From Rhodoferax sp. (GTDB taxonomy: Bacteria > Pseudomonadota > Gammaproteobacteria > Burkholderiales > Burkholderiaceae_C), in the NCBI GenBank assembly GCA_031291305.1, contig JARLJH010000049.1:1-60445 (forward strand): a DNA stretch of 60,445 bases. The letters are read 5' to 3'. Within the stretch, counting starts at the first letter, position 1; each line of letters starts with the position of its first letter. The translations under genes were made by a program, and so were the position numbers. Positions 1-60,445 of the stretch are shown here, piece by piece. Below the pieces are notes generated by a model that had not been told where the DNA came from, ran no database searches, and was given only the letters and a program-made list of their open reading frames with translations.

Positions 1-141
1 CAGCACTTGGCGGGCATGAAAGACAGCAAGGTGATCGTGGCGATCAACAAGGACGCTGAGGCACCCATTTTCAGCATCGCCGACTATGGGCTCGAAGCTG
101 ATTTGTTTGTGGCCGTACCGGAACTGGTTGCCGCGCTGTAA
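1..141 (+). CDS. etfA: Electron transfer flavoprotein alpha subunit, C-terminal 46 residues
   Basis: Only the 3' end lies in the window; the frame is open from base 1 and stops at TAA 139-141. The residues visible include [15 protein letters not shown] and [12 protein letters not shown], the conserved FAD-binding tail of ETF alpha. In the family this subunit binds FAD and, with ETF beta, takes electrons from acyl-CoA dehydrogenases and passes them to ETF-ubiquinone oxidoreductase. The acyl-CoA dehydrogenase that follows fits this partnership. A hairpin terminator separates the two genes, so they are probably separate transcripts. Confidence 0.93.
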
Positions 142-156
142 GGCCGTCAACCCCGA

Positions 157-183
157 GGGCATCCAATGTGATGCCCTTTTTTT
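157..183 (+). terminator. Intrinsic terminator after etfA
   Basis: GGGCAT (157-162) pairs with ATGCCC (171-176) across an 8-nt loop, followed directly by a run of seven T residues. It is placed 16 bases after the etfA stop and before the ribosome binding site of the next gene. Confidence 0.8.
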
Positions 184-238
184 CGCTCAAACAGCCGCTT
201 CGATGCGGTCAATAACAGAAATATTTAGGAGATAGATC

Positions 239-2029
239 ATGGCCTACACCGCTCCGCTCAAAGACATGCTGTTCAACATCAAATACCTGGCGGGTATTGA
301 TCAAATATCACAGTTGCCCGGCATGGAGGACGCTGGTTTCGAGACGGCTCAGGCGGTGCTTGAAGAGGCTGCCAAGTTCAATGAAGGCGTGCTGGCACCG
401 CTGAACTGGGCGGGTGACCAGAACCCGACCAGCTGGAAAGACGGTGTGGTCACCGCCACCCCCGGTTTCAAGGAAGCCTTCCAGCAATACACCGAAGCGG
501 GCTGGCAGGGCCTGCAGCATCCGGTCGAATTTGGTGGTCAGGGCCTGCCCAAAACCATTGGCTCGGCCGTGGGTGAAATGCAAAACTCTGCCAATATGAG
601 CTTTGCCTTGCTGCCACTGCTCACCGATGGTGCGACCGAGGCCTTGCTGACCGCAGGCTCAGCTGAACTCAATGCGATTTACCTGGAGAAGCTGATTAGC
701 GGCCAATGGACCGGCACCATGAATCTGACCGAGCCACAGGCAGGCAGCGACCTGGCGGCGGTACGCACCCGTGCCGAGCCCCAGCCTGACGGCACGTACA
801 AAATCTTTGGTACGAAAATTTTTATTACCTGGGGTGAGCACGATCTGGCTGAGAACATCGTGCATCTGGTGCTGGCCCGGGTGAGCGGTGCGCCCGCCGG
901 GGTCAAGGGCATCAGCCTGTTTGTGGTGCCCAAGTTCATGGTCAATGGGGACGGCTCTCTCGGTGCGCGCAATGATGTGCAGTGCGTCAGCATCGAGCAC
1001 AAGCTGGGCATCAAGGCCAGCCCGACCTGCGTACTACAGTTTGGCGACCACGGTGGTGCGGTGGGTTTCCTGGTGGGGCAGGAAAACCGTGGCCTGGAAT
1101 ACATGTTCATCATGATGAACGCTGCGCGTTATGGCGTGGGTGTGCAAGGCATCGCCATTGCGCAGATGGCTTACCAAAAGGCAGTGGAGTTTGCCAGGGA
1201 CCGCATCCAGAGCCGTCCGGTAGATGGTTCGTTGCCCGCAGCGGGGCCGATCATTCACCACCCTGATGTGAGGCGCATGCTGATGACCATGCGCGCCTAT
1301 ACCGAAGGTTGCCGGGCCTTGTCCAGTGTGGCCGCTGCGGCATATGACGCGGCGCACCACTGTCAGGACGCGGAAGTAGCCAAGCAAAACGAGGTGTTTT
1401 ATGAATTCATGGTGCCGCTGATCAAGGGTTACAGCACCGAGATGAGCCAGCTAGTCACCTCCCTGGGCGTCCAGGTACACGGTGGCATGGGCTTCATTGA
1501 AGAGACCGGTTGTGCCCAGTATTACCGTGACGCCAAAATTCTGACTATTTACGAAGGCACCACCGCCATTCAGGCCAATGACCTGGTGGGCCGCAAGACC
1601 GCGCGCGATGGTGGTCAGACTGCAAAGGCGCTGGCGGTGCAGATCGAAGCCACCGAAGCCGCTTTGACGGCGACCGCCACGCCCGACGCGCTGGCCATGG
1701 CCAAACGCCTGGCGGCAGCGCGCCTAGCGTTCATCGACGTGGTGGACTTTGTGGCGGGCAACACCAAGGCGCATCCCAACGATGTGTTTGCCGGTAGCGT
1801 GCCTTACCTGATGCTGGCGGGTAACCTGATGGCAGGCTGGCAAATGGGCCGCGCTATGCTGGTGGCGCAAGAAGCGCTGGCGCGTGGTGAGGACGTGGCC
1901 TTCATGCAGGCCAAGATCACCACAGCCTGCTTTTATGCCGACCACATCCTGACCCAAACGCCTGGCCTGCGCGATGCGATTGTCGAAGGCGCAGCCAGTG
2001 TGACGGCGCTCTCACTCGATCAGTTTTGA
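239..2029 (+). CDS. Acyl-CoA dehydrogenase (C-terminally extended, DmdC/FadE-like)
   Basis: A 596-residue flavoprotein that would introduce the alpha-beta double bond into an acyl-CoA and pass electrons to ETF. The flavin/substrate motif LTEPQAGSDL is near residue 165. The catalytic base is Glu439 in IYEGTTAIQANDL, the position used by short- and medium-chain-type enzymes. Residues after about 450 form the extra helical C-terminal domain seen in the roughly 600-residue subgroup that includes 3-methylmercaptopropionyl-CoA dehydrogenase. AGGAGA at 228-233 precedes the ATG. The true substrate cannot be read from the sequence. Proximity to etfA supports a role in acyl-CoA oxidation. Confidence 0.93.
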   Translation: MAYTAPLKDMLFNIKYLAGIDQISQLPGMEDAGFETAQAVLEEAAKFNEGVLAPLNWAGDQNPTSWKDGVVTATPGFKEAFQQYTEAGWQGLQHPVEFGGQGLPKTIGSAVGEMQNSANMSFALLPLLTDGATEALLTAGSAELNAIYLEKLISGQWTGTMNLTEPQAGSDLAAVRTRAEPQPDGTYKIFGTKIFITWGEHDLAENIVHLVLARVSGAPAGVKGISLFVVPKFMVNGDGSLGARNDVQCVSIEHKLGIKASPTCVLQFGDHGGAVGFLVGQENRGLEYMFIMMNAARYGVGVQGIAIAQMAYQKAVEFARDRIQSRPVDGSLPAAGPIIHHPDVRRMLMTMRAYTEGCRALSSVAAAAYDAAHHCQDAEVAKQNEVFYEFMVPLIKGYSTEMSQLVTSLGVQVHGGMGFIEETGCAQYYRDAKILTIYEGTTAIQANDLVGRKTARDGGQTAKALAVQIEATEAALTATATPDALAMAKRLAAARLAFIDVVDFVAGNTKAHPNDVFAGSVPYLMLAGNLMAGWQMGRAMLVAQEALARGEDVAFMQAKITTACFYADHILTQTPGLRDAIVEGAASVTALSLDQF

Positions 2030-2044
2030 CCTGTCGGCGGTCAC

Positions 2045-2824
2045 GTGTTGAAATGGGTAGCCCAAGTCATCTTGTCTGGCCTGATGGCCTTGGGGCTGCA
2101 ACCTGCGGCCCTGGCGCAAGACACGCTGGTGCAGTTGGCGACGCGTGCCGGTGTCACCACCAGCTACTGGTGGATGCCACGTGACGGTGCAGTCGCCACG
2201 GTGCTGCTGTTTTCGGGTGGTGGCGGCGGTATCGGGCTCAAGGACGGCGTGCCGCAGTCAGGCAACTTTCTGATTCGCTCGCGTGACGCGTTTGCCAAAG
2301 CGGCGCTGAATGTCGCGCTGGTGGGTAACCCGAGTGATGCCATAAAACTGACGCCGGCGTTTCGCCAGTCACCGGAGCACCTGGCAGATATTCGTGCCAC
2401 CGTGGAAGACATCCAAAAACGCAGCAATGTACCGGTCTGGTTGGTGGGTACGAGTCAGGGCACGCTCAGTGCGGCTGCCAACAGTGTGGCGCTGGGTACA
2501 TCGATTGCCGGGCTGGTGCTGACTTCAACGGTGACCGGCAGACAGTTTGGCGGGTCGGTCGCAGACATCGCCCTGGAGCAAATCCTTGTGCCCGTGCTGA
2601 TCTTCCAGCACAAGCGCGATGCCTGCCGACTCACCCCTGCCTATGCAGCCGAAAGACTCATAGGCCGACTGGAGCGCGCACCCTTTAAAAAGTACGTGGA
2701 GGTCGATGGCGGGGCAGACCCGACGGGAGACCCTTGCGAGGCGTTCCACTTTCACGGCTTCATCGGCATGGAGTCGCAAGCGGTTGAGCAGATCGTCCAG
2801 TGGATCAGGAAGCCCGGCAATTGA
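2045..2824 (+). CDS. Exported alpha/beta hydrolase
   Basis: A 259-residue protein starting at GTG 2045, 15 bases after the preceding stop. The first 25 residues are a signal peptide ending AALAQ, so the mature enzyme should be periplasmic. The nucleophile elbow is GTSQG with Ser137; a glycine-rich SGGGGGIG near residue 60 could form the oxyanion hole, and the late His lies in FHFHGF. Fold and serine-hydrolase chemistry are supported, but substrate is unknown. Short spacing suggests co-transcription with the acyl-CoA dehydrogenase. Confidence 0.8.
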   Translation: MLKWVAQVILSGLMALGLQPAALAQDTLVQLATRAGVTTSYWWMPRDGAVATVLLFSGGGGGIGLKDGVPQSGNFLIRSRDAFAKAALNVALVGNPSDAIKLTPAFRQSPEHLADIRATVEDIQKRSNVPVWLVGTSQGTLSAAANSVALGTSIAGLVLTSTVTGRQFGGSVADIALEQILVPVLIFQHKRDACRLTPAYAAERLIGRLERAPFKKYVEVDGGADPTGDPCEAFHFHGFIGMESQAVEQIVQWIRKPGN

Positions 2825-2887
2825 AGTCAAATGCTGGACAGTCCGGCAGCACCATCGCCTGGCCAGTATGACAAAACAGTTATAAGA

Positions 2888-2940
2888 AATCAGGCTCTAC
2901 CCTTTATGTGTGGGCGCTATTAGCTATGAATGTAATAGTA
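2888..2940 (+). repeat. Palindromic repeat copy 1 (family R1), diverged
   Basis: Carries the family landmarks GGCTCTACCC, GGGCGC and TAGCTATGAATGTAATAG in forward order, between the convergent ends of the hydrolase and the beta-CASP gene. One of nine family members recognised in this window. Confidence 0.6.
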
Positions 2941-2951
2941 TTTAAAGCCAC

Positions 2952-4316
2952 TCAGGTTGGCCACGTGGAGCCCGCTTCAGGCACCAAAGCGCGCCAGCCA
3001 AGTTCCCGTTCGATACGCCCGCGCAAGTTGTCGGCTGGACCCGCTTCACCGTGTACCACGTACACCTGATCGGGTGCTTGCGGTATGGTGCGCAGCCAGG
3101 CCAGCAGTTGGTTGGCGTCGGCGTGGGCGGAAGCCGACTGCAGTTGCACCACCTCGGCGTTGACTTCGACGTCCCGGCCGTGGATACGCACGATCTTGGC
3201 ACCGCTGGCAAAGCTGGCTCCGCGCGTGCCAGGGGCCTGGAATCCAGTCAGGATGATCATGTTGCGGTGGTCGCCTGCATAGTGCGCCAAGTGATGCAGC
3301 ACGCGTCCTCCGGTGGCCATGCCGCTGGCTGACAGAATGACCATCGGGCCATGGCGACTGGCTAATGCCTTGGATTCGTCCGTGCTGTTGACCATGGTGG
3401 CGCCATGGGTTAGGGCGCGGGCATCCTGGTGGCTCAGGCGGTGCTCCCCCAGATGCGCTTCAAACAAATGGGTCGTGTGTACTGCCATGGGGCTGTCCAG
3501 AAACACCGGCAGCGAGGTCGGCAGATCCCCCTTGAGTTTGAGCAGATGAATCGCGTGCAGCAAGGCTTGGGCGCGACCCACTGCAAATACCGGAACAACG
3601 GCGACGCCACCACGTTTTGCCACGCGTTGTAGCGCCGGAGCCAATTCGGCCAGGATGTCGTCATCCGGGTGGGTGCGGTCGCCGTAGGTCGATTCGATCA
3701 GCACTGTGTCGGCCTGCGGCGCTGGCTCGGGCGGGCTCATGATCAGGTCGTCCGGGCGACCCAGGTCACCTGAGAACAAGATGCGTCGTCCGGCCACCTC
3801 TAGCAGGATGCTGGCGGCCCCCAGAATGTGCCCGGCTGACGAAAAAGTGGCTTTCCAGCCAGGCAAGGGGGTGAACGTCTTGCCGAAGTCCACAGTTTTG
3901 ATGAAAGGCAGGGCATCGAGCGCATCCTGACGTGTATACAGGGGCAGGGCCGTCTCGTGTTTGGAGAGTTTGTGCCGGTTAAGGAAGTCGGCGTCTTCTT
4001 CCTGAATATGACCGCTGTCGGGCAGCAAGATTTTGCACAAGTCGCGCGTGCCTGGTGTGGCATAGACATGGCCAGCAAATCCCTCCTTGACCAGCAGTGG
4101 CAAGTACCCGCTGTGGTCCAGATGGGCATGCGTCAGCAGCACGGCATCAATTTGATCGGGGGCCACAGGCAAGGGTGCCCAGTTACGCAGGCGCAGTTGT
4201 TTGTAGCCCTGAAACAGACCGCAATCCACCAGTAGGCTTTTGCCATCATGGCGTACCAGGTATTTCGAGCCAGTGACGGTGCCAGCACCGCCCAAAAATG
4301 TGATGTTGACGCTCAT
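2952..4316 (-). CDS. Beta-CASP metallo-beta-lactamase-fold hydrolase (RNA-processing type)
   Basis: A 454-residue two-metal hydrolase of the MBL/beta-CASP group, whose members are mostly RNA endo- or exonucleases. The metal motif HAHLDH spans residues 63-68; SGDLGRPDD supplies a later ligand, and SASAHAD near residue 400 is the C-terminal His motif of the RMMBL segment. The beta-CASP cap occupies the middle. I chose the ATG at 4316 because AGGAG precedes it and because a longer frame to 4358 would begin inside the dnaJ terminator. It lies just downstream of the chaperone operon but should have its own promoter. RNA substrate is inferred from family, not shown. Confidence 0.87.
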   Translation of the reverse strand: MSVNITFLGGAGTVTGSKYLVRHDGKSLLVDCGLFQGYKQLRLRNWAPLPVAPDQIDAVLLTHAHLDHSGYLPLLVKEGFAGHVYATPGTRDLCKILLPDSGHIQEEDADFLNRHKLSKHETALPLYTRQDALDALPFIKTVDFGKTFTPLPGWKATFSSAGHILGAASILLEVAGRRILFSGDLGRPDDLIMSPPEPAPQADTVLIESTYGDRTHPDDDILAELAPALQRVAKRGGVAVVPVFAVGRAQALLHAIHLLKLKGDLPTSLPVFLDSPMAVHTTHLFEAHLGEHRLSHQDARALTHGATMVNSTDESKALASRHGPMVILSASGMATGGRVLHHLAHYAGDHRNMIILTGFQAPGTRGASFASGAKIVRIHGRDVEVNAEVVQLQSASAHADANQLLAWLRTIPQAPDQVYVVHGEAGPADNLRGRIERELGWRALVPEAGSTWPT

Positions 4317-4343
4317 GGCGGGTTCTCCTGATGTTTTTATGAG

Positions 4344-4383
4344 CCAAAAAAATGCCACGCAGCGAATGAACGTCTGCGTGGCA
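4344..4383 (-). terminator. Intrinsic terminator of the grpE-dnaK-dnaJ operon
   Basis: Read on the minus strand, TGCCACGCAG and CTGCGTGGCA form a 10-bp perfect stem (outer limits 4353-4383) followed by a run of T residues (A-run 4346-4352 on plus). It lies 42 bases beyond the dnaJ stop. Confidence 0.85.
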
Positions 4384-4424
4384 AGATTTTGGCGGCTTTT
4401 GGGTCTGCCGGGTGAGGCGTTGGC

Positions 4425-5561
4425 CTAGCTGAAAAAACTTTTCAGGCGGGCGGTCCAGCTGTCCCCTGAGGGCGAGTGCTTGCTACCCCCTTTTTTCAGA
4501 GATTCATCAAGCTCACGCAGCAGTTTGCGCTGGTGCTCAGTCAGTTTGACCGGTGTCTCGATCAAGATGTGGCAGTACAGATCACCAGGATAGCTGGACC
4601 GCACGCCCTTGATGCCCTTGCCGCGCAGTCGGAACTGCTTGCCGGTTTGCGTGCCTTCCGGGATGTCAATGGCTGCTTTGCCCGCCAGGGTCGGCACATC
4701 AATCTCGCCACCTAAGGTGGCGGTGACGATGCTGATGGGCACGGAACAGTGCAAATCGTCGCCATCGCGCTCGAAGATATCGTGCTTTTTCAGGCGGATC
4801 TCAATGTACAGGTCACCCGGTGGGCCACCATTGGTGCCTGGCTCGCCGTTGCCAGCACTGCGGATGCGCATGCCGCCATCGATACCCGCGGGAATCTTGA
4901 CCTCCAGAGTCTTCTGTTTTTTGATCTTGCCTTGCCCATGGCAAGCCGGGCAGGGCTCGGGGATCACCTTGCCGGTGCCGCGACAGGTTGGGCAGGTTTG
5001 CTGCACGCTGAAAAAACCCTGACGCATCTGCACCGAACCGGTGCCGCTACAGGTGCCGCAGGACTTGACCTGGGTGCCGGGTTTGGCACCGGTGCCGTGA
5101 CAGGCGTCACAGTTGTCCCAGCTGGGAATGCGGATTTGCGCGTCCTTGCCCTTGGCGGCTTCCTCCAGCGTGACTTCCATGGCATAGCTGAGATCACTGC
5201 CCCTGTACACCTGACGGCCACCGCCCGCACGGCCGCGCTGCTGACCGAACATATCGCCAAAGATGTCGCCAAATGCCTCAGCAAAACCACCATAGGCTTC
5301 TGCGCCACCTGGGCCACCACGCATGTTCGGATCAACGCCAGCAAAGCCATGCTGGTCGTAAGCCGCACGTTTTTGCGGGTCCGACAGCATCTCGTAGGCT
5401 TCCTTGGATTCCTTGAACTTTTCCTCGGCAACTTTGGATGCGTCGCCTTGGTTGCGGTCAGGATGGTGCTTCATCGCGTGCTTGCGATAAGCCTTTTTGA
5501 TTTCGTCGTCTGAGGCATTCTTGGGAACGCCCAGAACCTCGTAGTAATCTCTTTTTGACAT
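4425..5561 (-). CDS. dnaJ: Chaperone protein DnaJ (Hsp40)
   Basis: A 378-residue class A J-protein that delivers unfolded clients to DnaK and stimulates its ATPase. The J domain is at the N-terminus with HPD in KHHPDRN; a Gly/Phe-rich linker follows (about residues 75-115). Four zinc modules [24 protein letters not shown] and CPACHGQG lie around residues 150-215, and the rest is the client-binding beta domain. Length matches the E. coli protein. It is the last gene of the operon, 104 bases after dnaK, and is followed by a strong terminator. Confidence 0.98.
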
Positions 5562-5590
5562 GGTCTACTCGTGCCTGGTTTCAATGCAAA

Positions 5591-5625
5591 CGCCGCGTTG
5601 GTCCCTTGCGGTGATCAACGCGGCG
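5591..5625 (-). other. Inverted repeat in the dnaK-dnaJ gap
   Basis: CGCCGCGTTG (5591-5600) and CAACGCGGCG (5616-5625) form a perfect 10-bp stem with a 15-nt loop. No T-run follows on the minus strand, so I do not call a terminator; an mRNA-stabilising or attenuating hairpin is possible. Confidence 0.6.
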
Positions 5626-5665
5626 TATGTTGCCTGTCTCAACAACAATGTTGAAGCTCAAATGC

Positions 5666-7612
5666 TTAGGGCTTGTTGACTTCTTTCACTTCGGCATCAA
5701 CCACATTGTCGTCCTGCGCCGCAGCACCGCTGTGTGCACCCGCTTGAGCTGCTGAGGCTTCAGGTTGTGCCGCCGCAGCTTCTTTAGCTTGCGAGTCGGC
5801 GTACATTCTCTCACCCAGCTTCTGGCTGACTGTCATCAGGGCTGTACTCTTTTCCTCGATGGCGGCTTTGTCGTCGCCTTTGAGGGCTTCTTCCAGTGCT
5901 TTCATTGCAGCTTCGATTTTCTCTTTCTCGGCAGCGTCCATCTTGTCGCCATACTCGGTCAGGCTCTTCTTCACGCTGTGCATGCTGGCTTCTGCAGTAT
6001 TGCGAGCTTGCACCAGTTCGAGCTTCTTCTTGTCGTCGGCTGCGTTGAGCTCAGCGTCCTTGACCATTTGCTGGATCTCGGCTTCAGACAGACCTGAGTT
6101 GGCCTTGATGGTGATCTTGTTTTCCTTGCCGGTGCCTTTGTCTTTGGCGCCGACGTGCAAAATGCCGTTGGCGTCAATGTCAAAAGACACTTCAATCTGT
6201 GGCAAGCCACGTGGTGACGGTGGAATACCTTCCAGGTTGAACTCGCCCAGCAGTTTGTTGCCCGAGGCAATTTCGCGTTCGCCCTGGAACACCTTGATGG
6301 TCACAGCGGGTTGGTTGTCGTCAGCGGTTGAGAAGGTTTGCGCAAACTTGGTCGGGATGGTCGTGTTCTTGGTGATCATCTTGGTCATCACGCCGCCCAG
6401 GGTTTCGATACCCAGGCTCAAAGGCGTCACGTCCAGCAGCAGCACGTCGGTACGGTCACCCGACAACACCTGACCTTGAATGGCGGCACCCACTGCCACA
6501 GCTTCGTCCGGATTCACGTCTTTACGTGGTTCCTTGCCAAACAGCTCCTTGACCTTTTCTTGAACCTTGGGCATGCGGGTCATACCGCCAACCAGAATCA
6601 CGTCATGGATGTCAGCAGCGCTCACGCCTGCGTCTTTCATGGCGGTGCGGCAAGGTGCAATGGTGCGCTCAATCAGTTCATCCACCAGCGATTCCATCTT
6701 GGCGCGGGTCAGCTTGATGTTGAGGTGCTTCGGACCGGAAGCATCAGCCGTCACGTAGGGCAGGTTGATGTCGGTTTGGGCGCTGCTGGAGAGTTCGATC
6801 TTGGCTTTTTCAGCAGCTTCTTTCAGACGCTGCAGGGCCAGCACGTCCTTGCCCAGGTCCACGCCTTGTTCCTTTTTGAACTCGGCAATGATGTAGTCAA
6901 TGATGCGCTGGTCAAAGTCTTCACCACCCAGGAAGGTGTCACCGTTGGTGGAGAGCACTTCAAATTGCTTTTCGCCGTCCACATCGGCGATTTCGATGAT
7001 GGAGATATCGAACGTACCGCCGCCCAGGTCATACACGGCAATCTTGCGGTCACCCTTTTCGTTCTTGTCCAGGCCAAAGGCCAAAGCAGCCGCAGTGGGT
7101 TCGTTGATGATCCGTTTGACTTCCAGACCGGCGATGCGGCCAGCATCCTTGGTGGCTTGGCGCTGTGCATCGTTGAAGTAGGCCGGCACGGTGATCACAG
7201 CCTCGGTCACGGCTTCGCCGAGATAGTCTTCGGCGGTTTTCTTCATCTTGCGCAGCACGTCGGCGCTGATCTGCTGGGGTGCCATGCGGTTGCCACGGAC
7301 TTCGACCCAGGCGTCGCCATTGTCAGCAGCCGCAATTTTGTAAGGCATCAGGTCGATGTCTTTTTGAACTTCTTTTTCAGTGAACTTGCGACCAATCAAG
7401 CGTTTGACGGCGTATAACGTGTTCTTGGGGTTGGTGACTGCCTGGCGCTTGGCCGAGGCACCGACCAGCACTTCACCGTCTTCCTGATAGGCGATGATGG
7501 ACGGCGTGGTGCGCGCACCTTCTGCGTTTTCAATGACCTTGGGGGTGTTGCCCTCCATGATCGCCACGCAACTGTTGGTGGTGCCCAGATCGATACCGAT
7601 GATTCTTCCCAT
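5666..7612 (-). CDS. dnaK: Chaperone protein DnaK (Hsp70)
   Basis: A 648-residue Hsp70. The N-terminal phosphate-binding motif [12 protein letters not shown] is intact, followed by [11 protein letters not shown] and GGMTRMP of the actin-like ATPase. The linker [19 protein letters not shown] leads into the substrate-binding beta sandwich and lid. The C-terminus ends in an Ala/Gln-rich tail and the acidic [12 protein letters not shown]. It folds and refolds proteins with DnaJ and GrpE, and in proteobacteria also feeds back on sigma-32. TAGGAG lies 7 bases before the ATG. Confidence 0.99.
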
Positions 7613-7644
7613 GTTGAACTCCTAGATAGTCAGATGTTTGTAAC

Positions 7645-7670
7645 TTGTGGACAGCCTGATTATTTTCAAG
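7645..7670 (-). promoter_or_regulatory. Sigma-32-like promoter in front of dnaK
   Basis: On the minus strand, CTTGAAA (plus 7664-7670) is followed after 13 bases by CCACAA (plus 7645-7650), resembling CTTGAAA/CCCCAT of heat-shock promoters. The -35 element is perfect; the -10 is partial. It would give dnaK-dnaJ an internal heat-shock start in addition to that before grpE. Confidence 0.5.
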
Positions 7671-7683
7671 CTGGAAAAGAGGT

Positions 7684-8265
7684 TTATTTCGGTGCCGCGA
7701 CCGTGACCAGCGCCGGGCGCAATACACGCTCGGAAATCAGATAGCCCTTTTGCAGGACGGTGACCACCGAATTGGCTTCTAACTCGGACGGAACGACGCT
7801 GATGGCCTGGTGCTGGTGCGGGTCAAACTTTTCTCCGGCAGCGGGGTTGATGGCGATGACCTTGTTGCGATCCAGTGCGGAAATCAGTTGACGCAAGGTG
7901 GCTTGCACGCCTTCCTGGATCTGTTCCAGTTTGGCGTCCTTGATGGCGAGTCCAGCCTCCAGACTGTCAATGACCGGTAGCAGGCTGTCGGCAAAGCTTT
8001 CAAGCGCAAACTTGCGCGATTTGGCGACTTCGTCTTCGGCGCGACGGCGGGCGTTTTCAACGTCGGCCTTGGCACGCAGGTACTGGTCAGCCAGCTCGGC
8101 ACTTTTGGCTTGCAGTTCAGCCAAGTCGGTCTGACACTTGGTCAGAGCTTCTGCTTCGTAGTTGGCCATGGCGGCAGTGGTTTCTTGAATGTTCTGCATA
8201 TCAACCGCAGACGCGGGGTTGGCGGACGGGTCCGCATGGGTTGGTTGAGGTGTTGAGTCAGACAT
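7684..8265 (-). CDS. grpE: Nucleotide exchange factor GrpE
   Basis: A 193-residue protein with the GrpE layout: acidic, flexible N-terminus; a long coiled coil (about residues 30-100, ending [16 protein letters not shown]); the [13 protein letters not shown] helix; and a C-terminal beta domain with [14 protein letters not shown] and [20 protein letters not shown]. It releases ADP from DnaK and acts as a thermosensor in the cycle. First gene of the operon, 71 bases before dnaK. Confidence 0.97.
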
Positions 8266-8299
8266 GCGGCTAGGCGGATTTTGAAATAACGATGCCTTG

Positions 8300-8327
8300 A
8301 TGTGGCGATGTGGCCGACGTTTTCAAG
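8300..8327 (-). promoter_or_regulatory. Sigma-32-like promoter in front of grpE
   Basis: On the minus strand, CTTGAAA (plus 8321-8327) and CCACAT (plus 8300-8305) are separated by 15 bases and lie about 40 bases before the grpE ATG. A second CCACAT at 8308-8313 would leave too short a spacer. This fits heat-shock control of the operon. Confidence 0.65.
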
Positions 8328-8392
8328 GGTTTGTAAGAATTTTTTTTTGTTAAGGTTTTGCCCAGTGCGTGGGGCGGACCACCCAAACGAAA

Positions 8393-8415
8393 CGGGCACC
8401 TGCTTAAGGTGCCCG
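8393..8415 (-). terminator. Terminator after the FKBP gene
   Basis: CGGGCACC (8393-8400) and GGTGCCCG (8408-8415) pair; on the minus strand the stem is followed by TTTCGTTT. It lies 22 bases after the FKBP stop and shields the grpE promoter. Confidence 0.7.
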
Positions 8416-8436
8416 AGGATGGGGGAGTGGGTGGAA

Positions 8437-8787
8437 TCAAGACAGTTGCAGCAGTTCCACTTCAAATTTCAAAGTGGCCTGCGGCGGAATCACGCCACCC
8501 GCGCCCCGCGCGCCGTAGCCCAGGTCTGGCGGAATGATCAGCGTGCGGGACCCGCCCACGCGCATGCCAGCCACGCCTTCGTCCCAGCCGCGAATAACAG
8601 AGCCTGCACCCAGTTTGAAGACAAAGGGTGTGCCCCGGTCTTTGCTGGAGTCGAACTTGGTACCTTGCTCGCCATCCTGGAACAGCCAGCCGGTGTAATG
8701 GACGGTGACACGCTGGCCACTGGTAGCAACATCACCAGTGCCTTCGACGGTGTCTTTGAATTGGAGTCCTGAGGGGGTTGTGATCAT
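8437..8787 (-). CDS. FKBP-type peptidyl-prolyl cis-trans isomerase
   Basis: A 116-residue single-domain FKBP, the usual size of the cytoplasmic form. Motifs [28 protein letters not shown] and [15 protein letters not shown] supply the hydrophobic active pocket. It accelerates prolyl isomerisation during folding. No signal peptide is seen from the chosen ATG (8787); upstream in-frame sequence overlaps the HxlR gene and lacks FKBP similarity, so the longer frame was dropped. Its place next to the chaperone operon may be functional. Confidence 0.92.
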
Positions 8788-8836
8788 GACAAGAGCTAAG
8801 GGGGAGATAGGGAGGCCTGTAAACGGACAGGATTGA

Positions 8837-9148
8837 TCAGACTTTTTGCTTGGCTTGGGCTGCAACCCATTTAGTGGCGAAGGCAGACAGATCGCCCATG
8901 CGTTTGAGCAGGTCGCTACCCAGCGGAGTGACCAGATAACCGCTGCTGCCGTGATCAAGCAGGCCTGCTTCACGCATCTCCTTGATTCGGGTGTTCAGCG
9001 TGTTGGGCGTGATGCCACCCACGCTGTCTTGCAACAGCCGGAAGGTCTGTGGATGCCCGTCCTTGAGTGCCCAAAGCACGCGGATGGCGTAACGCGATTC
9101 AAGCAGGCTTAACAATTGGCCGATGGCAGCATTTTCTTTTGTACCCAT
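8837..9148 (-). CDS. HxlR-type winged-helix transcriptional regulator
   Basis: A 103-residue DNA-binding protein: [13 protein letters not shown] leads into the helix-turn-helix, [18 protein letters not shown] is the recognition region, and [13 protein letters not shown] is the beta wing. HxlR proteins act as dimers, often sensing reactive aldehydes or redox state, but no conserved sensor Cys is visible here. AAGGAG lies 8 bases before the ATG. It ends 49 bases before the FKBP gene on the same strand, so the two may be co-transcribed. The target is unknown. Confidence 0.82.
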
Positions 9149-9406
9149 GGTGCTTCTCCTTGTGACAATAAAGTGTGGCCGAAAGCGACGCCAGTGAAAA
9201 AAACGCTGGCACGAGCGCTACGCGTGGCTTCGGCAAGAAAATTGGAACTATATCGCAATTTGGCGCGTTGCTACATGTTTTGTAGCTTTGATGCATCAGT
9301 TGTCGTTGCAAAATTCATGTACAGTGGCTAGACATATTTGCTAGAACGGTTGGGACATCCCGGATTGGATGTCTTCATGAGTCGAACACCTTTCGGGAGT
9401 ATTCTT

Positions 9407-9694
9407 ATGATCATCAACTTTGAACAGGTCCACAACTTTTACGAGCGGCTTGTGTTTGAGGCGGTGGCCAACATGGCCGGCACCCATCCCGATTTCACAC
9501 CAGATATGCTTGCCGACGTGGCTTGTGTTGCGCTCAATCGGCTGCCAGCGCGTTACCTGCGCCACGACGTTGACATGATGTTTTACCTGACCGAGTCCGA
9601 ACGCGGTGCCATCGAAGACGCCTTGCAGGAGGCCTTGAGCTTTGCTTTTGGTTTTGTCGGCGAACGCACGGCCAGGCAACTGAGTGGAACATGA
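9407..9694 (+). CDS. ComFB-family protein
   Basis: A 95-residue protein with the ComFB signature: NFYERLVFEAVANM, followed by DVACVALNRLPARYLRHDVDM. Members occur in firmicute competence loci and in many proteobacteria and cyanobacteria; some cyanobacterial members are reported to bind cyclic di-nucleotides. I chose the ATG at 9407 because GGGAG sits 7 bases upstream; ATGs at 9377 and further up lack this. It stands alone between an HxlR regulator and metY. Function here is not determinable. Confidence 0.75.
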   Translation: MIINFEQVHNFYERLVFEAVANMAGTHPDFTPDMLADVACVALNRLPARYLRHDVDMMFYLTESERGAIEDALQEALSFAFGFVGERTARQLSGT

Positions 9695-9721
9695 CGCTCG
9701 CGACTTTTCCTCTTTAGTCTG

Positions 9722-10999
9722 TCAGACAGCGGCCAGCGCCTGTGCCAGGTCATCGCGCAGATCGTCGATGTGTTCAATACCCAAAGACAGACGCACCATG
9801 TCCGGTTTGACGCCAGCTTTGGCCAACTCCGCTGCGTTGAGTTGGCGGTGTGTGGTCGAGGCAGGATGACAGGCCAGTGATTTGGCATCACCAATATTGA
9901 CCAGCCGCGTAAACAGTTTCAATGCATCCTGAAAGCGCGCACCGGCCTCCAGGCTGTCGGCAGCTTTGAGTCCAAAACTGATGATGCCTGAGGCACGACC
10001 GTTCATGTACTTTTGCACCAGCGCATGGTCGGGGTGGCTGGCCAGCCCGGCATAGTTCACCCAGCTCACCTTGTCGTGTGCCTGCAGGTAAGTTGCCACC
10101 TCCAGGGCGTTGTCACAGATACGGTCCATGCGCAAGGCCAGCGTCTCGATCCCCTGAAGAATCTGGAATGCCGCCATGGCGCTCAATGCGGCGCCCATGT
10201 TGCGCAGCGGAACCACCCGCGCTCGCCCGATATAGGCGGCTGGCCCGAAAGCTTCGGTGTAGACCACGCCGTGGTAACTCACGTCGGGTTCATTGAGGCG
10301 TTTGAAGCGTTTGGTGTGTTCGGCCCAAGGGAACTTGCCGGAGTCCACAATGATGCCGCCCAGCGTGGTGCCATGTCCACCCAGGTATTTGGTGAGCGAA
10401 TGCACCACGATGTCGGCCCCGTGTTCAAACGGGCGGCACAGGTACGGGCTGGGGACCGTGTTGTCGACGATCAGCGGAATACCGTGCGCGTGCGCCACTT
10501 GCGCCAGCGCCGCCAAGTCGGTCACGTTGCCCAGCGGGTTGCCCACCGATTCACAATATATCGCCTTGGTCCGGTCGTCGATGAGCGTCGCAAACGAAGC
10601 CGGGTCGCGGTAGTCGGCAAAACGCACCTCAATGCCGATCTGCGGAAAGGTGTGTGCAAACAGGTTGTAGGTGCCACCATACAGTGTGGAGGCGGAGACG
10701 ATGTTGTCACCTGCCTCGCAAATGGTCTGGATCGCATAGCTGATGGCGGACATGCCTGAGGCCACCGCCAACGCTCCCACGCCGCCTTCCAATGCAGCCA
10801 CGCGTGCTTCGAGCACGCCGCACGTGGGGTTCATGATGCGGCTGTAGATATTGCCCGCCACTTTCAGGTCAAACAGGTCGGCACCGTGTTGGGTGTCATC
10901 AAAGGCGTAGGCCACGGTCTGGTAAATCGGTACGGCGACGGCTTTGGTCGTCGGGTCGGGCGTGTAGCCAGCGTGAACAGCCAAGGTTTCAATCTTCAT
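9722..10999 (-). CDS. metY: O-acetylhomoserine sulfhydrylase (aminocarboxypropyltransferase)
   Basis: A 425-residue PLP enzyme of the Cys/Met metabolism family that makes homocysteine from O-acetylhomoserine and sulfide. The PLP lysine is Lys204 in HSLTKYLGGHGT; Asp179 in IVDN contacts the pyridine nitrogen, and YSRIMNPT and SGMSAI are family motifs. Length fits MetY rather than the shorter MetB/MetC group. It is divergent from the spermidine-synthase-like gene with only 63 bases between them, which leaves no room for a SAM riboswitch. Confidence 0.93.
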   Translation of the reverse strand: MKIETLAVHAGYTPDPTTKAVAVPIYQTVAYAFDDTQHGADLFDLKVAGNIYSRIMNPTCGVLEARVAALEGGVGALAVASGMSAISYAIQTICEAGDNIVSASTLYGGTYNLFAHTFPQIGIEVRFADYRDPASFATLIDDRTKAIYCESVGNPLGNVTDLAALAQVAHAHGIPLIVDNTVPSPYLCRPFEHGADIVVHSLTKYLGGHGTTLGGIIVDSGKFPWAEHTKRFKRLNEPDVSYHGVVYTEAFGPAAYIGRARVVPLRNMGAALSAMAAFQILQGIETLALRMDRICDNALEVATYLQAHDKVSWVNYAGLASHPDHALVQKYMNGRASGIISFGLKAADSLEAGARFQDALKLFTRLVNIGDAKSLACHPASTTHRQLNAAELAKAGVKPDMVRLSLGIEHIDDLRDDLAQALAAV

Positions 11000-11062
11000 C
11001 GGGTTGCCCTTTCAAGTAAAGAGCACGAATGTTAGACGTTTGATTGGGGATAATCGCGCATC

Positions 11063-11818
11063 TTGAAAAAACGCAACCCCCAACTTCCGGAAGTCAATTT
11101 TTCCGACGACTACAACATTCGCCACCTGCATCTGGGTAGCGAGTGGATTCAAGGCTCCATGTATCTGGAAGATGCCATCGGCCTGGTGCATGAATACGTG
11201 CAGCGCATGATGGCCTGGCTGCTGTTTGTCGAACCTGATTCGGTGAAAGACCGCCATGCCATGCAACTGGGCCTGGGTGCTGGTTCTCTGACCAAGTTCT
11301 GCGCCAAAGAGTTGCGCCTGAAAACCACCGCCATTGAACTGAACCCGCAAGTCCTGTTGACGTGCAGAAGTCATTTCAAACTGCCAGCAGATAGCCCGAC
11401 GATGCGCGTGGTGCTGGCCGATGCGGCCCAGGAAATTCTCAACCCTAAGTGGTGGGGCACGGTCGATGCTTTGCAGGTTGATCTGTATGACCGCGAAGCT
11501 GCGGCACCCGTGCTCGACAGTCTGCCGTTTTATAACCATTGCCGCCGCCTGCTGACTCCTGAGGGGTGCATGACGGTCAACCTGTTTGGCAGGGCGTCCA
11601 GTTTTGAGCGCAGTGTCGAAAAAATGTCAGCAGCGTTTGGCAAGGACGCCATCTGGGCTTTTAAGCCGACCCGTGAAGGTAATACCGTGGTTTTGGCGCA
11701 GCACACGCCGACTCGTCCCAAGCGAGACGTGCTGATGGCGCGTGCTGCAGTGATTGAAGCTCGCTGGGGTTTGCCTGCCACCAAATGGGTACGGGTCTTT
11801 AAGCCGATGCTGTCATGA
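11063..11818 (+). CDS. Spermidine-synthase-like class I methyltransferase-fold protein
   Basis: A 251-residue protein with a SpeE-like Rossmann core: MQLGLGAGSLTKFC corresponds to the SAM-site glycine loop, and TTAIELNPQVL places the acidic ribose ligand. VVLADAAQEI and VDALQVDLYD are later conserved strands. The family makes spermidine or related polyamines, but many short members are uncharacterised. The likely start is TTG 11063, as no ATG with a ribosome site lies nearby. Its TGA overlaps the next ATG (ATGA at 11815), showing translational coupling to the GspE-type ATPase, a pairing with no obvious logic. Confidence 0.75.
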   Translation: MKKRNPQLPEVNFSDDYNIRHLHLGSEWIQGSMYLEDAIGLVHEYVQRMMAWLLFVEPDSVKDRHAMQLGLGAGSLTKFCAKELRLKTTAIELNPQVLLTCRSHFKLPADSPTMRVVLADAAQEILNPKWWGTVDALQVDLYDREAAAPVLDSLPFYNHCRRLLTPEGCMTVNLFGRASSFERSVEKMSAAFGKDAIWAFKPTREGNTVVLAQHTPTRPKRDVLMARAAVIEARWGLPATKWVRVFKPMLS

Positions 11819-13602
11819 CACCTGCTACGTCCACCAAACACCGTTCTGATATCCACACCGGCCCGCTGGACTGGCGCAGCCTGGTGCAATGGCTTAAAGC
11901 CGATGGCACCATCACCGCGCATGAAGCCCAGCGCATTCATACCCGCTGCGCCCAGGCCGAGAGCGCGCAGCATCCGCTGCTGCGCCTGGCCAGCGTCGCG
12001 GTGCGCGGTGCGCTGGACGACAAGCCGATGGACCTGGAGTCGCTCACGCAGTGGCTGGCCGGGCATGTGAAACTGGCTTACCTGCGCATTGATCCACTCA
12101 AAGTCGATGTGGGTAAGGTGGCCGACACCATGAGCCCGGCTTACGCAGAGCGACACAAGATCTTGCCGGTGCAGGTGAGCGCCCATGAGGTCGTCGTGGC
12201 CACGGCCGAGCCTTTTTTGACCGAGTGGGTGGGTGAGGTGGAGCGTCAGGCACGGCGCAGCGTGCGTCGCGTGGTGGCTAACCCACAGGATATTCACCGT
12301 TACACGGCGGAATTTTTTGCGCTCGCCAAATCAGTGCGCGCGGCTGCCAAGGCGGGCAGTAACGCTGGGTCGAGCTTTGAGCAATTGGTCGAGCTGGGCA
12401 AAAGCAACAAGCAACTGGATGCCAACGACCAGAGCGTGGTGCAGGTGGTGGACTGGTTGTGGCAGTACGCCTTTGACCAGCGTGCCAGTGACATTCACCT
12501 GGAGCCACGTCGGGAGCAGGGCGTCATCCGCTTTCGTATTGATGGCGTGCTGCACCCGGTGTACCAGATGCCCATGGGGGTTTTGACCGCGATGACGGCA
12601 CGCATCAAGCTGCTTAGTCGCATGGACGTGGTGGAGAAACGGCGCCCACAGGATGGGCGCATCAAGACGCGCAACCCTGGTGGGGCCGAGGTCGAGATGC
12701 GGATTTCGACTTTGCCCACTGCGTTTGGCGAAAAGATGGTGATGCGGATTTTTGATCCCGAAACCACCGTCAAGGAACTCGATGCATTGGGCTTCTCAAA
12801 GCACGATGCGGAGCGCTGGGAAGCGCTGGTGAAGCGCCCCAACGGCATCATTCTGGTGACCGGCCCGACAGGTTCGGGCAAAACCACCACGCTCTACTCG
12901 ACGCTGAAACGCGTCGCCACCGAGGAGGTGAATGTCAGCACGGTGGAAGACCCGATCGAAATGATCGAGGCGTCTTTCAACCAGACCCAGGTGCAGACGC
13001 AGTTGGACTTTGGCTTTCCCGAGGGCTTGCGCGCGCTGATGCGTCAGGACCCCGACATCATCATGGTCGGTGAAATCCGCGACCAGGCGACGGCCGAGAT
13101 GGCGGTGCAGGCCGCGCTCACCGGTCACCTGGTGTTTTCCACCCTGCATACCAATGACGCTCCGTCGGCGATTACTCGGCTGATGGAGCTTGGCGTGCCC
13201 GCCTATTTGATTAACGCCACCTTGCTGGGCGTGTTGGCACAGCGTTTGGTGCGTACCCTGTGCCCGTTGTGCAAGGTGCCTGATGCGTTAGCCTCGCGTG
13301 AGACCTTGGAGCAAGCGGTCAAGCCCTGGCAGATCAGTGGCGCTTACAAGCCCTTCAAGCCCACAGGATGTGTGGACTGCCGCATGACGGGTTTCCGGGG
13401 GCGCATGGGCTTGTACGAGTTATTGGTGGTCTCAGAAGCCTTCAAAACCCAGGTCACACGCGAACCCAACATCGACGTGCTGAAACGCCAGGCCATTACC
13501 GATGGAATGCGCCCGTTGCGTCTGGCTGGTGCGCTACGAGTGGCCGAAGGCTTGACTGTGCTGGAGGAAGTGCTCTCCAGCACGCCTTCGCCTGAATACT
13601 GA
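11815..13602 (+). CDS. GspE/PulE-type secretion ATPase (orphan)
   Basis: A 595-residue type II secretion/type IV pilus ATPase. An N-terminal MshEN/T2SSE_N-like domain (about 1-170) precedes the ATPase. Walker A is GPTGSGKT (350-357), with Asp- and His-box sequences DPDIIMVGEIRDQATAEMA and GHLVFSTLHTND following. A zinc-type tetracysteine is present: C483, C486, C519, C522. This cytoplasmic motor would power pseudopilus or pilus assembly. No other gsp or pil gene lies near, so its membrane partners are encoded elsewhere. Confidence 0.9.
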   Translation: MTPATSTKHRSDIHTGPLDWRSLVQWLKADGTITAHEAQRIHTRCAQAESAQHPLLRLASVAVRGALDDKPMDLESLTQWLAGHVKLAYLRIDPLKVDVGKVADTMSPAYAERHKILPVQVSAHEVVVATAEPFLTEWVGEVERQARRSVRRVVANPQDIHRYTAEFFALAKSVRAAAKAGSNAGSSFEQLVELGKSNKQLDANDQSVVQVVDWLWQYAFDQRASDIHLEPRREQGVIRFRIDGVLHPVYQMPMGVLTAMTARIKLLSRMDVVEKRRPQDGRIKTRNPGGAEVEMRISTLPTAFGEKMVMRIFDPETTVKELDALGFSKHDAERWEALVKRPNGIILVTGPTGSGKTTTLYSTLKRVATEEVNVSTVEDPIEMIEASFNQTQVQTQLDFGFPEGLRALMRQDPDIIMVGEIRDQATAEMAVQAALTGHLVFSTLHTNDAPSAITRLMELGVPAYLINATLLGVLAQRLVRTLCPLCKVPDALASRETLEQAVKPWQISGAYKPFKPTGCVDCRMTGFRGRMGLYELLVVSEAFKTQVTREPNIDVLKRQAITDGMRPLRLAGALRVAEGLTVLEEVLSSTPSPEY

Positions 13603-13665
13603 TCATCCGGTTTTGCCGGTGGGTCGAATCGCGATGGTTAAGTAGAAAATTCGCCTGTGGCCCCT

Positions 13666-14565
13666 ATGAATAAAGAGAAAGTAGCTTCTAAAAATATAGC
13701 ATTTGGTTTGATCCTGGCGGTGCTTGGGGCGATTGCTTTCAGCGGCAAGGCGATCATCGTCAAGCTGGCTTACCGCTATGGCGTGGACGCTGTCACGCTC
13801 ATCATGTACCGCATGTTGTTTGCGTTGCCGATCTTCGCCATCATGGCGTGGTGGTCCAGTCGTGGCCAACCGGCGTTGAGCCGACAGGACTGGTTGGGCG
13901 TGTTGGGGTTGGGTTGTTCGGGCTATTACCTGGCCAGCTTTCTGGATTTTGCCGGGCTGGCCTATATCAGTGCTTCGCTTGAGCGGCTCATTCTGTATCT
14001 CAACCCGACTTTGGTGCTGATCATGGGGTTGGTGCTTTACAAACGACACATCACCCGCTTTCAGGCACTGGGCATGGGCATCAGCTATGTTGGCGTGTTG
14101 CTGGTGTTTGGGCATGAAATCAAACTCGAAGGTGCTGACGCCGCACGGGGTGCCTTGCTGGTGTTTTCCAGCGCTGTCTGTTATGCCATCTATCTGAGCT
14201 TCAGTGGTGAGCTGGTCAAGCGCCTGGGCTCGTTGCGGCTGGTGGGTCTGGCGACTCTGGTGGCTTGCGTGCTATGTATTGTTCAATTTTTGGTGTTGCG
14301 GCCCCTGAGTGCGACGCTCGTGGCACCGGAGGTCATCTGGCTGTCGATTTTGAACGCCACCCTGTGCACGGCCGCCCCGGTGCTGATGGTCATGATGGCC
14401 ATTGAGCGCATCGGTTCTTCCCTGACGGCACAGATCGGCATGGTGGGGCCGATGTCTACCATCGCCATGGGAATCCTGATTCTGGGCGAGCCCTTTACTG
14501 GCTGGGTGGCGGCGGGTTCTGTGCTGGTCATCCTGGGTATTTTTGTGTTCATGCGCAGAGGCTGA
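13666..14565 (+). CDS. EamA/DMT-family permease
   Basis: A roughly 299-residue inner-membrane protein with ten predicted hydrophobic helices arranged as two EamA repeats (about residues 10-140 and 150-290). The second half ends in ILGEPFTGWVAAGSVLVILGIFVF, a typical DMT terminal motif. Transported compound unknown; metabolite export is common in the family. ATG 13666 is preferred over GTG 13657. Codons 6-14 lie in a half-copy-like sequence of repeat family R1 (13681-13706). Confidence 0.88.
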   Translation: MNKEKVASKNIAFGLILAVLGAIAFSGKAIIVKLAYRYGVDAVTLIMYRMLFALPIFAIMAWWSSRGQPALSRQDWLGVLGLGCSGYYLASFLDFAGLAYISASLERLILYLNPTLVLIMGLVLYKRHITRFQALGMGISYVGVLLVFGHEIKLEGADAARGALLVFSSAVCYAIYLSFSGELVKRLGSLRLVGLATLVACVLCIVQFLVLRPLSATLVAPEVIWLSILNATLCTAAPVLMVMMAIERIGSSLTAQIGMVGPMSTIAMGILILGEPFTGWVAAGSVLVILGIFVFMRRG

Positions 14566-14645
14566 ACCAATTGCTTTCTCGAGTGGCTGTCAGAATAGGC
14601 GTTGGTGGTCAATGCGTGTCCTTGGTTGTTTTTTAGGAGTTGCAG

Positions 14646-15632
14646 ATGGTTCAAGCTTGTTGGGGTGGTTGGGTTCGGAAACTCAGGCGGGCTGCGGTGG
14701 TGGCGTCGCTGCTGACCGTTGGTTTGGTGCAGGCACAGACCGGCCCGGTCAAGTTGATGGTTGGCTTTCCGCCTGGTGGTGGTTCAGACGCCATAGCGCG
14801 TATCCTGGCCGATAAGCTTAAGGATCAGCTTGGCGTCGCCGTGCTGGTGGAGAACAAGGCAGGGGCAGGTGGACAGATCGCGGCGCAAGCACTCAAGGCG
14901 GCCGCACCCGATGGCAACACGCTGTTCTTGTCGCATGATCACACCATTTCCATCTTGCCGCTGGTGGTGAAAAATCCGGGGTTCGATCCTCACAAAGACT
15001 TTGTCGCGGTGGCAGGTTTTGCCACGTTCGTCAATGCTTTGGCTGTCTCCGGCGGCACGCCTGCTAAAAGCATGACCGAGTATGTGGCTTGGGTGAAAAA
15101 GCAGGGGGCAGGTCAAGGCACGGTGGGTGTGCCAGCGCCTGCATCTGTGCCAGAGTTTTTGGTCAAGGTGATTGGCCAGCATTACAAACTGGATCTGCAG
15201 GCCGCACCGTACCGTGGCAGCGCTCCGATGATGGCCGACATGCTGGGCAATCAGATCAATGCAGGCATTGGTTCGGTGCCGGACTTTATCGAGAACCAGA
15301 AGGCCGGCAAGATCCGTGTAGTGGCGGTACTGGGCGATAAGCGTCAGGCTGCTTTGCCGGATGTGCCGACCTTTGCCGAACTGGGGTTGGCAGGTTTTGA
15401 GGATGTCCCGTATTACGGCATCTTCGCACCCAAAGGCACACCGCAGGCGGTGCTTGACAAGCTCTCTGGCGCCGTGGCCAAGGTGGTCGCCATGCCCGAT
15501 GTGCATGCGCGTTTGACCACCATGGGCCTGACCGTGGGCTACATGTCATCCCAGCAACTCGCCAGCCGTGAACTGGCTTACTCGCAAACCTGGGCGAGGA
15601 TCATCAAGGACAGTGGGTTCAAGGCGCAATGA
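14646..15632 (+). CDS. Bug/TctC-family tripartite tricarboxylate transporter substrate-binding protein
   Basis: A 328-residue periplasmic binding protein with a signal peptide ending GLVQAQ. The mature start VKLMVGFPPGGGSDAIARILADKL is the Bug signature. It would capture a carboxylated solute for a TctAB-type carrier, but no tctA or tctB gene is adjacent, as is usual for the very expanded Bug family in Burkholderiales. AGGAG lies 7 bases before ATG 14646. Ligand cannot be predicted. Confidence 0.9.
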   Translation: MVQACWGGWVRKLRRAAVVASLLTVGLVQAQTGPVKLMVGFPPGGGSDAIARILADKLKDQLGVAVLVENKAGAGGQIAAQALKAAAPDGNTLFLSHDHTISILPLVVKNPGFDPHKDFVAVAGFATFVNALAVSGGTPAKSMTEYVAWVKKQGAGQGTVGVPAPASVPEFLVKVIGQHYKLDLQAAPYRGSAPMMADMLGNQINAGIGSVPDFIENQKAGKIRVVAVLGDKRQAALPDVPTFAELGLAGFEDVPYYGIFAPKGTPQAVLDKLSGAVAKVVAMPDVHARLTTMGLTVGYMSSQQLASRELAYSQTWARIIKDSGFKAQ

Positions 15633-15663
15633 AGCGTGGGTGGCGTGGTGTCTATCAACACGG

Positions 15664-16569
15664 TCAGCGCCGTGACGACACCACGATGCCACCGACGATC
15701 AGCGCAAACGCCAGTGCGTGGTAGGCGTGCGGAATTTCACCCAGAAACAGACCTGACAGCACCGCCGTGAACAGCGGCGTGAGGTTGATAAAAAAGCCTG
15801 CCACCGACGGCCCCGCGCGCGCCACTCCGGCCCCCCAGGCACGATAAGCCAGCAGTGCCGGGCCAATTCCTATAAAAAGAAGAGCTGAAGCCAAAGGCCA
15901 GCTCAGGGTGAATCGGCCAAAACCCAGTGCCCACTCGCCACCTGCAAACAAGAAGGACCAGATCAGGCCCAACGCAATCTGTGCTAGCAGGAACTCTGCC
16001 CAGTTGCTGCGAATGCTGCTGGGCTCGGAGGTGGGATGCGCCAGCATCCAGCTGTAGTAGGCCCAGGCGGCAGAAGCCAGCAGCATGTAGAAGTCGCCCG
16101 GCACCAGGCGAACATGCAACAACAAATCAAGCTGCCCATGGCTCAGTACCAGCATCACACCGCTGATCGACATGACCGCGCCCAGCCATTGGCGCCTGGA
16201 GATGTTCATGCCGAAAAACACGCGACCAATCAGCAGCATCCACACCGGCGTGATGGACCCGACCAGCGTCACATTGATGGGCGTGGAGGTATTGAGCGAC
16301 AGATACAGCAGCGCGTTATAGCCACCAATACTCAGCAGCCCCAGGCCCAGAAAGCGCCGCCAATTCGGCCACAACGGGCTGTTGCGGTGCAGCACCGGAG
16401 CTGCCAGCGGTAGCAGCAGCACAAAGGCAATGCACCAGCGCAGCAGGTTCAGCGTCATGGGTGAAGCCATGCTGGCGATCACTCGACCCAGCACGGCATT
16501 GCACGCCCACATGATTGGCGGCACCGTCAGCAGGAAGGCTGCGGTTGGGGTGACTCGGGGGTGACTCAT
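15664..16569 (-). CDS. EamA/DMT-family permease
   Basis: A 301-residue protein with ten hydrophobic helices and two EamA repeats; the end LFLGEIPHAYHALAFALIVGGIVVSSRR is typical. It converges on the Bug gene with 31 bases between stops and is divergent from the quinone oxidoreductase. It is not a close copy of the DMT permease at 13.7 kb. Substrate unknown. Confidence 0.88.
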   Translation of the reverse strand: MSHPRVTPTAAFLLTVPPIMWACNAVLGRVIASMASPMTLNLLRWCIAFVLLLPLAAPVLHRNSPLWPNWRRFLGLGLLSIGGYNALLYLSLNTSTPINVTLVGSITPVWMLLIGRVFFGMNISRRQWLGAVMSISGVMLVLSHGQLDLLLHVRLVPGDFYMLLASAAWAYYSWMLAHPTSEPSSIRSNWAEFLLAQIALGLIWSFLFAGGEWALGFGRFTLSWPLASALLFIGIGPALLAYRAWGAGVARAGPSVAGFFINLTPLFTAVLSGLFLGEIPHAYHALAFALIVGGIVVSSRR

Positions 16570-16735
16570 TGATGCGACAAGACCTGAAGTCGCCGTTGTA
16601 AAGTCGGTGGGAACGAACGTGAAAAAGTGGGGCGTGTCATGCTATTGGCGGTAGGGCGTTTCTATTCTCGCAGTAAAACGCGGGGTTCGATTTCATGGCA
16701 ACATCCCGCCACATCTGACCACAAGGAGACCCCTG

Positions 16736-17731
16736 ATGAGCACCTATCCATCCCGCGCGATACAGATTGACCAGCATGGCGGCCCTGAAGAACTCAAACT
16801 GGTGCAGGTCAGCGTGGGCGAACCTGGCCCAGGCGAGATTCGCATCCGTCACCACGCCGTGGGTCTGAACTTCATTGACGTGTATCAGCGCAGCGGGCTG
16901 TACCCGGCGCCCATGCCCCTGAAATTGGGCATGGAGGCCGCTGGTGTGGTGGAAGCCGTGGGCGAGGGCGTGACGCACCTGCAGGTGGGTGACCGCGCCG
17001 CCTATGCCAGCCAGCCGCCGGGCAGCTACTGCGACCTGCGAGTCATGCCCGCCAAGAGCGTCTGCAAGCTGCCCGACGCCATCCCTTTTGAGACCGGCGC
17101 GGCGATGATGCTCAAGGGCCTCACCGCGCAATACCTGCTCAAACGTACCCAGCCGCAGGGTGGCTTGCAGCCAGGTGATTTTGTGCTGTTTCACGCCGCT
17201 GCTGGCGGGGTAGGTCTGATCGCTTGCCAATGGGCCAAGGCCATGGGGCTGCGCCTGATCGGAACCGCTGGTTCAGATAAAAAATGTGCTCTAGCCCTTG
17301 CCAATGGGGCAGAGGTTGCTATTAATTATGAAACTGATGACTTTCTGGTCCGTGTTAGGGAGATCACCGGTGGCAAAGGCGTCAAGGTGGTGTACGACTC
17401 GGTGGGCAAAGATACCTGGGACAAATCGCTGGACTGTCTGGCACCCTTAGGTCTGATGGCCAGCTTTGGCAATGCGTCCGGTCCGGTGGCGCCGTTTGCG
17501 CCAGGCATCCTGGGTCCCAAAGGCTCGTTGTATGTGACGCGCCAGACCCTCTTCACCCACATGGCGACGCGCGAAAGCACGCAGGCCATGGCCGATGATC
17601 TGTTTGCCGCCGTGACCAGCGGCCAGATCAAGATTCACATCGAGCAGCGTTACACGCTTGAAGACGTGCAGCAGGCGCACCGCGATCTGGAGGCGCGCAA
17701 GACCACGGGCTGCACGGTGTTGACTTTGTAG
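16736..17731 (+). CDS. qor: NADPH:quinone oxidoreductase (zeta-crystallin type)
   Basis: A 331-residue zinc-free medium-chain dehydrogenase/reductase. The cofactor loop is AAAGGVGLIACQWAK near residues 152-166; VGLNFIDVYQRSGLY and GMEAAGVVEAVGEGV are N-terminal family motifs, and VVYDSVGKDTWDKSLDCL follows. It reduces quinones with NADPH. AAGGAG lies 9 bases before the ATG. Bases 17282-17334 resemble repeat family R1 but add no length to the protein. Confidence 0.92.
   Translation: MSTYPSRAIQIDQHGGPEELKLVQVSVGEPGPGEIRIRHHAVGLNFIDVYQRSGLYPAPMPLKLGMEAAGVVEAVGEGVTHLQVGDRAAYASQPPGSYCDLRVMPAKSVCKLPDAIPFETGAAMMLKGLTAQYLLKRTQPQGGLQPGDFVLFHAAAGGVGLIACQWAKAMGLRLIGTAGSDKKCALALANGAEVAINYETDDFLVRVREITGGKGVKVVYDSVGKDTWDKSLDCLAPLGLMASFGNASGPVAPFAPGILGPKGSLYVTRQTLFTHMATRESTQAMADDLFAAVTSGQIKIHIEQRYTLEDVQQAHRDLEARKTTGCTVLTL
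17282..17334 (+). repeat. R1-like sequence inside qor (uncertain copy)
   Basis: GCTCTAGCCCTTG, GGGGCAG and GCTATTAATTATGAAAC follow the R1 order and spacing. The encoded peptide (ALALANGAEVAINYETDDF) is what other Qor proteins have here, so this may be convergence rather than an inserted element. Confidence 0.35.
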
Positions 17732-17892
17732 GCTGGGTCGCCAGCGTCCTATCGCCGCCGCGCCCAATTGTTCGTTGCCAATTTGGTTAAAGACAGCACA
17801 GTAAGGTCTGAAACACCTTGTGCTGCACCGTAAAATTTAAGGCCGCCAGACTACAACCCTGGCTTGGATCAATAGTGGCGAAAGCCCTGCCC

Positions 17893-19764
17893 ATGTCCTT
17901 ACTATCGCGAGAAGCGCTACTCAAAGCCCACCACGGCATGCTGCTCGACGGACTGACCAATGTTTTCGGTCCGTTCAATCCAGAAATGTTGAACCATGTA
18001 TTGCCGCAGGTCCAGTGGATCGAACTCGGCGGTGGCGAGGTACTGTTTCATGAGGGCGACAACGATGAGAGCCTGTTTTTTGTCGTCAGTGGTCGGTTGC
18101 GTGCATCCTGCGTCAACGCAACCGGGCAGCGATCACTGCTCGGAGAGATCGCGCGTGGTGAAACTGTGGGAGAGATGGCCTTCTTCACAGGCGAGCCGCG
18201 CACAGCTACCGTAATGGCAGTCCGAGACAGTGTGCTCGCCCGTTTCTCGAACACGGTGTTCCATGAGTTGTTGCTGGCGTACCCTCTGGTGTCACTGAAC
18301 ATGACGCGTCAGGTGATTGACCGCTTCAAACGCGTCAACAGCGGGCGCCGTGTTCCAACCAAGCCGGTCATCATCGGGGTGATGGGCATCAGCCGGAACG
18401 TTGATGCTGCGGATTTCGCGTGGTCGCTGGCGCGGCATTTGCAAAGCTACGGAGGAACCATTGTTGTGACCTCGCGGCACATGGATGAGCAGCTCGGTGA
18501 GCCCGGTGCGGCGCAGGCTTCACGTGCCGACGTCGAACGTTCGCGCCGCGTCACCGTGCGGCTGGACAAGATTGAGGCGCTGCACGACTTTGTCGTGTTC
18601 GTGGCCGACGAGCTGTGTACCGAATGGACCCAGCGTTGCGTACGGCACTGCGACGAACTGCTACTGCTGGCCGACGCAGATGAGCCCCCGACCCTGCATC
18701 CGAACGAGGTCGACCTGCATGCATCGGACGAAGCGGGCGAAGCGCAGCGGACACTGGTGTTGCTGCATCCGGACAGCCGTCGTTCACCTACACAGACAGT
18801 ACGTTGGTTTGACGGGCGGCGTTTGTCTGGACATAACCATGTGCGCCGGGGCGTTACCCGTGACTGGCAGCGACTGGCGCGAGTGGTCTGCCGCAACACC
18901 GTAGGCCTGGTGCTATCGGGCGGAGGGGCACGCGGATTCGCGCATCTGGGCGTCATGCGTGCCATGGAGGAAGCCGGCATCGAGGTCGATTTGGTGGCAG
19001 GAACCAGCATTGGTGCAGTCATGGCTGCCTATGCGGGTATGGACATGCCGGCACCGGAAATGATCGCCGCAGCGCGTACGGCTTTTCGGGAGAATCCAAC
19101 TGGCGACTACAACGTGGTGCCTTTGATGTCGCTGATCAGCGGCAAGCGACTGCGGCGTGTCATCGACTCCGCAGTGGTGAACTCCCGTGGCCAGCACATC
19201 GACATTGAAGACTTGTGGAAGAGCTACTTCTGCATAACCAGCAACTACTCGACGGCGCGCGAAGCAGTGCACACCCGCGGACCGCTGGCCAAATCGATCC
19301 GCGCCAGCGTCTCCATTCCAGGCGCGCTGCCACCGGTCATGCTGGATGGTGAACTGCATACCGACGGCGGCACCTTCAACAATTTTCCCGCGGACGTGAT
19401 GAATCGCCGCGGCGCTGCGCGCATCATCGGTGTCGACCTGTTGCGGGACCGGGGTCTGCGTTATGAGCTCGACGAGGTGCCTGGTTCACTGGAGTTGATG
19501 CGCGACAAGTTGCGCGGTCGTGCCAGCAAGTACCACCTGCCTTCGCTGACCTCCCTGTTGCTTAACACCAGTCTGATGTGCAGCTATGCACGCCAGCAAG
19601 AGGCATTGTCGGTGGTGGACCTGCATTTCGCACCCATCGTTTATGGTTTCGGCATGCTGGAGTGGTCGAAGTTCGACAAGATCGTCGATGCAGGTTATTG
19701 CCATGGTGTCGAGCAGTTGGAGAAAATGGGTGACGCGGCCATTGCGCCTTATCGTTATCCATGA
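17893..19764 (+). CDS. Patatin-like phospholipase with N-terminal cyclic-nucleotide-binding domain
   Basis: A 623-residue NTE-like enzyme. Residues about 25-145 form a CNB/CRP fold (GGGEVLFHEGDNDESLFFVVSG, then GEMAFFTGEPRTATV). A middle alpha/beta segment (about 155-300) looks like a degenerate P-loop/ParA fold: GVMGISRNVDAADFAWSLA lacks a Walker Lys. The patatin domain follows, with oxyanion motif SGGGARG, nucleophile Ser372 in GTSIG and partner Asp491 in DGG. It would hydrolyse lysophospholipid or phospholipid at the membrane under cNMP control. ATG 17893 was chosen; a TTG at 17818 would add 25 atypical residues. Confidence 0.9.
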   Translation: MSLLSREALLKAHHGMLLDGLTNVFGPFNPEMLNHVLPQVQWIELGGGEVLFHEGDNDESLFFVVSGRLRASCVNATGQRSLLGEIARGETVGEMAFFTGEPRTATVMAVRDSVLARFSNTVFHELLLAYPLVSLNMTRQVIDRFKRVNSGRRVPTKPVIIGVMGISRNVDAADFAWSLARHLQSYGGTIVVTSRHMDEQLGEPGAAQASRADVERSRRVTVRLDKIEALHDFVVFVADELCTEWTQRCVRHCDELLLLADADEPPTLHPNEVDLHASDEAGEAQRTLVLLHPDSRRSPTQTVRWFDGRRLSGHNHVRRGVTRDWQRLARVVCRNTVGLVLSGGGARGFAHLGVMRAMEEAGIEVDLVAGTSIGAVMAAYAGMDMPAPEMIAAARTAFRENPTGDYNVVPLMSLISGKRLRRVIDSAVVNSRGQHIDIEDLWKSYFCITSNYSTAREAVHTRGPLAKSIRASVSIPGALPPVMLDGELHTDGGTFNNFPADVMNRRGAARIIGVDLLRDRGLRYELDEVPGSLELMRDKLRGRASKYHLPSLTSLLLNTSLMCSYARQQEALSVVDLHFAPIVYGFGMLEWSKFDKIVDAGYCHGVEQLEKMGDAAIAPYRYP

Positions 19765-19856
19765 TGGCCTGGTTCCGGAGCCGCGCAAAATTGGGCAAGG
19801 AGGTTGCCCCTGTATTGCTCTTTGGATATGCCATGCACCGCACTGTCTTGACGCGA

Positions 19857-21494
19857 TCAGGGAGTGAGCGACACATCGTCGAGTTGCTCCGGGTTCAAAA
19901 ATTGCTCTCCATAGCGGCGGAAAACCTCTTGTTGAACAAATACGTCAAACACATCGGGGTCAATGTGCCCGTTCTGCTTGAATTGCTGCAAGATTCGCAT
20001 GGCCTGTGATAACTTCATGCCCGGTTTGTAGGGTCGGTCTCGGGCGGTCAACGCTTCAAAAATGTCGGCAATGCCCATGATGCGTGCCTGCACAGACATC
20101 TGATCACGGGTAAGACCCTTGGGGTAACCCTTGCCGTCCATGCGCTCGTGGTGTCCACCGGCATATTCGGGCACGTTTTTCAGGTGCTGCGGCCAAGGCA
20201 GCTTTTCCAGCATCTTGATGGTAGCGACAATATGGTAGTTGATGGTGTCGCGCTCGGCTGAAGTCAGCGTGCCTCGGAGAATGCACAGGTTGTTAATTTC
20301 ATCGTCGGACAAGAAGTCACTCAATACACCGTCGACATTGCGCCAAACGTGGCGTCTGCCAATGTCATGCACCCGCTCTACATCGGCATCATGCATGCCT
20401 TCACCACCTGAATTGGCACGTCTGATGAACTCACGATCGGCATTCAAAACCTCCTGTGCTGCTTGGCATTGCTGCATCAGCGCGGATTCCGCAGCCATAT
20501 TGACCGGTGTTCGCAACTCCAACTGCTGGCGCAAAGCGACGATCTCTGCATCTCGCTTGAGCACTTCGAACCGGGTGTCAATCAGATGTATCCGATCAAA
20601 CAGTGTTTGAAGCTTGGTGGCCTTATCCACCACATGCACTGGGGTGGTGATCTTGCCGCAGTCGTGCAGCATCCCTGCGATCTTGAGTTCGTATCGATCT
20701 CTGTCGGTCATGGTGAATCCCGCCAACGGACCATTCTGTGTTTTTGCCACGGCCTCAGCCAGCATCATCGTCAACTCGGGCACCCGTTGACAGTGACCTC
20801 CGGTGTGAGGTGATTTTTCGTCAATGGCTAGGTTAATCAAGCCAATAAAACTCTCGAACAACACCTCCAACTGCGTCATCAACAAGTGGTTTGTAAGCGC
20901 AATAGCCGCCTGGGAGGCCAAGGACTCCGCCAAGTGTTGGTCGCTCTGGGAAAAGCCTATGACCTCGGTTGAATTCGCTTTGCGGGCATTGATGAGTTGC
21001 AACACACCAATCACGTCACCCTCATGATCTCGCATGGGAACGGTTAGAAAAGATTGAGAGCGGTATCCGCACCGTTGATCGAACACGCGAGTACCGGAGA
21101 AATCAAAATCAGTTTCGGTATAAGCATCTTCAATATTGACAGTCACGCCGTGAATGGCAGCATAAGCAGCCACGAGCGAGTCATTGGGAGTGCCATCTGA
21201 GGTACGCAGACTCAAGTCAGGAAAATCAATGGCCACCCCGGTATCCCCGCCCTCGAAGAGACCCAGAGAATCTGTACGCAAGATCGCAAAGCGCAAAGTA
21301 TTACCGTCATCAAGCATCCGGTAGAGCGTGCCGCCGTCAGCGTTGGTAATGGTCTTGGCAGCTAGCAATATCTGTTCAAGTAGGCGAGATGTGTCGCGTT
21401 CCTTGGAAAGGGACGCACCCACTTCATTCAATTGCTCCAGACGGCTGAGTAGGCTTTCGATCGTATTGCTTTCGCGCACAGTAGCAGTATTCAC
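19857..21494 (-). CDS. GAF-domain HD-GYP protein (cyclic-di-GMP phosphodiesterase type)
   Basis: A 545-residue cytoplasmic sensor-output protein. A GAF domain covers about residues 20-190, then an HD-GYP domain with HTGGHCQRVPEL, the HD pair in MLHDCGKI, and HHERMDGKGYPKGL containing GYP. RIMGIADIFEALTARDRPYK is the last conserved block. The metal-binding HD and GYP motifs are intact, so hydrolysis of c-di-GMP is likely. A roughly 90-residue insertion splits the HD core from HH. I chose GTG 21494 because AAGGGG lies 6 bases upstream. It is divergent from the CHAT operon with a 312-base gap. Confidence 0.88.
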   Translation of the reverse strand: MNTATVRESNTIESLLSRLEQLNEVGASLSKERDTSRLLEQILLAAKTITNADGGTLYRMLDDGNTLRFAILRTDSLGLFEGGDTGVAIDFPDLSLRTSDGTPNDSLVAAYAAIHGVTVNIEDAYTETDFDFSGTRVFDQRCGYRSQSFLTVPMRDHEGDVIGVLQLINARKANSTEVIGFSQSDQHLAESLASQAAIALTNHLLMTQLEVLFESFIGLINLAIDEKSPHTGGHCQRVPELTMMLAEAVAKTQNGPLAGFTMTDRDRYELKIAGMLHDCGKITTPVHVVDKATKLQTLFDRIHLIDTRFEVLKRDAEIVALRQQLELRTPVNMAAESALMQQCQAAQEVLNADREFIRRANSGGEGMHDADVERVHDIGRRHVWRNVDGVLSDFLSDDEINNLCILRGTLTSAERDTINYHIVATIKMLEKLPWPQHLKNVPEYAGGHHERMDGKGYPKGLTRDQMSVQARIMGIADIFEALTARDRPYKPGMKLSQAMRILQQFKQNGHIDPDVFDVFVQQEVFRRYGEQFLNPEQLDDVSLTP

Positions 21495-21806
21495 AGTAAA
21501 CCCCTTTTGATTCGCCCAAGACCATTGCCACACAAACTGCAGGAAAAACGTTCAGACAAGGCCTCATGTCTGTTGCCGCCAACCAGATTTTGCCCCTCTG
21601 GGGCCAATTGTGCCGATGATCAGTTGGTCAGTGCAATGCATTGGGAATCGGCTCCTCAATCTGACATCGGCACGGTATTGGCAAGTCACTTGACAATACC
21701 TGTATTGGTTGGCATGGAAATATGTAGCAGAAAGCTGGAGTATTCAGATTGACACTGCTTGTGGCGCAGAACTAAGATTCCAGGCATTGCATCAAGGGAG
21801 CTGCCC
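21495..21806. other. Divergent promoter region between the HD-GYP gene and the CHAT operon
   Basis: A 312-base gap with no convincing gene. It must contain promoters for both directions. AAGGGAG at 21794-21800 is the ribosome site of the CHAT gene. I see no strong inverted repeat or sigma-70 pair that I would call. Confidence 0.5.
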
Positions 21807-24800
21807 GTGAACCGATTACATGTACAGCACAGCCCCTGCGGTCACTGGCGGGCGTATTTGTTGCTGGTCTGGTTGGTGCTGGCTTTGCTGGCTCACCCGC
21901 TGCATGCCCAAAGTGAGCTGGACGATGTCGGCATGGCCAGCTTCGACAATGCAGACGCTGGCAGTAGCCCTATGGCGCCCGAGGAAGCCACCCGGCTGCT
22001 GGCCCAGCCCCTGCCTGACGCTCCCGATGCCCGCTACGCCGTGTTGCAACGGCAATACCGCGCCGCTGCACTGCTGGAAGATCGCCCTCGTTTGATTGTC
22101 ACCGCCCGCCAATTGGTAGACGCGGGCCGTGGCCGTCCCGGTGGCGAGAGCTGGATCACCACCTACCTCGGGGCTGAATTCGCATGGGGTAGTTCGGGCA
22201 AGGCGTTGGAAGCCAGCGAGGCCTTTGTGACCGATAGCAGCCTGTCTCTGGGCCTGCGCGCGATGGTGGCACTGCGCCAAACCTATTTCGCGGCCCAGGG
22301 GCATGACCGCGCCATCCTGGCCCGACTGTGGTCGCGCGCGGAAGACCTTTCCTCGGAGGCCCTGCGCCAAGGCGTGGCTTCGCCGAATTTGCAGATCAAT
22401 CAGTTGCAGGTGCGGTCCGAGATAGAACGCTGGCAGGGCAATACCAAGGCCTCGCTGGCCACGCTGCGCGAATCCATCGGTGTGGCGCGTAGCGACATAA
22501 AGGCTGTCAAGGCCCGTAACCGTGGCCCGCGCGACCCGGCGTTGCTGGATGCCTATGGTCGGTTGGACGGCACCATGGGCATGCTCACCTACGCCCTGGT
22601 GCGAGATGGTCGTCCCCAGGAAGCCATTCACGTGGCCCAGGCCAATCTGGCGCTATGGCACGCCGGTCAGATCAGCGATGGCCTGGGCGCGCGCTGGAAC
22701 TACCGTTTGGCCGCCAGTCTGAACGCGACCCAGCAGTTCGCGCCCGCGCTGGCAGCGGGCCAGCTGTCCGATGGCATGTTGCAACGCGCTGGCGTCAACC
22801 CGGCCAGTCACACCGCTTGGATGGCGCGACAAGAGATCGTGCGCGCACTGATTGGCCTGCGGCGCTGGCCCGAGGCTGATGTTGCCTACCGCAGTTTTCT
22901 GGTCAGCATGCCGCCCGATACACTGGCTCGCACCCGTGCTTCCGACTGGCGTTTGGAGGCCCTGCTGGCCGCCAAAAATGGACGGCTGGATGAAGCGCTG
23001 GAGCTGGCTGAGCGCTCGCTGCGCTACCGCAACCGACTATATGGCAGCAACCACCCTCAAACTCAGGAGGCCGCTGGTATACGAGGCTTTGTGCGCCTGC
23101 TGCGAGGGGACACACGCTCGGCCATGGGGGACTACGAGGCGCTGTTCGCTGCCACGTTAGACAACCCCGGTGGCTGGCTGGATCTGGACCTACGCGGCGT
23201 GCGCGGTTATGTACTGGGCATTGCTTTTGACGAATTCTTGCACTACGTGGCCGACAAGGCGTTGAAGGGTGAAGCCGTGGACGCCGCCATGAGCGACCGC
23301 GCCCTGCAGCTGGCCGACCGCAGCAGCCTGAGCGTGACCCAGCGCGCCATCACTGACAGCACGGCCCGTGTGCTGGCCAGCACGCCGGCCTTGCGCGCCC
23401 TTTTGGACTTGGAGCAGACGCAGCGCCAGGCCGTTTTCGCACTGGTCGCCACGCTCAATACCAGCCTAGGTGAGGAAGATGTCTTGCGCCACCAAGCCCA
23501 GTCGGCCGAATTCAAGGCCCTGTCGGAAGCCGAGCGTAAAGCCTTTGCCGAGCGCCGACAAGCTGTGCGTGACAGCATCAAGACCCAGCAGGCGGGTGTG
23601 AGCGCCGCGCGTGTTGTACTAACCAGTCAACGTGAAACCATTGCCAAGCAGTTTCCAGCCTATGCCGACCTGGTGACCCCCAGCACCCCCCGGCCAGACC
23701 AGCTGCGCCAACTGCTCAATCCTGGCGAGGCTCTGCTGGTGTTGTACCCCACCGACAACGCCACACTGATTTGGCTGCTGGGTGCGGACGGCCGCGAGAG
23801 CTTCAGCGCGGTCGCCTTGTCCCGTGCCGACCTGGCTCAGCGTGTCACACAGTTGCGCGGCCTGCTGGATCTGGGCAATGCGCCCGCCGGGCAGGAGCCG
23901 ACTCTGCCCAGCGCCCAGATGTATGCGCTGTACAAAGACCTGCTGGGTCCGATGGGGGTGGCTTTGCGAGACGTCCATTCGCTGTTAGTCGCCACAGACG
24001 GGCCTTTGGCCAGTCTGCCTTGGGCGGCCTTGGTGACCCAGCCGCCGCAGCCCAACCAACCACCCGCCTGGCTGGTGCGGCAGATGGCGGTGACGCAGCT
24101 CCCTGCGTCCTCAGCACTGCTGGCGCTGCGCCGGGTGGCGCAGCCCGCTGCGGCCGCGAAGGCATTGATGGGTTTTGGCGACCCGCTGTTCAATGCCCAG
24201 GCAGGCATTACCTCGCGCGTGAATACCGGCCTGCGGCCCGAAGCCGCGCGCTATGACGCGGAATGGGGTTTCCGTTACGCCGATATGCCGCCTCTGCCAG
24301 ACACCCGTGCGGAGCTGCTGGCCCTGGCTGCTGCGCTTGGCGCCAACCCGCAGAGCGACTTGCTGCTGGACTCTCAGGCAACCCGGCGCGCGGTGCTGGA
24401 CGCGAATTTGCTGGACCGACGCGTGGTGGCTTTCGCCACACACGGGCTGCTGCCGGGCGAGCTGCCGGGTATTTCCAAACCCTCGCTGGCCATGGCTGCT
24501 ACCAGTGATGAGCGCGAGTCGCCGCTGTTGGAGCTCGACGATGTGTTGGGTCTGCGGCTGAACGCCCAGTGGGTGCTGCTGTCGGCCTGCAATACGGCGG
24601 CGGGCGAGCAGGGTGGGGCCGCCATGTCTGGCCTGGTGCGGGGCTTCTTTTTTGCTGGCGCGCGCTCTGTGCTGGCCACGCATTGGGCTGTGGAGTCGGA
24701 ATCGGCCACGGCGCTGACCAGCGCCACCTTTGCCGCTCACGCCAAGGGTGCGGTGTCGCGCGGCGAAAGCCTGCGTCTTGCCCAGTTGGCCATGCTGGAT

Positions 24801-24878
24801 GGTACGCTGGGCGGTGGGCGCTGGAATCACCCTTTTTATTGGGCGCCGTATGCACTGTTTGGCGACCCGGTGCGATGA
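21807..24878 (+). CDS. Exported TPR-CHAT domain protein (caspase-like protease)
   Basis: A 1023-residue protein from GTG 21807, preceded by AGGGAG. Residues 1-34 are a signal peptide ending PLHA. A long helical region (about 60-600) has tetratricopeptide-like repeats, for example DEALELAERSLRYRNRLYGSNHPQTQEAAG, then a coiled stretch. The CHAT domain fills the C-terminal 340 residues with the caspase dyad His879 in FATHGLLPGE and Cys928 in LLSACNTAAGEQGG. CHAT domains are cysteine peptidases or scaffolds of regulated proteolysis. Export makes a periplasmic site likely. ATGA at its end overlaps an in-frame ATG of the FecR gene. Confidence 0.9.
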   Translation: MNRLHVQHSPCGHWRAYLLLVWLVLALLAHPLHAQSELDDVGMASFDNADAGSSPMAPEEATRLLAQPLPDAPDARYAVLQRQYRAAALLEDRPRLIVTARQLVDAGRGRPGGESWITTYLGAEFAWGSSGKALEASEAFVTDSSLSLGLRAMVALRQTYFAAQGHDRAILARLWSRAEDLSSEALRQGVASPNLQINQLQVRSEIERWQGNTKASLATLRESIGVARSDIKAVKARNRGPRDPALLDAYGRLDGTMGMLTYALVRDGRPQEAIHVAQANLALWHAGQISDGLGARWNYRLAASLNATQQFAPALAAGQLSDGMLQRAGVNPASHTAWMARQEIVRALIGLRRWPEADVAYRSFLVSMPPDTLARTRASDWRLEALLAAKNGRLDEALELAERSLRYRNRLYGSNHPQTQEAAGIRGFVRLLRGDTRSAMGDYEALFAATLDNPGGWLDLDLRGVRGYVLGIAFDEFLHYVADKALKGEAVDAAMSDRALQLADRSSLSVTQRAITDSTARVLASTPALRALLDLEQTQRQAVFALVATLNTSLGEEDVLRHQAQSAEFKALSEAERKAFAERRQAVRDSIKTQQAGVSAARVVLTSQRETIAKQFPAYADLVTPSTPRPDQLRQLLNPGEALLVLYPTDNATLIWLLGADGRESFSAVALSRADLAQRVTQLRGLLDLGNAPAGQEPTLPSAQMYALYKDLLGPMGVALRDVHSLLVATDGPLASLPWAALVTQPPQPNQPPAWLVRQMAVTQLPASSALLALRRVAQPAAAAKALMGFGDPLFNAQAGITSRVNTGLRPEAARYDAEWGFRYADMPPLPDTRAELLALAAALGANPQSDLLLDSQATRRAVLDANLLDRRVVAFATHGLLPGELPGISKPSLAMAATSDERESPLLELDDVLGLRLNAQWVLLSACNTAAGEQGGAAMSGLVRGFFFAGARSVLATHWAVESESATALTSATFAAHAKGAVSRGESLRLAQLAMLDGTLGGGRWNHPFYWAPYALFGDPVR

Positions 24879-24898
24879 TCCCCTTCATGAGGAAAGCC

Positions 24899-25777
24899 AT
24901 GATCCCCACATACTATTTTGTATTGACCCGCCATATGCGCCGGTTTTTGTTGTTGGCGCTATGCCTATTGGCGCTGGGGGCCCACGCGCAAGCGGTGGCG
25001 GTGGTGACGGATGTAAAAGGCGTTGTGGTTTTCACCCCTGAGCGTGGCGGTAAACCTGTGGTCTTGTTGTCTGAGCTGGCCAACGGCGCCGACATCCTGC
25101 TGGAAAAGGGCGCCACGCTCAGTTTTGTTTACCTTCAGTCGGGCACTGAATTCCAGCTGCGCGGGGTGGCGCACATTACGCTCGGCGCGACCGAGCCGCA
25201 GTCTGTTTCCGGAGCCAGCGCCATCTTGCGTTCCTCGGCGGTGGCGGCGGAAACGGCCCGGCTTCAGACCACCAATGGCCGGGTGGTGCTGGGCGGTATG
25301 GTGATGCGCGGACTGGGCATGGAGCGGCTCAAGCTACTGGAACCCACGGGCAAGGTGCTCAGCGCCCGCCCTAGCTTTTTCTGGACTCTGCCTGGCGGCG
25401 CGACGAGTGTGAAGTTCGCGTTGCGCGACGAGGGTAACGACAAGCTGCTGCTGTCCACCACCGTGCAGGGCAGCCAGCTGGTGTTGGATGACGGCCTGCA
25501 GCTGCAGCCTGGGGTGAACTACGTATGGACAGTTACGCTGGAGCAGCCGGGCGTCAACAGCCTGAGCCGCTCCTCGTATTTCTCGCTGGCCAGCCCGCAG
25601 GAACGCGAACGCATGGAGGCGTTGCGGCCCGGCCCTCAGTCACCGTTTTCCGACCGGCTGATCTATGCCTCGCTGCTGGAGCAGGGTCGGTTTTTGAGCG
25701 CTTCTCGCAAGCTCTGGCAGCAGCTGGCCGACGAACGGCCGGACCTGCCCGAGCTGCGTACCTTGGCCAACAAGTAG
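24899..25777 (+). CDS. Exported FecR-domain protein
   Basis: A 292-residue protein with a signal peptide ending at about residue 30 (GAHA). The FecR domain occupies about 35-150: VTDVKGVVVFTPERGG, ADILLEKGATLSFVYLQSGTEF, then a strand-rich RLQTTNGRVVLGG. The rest is beta-rich and ends in a short helical tail. No FecI-type sigma factor or TonB receptor is nearby, so a classical FecIR role is unlikely. GAGGA lies 5 bases before ATG 24899; ATG 24875, overlapping the CHAT stop, is a possible alternative. Co-transcribed between CHAT and cyclase genes. Confidence 0.85.
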   Translation: MIPTYYFVLTRHMRRFLLLALCLLALGAHAQAVAVVTDVKGVVVFTPERGGKPVVLLSELANGADILLEKGATLSFVYLQSGTEFQLRGVAHITLGATEPQSVSGASAILRSSAVAAETARLQTTNGRVVLGGMVMRGLGMERLKLLEPTGKVLSARPSFFWTLPGGATSVKFALRDEGNDKLLLSTTVQGSQLVLDDGLQLQPGVNYVWTVTLEQPGVNSLSRSSYFSLASPQERERMEALRPGPQSPFSDRLIYASLLEQGRFLSASRKLWQQLADERPDLPELRTLANK

Positions 25778-27556
25778 GTGCTGGTGATTCCTGCGCGCAT
25801 TGTCTGGGCGGGCTACGTCCTGGTGCTGGTACTGGCGGCTCTGCTGCTGTGCACGTCGCTGGCGAGCCCGTTGGAGCTGGGCTTGCTAGACGTACAGCAG
25901 CGGATGCAGTTGCGCTACGCGCCCCAACCCGTGCACAAAGATGTGGTCATCGTTGGCATCGACGAGGCCAGCCTGCAGCAATTCGCCGAACCTTTCGCGC
26001 TATGGCATGGCCACATAGGCACATTCTTGCGCGGTATGGCGCTGGCCAAGGCTTCGGTGGTCGGGCTGGACGTGGTGCTGCCCAGCCGATCGTTTGACAG
26101 CGTGCTGCCGGGCAGCGATGCACAGTTGCTGGGTGGCCTGGTAGCGGTACGCCATCAGGTGCCGGTGGTGTTGGGCGTGTCGGCGGATGCTGCGGGTCGG
26201 CCTCTGCCCATCCATGCACCGTTTGTGACGCTGGCGGGCGCGGGTAGCACCGGCTCGCTGCTGCTGACGGCGGACGCCGACCATGTGGTGCGCCGCTTCA
26301 ACGAACGCATGGGAGCGGACGGCCAGCAGATCCCCTCGCTGACAGGCCAGATGCTGCGCAAGATTCATCCGAGTGCCGTTCTTCAGCCTGGGCTAATTAA
26401 TTACGCTCTGGGCGGCTACCCGCGCTACATCCCTCTGCAGCAGGTGAATCAGTGGGTGGAGGTGGGCGACGTGGCTCAACTGGCCCAGACCTTCGCGGGT
26501 AAGCCAGTACTGTTGGGAAGCGTGCTGCCTTTTGAAGACCGGCAGGTCCAGCCGGTGAACCTGGCCGAATGGGAGCAGGGCAACAGCGGCAATGTGCCCG
26601 GCGTGCTGGTGCACGCGCAAATCCTGCGTTCCCTGCTGAATGGCGGTTTGCTGGTGCAGGCAGATGCACTGTGGGTCGTGGTGGTCGCCTTGGCCTGCAG
26701 TTTGCTATGGTTTTTGCAACTACGTGTGCAAGCAGTGGTTGCGCTAGTGGTGGTTTTGCCGGTCTTGCTGCTGGGGGCTTCCAGCTTATTGTTGCAGCAG
26801 CGCCTGTACCTGCCGGTGGCGGTGCCGCTGCTGGTTGGCCTGCTGGCCCTTGGCGGGCGCTGGTTGGTAACGGCGCTGAGCGAAATGGCCGAGCGCCGTC
26901 GCTTGCGTGCCGCCTTTGCCGGTTATGTCAGTCCGCCGGTGATGCAGGAAATTCTGGCCCACCGCCTGGGTGCCGAGTTGGGCGGCGAGCTGCACCATGT
27001 GTGCATGTTGTTTGCCGATATCCGCGGCTTCACCACACTCAGCGAAACTTTGGCGCCGCACGCCGTGATTACCCTGTTGAACCGCTATTTCGAGGAGGTA
27101 AACCAGGCCATTCATGACCAGGGCGGCACCATCAGCTGCTTCATGGGCGACGGTATCATGGCCATTTTTGGCGCGCCGCAGACTATGGACAAGCCCAGCA
27201 TTGCCGCATTTGCCGCAGCCCGCGCCATGCTAGAGGCGCTGCAGAGGCTAAACGTCAAGCTGCAGACCGAAGGCAGGGCGCCGCTGGCCATTGGCATTGG
27301 GCTGCACGTGGGAGAAGCCATCGTCGGCCACCTGGGCTCGCAGGCGCGGCACGACTACTCTGCAATCGGCGACGCCGTCAACGTGGCGTCGCGCATTGAG
27401 GGTCTGACCAAAGAATTGGGTTACCCACTGCTGTGCTCCCAAGCTGTGGTGGATGAGGTAGCCCAGGCCCCGCTGTTCACCCACCTCGGCCCCCAAGCCA
27501 TCAAAGGCCACACTCCGGTGCAGGTCTGGGGCTGGAAGCCGGGCATATATCGCTGA
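25778..27556 (+). CDS. CHASE2-domain class III nucleotide cyclase
   Basis: A 592-residue receptor cyclase. One N-terminal helix anchors a periplasmic CHASE2 domain (about 35-300, DVVIVGIDEASLQQF); three closely spaced helices (about 305-370) follow, then the cyclase. Metal ligands are D414 in FADIRGF and D458 in MGDGIM; N535 and R539 in AVNVASRIE are the catalytic pair. The usual purine-selecting Lys or Glu is C454, and its partner is S528, so ATP versus GTP is uncertain. GTG 25778 directly follows the FecR stop, so the two are co-transcribed. Confidence 0.92.
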   Translation: MLVIPARIVWAGYVLVLVLAALLLCTSLASPLELGLLDVQQRMQLRYAPQPVHKDVVIVGIDEASLQQFAEPFALWHGHIGTFLRGMALAKASVVGLDVVLPSRSFDSVLPGSDAQLLGGLVAVRHQVPVVLGVSADAAGRPLPIHAPFVTLAGAGSTGSLLLTADADHVVRRFNERMGADGQQIPSLTGQMLRKIHPSAVLQPGLINYALGGYPRYIPLQQVNQWVEVGDVAQLAQTFAGKPVLLGSVLPFEDRQVQPVNLAEWEQGNSGNVPGVLVHAQILRSLLNGGLLVQADALWVVVVALACSLLWFLQLRVQAVVALVVVLPVLLLGASSLLLQQRLYLPVAVPLLVGLLALGGRWLVTALSEMAERRRLRAAFAGYVSPPVMQEILAHRLGAELGGELHHVCMLFADIRGFTTLSETLAPHAVITLLNRYFEEVNQAIHDQGGTISCFMGDGIMAIFGAPQTMDKPSIAAFAAARAMLEALQRLNVKLQTEGRAPLAIGIGLHVGEAIVGHLGSQARHDYSAIGDAVNVASRIEGLTKELGYPLLCSQAVVDEVAQAPLFTHLGPQAIKGHTPVQVWGWKPGIYR

Positions 27557-27696
27557 AGCTGAAGGAAACGCAATAAGTGATTGAATGGGCTTGGTAAGCC
27601 TGGCTTCGCGGTTCATACCATTGATGGCGACCGTGCTGCCTTACACCAGGGTGGCGGACACACTGGGCGTTGATTCAGTGGCGGTCGGTGATTGCT

Positions 27697-28257
27697 TCAA
27701 TTTTGGTTGTCAATCGGCTTTTGAATGCTGCCAAAAGTGCGGTCCCACCACAGCATGGTGACACCGTAGTTGATTCGCGGGTTGTGGTGATGAATGGCGT
27801 GCTGGCGTTTGCAATGCCGCATCCAGGCGTTTTTTACGCGCCAATGGTGCACGCCATGGTGAATCACGCCATAAATGAAGTAGCCCAAGGTCACGCCCAG
27901 GGCGGCACCACTGCCCAACCAGAACCCGCCTGTTAAGGTCGCGGGCAGCCAGACCAACACTGCGATCAGGGTTACGCTGACCAGGGTGGGCGTGGCGATC
28001 AAAGCCAGTGGCCTGCGATGATGCTCGGCATGCAGGCTTTGAAAAGGCTCCATGCCATGAAATACGAAGCGGTGCATGGCGTATTCGATCAAGGTCCACA
28101 TCAACAGGCCTGCCAACCCGGCCAGGGGAAGGTATGCGCGCACGGCCATCGGTGAGTAGTGCCAAAGCAGGCCAGGCAGCAGCAGTACAGCCAGCAGATA
28201 GATGGCAAAGTCTGCGTAATAGGCCAACCGGGTGTGCTCAATGGCAATGGTTTTCAA
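27697..28257 (-). CDS. Fatty acid hydroxylase/sterol desaturase superfamily protein
   Basis: A 186-residue integral membrane di-iron enzyme with the histidine clusters HRFVFH, HAEHHRRP, HHGVHHWR and HAIHHH, separated by hydrophobic helices. The size and motif set fit the bacterial FA2H-like group, which hydroxylate acyl chains or carotenoids. It stands alone, converging on the cyclase operon. Substrate unknown. Confidence 0.85.
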   Translation of the reverse strand: MKTIAIEHTRLAYYADFAIYLLAVLLLPGLLWHYSPMAVRAYLPLAGLAGLLMWTLIEYAMHRFVFHGMEPFQSLHAEHHRRPLALIATPTLVSVTLIAVLVWLPATLTGGFWLGSGAALGVTLGYFIYGVIHHGVHHWRVKNAWMRHCKRQHAIHHHNPRINYGVTMLWWDRTFGSIQKPIDNQN

Positions 28258-28621
28258 GGGCTACTCCAATTGGGCAATCAGGGACGTTGCTCAACGCCTA
28301 CGCCTGCATGAATGCAAACAAAGTATGGGTGTGCGAACTTAGAAATAACTTAAATGACGCTCGCCACCTTGATTTCCAGTGCAACGAGGCGTGATTTATC
28401 TGCCTGTTTAAGTTTTGAATAAGTTGATGCTTTCAGACTGCAGTCAAGTTCTTCTTAGGGTAAGGGAATGACAAATGAACACCAGGCTACTTACGACTTG
28501 ATACATCTTGTTGTTCGCGCAGGAGATGGCTTCAAAGACTGACTTTGCACGGACAAAAAGGCAGTGCCCCAGAGCAGCGCACTGTATTGATTTGCTGCTC
28601 GTTCAAACCATAGGAGTTGTT
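28258..28621. other. Intergenic region, no gene seen
   Basis: 364 bases, AT-richer than its surroundings, between two divergent genes. It should contain both promoters. AGGAG at 28612-28616 serves the next gene. I see no repeat, RNA gene or supported ORF. Confidence 0.5.
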
Positions 28622-29074
28622 ATGAAGATACTTGCATCCAAGCTGAACCTGCTGTCAACTGCCGGCGCGTTGATGCTGGCCGTATCCGTGGCGCATGCAG
28701 CAACGGGTCTACCGCCCATCCAGCGAATGGGAGACATTGACTACGTGACTGGCGGCGTAGGTCAAACCGAGTCCTCAGCGATCGAGCGTGCGAGCCACAG
28801 CTGGCCGCTGACCCTGGAATTTGCCGTCAAGGACAAGCAGCGCGCTGACTTCGTCTCTGGCGTGAGTGTCGAAGTGCGTGACGCAGGGCACCATGTCGCA
28901 TTGAAAGTGAAGTCAGACGGGCCGTTCGTACTGGCCAAGTTGCAGCCTGGCCAGTATGTGGTTGATGCATCTTTTGAAGGCAAAACTTTGCATGAAAAAG
29001 TGATTGTCGCGTCTGGACATCCGGCCAAGGCGGTCTTTGAGTGGCCTGCGGGCACGGGAGAAGTCCGCTCGTGA
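28622..29074 (+). CDS. Exported small protein with carboxypeptidase-regulatory-like fold
   Basis: A 150-residue protein; AGGAG lies 5 bases before ATG 28622. A signal peptide ends VSVAHA at about residue 25. The mature part has a beta-sandwich look: GVSVEVRDAGHHVALKVKSDGPFVLAKLQPGQYVVDASFEGKT resembles CarboxypepD-regulatory-like domains. No catalytic residues. Similar periplasmic proteins are common in Burkholderiales without known function. Confidence 0.75.
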   Translation: MKILASKLNLLSTAGALMLAVSVAHAATGLPPIQRMGDIDYVTGGVGQTESSAIERASHSWPLTLEFAVKDKQRADFVSGVSVEVRDAGHHVALKVKSDGPFVLAKLQPGQYVVDASFEGKTLHEKVIVASGHPAKAVFEWPAGTGEVRS

Positions 29075-29417
29075 AACAACTCCAATCCAAAGGGGTTGGA
29101 AAACCAGTTGCTTGCCATTGAAGTTAACCACGCGGTCGCCTCGTCGTGCCACCCCGCCCAATGAGGCCGTCATTTTTTACACATCTTTACGCGGCTGAAA
29201 ACGTTGGTCTATTACCAGCTGTCTACAGTTGCATGGTGTATCAACGAGGGCGGGGCCAGCTTTGATTTTTGTCGCAACGCCAGCGAGATGCCAGGCAGGC
29301 GTGCCATTAAGGCTCGGTTAAGAAGAGCCGGGCACCATTGGTGTCATGCATAAGCAGTTACCACGTCAATCGATCTATTTTTTTGCCCATTTCTAAGCAC
29401 AGACAGGAGTCATCACT
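29075..29417. other. Intergenic region with hairpins, no gene seen
   Basis: 343 bases. A short hairpin CCAATCC/GGGGTTGG at about 29084-29100 may end the upstream transcript. GGCTC and GAGCC near 29311-29328 form another small stem upstream of the Rrf2 gene, a possible operator. No ORF is supported. Confidence 0.45.
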
Positions 29418-29942
29418 ATGCGTATAAGCACCAAAGGCCGTTTTGCAGTCACCGCAATGATTGACCTGGCCCTGCGCGACAAGCTCGGGCCTGTGCCCCT
29501 TTCGGAAATAGGTTTGCGCCATCAGATTTCCTTGTCGTATCTTGAGCAGATATTCAGTCAGTTGCGTCATAAGGGGCTGGTCACCAGCAGCCGCGGGCCG
29601 GGTGGGGGTTATGTGCTCAGCCGTTCGATGGACGTCATCACGGTTGCCGACATCGTTAGCGCCATCGAAGATGAGCCGTCTGCGGCCAAGCAGCAAGACA
29701 CCGAACAGGTTCATGACATGGCCCAAGACCTGTGGGAAGCCATGAACGCTAGCCTTGTCAACTTCATGAGGTCGGTCAAGCTCAGGAGCCTGGTCCTTGA
29801 ACAACTGGCCAAGGGCGTCAGGATTGAGCAAAAGACTTCGCGCAACAATGGGGTATTCAAAAAACCGGAACAACAGCCCGTTCGCACCAATGTACCCAAC
29901 TCGGTGTTTGCGCTTGGCAAGTCGATATTGGCAGGCGGTTAA
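29418..29942 (+). CDS. Rrf2-family transcriptional regulator, IscR-like without Fe-S cysteines
   Basis: A 174-residue winged-helix regulator. MRISTKGRFAVTAMIDLAL and ISLSYLEQIFSQLRHKGLVTSSRGPGGGYVLSR match the IscR DNA-binding domain closely. The region that in IscR carries the three cluster cysteines and a histidine reads here AAKQQDTEQVHDMAQDLW, and the whole protein contains no Cys. It should therefore bind DNA in a cluster-independent way. No isc genes are adjacent. AGGAG precedes the ATG. Confidence 0.87.
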   Translation: MRISTKGRFAVTAMIDLALRDKLGPVPLSEIGLRHQISLSYLEQIFSQLRHKGLVTSSRGPGGGYVLSRSMDVITVADIVSAIEDEPSAAKQQDTEQVHDMAQDLWEAMNASLVNFMRSVKLRSLVLEQLAKGVRIEQKTSRNNGVFKKPEQQPVRTNVPNSVFALGKSILAGG

Positions 29943-29969
29943 ATCGGTGTAAGCCACCGTGGCCGAAAG

Positions 29970-31175
29970 TTAGCCGTGTTTCTGCACCAGCGTCCAGGCC
30001 GACAAGGCAATCAGCGCGCTCCAGAACCACATGCCCAAGGTCAGTGGAAGCACGGTACCGTCCATGTGACGGCCCAGCCAAGCACCCATGGCAAAGGCAC
30101 TGAGCATCATCAGTACGCCATTCATGGCCGATGCGGCACCCGCTGCCTTGGGGAAAGGCCCCACCGCACCACTTTGGCCGCAGGGCTGGTGGATGCCGTG
30201 GCCAATCATGAAGATCAGCTGTGGCAGCAAGATGCTCCAGATGCTGACCCAGCCCGCCAGCGTGAGTGCTGCCATCAGCGTACCGCCGGTGAGCGTCAGC
30301 CCGCCCGCAATGGCCACTGCGCGGCGTACACCAAAGCGTGGCAGCCAGTGGCGGCAGACAAAGGTGCCGCTGATGTAGGCCAGTGAATTCACAAACATCA
30401 CCAGCCCATACTGCGTTTTGCTCAAGCCCAGCACACCGGTAAACACGAACGATGAAGCTGCCAAAAAGGTGAACAGGCCGCTGTAAGAGGTGGCCGTCAG
30501 CGCAGAAAACGCCCAGAACGTGGGGTTGCTCAAAATCTCCCGCCAGGTGGTAACCAAGGTGCTGAACTGCAGTGCCTGCGGGTTCTTGTGCTGCACGGTT
30601 TCCTCAAATCGCAGCACCACCACCGCCAGCGTGAAAGCCGCAAACACCCCCAGCGCCAGCAGCGCAAAGCGCCAGTTCAGCACCTCGGTCAGCAGCCCGC
30701 CTGTGGGCGCACTCAGGCAGGCAATCACGCCGAGCCCGCTCAAGCCCTTGCTCATCACCCTGGCACCTTGCGTTGGCGAATACAGATCACGCACGATGGC
30801 GCGTGCGCACATCACACCTGCTCCCATGGCAGCGCCCTGCAGCGTGCGCCAGACGATTAGCCACACCATGCTGGGTGCCAGACAGCTGGCGATGGATGCC
30901 AGCACGTAGGCGCAGAGTCCGACGAGCAGAATCGGGCGGCGGCCAAAGCGGTCCGACAGCGGCCCCCACACCAGTTGCGAACCACCAAAGGCCAGCAGCA
31001 GGGCCGTTAGCGTCAGTTGCGCCTGCGAGATGGGTGCTGACAATTCAGCCGTCAGCACCGGCAGCGCGGGCAGGTACAGATCGGTAGTGACAGGCTGTAA
31101 ACCCAGCAGCAGTGAAAGCAGCAAGACGATCACGCCGGGCGGCATGGAGGAAGAGTGGGTGGCATTGGCGGGCAT
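29970..31175 (-). CDS. MFS transporter, Bcr/CflA drug-resistance type
   Basis: A 401-residue protein with 12 hydrophobic helices. The Bcr/CflA signatures TTDLYLPALPVL and LVWGPLSDRFGRRPILLVGL (motif A) are at the N-terminus, and MGAGVMCARAIVRDL follows. It would export drugs or metabolites by proton antiport. I chose ATG 31175 over 31214 since the extra 13 residues are not family-like. Convergent with the Rrf2 gene. Confidence 0.9.
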   Translation of the reverse strand: MPANATHSSSMPPGVIVLLLSLLLGLQPVTTDLYLPALPVLTAELSAPISQAQLTLTALLLAFGGSQLVWGPLSDRFGRRPILLVGLCAYVLASIASCLAPSMVWLIVWRTLQGAAMGAGVMCARAIVRDLYSPTQGARVMSKGLSGLGVIACLSAPTGGLLTEVLNWRFALLALGVFAAFTLAVVVLRFEETVQHKNPQALQFSTLVTTWREILSNPTFWAFSALTATSYSGLFTFLAASSFVFTGVLGLSKTQYGLVMFVNSLAYISGTFVCRHWLPRFGVRRAVAIAGGLTLTGGTLMAALTLAGWVSIWSILLPQLIFMIGHGIHQPCGQSGAVGPFPKAAGAASAMNGVLMMLSAFAMGAWLGRHMDGTVLPLTLGMWFWSALIALSAWTLVQKHG

Positions 31176-31271
31176 GGTTTGAGCGTAGCAGATGCCTGCC
31201 TGTGGGCCGTTCATCGATCATGGCTGTTGTGAGAAGATAGGCACTGTTTATCTGCTTCTTGAGGACCTGAG

Positions 31272-31658
31272 ATGGCAATTGGTTGGCTCTCCGTGTTGAA
31301 GATGGTGCCCTGGGGCGATGTGATTGAGACCGCGCCCAAGGTGGCTGTTGGCGCCAAAAAACTGTGGAACTCCGTCGGCAAGAAGCGGGTTGACGCATCG
31401 AATGCGCCGACGATCCCAGGTGCCCTGGCCGAGGTTGATGCTCCGGTGACGGCGCTGCAGACCCAAGTGCTGGAGTTGCAACTGGCTGTGGCCGAGCTGC
31501 ATCAGCAAATGCTGGAGTCAAGCGCGCTGATTGGCTCACTGGCCGAGCAAAACACCCAGCTCATTGCCCGTGTGGAAGTCAACCGCAAGCGCGTGTTGAC
31601 CTTGGCCGTTGCCTTGGTGGTGGTAGTGGTTGCAGCGGCAGCTAAACTATTTTTATAG
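31272..31658 (+). CDS. Small tail-anchored coiled-coil protein
   Basis: A 128-residue protein of unknown function. Residues about 60-103 form a heptad-like helix (VTALQTQVLELQLAVAELHQ), and 108-127 are a C-terminal membrane helix (LTLAVALVVVVVAAAAKLFL). The N-terminus is short and basic. GAGGA precedes the ATG. The last codons and TAG stop lie in R1 copy 3, whose TATAG end has become the stop. Confidence 0.65.
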   Translation: MAIGWLSVLKMVPWGDVIETAPKVAVGAKKLWNSVGKKRVDASNAPTIPGALAEVDAPVTALQTQVLELQLAVAELHQQMLESSALIGSLAEQNTQLIARVEVNRKRVLTLAVALVVVVVAAAAKLFL

Positions 31659-31697
31659 CTGCTTCCCCTTTGTTTATCTGGGCTAGAGGCCAATTTG
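31644..31697 (-). repeat. Palindromic repeat copy 3 (family R1)
   Basis: On the minus strand it reads AATTGGCCTCTAGCCC, a short spacer, GGGGAAGCAGCTAT and AAAAATAG. It begins inside the final codons of the coiled-coil gene and supplies its stop. Confidence 0.85.
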
Positions 31698-31838
31698 TGG
31701 CTACATCTTAGTGGAAGGTGCCCTCAGCTGGCGAGTACCGTTGGAATACGTACGACGGGGTATATATTTGGATTCAAGATAGATCCAACACAGTCGCCCA
31801 TCTGTCCCTAGAGCTACTTCAAAAGAGCGCAACACAGG

Positions 31839-31872
31839 AAACCCCCGCAAAGCCAACCATGCAGGGTTTTTT
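31839..31872 (+). terminator. Probable terminator between the coiled-coil gene and porin
   Basis: AAACCC (31839-31844) pairs with GGGTTT (31864-31869), with an internal GC pair and a T-run after the stem on plus. The porin gene ends on the minus strand at 31910, so the element may serve both directions. Confidence 0.5.
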
Positions 31873-31909
31873 GAGGATAAACCGTTGGACGACTTGCGTC
31901 GGCACCAGA

Positions 31910-32953
31910 CTAGAACAAGTGGCGCACGCCAGCGGCCAATAGTGAGGCTTTCGTGGTGTCGACACCGAGATTGGACGCGTCCACGCTGTCAATCTTCGTG
32001 CTGTTGTAGACCGCATACAACTGCGTGCGTTTGGAAAGGTCATAGGTGCCTGCAAGCACAAAGCCATCGGCATTCAAATCGAACGCTTGGCCCGTGTTTT
32101 TGCCCTTGGCATATCCAAATTGAATTTTGGCTGCTGCAGACACCGGCACATCCACGCCAAATTGTTCTGCGGTGGTCTTTTGCAAGGCCAGGGTGGACTT
32201 TTGGTAGCTGGCGTACAACTTGGCAATACCGAAGTCATAGGTGCCGCCAAAGGTGTCGAACTTCTTCGTGTCTTGGGCCGTGGCCAGAGAGGCTTGCATC
32301 TGTTTTTCTTGATCATGGCCATAGATCAGCATCAACGGACCTGTGTCGTACTTGACGTTCATCGTCACTTGATCTGTTGCGTTACCAACGTTGGCGGCCG
32401 TGTTTTTGTTTTCACCAAAAGCATAGGAAGCCGCGCCACTGAACCCGTTGTAAACAGGCGTGTTGTAACGAATGCCGTTTGAGCTACGCAGTTCGTTGCG
32501 GCCAATACTCAGGCTGGACACCGGGAACCAGACCGAGTAGTTCATGTCGCCTGTCATTTCATCAGCGGTAGACGCGTCGTGGTAAGGGGTATAGAAGCGC
32601 CCCAGCATCACTTCACCAAAACCACCAGCCAGACCGACGTGCGCTTCTCGCTCAAACAGGGTGTTGCCAGCAGGGGCAGAACCCGTGTCGACATTGAACG
32701 CACTCATCAGGGTGAAATTGGTCTTCAAACCGCCGCCCAGGTCTTCAGAACCCGTCATGCCCCAATAAGAGGTTTGCATGTTGCTGTCATCAAGCTGCGT
32801 TTGCGATAGCGATGCGACCGGCGAATATCCCGTTACTTCGGAGGTGTGCCTGGCCAAGCTGGCATCAATGCGACCAATCAATTGGACAGACGATTGGGCC
32901 ATAGCTGCACCCGATGTGGCCAGAACAGCCAGCGTTATTAACGATTTCTTCAT
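31910..32953 (-). CDS. Outer-membrane porin (betaproteobacterial Gram-negative porin)
   Basis: A 347-residue trimeric-porin-type barrel. A signal peptide MKKSLITLAVLATSGAAMAQ is followed by SSVQLIGRIDASLA, the typical first strand. MLGRFYTPYHD precedes the constriction loop, and the C-terminus ends VRHLF with the terminal Phe used by the BAM machinery. It admits small hydrophilic solutes through the outer membrane. ATG 32953 has GAGAAAG upstream. Confidence 0.95.
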   Translation of the reverse strand: MKKSLITLAVLATSGAAMAQSSVQLIGRIDASLARHTSEVTGYSPVASLSQTQLDDSNMQTSYWGMTGSEDLGGGLKTNFTLMSAFNVDTGSAPAGNTLFEREAHVGLAGGFGEVMLGRFYTPYHDASTADEMTGDMNYSVWFPVSSLSIGRNELRSSNGIRYNTPVYNGFSGAASYAFGENKNTAANVGNATDQVTMNVKYDTGPLMLIYGHDQEKQMQASLATAQDTKKFDTFGGTYDFGIAKLYASYQKSTLALQKTTAEQFGVDVPVSAAAKIQFGYAKGKNTGQAFDLNADGFVLAGTYDLSKRTQLYAVYNSTKIDSVDASNLGVDTTKASLLAAGVRHLF

Positions 32954-33066
32954 TGTGAACTTTCTCAATGGTTAAACACTTTGCGTTTCGGATCGTGCCC
33001 TCTGCGACCGTTGATCACCGGACGCTCTGCGTAAGCGCGAGTGATCCATGGGGCGTCCCTCTTGCG

Positions 33067-33089
33067 CAGCGCGACCTCGAGTCGCGCTG
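33067..33089. other. Perfect inverted repeat downstream of the CopK-like gene
   Basis: CAGCGCGAC and GTCGCGCTG flank a 5-base loop. No T-run follows on either strand. It lies 22 bases after the CopK-like stop and may protect or end that transcript. Confidence 0.55.
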
Positions 33090-33111
33090 TCGGGGTGGTC
33101 AGCATGCTGAC

Positions 33112-33417
33112 TTAGCCGTGGTTTTGTTGATATTGCTCCATGGACAACCGGCCCACTTCGTCACCTTTCATGGCGATGGTGGTGCCGTTCTTCTCATGCA
33201 GGATTTGACCGGGCGCTACGACGGTCGGGCGGCCATAGGCGTTTTCCTCGGCCATCGTGCCGTTCTTGTAGATATGCAGTGTCCCGCCGTTTTGCAGCGT
33301 CACGAGTTGTTCACCGAAAGCGCCGATGCGCGCCGTGGGGGCAATAGCCGCGCTGGCCACGATGCTGGCTGTGGCGAGGACGGTGGCGATGAGGGCAGAT
33401 TTTGTGAAGGTAGACAT
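33112..33417 (-). CDS. CopK-like periplasmic copper-binding protein
   Basis: A 101-residue protein with a signal peptide ending in SAA (about residue 24). The mature part LQNGGTLHIYKNGTMAEENAYGRPTVVAPGQILHEKNGTTIAMKGDEVGRL matches the CopK pattern, a small beta protein from Cupriavidus copper resistance that binds Cu(I) through Met residues. Met is present in GTMAEE, IAMKG and LSM, fewer than in classical CopK. No copA, copB or copS gene is adjacent, so a copper role is inferred from similarity only. Confidence 0.65.
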   Translation of the reverse strand: MSTFTKSALIATVLATASIVASAAIAPTARIGAFGEQLVTLQNGGTLHIYKNGTMAEENAYGRPTVVAPGQILHEKNGTTIAMKGDEVGRLSMEQYQQNHG

Positions 33418-33632
33418 GATATTTCTCCGTTTGGTTACACGCAGATGTTTGCGTGATTTGGAGATTAGGAGTGCAGACTTAGCTCAGACTGAGCAAGAAA
33501 TAGATTTTTGGCAAGATGTCGGGCTTGGCTATTCATGGCCTAGAGACGCATGCTATTCGCTTGCGACCCCGTTATCGGGCCAGAGCACGAGGAGCAGGTG
33601 CTGGGTTGGTGCATGTTGTCGCGCTGGGTGGT

Positions 33633-34799
33633 TCAGGCGGATTTGGGTGGCCAAGTGTGCTGCGTCACCAGATGCGCATGCCATCCGATCAGACCCTGGT
33701 CATACACCGCGTAGTCGCCGCGCAACGACTTCCACACCAGCTCCTCGTCGTTGTTGCGTAGCGCGTCAATGGCGCGCTGCACCTGAACCGCCGTCACCTT
33801 AGCTTGGGCAGTGCGTTGTGCGTAAAACGCCAAAGCTTTTGCATCAAAGGCCCTAAAGGCTTTGCTCTCCACAATCAGGCGCTCCAGCACCGCCTGTTCC
33901 AGTGGTGTAAGTGCTAGGTAGGTGGTTGTGAACCGGTCACGATCCACTTGCGTTTGGCGCGAACTCTCGACCAGCAAGGCGGCTTCAAACGCCTGGGCAT
34001 CGTTGCTGGCTGCTGCGGCGCGGCCAATGGCCTCGACAAACAACTGCGGCCTGTGCCCGAAGTGCTCAAACGCCTGCACCATTTCACTGCTGCGCACGGT
34101 GGCCAGTTCGGGGCGCTCACGGCGAAGGAGTGCAACATAGGCCTGCACAAAATCATCTCCCAGCTTGGGCATGGCACGCACTTGCGAACCCCAAAACGGG
34201 GCACTGGGTGAATTCAATAACATCGTCAGCTTGTCCGTGTGTGAGCCAGACATCACCAGCATCAACTGCGCCCCGGTGCTGGTTTTCATCTGGTCGCGCG
34301 CAGACTTGAGCGCCCACATCAAGGCATCACCTTCGTCGCTGGTCAGCGCGTGCTGCGCCTCGTCAATGATGAGCGTTAGCGGTTTCTTTGTCGCCTTGTT
34401 CAAAAGGTCAAGAACCTGATGCAGGCTCAGGCCTTCGGTCTTGCCGATGCTGCGCAAATCGATCCCGAACGCACCTGGCACGCCAATTTTTTCCAACCCC
34501 ATGCTCTTGGCCACTTTGGCAATCGCCCCAAGGTTGTCATGCACCACCTGCTGTAGCGCCTGTTGCACGACGGTCATGGGTGACTGGTTTTTGTTCGCCA
34601 TCAAGTCCACATAAATCGTCAGCACGCTAAGGTCTTGCAGCAGGGGTTGCAAGTCCAGCCGCAGAAAATCGGTCTTGCCGGTGCGGCGCTCTCCGGCCAG
34701 AAAAAGTCCATTTTGGGCGTCTGAAAAAGATGTCTTGCCCATCAATTCATCCGCAATACCCTGGGCCAAGGTGGGGCGGGGGTGGTGGTGTGTGCTCAT
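33633..34799 (-). CDS. AAA/STAND-type ATPase divergent from the NACHT-WD40 gene
   Basis: A 388-residue P-loop ATPase. Walker A is GERRTGKT (36-43) and Walker B LTLIIDEAQHAL with DE at 146-147; VMSGSHTDKLTMLLN is a likely sensor-1 strand. The C-terminal 130 residues look like helical and winged-helix segments (TPLEQAVLERLIVESKAF). It resembles ORC/STAND-like ATPases of accessory islands. No transposase or nuclease domain is visible. The start is directly abutted by two tandem decamers and has no ribosome site, hinting at autoregulation or leaderless translation. Confidence 0.8.
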   Translation of the reverse strand: MSTHHHPRPTLAQGIADELMGKTSFSDAQNGLFLAGERRTGKTDFLRLDLQPLLQDLSVLTIYVDLMANKNQSPMTVVQQALQQVVHDNLGAIAKVAKSMGLEKIGVPGAFGIDLRSIGKTEGLSLHQVLDLLNKATKKPLTLIIDEAQHALTSDEGDALMWALKSARDQMKTSTGAQLMLVMSGSHTDKLTMLLNSPSAPFWGSQVRAMPKLGDDFVQAYVALLRRERPELATVRSSEMVQAFEHFGHRPQLFVEAIGRAAAASNDAQAFEAALLVESSRQTQVDRDRFTTTYLALTPLEQAVLERLIVESKAFRAFDAKALAFYAQRTAQAKVTAVQVQRAIDALRNNDEELVWKSLRGDYAVYDQGLIGWHAHLVTQHTWPPKSA

Positions 34800-34839
34800 T
34801 TATCGCAATTTATCACAAATCGATGGGTGATTTGATAAA
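34799..34839 (-). promoter_or_regulatory. Tandem decamers at the AAA ATPase start (operator-like)
   Basis: TTTATCGCAA (34799-34808) and TTTATCACAA (34809-34818) are direct repeats of a decamer; TTGATAAA (34832-34839) is a partial inverted copy. They overlap or touch the ATG of the minus-strand ATPase. The arrangement suits a repressor site. Confidence 0.5.
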
Positions 34840-35045
34840 AGATGATAATCAAATAAAAACAATGACTTATGTGAGATTTGTTGAAAATTACGGGTTGCTT
34901 TTGCACTAATTTTAATGGATTTGTAAAACGTAAAGATGTTTTTTCTCTGTTGTCTGGAAATAAATTGCTTTATTTTGCTAAGTTTTTAACAATTGCCAGT
35001 TGGCGATGAAATTTGTTAGCACCCTTACTCCGAAAGTCTCCAAGC
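34840..35045. other. AT-rich divergent intergenic region
   Basis: About 200 bases markedly richer in A and T than the surroundings, separating the AAA ATPase and the NACHT-WD40 gene. A possible promoter for the plus gene is TTGAAA near 34879 with a weak -10 about 17 bases on. The composition suggests acquired DNA. Confidence 0.5.
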
Positions 35046-38000
35046 ATGAGCACCGTACCCACCGTTAAAGCCAGCCCCGAAGCTGCCCGTGCTGCCTGGG
35101 CGCGTTTGACTCCCAAACAGCGCAAAAGCGTGGTGGGCAGTACCTTCGCCAGCATCATTGGCATGCTGGATGACAGCGGCACTGCGCCGCTTGGCCGAGT
35201 GCTTGACGCGTTGTTTGACGACCTGGATCACGTTGCCGCCCACACCGCGCTCAAAACCCAGTTCATCAACCGCCCCTTCGCCGCGCCCGGTGCAAAAGCC
35301 GACACACAACCCCCTTTGCTTAAGCTCTGCGCCAGCCGCGTCGCGCTCAAAGATACCGCCCAGCGTGAAGCAGCCTTTGCCCGCGCCCAAGTCTGGTTTG
35401 AAGTGCCCGCACTGCTTGATCCTGCAACTCTGGCCACTGAACCCAACGCCGATGTGGCGCAGCGCTTCACCGACACCCTGGCCACCGACCTGTCACAGAG
35501 TGAAGTCATTGCCAACGCGCATGCCCAATCTGCCGCACTGCGCCGCGCCGAGCTGGCTCAGTTTGCCAATGGCCCCAGCAAAGCCGCGTGCAACTGGGGC
35601 ACACACTCCATGCGCCACGGGGCTGAGGGCAGTGGATTTCAGGAAGGCACGTTTGCGCGTGACGCAGTGCTGGGCAGCGGCGATGGCCGTTCTTTGCCTG
35701 GTTCCGACAGTCAAGCCAAATCGGCAGAGCCGCCCAAGCCCAAAGATGTTGTGGCCTTGCCCACGCTGCTGTGCTGGGCGCAAAACACCGCCAACGATTC
35801 ACCCCGCCTTTACGCGTTGCTGGGCGACTCTGGCACCGGCAAAACCAGTCATGGCCAGCAATTTGTCCGCATTCTCAATGGCGAAATAACCCACCCAGAC
35901 TGGCCAGCCCAGCTTGCTGCCGAAGACCTGCCCAAGGCCTTGTTCATTGACCTTGCGGAACTTGCGGGGGTCGACAACCTGGCCCAACTTTCGCTGGAAG
36001 ACATGCTGGTGCTGGTGCTCAAACGGCGTGACGGCGTGCAAGTGCAAACCGTGGCCGATGTCGCTCCGCTGGTGGCCGATGCGTGCGCTGGCCGCCTGAT
36101 ATTTGTCTTCGATGGCCTGGACGAATTGCTCAAGAACGACTCCCTGGTGCTGCAAAAAGCCTTTGAGCAGTTTCTGCGCGTGGTCGCCCGCCGTCCCAAC
36201 ACACCGCCGGGTGCGCGCCCGCCTAAGGCCATCGTCAGCTGCCGCAGCCACTACTTTCGCGATATTGAGGCGCAGCACAGCTTTTTTACCGCCCGTGGCC
36301 GTGGCGCGGTCACCACGCACTACTACCGCTGCCTCACTCTGTTGCCCTGGGGGCATGAGCTGATTGAGGGCTATCTCACCCGGCGCGTCGGGGCCGAGCA
36401 AGCCGCGCAACTGATGGCGCTGATTCGCAGCACCTACAACCTGGAAGAACTCGCCAGCCGCCCGGTGCTGCTGTCGATGATGAGTGAAAACATCCAGTCT
36501 TTGCTCCAAAAACAAAGCGCCGGTCAGCCCATTCTGGCCGCCACCCTTTACAGTGAAACCGTGGCCAGCTGGATTGAGCGCGATCAAGGCAAACACCGCC
36601 TGAGCGCCGCGCAAAAACCGCTGCTGATGGGTGCACTTGCCGCGGCCTTGTGGAACGATGGTGCCGAGGCCTGGCCCGCAGATCGGCTCGATCAATGGCT
36701 GGTACGCACCGTGCACGACCTCTTTCCCGGTCACTATGACGCGCCCGCGCTGCAAGGCATTCAGGACGATTTGCGCACCGCCACTTTCATCGTTCGCCCG
36801 GATGCGCGGCAATTTAACTTTGCCCACCGCTCTTATGGCGAGTATTTTCTGGCTCGTTTCATGATCGACGGCCTGACCCAGACGCTTGACGGTTTCTGGA
36901 GCCCGGCACAACTGCGTGCTTACCTGCCGCAACGCGCCCTTAACCCCGAGTCCATGGTTTTCCTGTCGCAGTTATGGACCGCCGACCAAGCCCACCAGAG
37001 CGCCCAAACCCTGACCCGGCGCGCCCATCTGTTGTGCCGCCTGTTGCAAGGCGAGGGCAGTGCCTCCAATGCGGACATGGTCAATGAAGCTGCCCCGGCG
37101 TTGCACGCCGTGCTGTGGCAAATGCTGCGTGCCATCCCATGGCCTATCAAAGCAGATGCGACGGGCCGTGCTGGGTCTGGCAGCGCGGACGTGTTACCGA
37201 TCAACCTGCGGGGCCTGTCGTTTGTAGAAGAGCGCTGGGAAAACCTGAACCTTACCAAGGCCCCACCGCTGGATTTGCGCGGTGCCAACCTGCGCGGCTT
37301 GTACGCCCTGCGCTGCCAGTTTGGCCCGGTGAGATGTGATGCGCAAACCAACTTCTCTCAAGCGGTGTTTCGCCGTTGCGACACGCGGGAACTGGCGTGG
37401 AATGGCGCACAACGCGCAGGGCTGTTGGTGCGGGGCGTGGGGCCGGTGGCAGCGGAGCAGGCCACACCGCTGGTTGGACCTTGGATACATCCGTTCTCGT
37501 CAAGTTATCTCAACAGCGTAGCTTTTCATCCCAGCGGTGCGTTGCTGGCCAGCGCGGGTAATGATGGCATGGTGTACTTGTGGGACACAGTCAGTCAAAG
37601 AGCACTCGCGGTGCTCAGGAGCCAAGACGATGTGGTGACCAGCGTTGTCTTTAATCCCAATGGTGCGCAACTAGCCAGTGCTGGGGAAGATGGCACCGTG
37701 TGCTTGTGGGATGTGGCGGCTCAAAGCGAACTGGCGGTACTCAGGCAGCATGGCGAAGCGGTAAGAAGCCTTGCCTACAACGCTGACGGCACATTGCTGG
37801 CGAGTGGAGGTTTTGAGGGTGAGGTGTGTTTGTGGGATGTTGTCAGTCAACAGGAAATCGCTGCACTCAAAGGGCATGACAAGGGTGTGGATAGTGTGGC
37901 CTTCAACCCTGGCAGCACACTGTTGGCCAGCGCAGGTGGCGACGGCTTGGTGCGCCTGTGGGACGTGCTCAGCCATGAAGAATGTGCGGCATTGAACGGC

Positions 38001-39467
38001 AAGGAGGTGCTCAGCCTTGTATTCGACCTCAGCGGTAGGTTGCTGGTTGGCGCACTTGCTGATGGTTCGGTGAGCCAGTGGGACGTGGTCAGTCATCGAG
38101 AACTCGCAAAACTCAAGGGGCATCGCGATGCGATTAAATGCTGCACCTTCAACACCAGCGGCACGCAACTGGCAAGTGTGAGCAAGGATGGACAAGTGCT
38201 TTTGTGGGATGTGTTCAAGCAAAAAGAACTTGTGGCATTTCAAGGGCATAGGAAGTGGGTAAGTAGTATTGCCTTTCATCCCGGTGGCACGCAATTGGCC
38301 AGCGCTGCTTATGACAGCACGGTGGAGGTGTGGGACATTGCCAGCCAAAGAGAATGCGCGATCCTCAAAGAGCGTGGAGAGGGACTGCTTTGCATCGCCT
38401 TCAGCCCTGATGGAATGCAACTGGCCATTGCTGGGGGCGGTGGCACAGTGCACTTTTGGGATGTACTGAGTCCAAAAGAACTTGCCGTACTCAAGGGACA
38501 TGCCGATGTGGTGAAAGGCATCGCCTTCGATCCCTGCGGGAAATTGTTGGCTAGCGCCGGTAATGACGGGGTGGTGCGTCTGTGGGACATGAGCCGCAAA
38601 ACAGAAATCGCGCAACTCAATGGACACAGTGGATGGGTCAATACGGTCTCATTCAATCCCGATGGCACGCTGCTGGCGAGCGCGGATAGCGAAGGTGTGG
38701 TACGCCTCTGGGATGTGGCGAATCAAAGAGAACTAGCGGTGTTTGAGGGTCACTACTTACACGTTAGCTGTGTCGCCTTCAATTCCAGCGGCACACTGCT
38801 TGCCAGTGCGGGGGATGATGGCATCGTATGCCTGTGGGATGTGGAACATCAAACAGAACTCGCAGTATTTGAGGCGCAGGGTGAGACAGTTCTCACCGTC
38901 GCCTTTAACCCCGGCGGCGCCTTGTTGGCAAGTGCGGGAGATGATGGGATGGTGCGCTTGTGGGATGTGGCTGCGCGAAGTGAGCATGTTGCTCTCCAAG
39001 GAGACAAATATGTCAGTGAGGTTGCATTCAGCCCCGATGGCAGTTTATTGGCCAGTGCAGATGAAGATGGTACCGTGCGCTTGTGGAATGTGGCTCACCA
39101 AAGTTTGCTTGCGGTGTTTAAGGGGCATGATGGCGCCGTGAATAGTATCGCTTTCCAACCCAACGGCACACAACTCGCCAGCGCAGGTGCCGATGGCACA
39201 GTGCGCCTGTGGAATCTGGAACAACTGTTCAGGCAACTGACCGCCAGCCAACCAAGCGACAAGGCTGAGTCGGGTGAACCCGCTATCTATCACTATCACG
39301 CCGCCCCTTATCGTCTGATCGTGCCGCACCCGCTGCCCCCGTTTGCCCCCTCTTGGGCCGATTTTGATGCTGAGGGCCGGTTGCTCGACTGGAGTGAATC
39401 GGCCATCGACCATTGGTTGTTTGTTCAGCGCGATGGTCGCTCTGAGCCGATTGAGGCTGTGCTGTGA
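35046..39467 (+). CDS. NACHT-WD40 STAND NTPase
   Basis: A 1473-residue signal-transduction ATPase. Residues 1-240 are an unrecognised, mostly helical N-terminal region. The NACHT module has Walker A GDSGTGKT (260-267), Walker B FVFDGLDEL with D356, SCRSHYF and the late FAHRSYGEYFLARF. A short pentapeptide-like stretch (DLRGANLRGLYAL) leads to 14 WD40 repeats (about 815-1400), enough for two seven-blade propellers; blade 4 is shortened. An 80-residue tail follows. In such proteins the repeats sense a trigger and the NTPase oligomerises. ATG 35046 was chosen. No effector domain is recognised. Confidence 0.9.
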   Translation: MSTVPTVKASPEAARAAWARLTPKQRKSVVGSTFASIIGMLDDSGTAPLGRVLDALFDDLDHVAAHTALKTQFINRPFAAPGAKADTQPPLLKLCASRVALKDTAQREAAFARAQVWFEVPALLDPATLATEPNADVAQRFTDTLATDLSQSEVIANAHAQSAALRRAELAQFANGPSKAACNWGTHSMRHGAEGSGFQEGTFARDAVLGSGDGRSLPGSDSQAKSAEPPKPKDVVALPTLLCWAQNTANDSPRLYALLGDSGTGKTSHGQQFVRILNGEITHPDWPAQLAAEDLPKALFIDLAELAGVDNLAQLSLEDMLVLVLKRRDGVQVQTVADVAPLVADACAGRLIFVFDGLDELLKNDSLVLQKAFEQFLRVVARRPNTPPGARPPKAIVSCRSHYFRDIEAQHSFFTARGRGAVTTHYYRCLTLLPWGHELIEGYLTRRVGAEQAAQLMALIRSTYNLEELASRPVLLSMMSENIQSLLQKQSAGQPILAATLYSETVASWIERDQGKHRLSAAQKPLLMGALAAALWNDGAEAWPADRLDQWLVRTVHDLFPGHYDAPALQGIQDDLRTATFIVRPDARQFNFAHRSYGEYFLARFMIDGLTQTLDGFWSPAQLRAYLPQRALNPESMVFLSQLWTADQAHQSAQTLTRRAHLLCRLLQGEGSASNADMVNEAAPALHAVLWQMLRAIPWPIKADATGRAGSGSADVLPINLRGLSFVEERWENLNLTKAPPLDLRGANLRGLYALRCQFGPVRCDAQTNFSQAVFRRCDTRELAWNGAQRAGLLVRGVGPVAAEQATPLVGPWIHPFSSSYLNSVAFHPSGALLASAGNDGMVYLWDTVSQRALAVLRSQDDVVTSVVFNPNGAQLASAGEDGTVCLWDVAAQSELAVLRQHGEAVRSLAYNADGTLLASGGFEGEVCLWDVVSQQEIAALKGHDKGVDSVAFNPGSTLLASAGGDGLVRLWDVLSHEECAALNGKEVLSLVFDLSGRLLVGALADGSVSQWDVVSHRELAKLKGHRDAIKCCTFNTSGTQLASVSKDGQVLLWDVFKQKELVAFQGHRKWVSSIAFHPGGTQLASAAYDSTVEVWDIASQRECAILKERGEGLLCIAFSPDGMQLAIAGGGGTVHFWDVLSPKELAVLKGHADVVKGIAFDPCGKLLASAGNDGVVRLWDMSRKTEIAQLNGHSGWVNTVSFNPDGTLLASADSEGVVRLWDVANQRELAVFEGHYLHVSCVAFNSSGTLLASAGDDGIVCLWDVEHQTELAVFEAQGETVLTVAFNPGGALLASAGDDGMVRLWDVAARSEHVALQGDKYVSEVAFSPDGSLLASADEDGTVRLWNVAHQSLLAVFKGHDGAVNSIAFQPNGTQLASAGADGTVRLWNLEQLFRQLTASQPSDKAESGEPAIYHYHAAPYRLIVPHPLPPFAPSWADFDAEGRLLDWSESAIDHWLFVQRDGRSEPIEAVL

Positions 39468-39645
39468 AGTCATGGCATCCAGTGGGCTCCCTGTCCGGTG
39501 CAAGTCAGAACCCTTGCCCCGACAATCTGGTCCTCTTTTGACAGCGGTACACACATGGCAAAGTTGAAACGGCTTGCCTTTGGCAAGGTCATCAACAAAT
39601 TTCAAAAGCTTGTGCAAGGCAAATCAATGCAGACCTGTGAATATT

Positions 39646-39697
39646 TCATTTTTGATAGCTGCTTGCGCAGTATGGATAAGCGCTAGAGGCTAATTTT
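39646..39697 (-). repeat. Palindromic repeat copy 4 (family R1), upstream of recC
   Basis: On minus it reads TTAGCCTCTAGCGC, then GCGCAAGCAGCTATC and AAAAATG. On plus, its CTAGAGGC provides AGAGG (39685-39689), 6 bases before the TTG used as recC start. Confidence 0.85.
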
Positions 39698-42600
39698 GCT
39701 TACAAATCAAGAAACCACCTTGCCTACCGGCTTCATGGTGTTGCACGGCAACCGTCTGGAAGACCTGCGCGACCTGTTGGTGAGCTACCTGGCCGAGCAT
39801 CCGCTTGGGCCCCTGGAGCCCGAAGTCATCCTGCTGCAAAGCAACGGCATGAAGCACTGGCTGGAGCTGGCACTGGCCGACGACGGCGCTTTGGGCATTT
39901 GCGCCGCCACCCGCATGGAGCTGCCCAGCAGCTACCTGTGGCAGATGTACCGCGCCGTGCTGGGACTTGACGCCGTGCCCGAGCACATGCCTTTTGACAA
40001 GGCCGCACTGCTGTGGCGGCTGGTGCGCCTGCTGCCCGCGATGTGTGACGCCAACCCGGTGTATGCGCCGCTCAAGCGCTATCTGTCGGGCGACAACCCG
40101 GCGCGCAAGCTGTACCAGTTGGCCGAGCAACTGGCCGACGTGCTCGACGGCTACCAAAGCTACCGCGCCGACTGGCTGGCCGACTGGGCCGATGGGCGCG
40201 ACCAGTTGCGCGGACCCTTGGGCGCGCCGCAGCCCCTGCCGCCCGAGCACGCCTGGCAGGCACAACTGTGGCGTGACATCCGCGCTGATGTCGGCCCAGC
40301 GCTGATGGACGCCTCGCGCGCCAGCGTGCATGAACGTTTCATGGCTTCGCTGGCGGCTGCGGTCGGCTCTGAATGTGGTAGCGGTCTGCCCTTGCCAGGC
40401 CTGCCGCGCAGGCTGATTGTGTTTGGCATCTCGTCGCTGTCCACACAGGCCGTGCAGGCGCTGGCGGCGCTTGGGCAGGTGTGTCAGGTGATGCTGCTGG
40501 TGCAAAACCCGTGTCAGTATTTCTGGGGCGACGTGGTCGAAGGCCATGCCGCCTTGCGTGCGCAGCTGCGCCGTCGGCAGCTGGGTAAACCTGGGGTGGC
40601 CTCGGGGGCCAGCGCTGCGCTGCCTGCCGCTAGCGCCCAGCCGCTGCTGGCCTCCTGGGGCAAGCAAGGGCGCGATTATTTGCATTTGCTCGACGGTTTT
40701 GACGAACCCGAACGCTACCGTGCGCACTGGAGCCGGGTGGATGTGTTTGTCGACCCCGCTGTCGCTGATGACGAACAGCCCTCGCAACTGGCGCAACTGC
40801 AGTCGGCCATCTTCAACCTGGCGCCGCCACCCGAACAAGCGTCTGCGCAGCCTGATGACGGCTCGCTGATCTTTGTCACTGCCCACAGTGCCCAGCGCGA
40901 GTTGGAGGTGCTGCACGACCGCCTGCTGGCCTGGCTCGATGCCGACCCCGCCTTGCAGCCGCGCGATGTGATGGTCATGGTGCCCGACATGCCCGCCTTT
41001 GCGCCGCACATCCACGCCGCGTTTGGCCGCTTTGCGCCGGGGCAGCCGCGCTACATCCCGTTCTCGGTGGCCGACACCACGCCGCGCCAAAGCCCGCTGG
41101 TGCAGGCGCTGGAGCAACTGCTGAACCTGCCCCACGCACGCCTCACGCTGGCCGACTGGCTCAGCCTGTTTGAGGTGGCGGCCGTGCGACAGCGCTTTGG
41201 CCTGGACGAGGCTGCGCTGCGCCAGGTGCAGGCCTGGCTGACTGCCGCCGGTGTGCGCTGGGGGCTGGACGCCGCGCACCGCCTGGCCTGGGGCCTGCCC
41301 GATGGGGCGCAGGGGTTGGAACAAAACACCTGGGCCTTTGGCCTGCGCCGCCTGCTGCTGGGCTATGCGCTGGGCAGCGGTGCGGTCAACCCCGAAGCTG
41401 CTGCGCCAGGCGTTGAGGGGCTGACCGACGGCGCGCTCTGGTGCGACACGCTGGCGCAACCCGCGCTCAGCGGTCTGGACGCGCCCCTGGCCGCTGGCCT
41501 GCTGGACTGGATCGACGCCATTGAGCAAACCCTGCCCACGCTGCAGCCAGATCAGCCCCCCGCGCAGTGGGGTCGGACACTGCAAGCGCTGGTCGAGCGC
41601 TTCTTTGCCCCGGCAGACGATGCCGACGAGCGCGCCATCGAACGCCTGCTGACGCCGCTGGAGGCGTGGCTGCAGTCCTGCGAAGACGCCGCGCTGGACA
41701 CCCCGCTGCCGCTGGAGGTGGTGCGTGAACACTGGCTGGCCAACATCTCAGAGGCGGGCTTGCAGCAGCGCTTTTTTGGCGGCGGTGTGCAGTTTGGCAC
41801 CCTGATGCCAATGCGCTCGATTCCGTTCAAGGTGATCTGCCTGCTGGGCATGAACGACGGCGCCTACCCGCGCGTACAGGCTGCGCGCGACTTCGACCTG
41901 ATGGCCAGCAGCTGGCGCGCGGGCGACCGCTCGCGCCGCGAGGACGACCGCTACCTGTTTCTGGAGGCGTTGCTCTCCGCACGCGACAAGCTCTACATCA
42001 GCTGGCAAGGCCACAGCGCGGCTGACAACAGCGCACGCCCGCCCTCGGTGCTGGTGGCGCAACTGCTCGACCATGTCAACGCCTGCTGGTCGCTAGCGCG
42101 CACGCCACAGGCGCAGCCGTTGCAGCCGTTCTCGGATGCCTATTTCGAGGCTGATTCGGGGTTCCAGACCTATGGCGCAGATTGGGAGAAAATTCGGCCT
42201 CTAGCCCAGGTAAATACAGGGCAAGCAGCTATGGATAGTGCAGCAATCATCCCGACTGTCGGCGCAGCGATGGATGCTGAACCCCTGACCGCATCATCGC
42301 CACAGCAGGCCCTGACGCTGGCCGACCTGCAACGCCTGCTGCGCCAGCCCGTGGAGGTGTTTTTCCGTCAGCGCTTGCAGGTGGAATTTGACAGCCTGGA
42401 AGAGCTGGATCAAGAAGACGAACCCTTCGCCCTCAACCCCTTGCAGCAGCACAGCGCCGGTGCCGCGCTGTTGCAGGCCGGTGGCAGCCCCACAGCCCTG
42501 CGCCAACTGCAAAGCTCGGGCAGCTTGCCGCTGGCCGGTTTCGGCACGCGGCTGGCCGACGAGCTGATGGCCAAGGCGCAAACCGTCTTGCAGTCGCGTG

Positions 42601-43259
42601 CCGCCTGGCTGCAGCGCTTTCCTGTGGCGCTGGATGCGCTGCCGGTGGAACTGACGCTGTCAGAGGCGGGTGAGGTTCAAACCCTGACCGGCACCCTCAG
42701 CGGCCTCTGGGCGCAGAACGCCGCCACCGGCTCGCCGTGTCTGCAGCTCGCCGAGCGCACCGGCGCCGTGTTGCAGGGTGACAAGTCCCGCTTGTCAGCG
42801 CGCCTGCATGTGCTGGTGGGGCTGTGGCTGCGGCATCTGGCGGCCTGCGCTAGCGGGCTCAACATCACCAGCGTGCAGTTGGGTGTGGACGGCCAAGTGG
42901 TGATCGCGCCGATGAGCGCTGACGCGGCACGGGGCATTCTGCACAAGCTGGCGCAAACCTATGCATCCGCCTGGGCGCAGCCGCTGCCGCTGGCCTGCAA
43001 AACCGCCTGGGCCTACCTGCTGGCCGAGCGGCAAAACCAGGCGCTGGCGGACGCTGGCAAACCCACCAAAGATCCGCACGACGCCGCCCGCGAGGCGTTT
43101 GAAGGCGGCCAGCGCGGTGGTGAGCGGGCCGAATCCGCCTACCTGCAACGCGCCTTTGCCAGCTATGACGCGCTGGCGGATGCGTTGCCAGACTGGGCGC
43201 AGGCACTCTATGGCGACTTGCTGGCGCATGTTGAGGTGAGCAGCGGGGTGGCCGCATGA
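39696..43259 (+). CDS. recC: RecBCD enzyme subunit RecC
   Basis: A 1187-residue inactivated helicase-nuclease homologue that splits the duplex and recognises Chi in the RecBCD machine. The N-terminus GFMVLHGNRLEDLRDLL, PLEPEVILLQSNGMKHWL and later LLGMNDGAYPRV and RREDDRYLFLEALLSARDKLYISW are RecC blocks. Start is TTG 39696, whose AGAGG is supplied by a repeat; an ATG at 39735 would cut into the conserved first strand. Residues 832-849 (IRPLAQVNTGQAAMDSAA) come from R1 copy 5. The stop TGA lies in the ATGAT that is duplicated around the MITE. Confidence 0.95.
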   Translation: MLTNQETTLPTGFMVLHGNRLEDLRDLLVSYLAEHPLGPLEPEVILLQSNGMKHWLELALADDGALGICAATRMELPSSYLWQMYRAVLGLDAVPEHMPFDKAALLWRLVRLLPAMCDANPVYAPLKRYLSGDNPARKLYQLAEQLADVLDGYQSYRADWLADWADGRDQLRGPLGAPQPLPPEHAWQAQLWRDIRADVGPALMDASRASVHERFMASLAAAVGSECGSGLPLPGLPRRLIVFGISSLSTQAVQALAALGQVCQVMLLVQNPCQYFWGDVVEGHAALRAQLRRRQLGKPGVASGASAALPAASAQPLLASWGKQGRDYLHLLDGFDEPERYRAHWSRVDVFVDPAVADDEQPSQLAQLQSAIFNLAPPPEQASAQPDDGSLIFVTAHSAQRELEVLHDRLLAWLDADPALQPRDVMVMVPDMPAFAPHIHAAFGRFAPGQPRYIPFSVADTTPRQSPLVQALEQLLNLPHARLTLADWLSLFEVAAVRQRFGLDEAALRQVQAWLTAAGVRWGLDAAHRLAWGLPDGAQGLEQNTWAFGLRRLLLGYALGSGAVNPEAAAPGVEGLTDGALWCDTLAQPALSGLDAPLAAGLLDWIDAIEQTLPTLQPDQPPAQWGRTLQALVERFFAPADDADERAIERLLTPLEAWLQSCEDAALDTPLPLEVVREHWLANISEAGLQQRFFGGGVQFGTLMPMRSIPFKVICLLGMNDGAYPRVQAARDFDLMASSWRAGDRSRREDDRYLFLEALLSARDKLYISWQGHSAADNSARPPSVLVAQLLDHVNACWSLARTPQAQPLQPFSDAYFEADSGFQTYGADWEKIRPLAQVNTGQAAMDSAAIIPTVGAAMDAEPLTASSPQQALTLADLQRLLRQPVEVFFRQRLQVEFDSLEELDQEDEPFALNPLQQHSAGAALLQAGGSPTALRQLQSSGSLPLAGFGTRLADELMAKAQTVLQSRAAWLQRFPVALDALPVELTLSEAGEVQTLTGTLSGLWAQNAATGSPCLQLAERTGAVLQGDKSRLSARLHVLVGLWLRHLAACASGLNITSVQLGVDGQVVIAPMSADAARGILHKLAQTYASAWAQPLPLACKTAWAYLLAERQNQALADAGKPTKDPHDAAREAFEGGQRGGERAESAYLQRAFASYDALADALPDWAQALYGDLLAHVEVSSGVAA
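42189..42243 (+). repeat. Palindromic repeat copy 5 (family R1), in frame inside recC
   Basis: GGCCTCTAGCCC, a 10-base spacer, GGGCAAGCAGCTATGGAT. It is translated as PLAQVNTGQAA and lies in a linker between the helicase-like and C-terminal parts of RecC. Confidence 0.9.
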
Positions 43260-43499
43260 TCCTAGATTCCTCAGTTGGACGCGCCCGAGTGGGCTGTCAG
43301 GAGCGTGTCTGGGTAGGCGAGACGACGCTGAAGACTCCTGCCTTCGAGGAGGAGCAACGCCCCCAGGCGCGTTCCAGGCGGCGCAATCGGGTGCGTAGCA
43401 CTATCACCCAAAAGGTGAAGTCGATCAGCGCTAAAAAAGTCAATGTTCATACGGACTTACCGAAAGGAATGAGCGGTCAACTGAGGAATCTAGGATGAT
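43256..43499. mobile_element. MITE-like element with 5-bp target duplication at the recC/recB junction
   Basis: A 234-bp element (43261-43494) bounded by perfect 17-bp inverted repeats, CCTAGATTCCTCAGTTG and its complement, with ATGAT repeated at 43256-43260 and 43495-43499. No transposase is encoded; the 80-codon frame across it is not gene-like. The left ATGAT keeps the recC TGA and the right one keeps the recB ATG. The right terminal repeat contains TGAGGA, 8 bases before the recB ATG. Confidence 0.88.
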
Positions 43500-46400
43500 C
43501 AGCCAAGACAACGCCAACGCGGCACCCCCACAGACGCCAGCGCAGCACACGCTCAACCCGCTCACGCTGCCTTTGAGCGGCCTGCAACTGATCGAAGCCT
43601 CGGCCGGCACCGGCAAGACCTGGACGCTGGCGGCCCTGTATGTGCGCCTGGTGCTGGGGCATGCCGCCGATTCAGATCGTTTGGGCGCGGGCCTGTACCC
43701 GCCGCAGATTCTGGTGATGACCTTCACCGAAGCAGCCACCGCCGAGCTGCGCGAACGCATCCGCGAGCGCCTGGCGCTGTCCGCACGCTTTTTCCAGAGT
43801 GGGGATGCGCCCCAGGTGGACGACTTTTTGCGCGATCTGCGCGCCAGCATCGCCCCGGACGATTGGCCGCAGTGCGCCCAGCGCCTGGACATGGCTGCGC
43901 AGTGGATGGACGATGCGGCCATCTTCACCATCCACGGCTGGAGCAGCCGCATGCTCAAAACGCATGCCTTTGACAGTGCCAGCCTGTTCACGCAAAACCG
44001 CGTCGAAGACGGCGAGCGCCTGCAACTCGTCGCCACGCAAGACTACTGGCGCCACTGGTTCTACGGACTGGACGCGAGCGCGCTGGCCGCTTTGAAAGCG
44101 GTTGGCGACACGCCGCAGGCACTGCTGGATAAGCTCAAAACCTTGTGGCGCGAGTCCGAGCGTGCCCCGCAAGCCGATGCACCGGCCCCCGCGTCGCCCG
44201 ACATCCTGCTGGCGCGCTGGGCCACCTGGCAACAGCAGCGCCAGCTGCTCGAAACCCCGGCGCGCGCTGGCTGGACGGCGCAGGTCACTCAAGCCATCAG
44301 CGATGTGGCCGCCGCCAAAACCCTCAAAAACTACCGCCCCGACTGGCTCACAGGCTGGCTGGCGCAGATGGCCGACTGGGCGCAGGGCGGCGACATCGAC
44401 CCGGTGACGCTGGAGCGCTTCACCACCGCCACCTTGCTCGCCAAGGGTTGGGCCGCAGCGGAGCAATGGCCAGTGTTTGAACAGTTGCAAAGCCTGCACG
44501 CGCATCTGGCCAACGAGCCCGATGTCGCCACCGACCTGTTGGCGAACGCCGCCACCGAGGTGCACCGTGCCTATCAGCGCGCCAAGGCGCAGGCCGCGCA
44601 GTTTGACTTTTCAGATTTGTTGCAAAACTTGTACCGCGCGCTGCAGGCGCCAGATGGTCGCTTGGCCAGTGCCATCCGCGCCCAGTATCCGGTGGCGCTG
44701 GTCGATGAGTTTCAGGACACCGACCCCTGGCAGTTTGGTAGTCTCAATAAAATTTATAGCTACCTGCCCAATGAATACGGGGGCTACAGCCTGTTTTCTT
44801 CTATAAATTCTCAAGAAGATGCTACTAGTGAAGCGCAGGCCGAGGGTGGCCTGATCATGATCGGTGATCCCAAACAGGCCATTTACAGCTTTCGCGGGGC
44901 CGACCTAGCCACCTATCTGCGCGCTCGTGAACAGGCCCAAGGCATCTACAACCTGCCGGGCAATTACCGCTCCACGCCAGGCGTGGTGGCGGCGGTGAAC
45001 CAGGTGTTTAGCAGTGCGAGCGCGCCGTTTGGCAGCGTGCCGTTTGTGCCCGTGGCAGCCTGCAATGCCCTGGTGAAACCGCTGCAGGTGGCCGGGCAGC
45101 CGCAGGTGGCGATGACCGTGTGGCACCTGCCGTTCGACAAGACACCCAACAAAAATGACTTTTTGAGCCAGATGGCCGCCGTGTTTGCCTCGCAGATGGT
45201 GTCCTTGCTGCAAAGCGGCGCGGCCCAAAGCGGCGACATGGCGGTGCTGGTGCGCGACTGGCGCGAGGCCGATGCCATTCGCCAGGCGCTGTCACAGCGC
45301 GGTGTGCGCAGCGTTTACCTGTCCGAGCGCAACAGCGTCTACGCCAGCCAGCAGGCGCAAAACCTGTGGCGCATCCTGCGCGCGGTGGCGAGCCCCGGCT
45401 CGAACCGGCTGGTGCGCGCCGCGCTGGCCACCCCCACCTGGGGCTTGGGCTGGCGCGCGCTGGACGCGCTGTTTGCCGATGAGGCGGCCTGGGACGCGCT
45501 GGTCGAACAGTTCTTGCAATGGCAGCGCGTCTGGCGTACGCAGGGTTTCCTGCCCATGCTGTACCGCCTGCTGCACGACCAGGGCCTGGCCGCGCGCCTG
45601 CTGCAAGACCCGGCGCAGGGCGAGCGCGCGCTCACCAACCTGCTGCACCTGGGCGAATTGCTGCAAGCCAGCAGCCTGGAACTGCAAGGCGAGGGCGCTT
45701 TGATCCGCCATCTGGAAGAGCAATTGCGCCGCCCGCAAGCCAGCGGCGAGGCCGCACAACTGCGGCTGGAAAGCGACGCCAACCTGGTGCAAGTGGTCAC
45801 GCTGCACAAATCCAAGGGGCTGGAATACCCGCTGGTGTTTTTGCCCTTCGTCTCGCTGTTTCGCGCTGAAGACAAAGAAAGCGCCCGCCCCGACGAGGAG
45901 CGCCTGAGCGAAGACATTCGCCTGCTCTATGTGGCGCTGACGCGCGCCAAACAGGCGCTGTGGCTGGGTGTGGCGCAGGTCAAGGGCGATGTGGATGGCA
46001 AAACGCCCAAACCCAAAAGTGCGCTCTCCAGCCTGCTGGGTCGCAGCGCGCCGGACGATTTGTGGCGCAAGTTGCAGAACTGGGCGTGCGACGACATCGC
46101 TGTGCAAACCGCCCCCGAACCCACCGACGCCATTTACCAGCCTAGCGCCGAGGTCAAAGCCACCCAAGCCGCGCTGCTGCCCCAGCGCCTGATCCAAAGC
46201 CGATGGTGGAGCGCCAGCTTCAGCGCCCTGACGCGCGACCTGGCCCATGGCACGGCTGCCACTGGCGCCCAAACGCTGCCCAGCGAGCGCGACGAACGCC
46301 TGCTAGACGCCCAAACCGACAACGTGTTGGCGGACGACGACTTGGGCCTGACCGACGCGTCGCCAACTCCCCAGCGAGCCGGTCAAGCCGCTGCCGATCT

Positions 46401-47292
46401 GCTGACCGTGGCGCCGCCGTTCAACGACTTTCCGGCAGGCAGCCGCTACGGCACGCTGCTGCACGACCTGCTCGAATGGCAAGCCACGCACGGCTGGCCT
46501 GCTGCGATGGAGCCAACGGCGACAGCGCCAATCGGGGTGGCAGACCAGTTGCCCTCACCCCAGCCCGCTCCCGGTTTGGATGCGGGTGATACCGCTCGCA
46601 GTGTGAACAGCGCGCCGGTCGGAGCTCAAGCCGGGCTGCAACTGCAGTGGCAAACCCTGCTGACGCGGCAAAGCCAGCGCCACCACCTGAGCGCCGCACA
46701 CAGCGCGATGTTGGATGGTTGGGTGCGCCAGCTCATTACGTCAAAACTGCCTCTAGCCCAGGTGAATCAAGGGCAAGCAGCTATTCAATTAGGTGCATTG
46801 AAGGCGCCAGATATGTGGCCCGAGATGGGCTTCAGCCTGCCGGTGCACAGCCTGGGCAGCCAGGCGCTGGATGCACTGATCAGCCAGCACATCTGGCCCA
46901 CCCAACCCCGTGAGCCGCTGCAGCGCCGCCAGCTGCAAGGCATGCTGACTGGCTTCATGGACCTGGTGCTGCTGCATGAGGGGCGCTACTACGTGCTCGA
47001 TTACAAGTCCAACCGTCTGGCCGCATACCTGCCCGCGCAGTTGCAACAGGCCATGCTGGCGCACCGCTACGACGTGCAGGCCGCGCTGTATGTGCTGGCG
47101 CTGCATCGCCTGCTCAAAAGCCGCCTGCCTGGTTATGACCCGGCCGTGCATCTAGGCGGGGCGTTGTACCTGTTCCTGCGCGGTGCGGATCAGCCGGGTG
47201 GAGGCCTGCTGCACCTGAGTTTGCCGAGTGGGTTGGTGGAGGCGCTGGATGTGGCGTTAGCCTCGACCTTGACTCGGGAGGCAACAACATGA
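43495..47292 (+). CDS. recB: RecBCD enzyme subunit RecB (helicase-nuclease)
   Basis: A 1265-residue 3'-5' helicase and nuclease. Motif I is EASAGTGKTWTL (about residues 32-43), followed by VMTFTEAATAELRERI, VDEFQDTD, MIGDPKQAIYSFRGAD and LHKSKGLEYPLVFLPF. The nuclease core is YYVLDYKSNRL near residue 1165. About 85 residues longer than the E. coli protein, partly from two R1 insertions at about 416-434 and 1083-1101. With RecC and RecD it repairs double-strand breaks and degrades foreign linear DNA. Stop overlaps the recD start as ATGA. Confidence 0.96.
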   Translation: MISQDNANAAPPQTPAQHTLNPLTLPLSGLQLIEASAGTGKTWTLAALYVRLVLGHAADSDRLGAGLYPPQILVMTFTEAATAELRERIRERLALSARFFQSGDAPQVDDFLRDLRASIAPDDWPQCAQRLDMAAQWMDDAAIFTIHGWSSRMLKTHAFDSASLFTQNRVEDGERLQLVATQDYWRHWFYGLDASALAALKAVGDTPQALLDKLKTLWRESERAPQADAPAPASPDILLARWATWQQQRQLLETPARAGWTAQVTQAISDVAAAKTLKNYRPDWLTGWLAQMADWAQGGDIDPVTLERFTTATLLAKGWAAAEQWPVFEQLQSLHAHLANEPDVATDLLANAATEVHRAYQRAKAQAAQFDFSDLLQNLYRALQAPDGRLASAIRAQYPVALVDEFQDTDPWQFGSLNKIYSYLPNEYGGYSLFSSINSQEDATSEAQAEGGLIMIGDPKQAIYSFRGADLATYLRAREQAQGIYNLPGNYRSTPGVVAAVNQVFSSASAPFGSVPFVPVAACNALVKPLQVAGQPQVAMTVWHLPFDKTPNKNDFLSQMAAVFASQMVSLLQSGAAQSGDMAVLVRDWREADAIRQALSQRGVRSVYLSERNSVYASQQAQNLWRILRAVASPGSNRLVRAALATPTWGLGWRALDALFADEAAWDALVEQFLQWQRVWRTQGFLPMLYRLLHDQGLAARLLQDPAQGERALTNLLHLGELLQASSLELQGEGALIRHLEEQLRRPQASGEAAQLRLESDANLVQVVTLHKSKGLEYPLVFLPFVSLFRAEDKESARPDEERLSEDIRLLYVALTRAKQALWLGVAQVKGDVDGKTPKPKSALSSLLGRSAPDDLWRKLQNWACDDIAVQTAPEPTDAIYQPSAEVKATQAALLPQRLIQSRWWSASFSALTRDLAHGTAATGAQTLPSERDERLLDAQTDNVLADDDLGLTDASPTPQRAGQAAADLLTVAPPFNDFPAGSRYGTLLHDLLEWQATHGWPAAMEPTATAPIGVADQLPSPQPAPGLDAGDTARSVNSAPVGAQAGLQLQWQTLLTRQSQRHHLSAAHSAMLDGWVRQLITSKLPLAQVNQGQAAIQLGALKAPDMWPEMGFSLPVHSLGSQALDALISQHIWPTQPREPLQRRQLQGMLTGFMDLVLLHEGRYYVLDYKSNRLAAYLPAQLQQAMLAHRYDVQAALYVLALHRLLKSRLPGYDPAVHLGGALYLFLRGADQPGGGLLHLSLPSGLVEALDVALASTLTREATT
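44741..44795 (-). repeat. Palindromic repeat copy 6 (family R1), in frame inside recB
   Basis: On minus it reads CAGGCTGTAGCCC, then TGGGCAGGTAGCTATAAATTTTATTGAG. It falls between DEFQDTDPWQF and LIMIGDPKQAIYSFRG, where other RecB proteins are shorter, so it extends a loop between two helicase motifs. Confidence 0.7.
46742..46797 (+). repeat. Palindromic repeat copy 7 (family R1), in frame inside recB
   Basis: GCCTCTAGCCCAGG, then AAGGGCAAGCAGCTATTCAATT. It is translated PLAQVNQGQAAI, in the same reading frame as the recC copy. Confidence 0.9.
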
Positions 47293-49172
47293 CTTACGCT
47301 GATTTTTTTGAGCTTGGCAAGTCACTGCCTTTGACCGCTCTCGACCTGGCTCTTGCCCGCTATCTGCAGCAGGCCCAGCCCAGCGTCGACCCTCGCCACG
47401 TCTGGCTGGCGGCACTGGTCAGCCACCAGTTTGGCCGTGGCCATGCCTGTCTGGACCTGGATTTGCTGCGACACAACGGCGTACAGGCGCTGGCCTGGGA
47501 GGCACGCTTGCAGGACGCTTTGCCTGCCGATCTGGCGCAGGCCGCTGACAGCCTGCCGTGGACGCGTGGCGACGCCAGCCCGCTGGTGCTGGACGGCCCA
47601 CGGCTTTACCTGCGGCGCAACTGGCCGGCCGAGCAGGCCATTCGCAGCGCGATCCTGGCCCGCTTGAACCAACCTTGCGCGGTGCCCGACACGCTGGCGC
47701 AGGCGCTCGACAGCCTGTTTGACCGCCCGCCCGTGAGCACCGACCCGTCAGACACCGCAGCGGTGGCAGCGGTCACCCCTGACTGGCAAAAAGTCGCCTG
47801 TGCGCTGGCGGCGCGGGGCCGCATCACGCTCATCACCGGCGGCCCAGGCACCGGCAAAACGACCACGGTGGTGCGCCTGCTGGCACTGCTCCAGTCGCAG
47901 TCCGCCCGGCCCTTGCGCATCGCGCTGGCGGCGCCCACCGGCAAGGCAGCAGCGCGGCTGGGTGAGTCGATTGCGCAAGCGGTCAAAAAACTGCCATCGT
48001 CCATGCAGGCGCACATTCCGACCCAGGCGCAAACCCTGCACAAGCTGCTGCAGGTGCGCGCCGCTGTGCAGACCACGCCCGCACCCGATCTAGCGCTGGA
48101 CTTGGTTGTGGTGGACGAAGCCTCGATGATCGACCTGGAACTGATGGCACGCCTGATGGCTGCGGTGCCGCTGAGCGCCAGCTTGATCCTGCTTGGCGAC
48201 AAGGATCAGCTGGCTTCGGTGGAAGCGGGTGCGGTCATGGGGCAACTGTGCGCAGGTGCGCAGGACGGCGGCTACAGCGCGCAGACCGTGCAGTGGCTTC
48301 AGGGCGCTACCGGTCAGAACGTCAGCGCCTGGCAAGGCGCGGGCTCAGGCCTGGCGCAGCAGACGGTGATGCTGCGCCACAGCCACCGCTTTGCGGCGGG
48401 CAGTGTCATTGGCCAATGGGCACGCGCCGTCAATGCGGGTGAGCGTGACACGGTGGCTGAGTTGTGGGAGTCCACGCCGCCATGGCGCGCTGGCCAGGAT
48501 ACGAGCGTGACACGCCTGCAGCCGGTGTCTGCCACGCAAGCCAGCGTGGCTGCGCTGGTACGCGCGGGCTGGCAGGGCGCTTGGGCCCCTTTGCAAGCTC
48601 TGCGCGCAGAAGGTGCGGTTTGCCCTGACGAGCAGGCGCTGGTGCTGCTGCAATCCCTGAGTCGGTTTCAGGTCTTGTGCGCTCTGCGCGAAGGCCCATG
48701 GGGTGTGCTGGCGCTCAATCGCAGCATCGCCCTGGCCTTGGACTTTCCACCTGACGGCTGGTACGTGGGCCGCCCAGTCATGGTCACCCGCAACGACTAC
48801 AACCTGGGTCTGATGAATGGGGACGTGGGCTTGTGTCTGCCCACCGCGCGCGGTTTGCGGGTGGCGTTTGCGGCCGCAGGACCCGATGGCGGCATGGTTG
48901 TGCGCTGGGTGCTGCCGAGTCGGCTGGATGCGCTGGAGACGGTGTTTGCCGTGACGGTGCACAAGTCCCAGGGATCTGAATTCGAGCATGTGGCACTGGT
49001 GCTACCGGATCGAGCGGCACCTGTTCTGACGCGCGAGTTGCTTTACACCGGCATCACTCGCGCCAAAACACACCTGACCCTGGTGGTGCCGCAGGCGGGC
49101 GTGCTGCGTCAGGCCGTGGCGACGCGGATTTTGCGCAGCGGTGGTTTGACGTTTTCCACCGGCACCAGGTAG
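47289..49172 (+). CDS. recD: RecBCD enzyme subunit RecD (5'-3' helicase)
   Basis: A 627-residue SF1B helicase. Walker A is ITGGPGTGKTTTVVRLLALLQ near residues 179-199; LAAPTGKAAARLGESI, VVDEASMIDLELMARL and LLGDKDQLASVEAGAVMGQLC are motifs Ia, II and III. VFAVTVHKSQGSEFEHVALVLP near the C-terminus is motif V/VI, with YTGITRAKTHLTLV. Length matches E. coli RecD. Overlaps recB by ATGA. Confidence 0.96.
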   Translation: MTYADFFELGKSLPLTALDLALARYLQQAQPSVDPRHVWLAALVSHQFGRGHACLDLDLLRHNGVQALAWEARLQDALPADLAQAADSLPWTRGDASPLVLDGPRLYLRRNWPAEQAIRSAILARLNQPCAVPDTLAQALDSLFDRPPVSTDPSDTAAVAAVTPDWQKVACALAARGRITLITGGPGTGKTTTVVRLLALLQSQSARPLRIALAAPTGKAAARLGESIAQAVKKLPSSMQAHIPTQAQTLHKLLQVRAAVQTTPAPDLALDLVVVDEASMIDLELMARLMAAVPLSASLILLGDKDQLASVEAGAVMGQLCAGAQDGGYSAQTVQWLQGATGQNVSAWQGAGSGLAQQTVMLRHSHRFAAGSVIGQWARAVNAGERDTVAELWESTPPWRAGQDTSVTRLQPVSATQASVAALVRAGWQGAWAPLQALRAEGAVCPDEQALVLLQSLSRFQVLCALREGPWGVLALNRSIALALDFPPDGWYVGRPVMVTRNDYNLGLMNGDVGLCLPTARGLRVAFAAAGPDGGMVVRWVLPSRLDALETVFAVTVHKSQGSEFEHVALVLPDRAAPVLTRELLYTGITRAKTHLTLVVPQAGVLRQAVATRILRSGGLTFSTGTR

Positions 49173-49179
49173 CGCCACC

Positions 49180-50601
49180 ATGAGTACCCCCCAAGAACAG
49201 GCAGAAGCACTGTTTGCGCAAAGCAGTGCCGACATCCAGGCCGGTCAATTTGAAACCGCCGAGGCGCTGCTGCTGCAAGCCCTTGACTTGGCCCCCGGTC
49301 TGGCCGAGGCGCACGCCAATCTGGCCTGGTTGCTGGAGCGCAGGGGTAAGGTGAATGACGCCCTGCGTCACTACGAGCTGGCTACGCAGCTGCAACCCGA
49401 CAACGCGCGCATTCACCTTAACTTTGGTGCCTTGCTGGCGGAGCTCAAGTTGTTTGAGGCAGCAGAAGCCGCTTATCGTCAGGCGCTGATGGTTGATGCC
49501 AGTCTGCCCGGTATCTGGAGCAATTTGGGCGCGATGCTGGCGCAGATCGGTCGCGACGAGGAAGCCGAGAAAGACCTGCGTACTGCCTTGCAGCTGGACG
49601 CCGAGCACGCTGGCGCGCATTTCAACTTGGCTTGCCTGCTGTTGCGCAAAGGTCACTATCCAGAGGGGTGGCTGCACCTGGAATTCAGGGACTGGTACCG
49701 GCCGATTGAACAACGACTGCGTTGTAGCCGCTGGCACGGACAGCCATTGACTGGCTTGTCGGTGTTGCTGGTGTACGAAGCTGGTCATGGCGATTTGATC
49801 CAGTTCTGCCGCTACGTGCCGGTGCTGCGTCAGGCGGGCGCGGCGCGGGTGGATGTGCTGTGTCACCCCGCGCTCAAGGAGCTGTTGCAGACGCTGGATG
49901 GTGTTGGCGATGTGTTTGGCTTTGACGAAGACCGGCTTGACCATGATTGGCACTACTGGGTACCGGCGCTGAGTGTGGCGCACCATCTGGGGACCGATCT
50001 GACGACGATTCCGACCGCGTTGCCCTACCTGCGCGCACCGGCAGTCAAGCAGGCACACTGGCGTCAGAAGCTGGACAGCCTTTGTCAGCCACCAGTTTTT
50101 CGGGTGGGCCTGGTGTGGCACGGCAGCCCGGCGTTTGAGAACGATGCCCAGCGCTCGCTGCCCGGCCTGCAGACGCTGGCGCCCCTGTGGCAGGTGCCCG
50201 GTGTGCAGTTCTTCAGCCTGCAAAAAGGGCAGGGTGAGCAGGATGTGTTGCGCCTGCAGGCCAGCCAGCCATTGATCGACCTGGCAGCCGATTTGCACAA
50301 CTTTGCCGATACCGCCGCCGCCATTGAGCAGCTCGACCTGGTCATCAGCGTTGACACGGCGGTGGCACATCTGGCCGGGGCACTGGGCAAGCCTTGCTGG
50401 GTGTTGCTGCCAGCCTTCTTGACCGACTGGCGCTGGTTGGAGGATCGCACCGATTCGCCCTGGTACCCCGGCGTGCTGCGGCTGTTTCGCCAGCCGCGCG
50501 GGGCGGATTGGGTGCCCGTGATCCAGACCGTCTGCGGGGCTTTGCAAGAAGCCAGACAATGGCGCCTTTTGCCCGAATCCCCATGCGACGTATCTTCTTG
50601 A
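49180..50601 (+). CDS. TPR protein with GT-B/glycosyltransferase-9-like C-terminal domain
   Basis: A 473-residue protein. Residues 1-180 hold about five TPR units (AEAHANLAWLLERRGKVNDALRHYELATQLQPDNARIHLNFGALL). The C-terminal half has VLLVYEAGHGDLIQFCRYVPVL and DLVISVDTAVAHLAGALGKPCWVLLP, the nucleotide-sugar side of GT9/GT41-like folds. Such proteins are often linked to surface or flagellar glycosylation. Acceptor and sugar are not predictable. It starts 7 bases after recD and may be transcribed with it. Confidence 0.82.
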   Translation: MSTPQEQAEALFAQSSADIQAGQFETAEALLLQALDLAPGLAEAHANLAWLLERRGKVNDALRHYELATQLQPDNARIHLNFGALLAELKLFEAAEAAYRQALMVDASLPGIWSNLGAMLAQIGRDEEAEKDLRTALQLDAEHAGAHFNLACLLLRKGHYPEGWLHLEFRDWYRPIEQRLRCSRWHGQPLTGLSVLLVYEAGHGDLIQFCRYVPVLRQAGAARVDVLCHPALKELLQTLDGVGDVFGFDEDRLDHDWHYWVPALSVAHHLGTDLTTIPTALPYLRAPAVKQAHWRQKLDSLCQPPVFRVGLVWHGSPAFENDAQRSLPGLQTLAPLWQVPGVQFFSLQKGQGEQDVLRLQASQPLIDLAADLHNFADTAAAIEQLDLVISVDTAVAHLAGALGKPCWVLLPAFLTDWRWLEDRTDSPWYPGVLRLFRQPRGADWVPVIQTVCGALQEARQWRLLPESPCDVSS

Positions 50602-51092
50602 CGGTTTGTTTGCTGCTGTGCGGCGTGTCGGCGCAGGCCCAGCCAGCCATTGATGGCGAGTTGTTGGGTGTGGGCGAGGCTGCCCTGAAAGGCCTTTTTC
50701 CTGACATTCAACGGCTGGCCAAGCCGGTGATGGGCCCGCATCGAATCAAAGGCACCTGGCGCCTGGCGCACACGCCATTGGCAGATATGTCGCTGGAAAC
50801 CACGTTTTTCGTCAGTGCGCACCATGTCGTGCGCATCGAGCAGCAGGCCTTGCTGGAGCAGAGCGGTTGCCCTGCGTCGACGCCGGACACCGCTTTGTTG
50901 GCTGAGCTGCAGACCAAGTATGGCAGCGGGGTGGACGCCAATAACACCGATGCCAGCGGCAACGCCCAGCGGTCTGTGGCATGGGTGAACCAGGGGGCCA
51001 ACGTGTTGCTGTACCTGACCCAGGAATCCATGCAATGTGATGTGCTACTGGTGTACCAGCCGCATGTTGAAAACGACGGCTCCGAACTATGA
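50583..51092 (+). CDS. Exported protein of unknown function
   Basis: A 169-residue protein whose ATG lies 18 bases inside the preceding gene. The signal peptide MRRIFLTVCLLLCGVSAQAQ predicts a periplasmic place. Two cysteines (in SGCPAS and MQCDVL) could form a disulfide. No domain is recognised. Its stop overlaps the exporter start (ATGA, 51089). Confidence 0.7.
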   Translation: MRRIFLTVCLLLCGVSAQAQPAIDGELLGVGEAALKGLFPDIQRLAKPVMGPHRIKGTWRLAHTPLADMSLETTFFVSAHHVVRIEQQALLEQSGCPASTPDTALLAELQTKYGSGVDANNTDASGNAQRSVAWVNQGANVLLYLTQESMQCDVLLVYQPHVENDGSEL

Positions 51093-52531
51093 CTCCGGGC
51101 ACGCGGGCGCCCGGTCAGGTGGTGGATATCAGTACCACCAAGCGTTACCTGCCCTGGGTGGTGGCCACAGCGCTGTTCATGGAGCAGCTCGACTCCACCA
51201 TCGTCAACACCGGCATTCCAGCCATTGCCGCCAGCCTGGCGGTGCAGCCTTTGAGCCTGAAGGCGGTGGTGACCAGTTACATCCTGAGTCTGGCGGTGTG
51301 CATACCGGTGAGCGGCTGGTTGGCCGAGCGGTTTGGCAGCCGCAGGGTCTTCCTGTCGGCGGTGGCCTTGTTCACCTTGTCGTCGATTCTTTGTGGCTTG
51401 GCGGTGAACGCGACCATGCTGGTGGCCTCTCGCGTGCCGCAGGGCATTGCTGCAGCCATGATGATGCCGGTGGGCCGCATGGCCATTGTGCGCACCTTTT
51501 CCAAGCCGGAGCTGCTCAAGGCGATGAACTTCGTCATCATTCCGGCGCTGCTCGGGCCGCTGCTGGGTCCTACCGTGGGCGGGCTGATCGTGCACTGGCT
51601 GAGCTGGCGCGACATCTTCTTTGTCAATATCCCCGTCGGCATGGTGGCGCTGTGGTTTGGTCACCGCTACATGCCTGACTACCACGGCGAGTCACGCCGA
51701 CCACTCGACGTGCGTGGCCTGCTGCTGTTTGGCTGCGGTGCGGCGCTGCTGTCGTGGTTGCTGGAGGTTTTTGGTGAACACAGCCTGACCACCTGGCAGG
51801 TGTTGGCAGTTTTGGCGGTGTCCGTGACGCTTCTTTTGGGTTACGTCTGGCACGCCTGGGGCTGGCCGCATCCGCTGTTGAATCTGGCGCTGTTTCGCAC
51901 CCGCACCTTTCGCGTGTCGGTGCTGGGCGGCTTTGTCACCCGGCTCGGTGTCGGCGGCATGCCCTTTTTGCTGCCCTTGCTGTACCAGCTGGGTCTGGGC
52001 TTGCCAGCCTGGCAGTCGGGCTTGTTGATGATGCCATCAGCCGCAGCGGCGATGGGCATGAAGCTGATTTCCACCTGGATGCTGCGTCGTTATGGCTTCC
52101 GTCAGGTGCTGGTTGTCAACACACTGATGGTTGGCTGCACCATTGGCAGTTTTTCGTTGGTGGGGCCGACGACGCCTATCGCGATGATCGTCGGTATGGG
52201 CTTGCTGATGGGCTTGTTCAACTCGCTGCAGTTTTCCAGCATGAACTCCATGGCCTATTCGGACGTGGAGGGCAAGGACGCGGCCATGGCCAGCACCATC
52301 GCCAGCACCTTGCAGCAGATGTCGATGAGCTTTGGCCTGGCCTGTGGCTCGCTGGTGACCGGCTTTTACCTGGCCGGATTGCCGCAAACCGATGCCGTGG
52401 CGGTCACCGGTGCCATTCACCATGCGTTTCTGACACTGGGCGGCTTGACGCTGCTGTCGTCAGCCACTTTCTGGACACTGCAGCCCAACGATGGCGACAG
52501 CGTGAGTCGCGGTGAAGCTCAAAAAATATAG
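51089..52531 (+). CDS. MFS transporter, DHA2 (EmrB/QacA-like) family
   Basis: A 480-residue exporter with about 14 hydrophobic helices. The DHA2 landmark FMEQLDSTIVNTGIPAIAASL is in helix 1, WLAERFGSRRVFLSAVALF is motif A, and PALLGPLLGPTVGGLIVHWLSWRDIFFVNIPVG is motif C and following. It would expel lipophilic drugs or metabolites. No EmrA adaptor is adjacent. The final codons CAA AAA ATA TAG belong to R1 copy 8, which supplies the stop. Confidence 0.92.
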   Translation: MTPGTRAPGQVVDISTTKRYLPWVVATALFMEQLDSTIVNTGIPAIAASLAVQPLSLKAVVTSYILSLAVCIPVSGWLAERFGSRRVFLSAVALFTLSSILCGLAVNATMLVASRVPQGIAAAMMMPVGRMAIVRTFSKPELLKAMNFVIIPALLGPLLGPTVGGLIVHWLSWRDIFFVNIPVGMVALWFGHRYMPDYHGESRRPLDVRGLLLFGCGAALLSWLLEVFGEHSLTTWQVLAVLAVSVTLLLGYVWHAWGWPHPLLNLALFRTRTFRVSVLGGFVTRLGVGGMPFLLPLLYQLGLGLPAWQSGLLMMPSAAAAMGMKLISTWMLRRYGFRQVLVVNTLMVGCTIGSFSLVGPTTPIAMIVGMGLLMGLFNSLQFSSMNSMAYSDVEGKDAAMASTIASTLQQMSMSFGLACGSLVTGFYLAGLPQTDAVAVTGAIHHAFLTLGGLTLLSSATFWTLQPNDGDSVSRGEAQKI

Positions 52532-52573
52532 CATGACGCCCTTTTGATATAAGGGCTAGCGGGCATTTTTGCT
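52518..52573 (-). repeat. Palindromic repeat copy 8 (family R1), spanning two gene ends
   Basis: On minus it reads AAAAATGCCCGCTAGCCC, then AAGGGCGTCATGCTATATTTTTTGAGC. It provides the stop of the plus-strand exporter and overlaps the last codons of the minus-strand acyltransferase, filling the whole gap between convergent genes. Confidence 0.8.
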
Positions 52574-53878
52574 CATGACCAGCAAGATGTCGTGTATGCC
52601 TCGCGCCAACGCCTGTGCCGTGGTTTCAGTGAGTCGTTCGGCGTCATAGCCGATATTGAGCAGCAATCGCCCGTTGTAGGAACTGGCCGCCGTGAATAAC
52701 GTCTGGTAGGACATCGGGCACAGCGCAAACGAGATGGCCTGCACGGCTGGGTCATCAGCCACTAAGGCGACGGCGCCGATGTTGCTGACCATGGTGTTGG
52801 GGAACGAGGCCAAAGCCTTTTTGCGAAACGGTTCCATCGCCTGCGGCGGCACCGGTGAGCCGTCCAGCCCGTACAGGTGATACAGCAGGTGTCCTTCACC
52901 GCGGGCGATCTGCAGCCGGGTCTGGCTGATGACTTCGCGTGCGAGTTCCCAGGGGTCCGTATCTGGACCGGTCTGGAAGGTGCCAGAAATCAATGACGTG
53001 AAAAATCCGGTTGGACTGATGGGGGGCGTGCCCTCCAGATGCGGGCGCAAGTCCACCGGGCAGGAGAGGAAAAACGGCGTCGGTGCGTTCGTCTGTTGCA
53101 GTTTGAACTGCGCCAGCAACTGGGCCGCGCACAGTGCGCCATGCAGGGTGCTGTTGTTGGCACGCGCCTGACCAATCAGCGCTTGGCTAGTCTGGGCATC
53201 GAGTTGCAGGCGGATCAGCCGGGGTTCGCGGCCCGCAGCTTCTGTGGCGAGCCACGGCATGACAGGCAACACGCCGTGGCGGCGGTAGTCGGTGAGCAGC
53301 GTGTTGCGTAGCTGTCTGGCCGCTTCCGGCTGTTCGGCCCAGCGATAGTGCGCGGGCATCAGCTCGGTCATGGTCGGAAGATGGGTAATTTGGCCATGAA
53401 CCAGTGCTGTTGCAGCTTGGGCCATCAAACTGAGCATGCGGCGCAGGATTTCTGTGCCCGAGCGGCCATCGGCGACGCTGTGGTGAAACGTCAGCGCCAG
53501 CACGCAGGATGTGGCGGTCGATGCATGGGCGGCTTGGACTTCCAGATATAGGCAGCGCATCAATGGCGCGCTTTCAAGCGGGAAGGGCTTGGACAACTCC
53601 TGTTCGATAACGCTGTGCCAGTTCTGTGCGGCCACCTGATGGCAGATCAGCTCAAACGCTTGGCCAGGTGCAGGCTCAAAGCGCAAACCGTCTTCTTCGG
53701 TCCAGCGGATGCGGGTTTGGAGCAGGGCGTTTTCCTGCTGGACGATGTCAAGCGCGCGGCGGATGCGTGCCGTCTCCAGCGGGCCGGTGCGCTCGGCCAG
53801 CACCACAAAATTCATGCACGACACTTGGTCGGACAAGAAGAAAAACGCTTCACCGGGGTCGAGGGGGCGGGAGATCAT
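52556..53878 (-). CDS. PapA-like condensation-fold acyltransferase
   Basis: A 440-residue protein of the CoA-dependent acyltransferase/condensation fold. The catalytic motif HHSVADG has His133 and Asp137 (H132-G138). The C-terminal half (FFLSCPVDLRPHLEG, then MVSNIGAVAL) resembles phthiocerol dimycocerosyl transferase-type enzymes. It would transfer an acyl group to an alcohol or amine. No NRPS, PKS or carrier protein lies nearby, so its acceptor is unclear. Confidence 0.8.
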   Translation of the reverse strand: MISRPLDPGEAFFFLSDQVSCMNFVVLAERTGPLETARIRRALDIVQQENALLQTRIRWTEEDGLRFEPAPGQAFELICHQVAAQNWHSVIEQELSKPFPLESAPLMRCLYLEVQAAHASTATSCVLALTFHHSVADGRSGTEILRRMLSLMAQAATALVHGQITHLPTMTELMPAHYRWAEQPEAARQLRNTLLTDYRRHGVLPVMPWLATEAAGREPRLIRLQLDAQTSQALIGQARANNSTLHGALCAAQLLAQFKLQQTNAPTPFFLSCPVDLRPHLEGTPPISPTGFFTSLISGTFQTGPDTDPWELAREVISQTRLQIARGEGHLLYHLYGLDGSPVPPQAMEPFRKKALASFPNTMVSNIGAVALVADDPAVQAISFALCPMSYQTLFTAASSYNGRLLLNIGYDAERLTETTAQALARGIHDILLVMSKNAR

Positions 53879-53896
53879 GTGGCAGGCTGGTATATG

Positions 53897-53953
53897 AGAA
53901 ATTGGCCTCTAGCCCTTGTTTATCATGGGCTACTAGCTATCATTATGATACTA
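53897..53953 (+). repeat. Palindromic repeat copy 9 (family R1)
   Basis: AATTGGCCTCTAGCCC, a 10-base spacer, TGGGCTACTAGCTATCATTATGATAC. It lies 19 bases upstream of the acyltransferase start. Confidence 0.88.
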
Positions 53954-54018
53954 ATTGGGTGCTGCGGGTTGGTTGCCGAATTCAGAGGGTATTCAGTGAC
54001 GTGCTTGACGCTATGGTG

Positions 54019-54096
54019 GGTCATGTGGGCTTAGGCAGGAGGCCTCAGACGCGCTGCGCTTTGCGACATCGGCCCCCTGCCTAAGCCCACATGACC
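54019..54096. repeat. Long hairpin repeat R2, copy 1
   Basis: A perfect 21-bp stem (54019-54039 with 54076-54096) holds a conserved 32-base loop (54042-54073, beginning GCCTCAGACGCG and ending CGACATCGGC). No coding function is supported. Confidence 0.88.
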
Positions 54097-54190
54097 AGAG
54101 ACTGTTGTGGTGCGCGACATGTTTCAGAGGCCCGGTGATTGGTGATTGTTATTCGGTATTCGACGGTTGGCGAACTAGAACGTGCGCCGC

Positions 54191-54276
54191 AGTGGGTGGG
54201 GTATGGGGGCACGCCGATGTCGCAAAGCGAAGCGCGTCTGAGGCGGGCCCCCATACGGCACCCGCTGCCACCCACC
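54191..54276. repeat. Long hairpin repeat R2, copy 2 (inverted)
   Basis: The same 32-base core in reverse complement (54213-54244), one mismatch from copy 1, sits between TATGGGGGC (54202-54210) and GCCCCCATA (54247-54255), with outer GTGGGTGG/CCACCCAC arms. Stem sequences differ entirely from copy 1. Confidence 0.85.
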
Positions 54277-54368
54277 ATGCCAAAGAGCCATGACTTCATC
54301 GGTTGGAAAAAACAGCACCAAGCCGCGATGGCAGCCGACTTCGCAGCACCTTGCGGTGCCGCAAACTC

Positions 54369-57300
54369 TCAAACGCCGCGGCGCAAATCCAGCGTGAACG
54401 GAAACTCGCGGCTGCCAGGCACGTTGATGGTGGCTGGGGGCACGATCATGACACCCGGGGTGTGCCCCATGGCGGTGAAGCGCGACAGACGGCGGCTTTC
54501 GGCCTCGTTGGCGTTGACCGGCAGATTCTGGTAACTCAGACCACCCGGATGCGCCACGTGGTATTGGCAGCCGCCCAAAGAGCGTTTCATCCAGGTATCA
54601 ACCACGTCAAAAGTCAGCGGCGCGTGCACGCCAATGCTGGGGTGTAGGCTGCTCGGCGGGTTCCAGGCTTTGTAACGCACACCGGCCACATATTCACCTT
54701 GCACGCCGGTGGGTTGCAGGGACAGCGCGCGGCCATTGCAGGTGACCACATAGCGGCTCTCGTTCATGCCGGTGACACGCACTTCGATGCGCTCCAGCGA
54801 CGAGTCCACGTAACGTGCGGTGCCGCCCGGTGCACCTTCTTCGCCCATCACATGCCAGGGTTCCAGTGCGTTGCGCAGCGTGAGCTGAATGCCGGCGGTG
54901 CAGATCGAGCCGATCAACGGGAAGCGGAACTCGACGTGCGGAGCAAACCAGCTGTCGTCAAAGGCAAAACCGGCCTCACGCATCTCGGCCATCACGTCCT
55001 TGAAATCCATGTCAATAAAGGCGGGCAGCATGAAGCGGTCATGCAGCTCGGTGCCCCAGCGGCTGGCCGGTGCCTTGTAGGGCGTCTTCCAGAAGCGGGC
55101 AATCAGCGCACGCAGCAACAACTGCTGCACGCTGCTCATGTGCGGGTGCGGCGGCATCTCGAACGCGCGCAGTTCCAGCAGACCCAGACGGCCAGTAGCC
55201 GAATCGGGCGAGTACATCTTGTCGATGGAAATCTCGCTGCGGTGCGTGTTGCCGGTGGCATCGATCAGGATGTTGCGCAGCGTGCGGTCGATCAGCCACG
55301 GCGGCATGGATTGGCCGTAGATCTCGCGGTTTTTGTAGATCTGCTCGATGGCGATCTCAAGTTCGTACAGCTGGTCGTTGCGCGCCTCATCCACGCGCGG
55401 GGCCTGGCTGGTCGGGCCGACAAACATGCCGCTGAACAAATAGCTCAGTGAGGGATGGTTGTGCCAGTACAGCAGCAGGCTGGCCAGCAGTTCGGGCTTG
55501 CGCAGGAACGGGCTGTCAGACGGCGTGGCGCCGCCCATCACAAAGTGGTTGCCACCGCCGGTGCCAGTGTGGCGGCCATCGGTCATGAACTTTTCGGCAG
55601 ACAGGCGCGACTCGAAAGCGGCGTTGTACAAAAACTCGGTGTTGTAGACCAGCTCTTTCCAGCTGTTGGCCGGGTGGATGTTGACCTCGATCACGCCAGG
55701 GTCGGGGGTGACGCTGAGCAGCTTCAGGCGTGGGTCACGCGGTGGCGGGTAACCTTCGATGACGATCTGCACGCCGAGTTCTTTCGCCGTGGCTTCCACG
55801 GCGGCCAGCAGGTCCAGGTAGTACTCCAGGCGCTCCAGCGGCGGCATGAAGACGTAGATGGCGCTGGACTTTTCGCCCACGGCTTCGGCCTTGGGACCGT
55901 TGGCACGGCGCGGGTCGCGCACTTCCACGCACAGGGCGGTGCGGGTGATCCAGTGGGCCGATTCCTGCGGGTTGGGTACGCGGGCAAAGTCGGCCGGTTC
56001 GGCTTGCAAAGCGCTTTGCGCATGGGATGACGTGCTGGTGCTGCTGAGCGGGCCTGTGGGGTTCTGCATCAAACGGGTGGCTTCCGTCGGCGGCAGGGCG
56101 CCAGCGACAAACGGCATGGCAGTAGATGCGTTGGCCGTACCTGCTGCTGCGGCGGCGGCAGCAACGCGGCGGGCAGCACCGAGCGCCAGACCGGCCTTGC
56201 CGGGGGCGTGACCGCTGGTACCGTAGCTGCCGTTGGCGTACTCTGGTGCCATCTGGCTTGGCGCATAACGCCCGGCCAAGTCCGCATACGCAGGCAAATC
56301 GCCGCGCAGGGTGGACGGGTCCTGTTCGATCATGTAAGGGAAGTCGGCTTCGCTGACCCAGGGCAACGAATCCAGCGGCAGGCGCAGGCCCATGGGCGAG
56401 TCGCCGGGCATCAGGTACATGCGCTCGTCGCGCAAAAACCAGGGGCCGGTGGTCCAGGCGGCACCGTACACGTCGTCATACCCTGTCACTTTGACCGGCA
56501 GCACGTAGCCTATCGGGGTGTCGAGCTTTTGCGTGAAGACGCGGCGCAGGCGCGCGCGTTCCATCTCGTCGTCCAGCTTGGAGTTGAACGGATCGACATT
56601 GACCGGCAGGCGACGTTCGCGCCACAGGTAGTACCAGGTGTCTTCAAACGCGGTTTGCACGTATTTGTCAGTGAGCCCCAATTTGCTGGCCAGGGTGCGT
56701 GTGAACCGCTGCGCATCTTCGCTGGTGTAGTGGCTGGTGACGCGTTCGTCGGCAAACAGCGCCGGATTGGCCCACACGGGCTGGCCGTCGGCACGCCAGT
56801 AAATGTTGAGTGCCCAGCGTGGCAGTTGCTCGCCGGGGTACCACTTGCCCTGGCCATAGTGCAAAAAGCCGCCTTCGCCATATTCTTTGCGCAGTTTGTG
56901 CACCAACTCGGTGGCAAAACCACGTTTCGTCGGGCCCAGAGCGTCGGTGTTCCATTCCGGTGCGTCGCGGTCGCTTACGGCCACAAATGTGGGCTCGCCA
57001 CCCATGGTCAGGCGCACGTCGCTGGCAGTCAGGTCCTCATCCACCGCGTGGCCGAGCGCCATGATGTCGGCCCACTGCTCTTCGGTATAGGGCTTGGTGA
57101 CGCGAGGCGATTCGTAAACGCGGGTGACTTGCATGTGGTGGGCAAACTCCACCTCGGACTTGTCGACGCCGCCCTCAATCGGTGCAGCGCCGGAAGGCTG
57201 CGGGGTGCAGGCCAGCGGGATATGGCCTTCACCGGCCAGCAGGCCAGAGGTGGCGTCCAGCCCGACCCAGCCCGCGCCGGGCAAATACACCTCGCACCAT

Positions 57301-57989
57301 GCGTGCAAGTCGGTGAAATCGACCTCGGTGCCGCTGGGGCCGTCCAGCGCTTTCACGTCGGGTTTCAACTGGATCAGGTAGCCCGACACAAAGCGCGCTG
57401 CCAGACCGCAGTTGCGCAGCAGTTGCACCATCAGCCAGGCTGAGTCGCGGCAAGAGCCCGAGCCCAGCGTGAGCGTTTCTTCGGGCGTTTGCACGCCGGG
57501 TTCCATGCGGATGGTGTAGTTGATGGCGTGGTGCACTGACTGGTTCAGGTCCACCAGAAAGAGCACGCTGCGGCGCTTGGTGCGGTCGATCTTGTCCAGG
57601 TAGGCCTGCACCAGCGGTGTTACCGGGTCAGGGGTCAGGTAGGGCGCCAGCTCTTCTTTCAGATCGGGCTTGTAGCTGAACGGGAATTCTTCGGCCTCGG
57701 GCTCCAGGAAGAAGTCAAACGGGTTGTACACCGCCATGTCCATGACCACATCGACGGTGACCTTGAACTCTTTTGTTTTGTCCGGGAACACCAGGCGCGC
57801 CTGGTAGTTGGCGAACGGGTCTTGCTGCCAGTTGATGAAATGGCCTTCAGGCTCGACCTTGAGCGAATACGAGATGATCTTGCTGCGGCAATGCGGGGCA
57901 GGTCGCAGGCGGATCACTTGCGGACCCAGCGCGACCAGCCGGTCGTATGAGTAGTGGGTGACGTGGTTCAGTGCGGCGTGGATGGACAT
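54369..57989 (-). CDS. Transglutaminase-DUF2126 protein
   Basis: A 1206-residue cytoplasmic protein. Residues 1-75 are the Bact_transglu_N strand region; the transglutaminase core has Cys180 in SGSCRDSAW and the His-containing DLHAWCEVYLPGAGWVGLDATSG. The remainder is DUF2126 (ALGPTKRGFATELVHKLR, TGTGGGNHFVMGG). A low-complexity Ala/Ser-rich insertion covers about residues 585-670, lengthening it by some 80-100 residues over typical members. The family is suspected of peptide ligation or proteolysis, untested here. Partner transglutaminase/alpha-E genes usual in such clusters are not in view. Confidence 0.9.
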   Translation of the reverse strand: MSIHAALNHVTHYSYDRLVALGPQVIRLRPAPHCRSKIISYSLKVEPEGHFINWQQDPFANYQARLVFPDKTKEFKVTVDVVMDMAVYNPFDFFLEPEAEEFPFSYKPDLKEELAPYLTPDPVTPLVQAYLDKIDRTKRRSVLFLVDLNQSVHHAINYTIRMEPGVQTPEETLTLGSGSCRDSAWLMVQLLRNCGLAARFVSGYLIQLKPDVKALDGPSGTEVDFTDLHAWCEVYLPGAGWVGLDATSGLLAGEGHIPLACTPQPSGAAPIEGGVDKSEVEFAHHMQVTRVYESPRVTKPYTEEQWADIMALGHAVDEDLTASDVRLTMGGEPTFVAVSDRDAPEWNTDALGPTKRGFATELVHKLRKEYGEGGFLHYGQGKWYPGEQLPRWALNIYWRADGQPVWANPALFADERVTSHYTSEDAQRFTRTLASKLGLTDKYVQTAFEDTWYYLWRERRLPVNVDPFNSKLDDEMERARLRRVFTQKLDTPIGYVLPVKVTGYDDVYGAAWTTGPWFLRDERMYLMPGDSPMGLRLPLDSLPWVSEADFPYMIEQDPSTLRGDLPAYADLAGRYAPSQMAPEYANGSYGTSGHAPGKAGLALGAARRVAAAAAAAGTANASTAMPFVAGALPPTEATRLMQNPTGPLSSTSTSSHAQSALQAEPADFARVPNPQESAHWITRTALCVEVRDPRRANGPKAEAVGEKSSAIYVFMPPLERLEYYLDLLAAVEATAKELGVQIVIEGYPPPRDPRLKLLSVTPDPGVIEVNIHPANSWKELVYNTEFLYNAAFESRLSAEKFMTDGRHTGTGGGNHFVMGGATPSDSPFLRKPELLASLLLYWHNHPSLSYLFSGMFVGPTSQAPRVDEARNDQLYELEIAIEQIYKNREIYGQSMPPWLIDRTLRNILIDATGNTHRSEISIDKMYSPDSATGRLGLLELRAFEMPPHPHMSSVQQLLLRALIARFWKTPYKAPASRWGTELHDRFMLPAFIDMDFKDVMAEMREAGFAFDDSWFAPHVEFRFPLIGSICTAGIQLTLRNALEPWHVMGEEGAPGGTARYVDSSLERIEVRVTGMNESRYVVTCNGRALSLQPTGVQGEYVAGVRYKAWNPPSSLHPSIGVHAPLTFDVVDTWMKRSLGGCQYHVAHPGGLSYQNLPVNANEAESRRLSRFTAMGHTPGVMIVPPATINVPGSREFPFTLDLRRGV

Positions 57990-58148
57990 GCGTGGTTCTC
58001 AAAAAGGCTGACGAATCGGGCAGTGATCTGGCGCAGCAGATACGGTTGAAATACCGCGACTCACAAGCAATCTTGGTGCCAGTCGCGGTTTGCGCGTTAA
58101 CCGGATTTTCCCATGAATGGCCTACGAAACCGTGACAGGGCTACAGCC
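57990..58148. other. Short intergenic region
   Basis: 159 bases between the DUF2126 start and the antitoxin end, both on minus. It must hold the DUF2126 promoter; no clear element was seen. Confidence 0.4.
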
Positions 58149-58505
58149 CTACGCGATTTGTCTAGGTCGCGGCTGACGCAACTCGGTTTTTTTGGCGGCT
58201 TTTGCCTTGACCCCGGCGATGGGACGAATGGTTAAGCCCACGCGCATGCCTGCTCGGGTGGCCATGTTGACCAGCGCATCAAGACTGAATTCACCAATCT
58301 TGCCTTTGAGCAGTTGATTCATGCGCGGCTGAGTCAACCCCAGTGACTTGGCCGCAGCCGCCTGAGTCAATCCGCTGTCCGCGAACCATTTGGAGATAAC
58401 GGCCATGGTTTGAGAGCGCAACAGTAGGTTTTGCGCTTCTTCGGCATCGAAGCCAAGATCAGCAAAGATGTTGTCGCTGCCTTTTGTGATTTGAAGTTCA
58501 TTCAT
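58149..58505 (-). CDS. HigA-like XRE-family antitoxin
   Basis: A 118-residue protein with an HTH near residues 40-75 (SGLTQAAAAKSLGLTQPRMNQLLKG) and FSLDALVNMATRAGMRVGLTIRP afterwards, the HTH_37-type antitoxin layout. Basic, Lys/Arg-rich tail. Its ATG overlaps the tail of the decayed toxin frame (ATGA), and AGAGGAG in that tail is its ribosome site. It probably represses its own promoter. The frame is intact although the partner is broken. Confidence 0.82.
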   Translation of the reverse strand: MNELQITKGSDNIFADLGFDAEEAQNLLLRSQTMAVISKWFADSGLTQAAAAKSLGLTQPRMNQLLKGKIGEFSLDALVNMATRAGMRVGLTIRPIAGVKAKAAKKTELRQPRPRQIA

Positions 58506-58847
58506 TTTTTACTCCTCTGGTTCACAAGTTGCCGATAGCGTGTGCTTGCCAAATCAAGATCAGTTTTGCTGGTTTTTTGGGTCTTTTTTTCAAAAGCGTG
58601 CAGCACATAAATGGCCTTGCGGAAACTTTGCGACATAAAGCACGCGGTACGCCTTTTCAACACGAATCCGAATTTCCCTGACACCCGCCCCCACTGTCTC
58701 CATGGGCTTCCAATCAGAGGGTTCATGGCCTTCTTGGACTTGCCCCAGCTAGTGACCCGCTTCTCTTTTCGCTTCGTCGGAGAAGCCTTTGACTGCATCA
58801 AGACTGTCACCAAGCCATCGCATTGCCTTTTGCTGGATTCGAATCAT
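58502..58847 (-). pseudogene. Decayed Gp49/RelE-like toxin gene
   Basis: From ATG 58823 (or 58847) the minus strand reads MRWLGDSLDAVKGFSDEA, then has TAG at 58749-58751, then QVQEGHEPSDWKPM and GAGVREIRIRVEKAYRV in the same frame. Near 58608-58625 the frame shifts by one base, after which AIYVLHAFEKKTQKTSKTD follows. These blocks match Gp49-type toxins (PF05973). One nonsense codon plus one frameshift disables it. The order, toxin then antitoxin, is that of HigBA-type loci. Confidence 0.8.
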
Positions 58848-59240
58848 CTCGAAATTTTATTCTTGTTTTGGAATAAATTAAATAGTCGAACAGCGATTGA
58901 ACGATGGCTAGGCGCTTGACATCAGGCGGGGTTTGTACGCTGCTCTTGCGGCTGGCAGCGGCAGGGATTGTTCGTGACACCGCCAAAGCCTTGCACACAT
59001 CGCCAAAGCTGGGCCGTCTGGGTTCAATTGGGTGCTGATTTGCATGTGAACTGCGTCGTTTGCCGTCAGATTTGCGCTGCTGCCCAAGTATGATCTGAAT
59101 CCACAATGGCGCAAAGCTTTCAGTCCCCCATTGCCACCGTCCATACAGGCGGTTCAGACCAACATGGTTTATCTGCCGCGGGAGGTGTTTATGGTTTGCG
59201 CAAGCTTTGAAGATAAACGCTGATCGCTAGCCCCCTACCC
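58848..59240. other. Intergenic region, no gene supported
   Basis: 393 bases between the toxin start and the first cassette-like gene. It contains the likely promoter of the toxin-antitoxin pair; short frames on minus lack family features and ribosome sites. I looked for an attI or integrase and saw neither. Confidence 0.5.
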
Positions 59241-59816
59241 ATGGATGCCAATCTCGTACTGTTTGTTGAAAGGGCATACAAGCTCGAAACCAGTTCGTTC
59301 TGGCAATGGCTGAGTAATCGGCGTGGTCCGTCCGATATCGAGAAAATTATCGCTGGCGAATGGCTAGCCCATGATGGCCTGAGCCAAGATTCTTTGGAGG
59401 CATTCTGTTTGAACCTCCGCTTCTTGATACAACCCCGAGATTGCATCTCAGTTGATCAAGTCGCAGCAATTGCCGCAACTTGGCCAGATGAGTACGGCTT
59501 ACAGCGAGAGACGATTCAGAGCGCCGTCACGGTTCTAGGTCATCAACTCGGCAAGCGATGCCTCGTTCAATTCACCAACTCGAAGGTGACCACTAACGGG
59601 GATCTCTTTGAGGTCGTGTTCTATGGTGGAATTGCCCACGCCAATCCATCCAAGAGAGATCAATTCAAGAGCCTTACCAACGCAGGGCTCTTTACTTACT
59701 TCGTTTTCCAGGCGTTCAGTGAGGTGCTGTTCCACTATCGCAATTGCATCCAGACTCTCGCATTTCACGTAACGCAATACCTAGAATCTATGAGCTGTCA
59801 TGCAAAAGAGGGCTAA
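59241..59816 (+). CDS. Cassette-like gene, protein of unknown function
   Basis: A 191-residue soluble protein, not recognised. It has a mixed helical N-terminal half (WQWLSNRRGPSDIEKIIAGEWL), then VTVLGHQLGKRCLVQFTNSKV. No signal peptide or membrane helix. Its TAA lies in GGCTAAC, at the edge of an attC-like site, which is the way gene cassettes usually end. Codon use differs from neighbours (more A/T at third positions). Confidence 0.6.
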   Translation: MDANLVLFVERAYKLETSSFWQWLSNRRGPSDIEKIIAGEWLAHDGLSQDSLEAFCLNLRFLIQPRDCISVDQVAAIAATWPDEYGLQRETIQSAVTVLGHQLGKRCLVQFTNSKVTTNGDLFEVVFYGGIAHANPSKRDQFKSLTNAGLFTYFVFQAFSEVLFHYRNCIQTLAFHVTQYLESMSCHAKEG

Positions 59817-59897
59817 CCTGCCGCTTAACCCCGTTCGCATCGCTCTCTGGACGCTGCGCGATAAAGCCGCGCAGTGTCGGTTAGCTCTACATTGGGC
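59811..59897 (+). repeat. attC-like site 1
   Basis: GCTTAAC (59823-59829) fits the RYYYAAC core; the right end is ATTGGGC (59891-59897), one base off GTTRRRY. Between them, CTGCGCG and CGCGCAG form a stem around ATAAAGC. A 25-base block (59849-59873) is identical to the second site. A GGCTAAC/GTTAGCT alternative pairing (59811 and 59880) is also possible. Confidence 0.55.
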
Positions 59898-59953
59898 CCC
59901 ATACGATAGCCGTTATCTGTCAACCTAGAATTTTCACAAACGAAGGAACCGTC

Positions 59954-60166
59954 ATGGAAATTAGCGTCCTCAAACCAGCAGTAGATGGAAAACTCGAAGT
60001 CAGCGTCCGGTATTACGAGCAAATCGATGGCCTTGGACACAACGCGACCCTTACTGTTTGGGTTCCAGAAACCGATTCTCGTAGCGAGCTTGAGAAACGG
60101 GCTCGTCTCGCAGCAGAATCGTTTCTAAAGCAATGCTTATTGGCCCATTCCGCTCAAGATCGCTGA
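59954..60166 (+). CDS. Cassette-like small protein of unknown function
   Basis: A 70-residue protein, not recognised: MEISVLKPAVDGKLEVSVRYYEQIDGLG, then a helical RSELEKRARLAAESFLKQCLL. AAGGA lies 7 bases before the ATG. Placed between two attC-like sites and about 56 bases after the first, as cassette genes are. Confidence 0.55.
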   Translation: MEISVLKPAVDGKLEVSVRYYEQIDGLGHNATLTVWVPETDSRSELEKRARLAAESFLKQCLLAHSAQDR

Positions 60167-60243
60167 TCAACTCGTCGGACATTAGGCTGCGCAATTCATC
60201 TCGTGTTAGCTGACTCTGGTTGTTTTTGTTGTCTACCTCTGTG

Positions 60244-60307
60244 GCCCAACCCGGCAGTAGAGGGGACGCTGCGCGATAAAGCCGCGCATCGCCCCTCACT
60301 TCTACGT
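60244..60307 (+). repeat. attC-like site 2, interrupted at its right core
   Basis: GCCCAAC (60244-60250) fits RYYYAAC. GTAGA/TCTAC (60257-60261 and 60301-60305), GGGG/CCCC and TGCGCG/CGCGCA pair, leaving A60266 unpaired as in functional attC hairpins. The expected GTTGGGC is cut after GT and replaced by GTGTGCC. Confidence 0.58.
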
Positions 60308-60445
60308 GTGTGCCGTGCATGGCACGAATCCAGCCGGGTGCAAGTCCCGGTGCCAGGCTTGTAGAGCCGAAGGCTAGCCAAAGGGCAAGTGCGTCGTCGC
60401 GAGGCGGGGTGCGGAGGAAGCTCAAGGCGAAATCGCAGGGCGATG
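60308..60445 (+). mobile_element. Probable 5' end of a group II intron (runs off the window)
   Basis: GTGTG at the junction matches the GUGYG start of bacterial group II introns. Immediately after, GTGCC/GGCAC and CCGGG/CCCGG form two hairpins, followed by AGCCGAAGGCTAGCC and GGAAGCTCAAGGCGAAATCGC, like domain I of such introns. No reverse-transcriptase frame is reached before the end. Confidence 0.5.

What the first reader, a model, noticed from the sequence alone, without database searches (positions are those of the whole stretch)
21807..27556. CHAT-FecR-CHASE2 cyclase operon: candidate periplasmic proteolysis-to-cyclic-nucleotide signalling system
Three genes on one strand, overlapping or abutting, encode an exported TPR-CHAT protein with an intact His879/Cys928 dyad, an exported FecR-domain protein, and a CHASE2 receptor with a cytoplasmic cyclase. 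Seen: signal peptides on the first two, gene coupling, motifs. Known: CHAT is a caspase-like family, CHASE2 an extracytoplasmic sensor, FecR a periplasmic signal-transfer domain. Inferred: the CHAT protein cleaves or scaffolds FecR or CHASE2 so that cyclase output reports a periplasmic event. From memory, CHAT and CHASE2 also occur fused in some cyanobacteria, which would support the link.
Basis: partly seen in the sequence, partly recalled or inferred. Interest (0 to 1): 0.8.

Follow-up and report, generated by a model that had tools for sequence, protein, structure and literature searches.

The report
Exported caspase-like protease–CHASE2 receptor module
Three coupled genes encode a probably exported caspase-like protein, a small probably exported partner and a membrane receptor with an intracellular cyclase; close relatives of the caspase-like protein sit in the same kind of operon with a different receptor output, which points to a real but untested envelope signalling module.

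Summary
The three-gene operon is real: TPR-CHAT (21807-24878), a small gene (24875-25777) and a CHASE2-class III cyclase (25778-27556), tightly coupled. One label is wrong: the middle protein shows no FecR domain by Pfam or profile comparison. Its predicted fold (β-domain, Ig/Fn3, helices) matches magnetobacterial MtxA best, by a small margin, and mtxA too is reported in front of a CHASE2-cyclase gene. The link itself holds up. In 59 related genomes with CHAT, CHAT and CHASE2 lie within 2.5 kb on one strand 9 times (8 besides the window), against 0.13 expected. Nine genomes carry an orthologous CHAT (52-67% identity), a FecR gene and a CHASE2-GGDEF-EAL receptor: one CHAT clade, two distinct receptor cassettes, cyclase or c-di-GMP type. 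More distant CHATs lie beside CHASE2-cyclases in other gene orders, also in Alphaproteobacteria. Against: 10 of 19 close CHAT orthologs have no CHASE2 nearby, and FecR/MtxA-CHASE2 pairs occur without CHAT, so CHAT is an add-on. My searches of open papers found no report of CHAT with CHASE2 or FecR. Most likely CHAT acts in the periplasm on the pair; proteolysis is inferred. The cyclase has Cys at the base-specifying position, so its product cannot be called cAMP or cGMP.

The parts
21796..21800 (+). GGGAG, likely ribosome-binding site of the CHAT gene
   Evidence: read from sequence
21807..24878 (+). TPR-CHAT protein, 1023 aa, N-terminal signal-like segment
22959..23126 (+). best-matching TPR stretch (TPR_12, residues 385-440)
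23925..24866 (+). CHAT domain (PF12770)
24441..24443 (+). codon of catalytic His879
   Evidence: invariant in 6 of 6 orthologs
24588..24590 (+). codon of catalytic Cys928; the only Cys after the signal-like segment
24875..25777 (+). MtxA-like small protein with signal-like segment (300 aa from ATG 24875; a second ATG at 24899 is preceded by AGGAAA); ATG overlaps the CHAT stop
24992..25234 (+). predicted N-terminal beta domain of the MtxA-like protein (model residues 41-121)
   Evidence: AF2 model
25307..25309 (+). codon of the invariant Arg in the low-confidence linker before the Ig/Fn3 domain
   Evidence: 12 of 12 in alignment A2; low pLDDT at 135-149
25319..25591 (+). predicted Ig/Fn3-like domain (model residues 150-240)
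25595..25771 (+). four predicted helices, TPR-like by my reading (model residues 242-300)
25778..27556 (+). CHASE2 receptor with class III nucleotide cyclase, 592 aa
25826..26698 (+). CHASE2 domain
26993..27412 (+). class III cyclase domain; metal Asp414/Asp458, Asn535 and Arg539 present; base-specifying Lys/Glu replaced by Cys

Best explanation
An envelope signalling module. The core is a small exported protein (MtxA-like here, FecR in sister operons) that works with a CHASE2 receptor in the inner membrane. An exported TPR-CHAT protein has been added upstream; its TPR part recognises something in the periplasm and its His-Cys CHAT domain acts on the pair, most likely by limited proteolysis of the small partner (for example in the linker between its N-terminal domain and its Ig-TPR body) or of the receptor's outer domain. 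This changes CHASE2 and so the cytoplasmic enzyme: a class III cyclase of unknown product here, a GGDEF-EAL c-di-GMP type protein in the sister operons. Shown: gene coupling, domains, presence of the catalytic residues, recurrent neighbourhood, different receptor cassettes behind orthologous CHATs. Inferred: export, periplasmic site of action, proteolysis, direction of signalling.
For: Translational coupling. Dyad and its surroundings nearly invariant. 9 same-strand CHAT-CHASE2 pairs within 2.5 kb (the window among them) in 59 genomes picked for having CHAT, against 0.13 expected (uniform positions, no correction for kinship). Among 80 named CHAT loci 19 have CHASE2, and 15 of the 32 with at least 5 kb on both sides have it within 5 kb. 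Nine genomes have CHAT-FecR-CHASE2-GGDEF-EAL. The window CHAT is 53-67% identical to those of the four examined pairwise, while their CHASE2 sensors give no significant match to the window's (best E 0.12); the window's sensor is 44% identical to those of L118 and L126, whose CHATs are only 31-38% identical. Other gene orders (L089, L102, L111, L118, L125, L126, L129, L137) in Beta- and Alphaproteobacteria. CHAT of the window, L039 and L045 (3 of 6) holds only the catalytic Cys after the signal-like segment. PMC9729208 states that CHAT protease substrates are commonly encoded near the protease gene and shows a TPR-CHAT protease cutting a neighbour's product, Csx30 (passages).
Against: No measured activity of any member. 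Ten of 19 close CHAT orthologs (52-78% identity) have no CHASE2 in the fetched DNA; only L062, with 225 bp left after CHAT, is uninformative. Two of these genomes (G315, G316; L066, L067) have no CHASE2 match at all. In the tree the window's nearest CHATs beyond L059 have no adjacent CHASE2. FecR/MtxA-CHASE2 pairs exist without an adjacent CHAT (L050, L051, L146, L150). The invariant linker Arg is also present in L050 and, by eye, in L146, which have no adjacent CHAT. Three of 6 CHATs keep a second Cys. Export was judged by eye. Deletion of mtxA in M. gryphiswaldense gave no visible phenotype under standard conditions (PMC4439547, section 16).
Confidence: 0.45

Rival explanations
1. CHAT is a non-proteolytic binding partner: its TPR part relays a periplasmic ligand to the FecR/MtxA-CHASE2 pair by contact alone.
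For: Helical TPR region predicted with fair confidence; the MtxA-like partner carries predicted Ig and helical interaction domains.
Against: The dyad lies in the longest blocks of invariant residues of the protein, 6 of 6 sequences, as expected of an enzyme.
Confidence: 0.2
2. CHAT is a parallel effector or the regulated target: the receptor senses the envelope independently, and the CHAT protease acts on other exported substrates in the same response.
For: Pairs without adjacent CHAT and CHATs without CHASE2 both exist; some CHAT loci instead have caspase (C14) genes and a CHASE2 protein without a recognised output domain.
Against: Repeated close linkage in several gene orders and the same CHAT-partner-receptor order in 11 genomes favour direct work on the pair.
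Confidence: 0.2
3. Co-location without functional link: the neighbourhood reflects gene family abundance or shared transfer.
For: CHAT in 107 of 299 and CHASE2 in 230 of 299 family genomes, so both are common; many CHAT orthologs lack CHASE2 nearby.
Against: 0.13 pairs expected against 9 seen (simple estimate, genomes not independent); different receptor cassettes behind orthologous CHATs; divergent and convergent arrangements elsewhere.
Confidence: 0.08
4. An anti-phage system: a Pycsar-like cyclase with a CHAT effector.
For: PADLOC PycC models match the cyclase domain (best 5e-28); the base-specifying residue is unusual; CHAT proteases serve in type III CRISPR immunity (PMC9729208, PMC11417357 passages).
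Against: The best solved relative is Cya2, 2w01, 112 bits, and PycC models are themselves class III cyclases; no Pycsar effector gene seen next to it; CHAT and partner appear exported.
Confidence: 0.05

Closest known systems
MtxA and its CHASE2-adenylate cyclase gene in magnetotactic bacteria (PMC4439547)
   Same: Signal peptide, beta-rich N-terminal part, Ig-like then TPR domain, gene followed by a CHASE2-cyclase gene; top Foldseek hit of the middle protein (4z29, E 5.5e-4).
   Different: The lead over plain Fn3 proteins is small (next E 6.8e-4); no sequence match to MtxA found by HMMER; 'CHAT' does not occur in the main text; MtxA's N-terminal part is unsolved.
BiofilmReg operon of Burkholderiales: LysM-FecR protein with a CHASE2 histidine kinase (PMC5192318)
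   Same: Exported FecR protein next to a CHASE2 receptor; cytoplasmic domains variable.
   Different: Histidine kinase and response regulator instead of cyclase or GGDEF-EAL; 'CHAT' does not occur in the main text.
Cya2, CHASE2-linked guanylate cyclase of Synechocystis (2w01; PMC5995499)
   Same: CHASE2 receptor with class III cyclase; closest solved cyclase domain (112 bits).
   Different: Cya2 has Glu488 at the base-specifying position, the window protein Cys; neighbours of Cya2 were not examined.
Craspase TPR-CHAT and its neighbour-encoded substrate Csx30 (PMC9729208)
   Same: TPR-CHAT architecture, His-Cys dyad, partner encoded next door.
   Different: Activated by a CRISPR RNA complex; here apparently exported, no CRISPR parts seen in the operon, no match to a solved chain at E 0.01 with the profile of six orthologs.

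Membership tests
CHAT (PF12770) | domain match over the curated cut-off | tested here: met
   153.7 bits against 24
CHAT (PF12770) | His-Cys catalytic dyad | tested here: met
   H879, C928 invariant in 6 of 6
CHAT (PF12770) | caspase-like fold | tested here: inconclusive
   AF2 model of that part mostly below pLDDT 50
CHAT (PF12770) | protease activity | not testable with these tools
   needs an assay
FecR (PF04773), window middle gene | FecR domain | tested here: not met
   no Pfam match at E<=1; hhalign 13%, E 0.0021 without signal peptides; with them 75%, E 2.5e-5 over 65 columns
FecR (PF04773), middle gene of sister operons | FecR domain | tested here: met
   Pfam 2.5e-15 (L042) and 8.5e-15 (L044); the other seven operons by a local HMM built from these two
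MtxA | signal peptide, beta N-part, Ig-like, TPR in this order | tested here: inconclusive
   order agrees in the predicted model, pLDDT 81; top Foldseek hit 4z29, probability 1.00, TMt 0.51, TMq 0.33, but Fn3 proteins follow closely; the helices are TPR-like only by my reading
MtxA | detectable sequence similarity | tested here: not met
   no 4z29 hit with profile A2 or with the L126 relative; hence called MtxA-like, not filed as MtxA
MtxA | gene followed by CHASE2-cyclase gene | tested here: met
   PMC4439547 introduction
CHASE2 receptor (PF05226) | domain match over the curated cut-off | tested here: met
   89.1 bits against 26.3
class III nucleotide cyclase | two metal Asp, transition-state Asn and Arg | tested here: met
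   D414, D458, N535, R539 invariant in 14 of 14 (roles recalled)
adenylate cyclase (class III) | base-specifying Lys | tested here: not met
   Cys in window and L059; Lys in 7 of 14 (L089, L102, L111, L124, L125, L129, L137)
guanylate cyclase (Cya2 type) | base-specifying Glu (Cya2 Glu488) | tested here: not met
   Cys; L050 has Glu
Pycsar | cyclase plus adjacent TIR or transmembrane effector (recalled) | tested here: not met
   neighbours are the MtxA-like gene and, downstream on the other strand, a fatty acid hydroxylase; PycC models match only the cyclase domain
BiofilmReg | CHASE2 histidine kinase with response regulator gene | tested here: not met
   output is a cyclase

The most novel reading that the evidence does not exclude
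CHASE2 receptors, whose input has been unknown, are driven in these bacteria by regulated periplasmic proteolysis: an exported separase/caspase-like CHAT protease cuts the FecR- or MtxA-type partner (in the MtxA type possibly after an Arg that is invariant in 12 of 12 aligned relatives and lies in a poorly ordered linker), and the cut sets a second messenger that evolution has swapped between a cyclic nucleotide and c-di-GMP.
Probability: 0.22. Interest if true: 0.85.

Novelty: new variant of a known kind. Interest (0 to 1): 0.6.

Why it matters
What CHASE2 domains sense is not known (PMC5192318 says so), MtxA has a part structure but no known function, and the CHAT proteases described in the passages I read act inside the cell on CRISPR-linked partners or gasdermin. 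If this module works as proposed, it joins the three: a caspase-like protease in the envelope as the input of a widespread receptor family. Orthologous CHATs with two different outputs make the question testable, because the same kind of protease can be read out through c-di-GMP or through a cyclic nucleotide.

Tried and rejected
FecR identity of the middle gene: rejected. CHAT fold prediction: alignment too shallow, CHAT part unusable, so no fold search was made with it. PDB sequence search with the CHAT profile: nothing at E 0.01. Sequence link to MtxA: none found, so the link rests on predicted fold, domain order and gene neighbour; the Foldseek lead of 4z29 over Fn3 proteins is slight (E 5.5e-4 against 6.8e-4), and in the VIA-align second look Fn3 or Ig domains fill the 50 rows shown and 4z29 is not among them. 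Genome-contig scan with the middle protein: no confirmed relative. Middle protein in 150 family genomes: 4 with a match, the own one included. MtxA-type profile in 240 genomes of the class of G305: only G305 itself. Conserved wider neighbourhood: the cNMP-binding patatin and the HD-GYP type gene upstream gave no blastp hit at E 1e-4 among the called genes of L039-L058, so they are not counted as parts. NCBIfam: no match for the CHAT protein or the middle gene. PADLOC: only a weak BovA match for CHAT (0.0014). Cyanobacterial CHAT-CHASE2 fusions, GGDEF/EAL active-site motifs and membrane topology were not tested. Literature: 'CHASE2' with 'CHAT domain' 0 papers, 'CHAT domain' with 'FecR' 0, 'CHASE2' with 'FecR' 3, 'CHASE2' with 'adenylate cyclase' and 'operon' 4, 'CHAT domain' with 'caspase' and 'cyclase' 2, 'HetF' with 'CHAT' and 'PatU3' 0; the library holds only openly licensed papers. 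Of PMC8406250 (HetF) I saw passages only and used none.
Full report
OBSERVATION. The window carries three + strand genes in tight order: CHAT 21807-24878, a small gene 24875-25777 and a CHASE2-cyclase 25778-27556. The CHAT stop overlaps an ATG of the next gene, whose stop is directly followed by the GTG of the third. Pfam confirms CHAT, TPR, CHASE2 and class III cyclase domains. The CHAT dyad, H879 and C928 counted from GTG 21807, is present. The own genome has one CHAT gene and two CHASE2 genes; the other CHASE2 protein is also a cyclase (723 aa), with no FecR/MtxA-type gene seen beside it by my local HMMs.

THE MIDDLE GENE. No FecR domain is found by Pfam at E<=1; a DUF928 match is below cut-off. 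Against a profile of FecR proteins of sister operons, hhalign gives 75% over 65 columns with signal peptides included, but 13%, E 0.0021, once they are removed. An AlphaFold2 model from 12 sequences (mean pLDDT 81) shows a signal-like helix, a beta domain (41-121), a poorly predicted linker (135-149), an Ig/Fn3-like domain and four helices. The top Foldseek match in the PDB is the C-terminal part of MtxA, 4z29, E 5.5e-4, probability 1.00, TMt 0.51, TMq 0.33 over 161 columns; plain Fn3 proteins follow closely (6.8e-4) and fill the VIA-align list, so the score alone does not single out MtxA. What adds weight is the shared order: MtxA has a signal peptide, a beta-rich N-terminal region, an Ig-like domain (142-226) and TPR (227-313), and its gene is followed by a CHASE2-adenylate cyclase gene in magnetotactic bacteria (PMC4439547: outline, passages and sections 15-16 seen). 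Sequence searches do not link the two. I call the window protein MtxA-like. One Arg, just before the Ig-like domain and inside the poorly predicted linker, is invariant in 12 of 12 aligned relatives and, by eye, present in a 13th, L146. MtxA gave crystals only in the presence of trypsin, and the solved part starts at residue 142, before its Ig-like domain. That the CHAT protein cuts the corresponding linker is my hypothesis; two relatives with that Arg (L050, L146) have no adjacent CHAT.

CO-OCCURRENCE. CHAT is found in 107 of 299 genomes of the family and CHASE2 in 230 of 299. In 59 genomes picked by hand from the 107, a recount of all listed matches gives 9 same-strand CHAT-CHASE2 pairs within 2.5 kb: G000 (the window), G039, G155, G237, G111, G174, G084, G030, G279. 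A uniform-position estimate gives 0.13; it ignores kinship of the genomes. A scan of named genomes with six CHAT orthologs gave 136 relatives, of which the tool kept the best 80. Of these 80 loci 19 have a CHASE2 gene; of 32 loci with at least 5 kb on both sides, 15 have one within 5 kb.

TWO RECEPTOR CASSETTES BEHIND ONE CHAT. Nine genomes have CHAT, a FecR gene and a CHASE2-GGDEF-EAL receptor in one direction: G174 (L043), L068, L069, L070, L072, L073, L074, L075, L076. FecR is confirmed by Pfam in two and by a local HMM in the rest; CHASE2, GGDEF and EAL by Pfam in four, where a PAS match is also seen, and by local HMM in the rest. The window and a Rhodoferax MAG (L039/L059) have CHAT, the MtxA-like gene and a CHASE2-cyclase. 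The window CHAT is 67, 62, 57 and 53% identical to the CHATs of L043, L042, L045 and L044, but its sensor region gives no significant BLAST match to their receptors (best E 0.12); it is 44% identical to the sensors of L118 and L126, whose CHATs are only 31 and 38% identical. In the CHAT tree the window and L059 form a pair (100/100) inside a seven-row group (96/89) whose other five members (L060, L061, L062, L063, L071) have no adjacent CHASE2; L062 is on a 3.2 kb contig. The partners of CHAT have therefore changed, by exchange or by separate acquisition. Further loci place CHAT beside CHASE2-cyclases in other orders: L089, L102, L111 on one strand, L118 and L137 divergent, L125, L126, L129 convergent, among them Alphaproteobacteria by record title. 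A third type has CHAT, a CHASE2 protein without recognised output domain and caspase (C14) genes: L041 with OmpA (Pfam), L040 and L046 with OmpA (local HMM), L047 and L077 without it.

LIMITS OF THE LINK. The FecR/MtxA-CHASE2 pair also stands without an adjacent CHAT (L050, L051, L146, L150), and FecR-CHASE2 kinase operons are in print (PMC5192318, outline and passages). Ten of 19 close CHAT orthologs (52-78% identity) show no CHASE2 in the DNA held: L060-L067, L071, L084. L062 ends 225 bp after CHAT; L066 and L067 end after about 650-680 bp, but their genomes have no CHASE2 match at all; L060 has other genes in its 2.6 kb (MazE, MmeI-like) and L065 an ABC transporter gene next. Seven of nine of these genomes examined have CHASE2 genes elsewhere (the genome of L062 was not examined), so action in trans is possible but unshown.

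CYCLASE. The residues known for metal binding and catalysis (roles recalled) are invariant in 14 of 14 aligned CHASE2-cyclases. The closest solved domain is Cya2 (2w01, 112 bits), a CHASE2-linked guanylate cyclase in which residue 488 sets the base and E488K gives adenylate cyclase activity (PMC5995499, passages). The window enzyme has Cys there, and Ser at the second position (second position recalled). Its product is open. The genome has 11 cNMP-binding matches, one of them 3.5 kb upstream of the operon, so receivers may exist.

MECHANISM. PMC9729208 (passages) states that CHAT substrates are commonly encoded nearby and shows a TPR-CHAT protease cutting a neighbour's product. By that rule the partner or the CHASE2 ectodomain is the likely target here. 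The near-invariant active-site region argues for an enzyme; three of six aligned CHATs keep only the catalytic Cys after the signal-like segment and three keep one more, which at most hints at a periplasmic site. None of this is measured.

VERDICT. A real, recurrent operon; the FecR label is wrong for the window but right for its sister operons. It combines known parts in a way my searches of open papers did not find described.

Noticed in passing
window 17818-19764 +: Protein with cNMP-binding domain, NTE P-loop and patatin phospholipase domain, the best cNMP-binding match of the genome and a possible cyclic nucleotide receiver two genes upstream of the operon.
   Followed up: partly
window 19857-21533 -: GAF-HD_5 (HD-GYP type) protein divergent from the operon; a c-di-GMP type enzyme next to a module whose sister operons have a c-di-GMP type output. 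No blastp hit among the called genes of L039-L058.
   Followed up: partly
L041 5529-16581; similar L040, L046, L047, L077: Clusters of CHAT, a CHASE2 protein without recognised output domain and caspase (C14) genes (three in L041), with OmpA in L040, L041 and L046: two caspase-like families together in what looks like an envelope system.
   Followed up: partly
L061 6759-14710 and L063 7920-12743: Close CHAT orthologs with a caspase gene just upstream and a PAS hybrid histidine kinase downstream (L061), or a CHASE-GGDEF protein downstream (L063): perhaps further outputs.
   Followed up: no
window 35013-39467 +: 1484 aa protein: WD40 repeats in the second half, no Pfam match at 1e-5 in the first 779 residues and no PADLOC match at 0.01 there.
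   Followed up: partly
window 39696-49172 +: RecC and RecD by Pfam with a 1265 aa frame between them, presumably RecB (not scanned).
   Followed up: no
L050 9071-10921; L118 2610-4385; L126 10215-12338: CHASE2-cyclases of the window's clade whose base-specifying residue is Glu (L050) or Ser (L118, L126) instead of Cys: this clade varies at the position that sets substrate.
   Followed up: no
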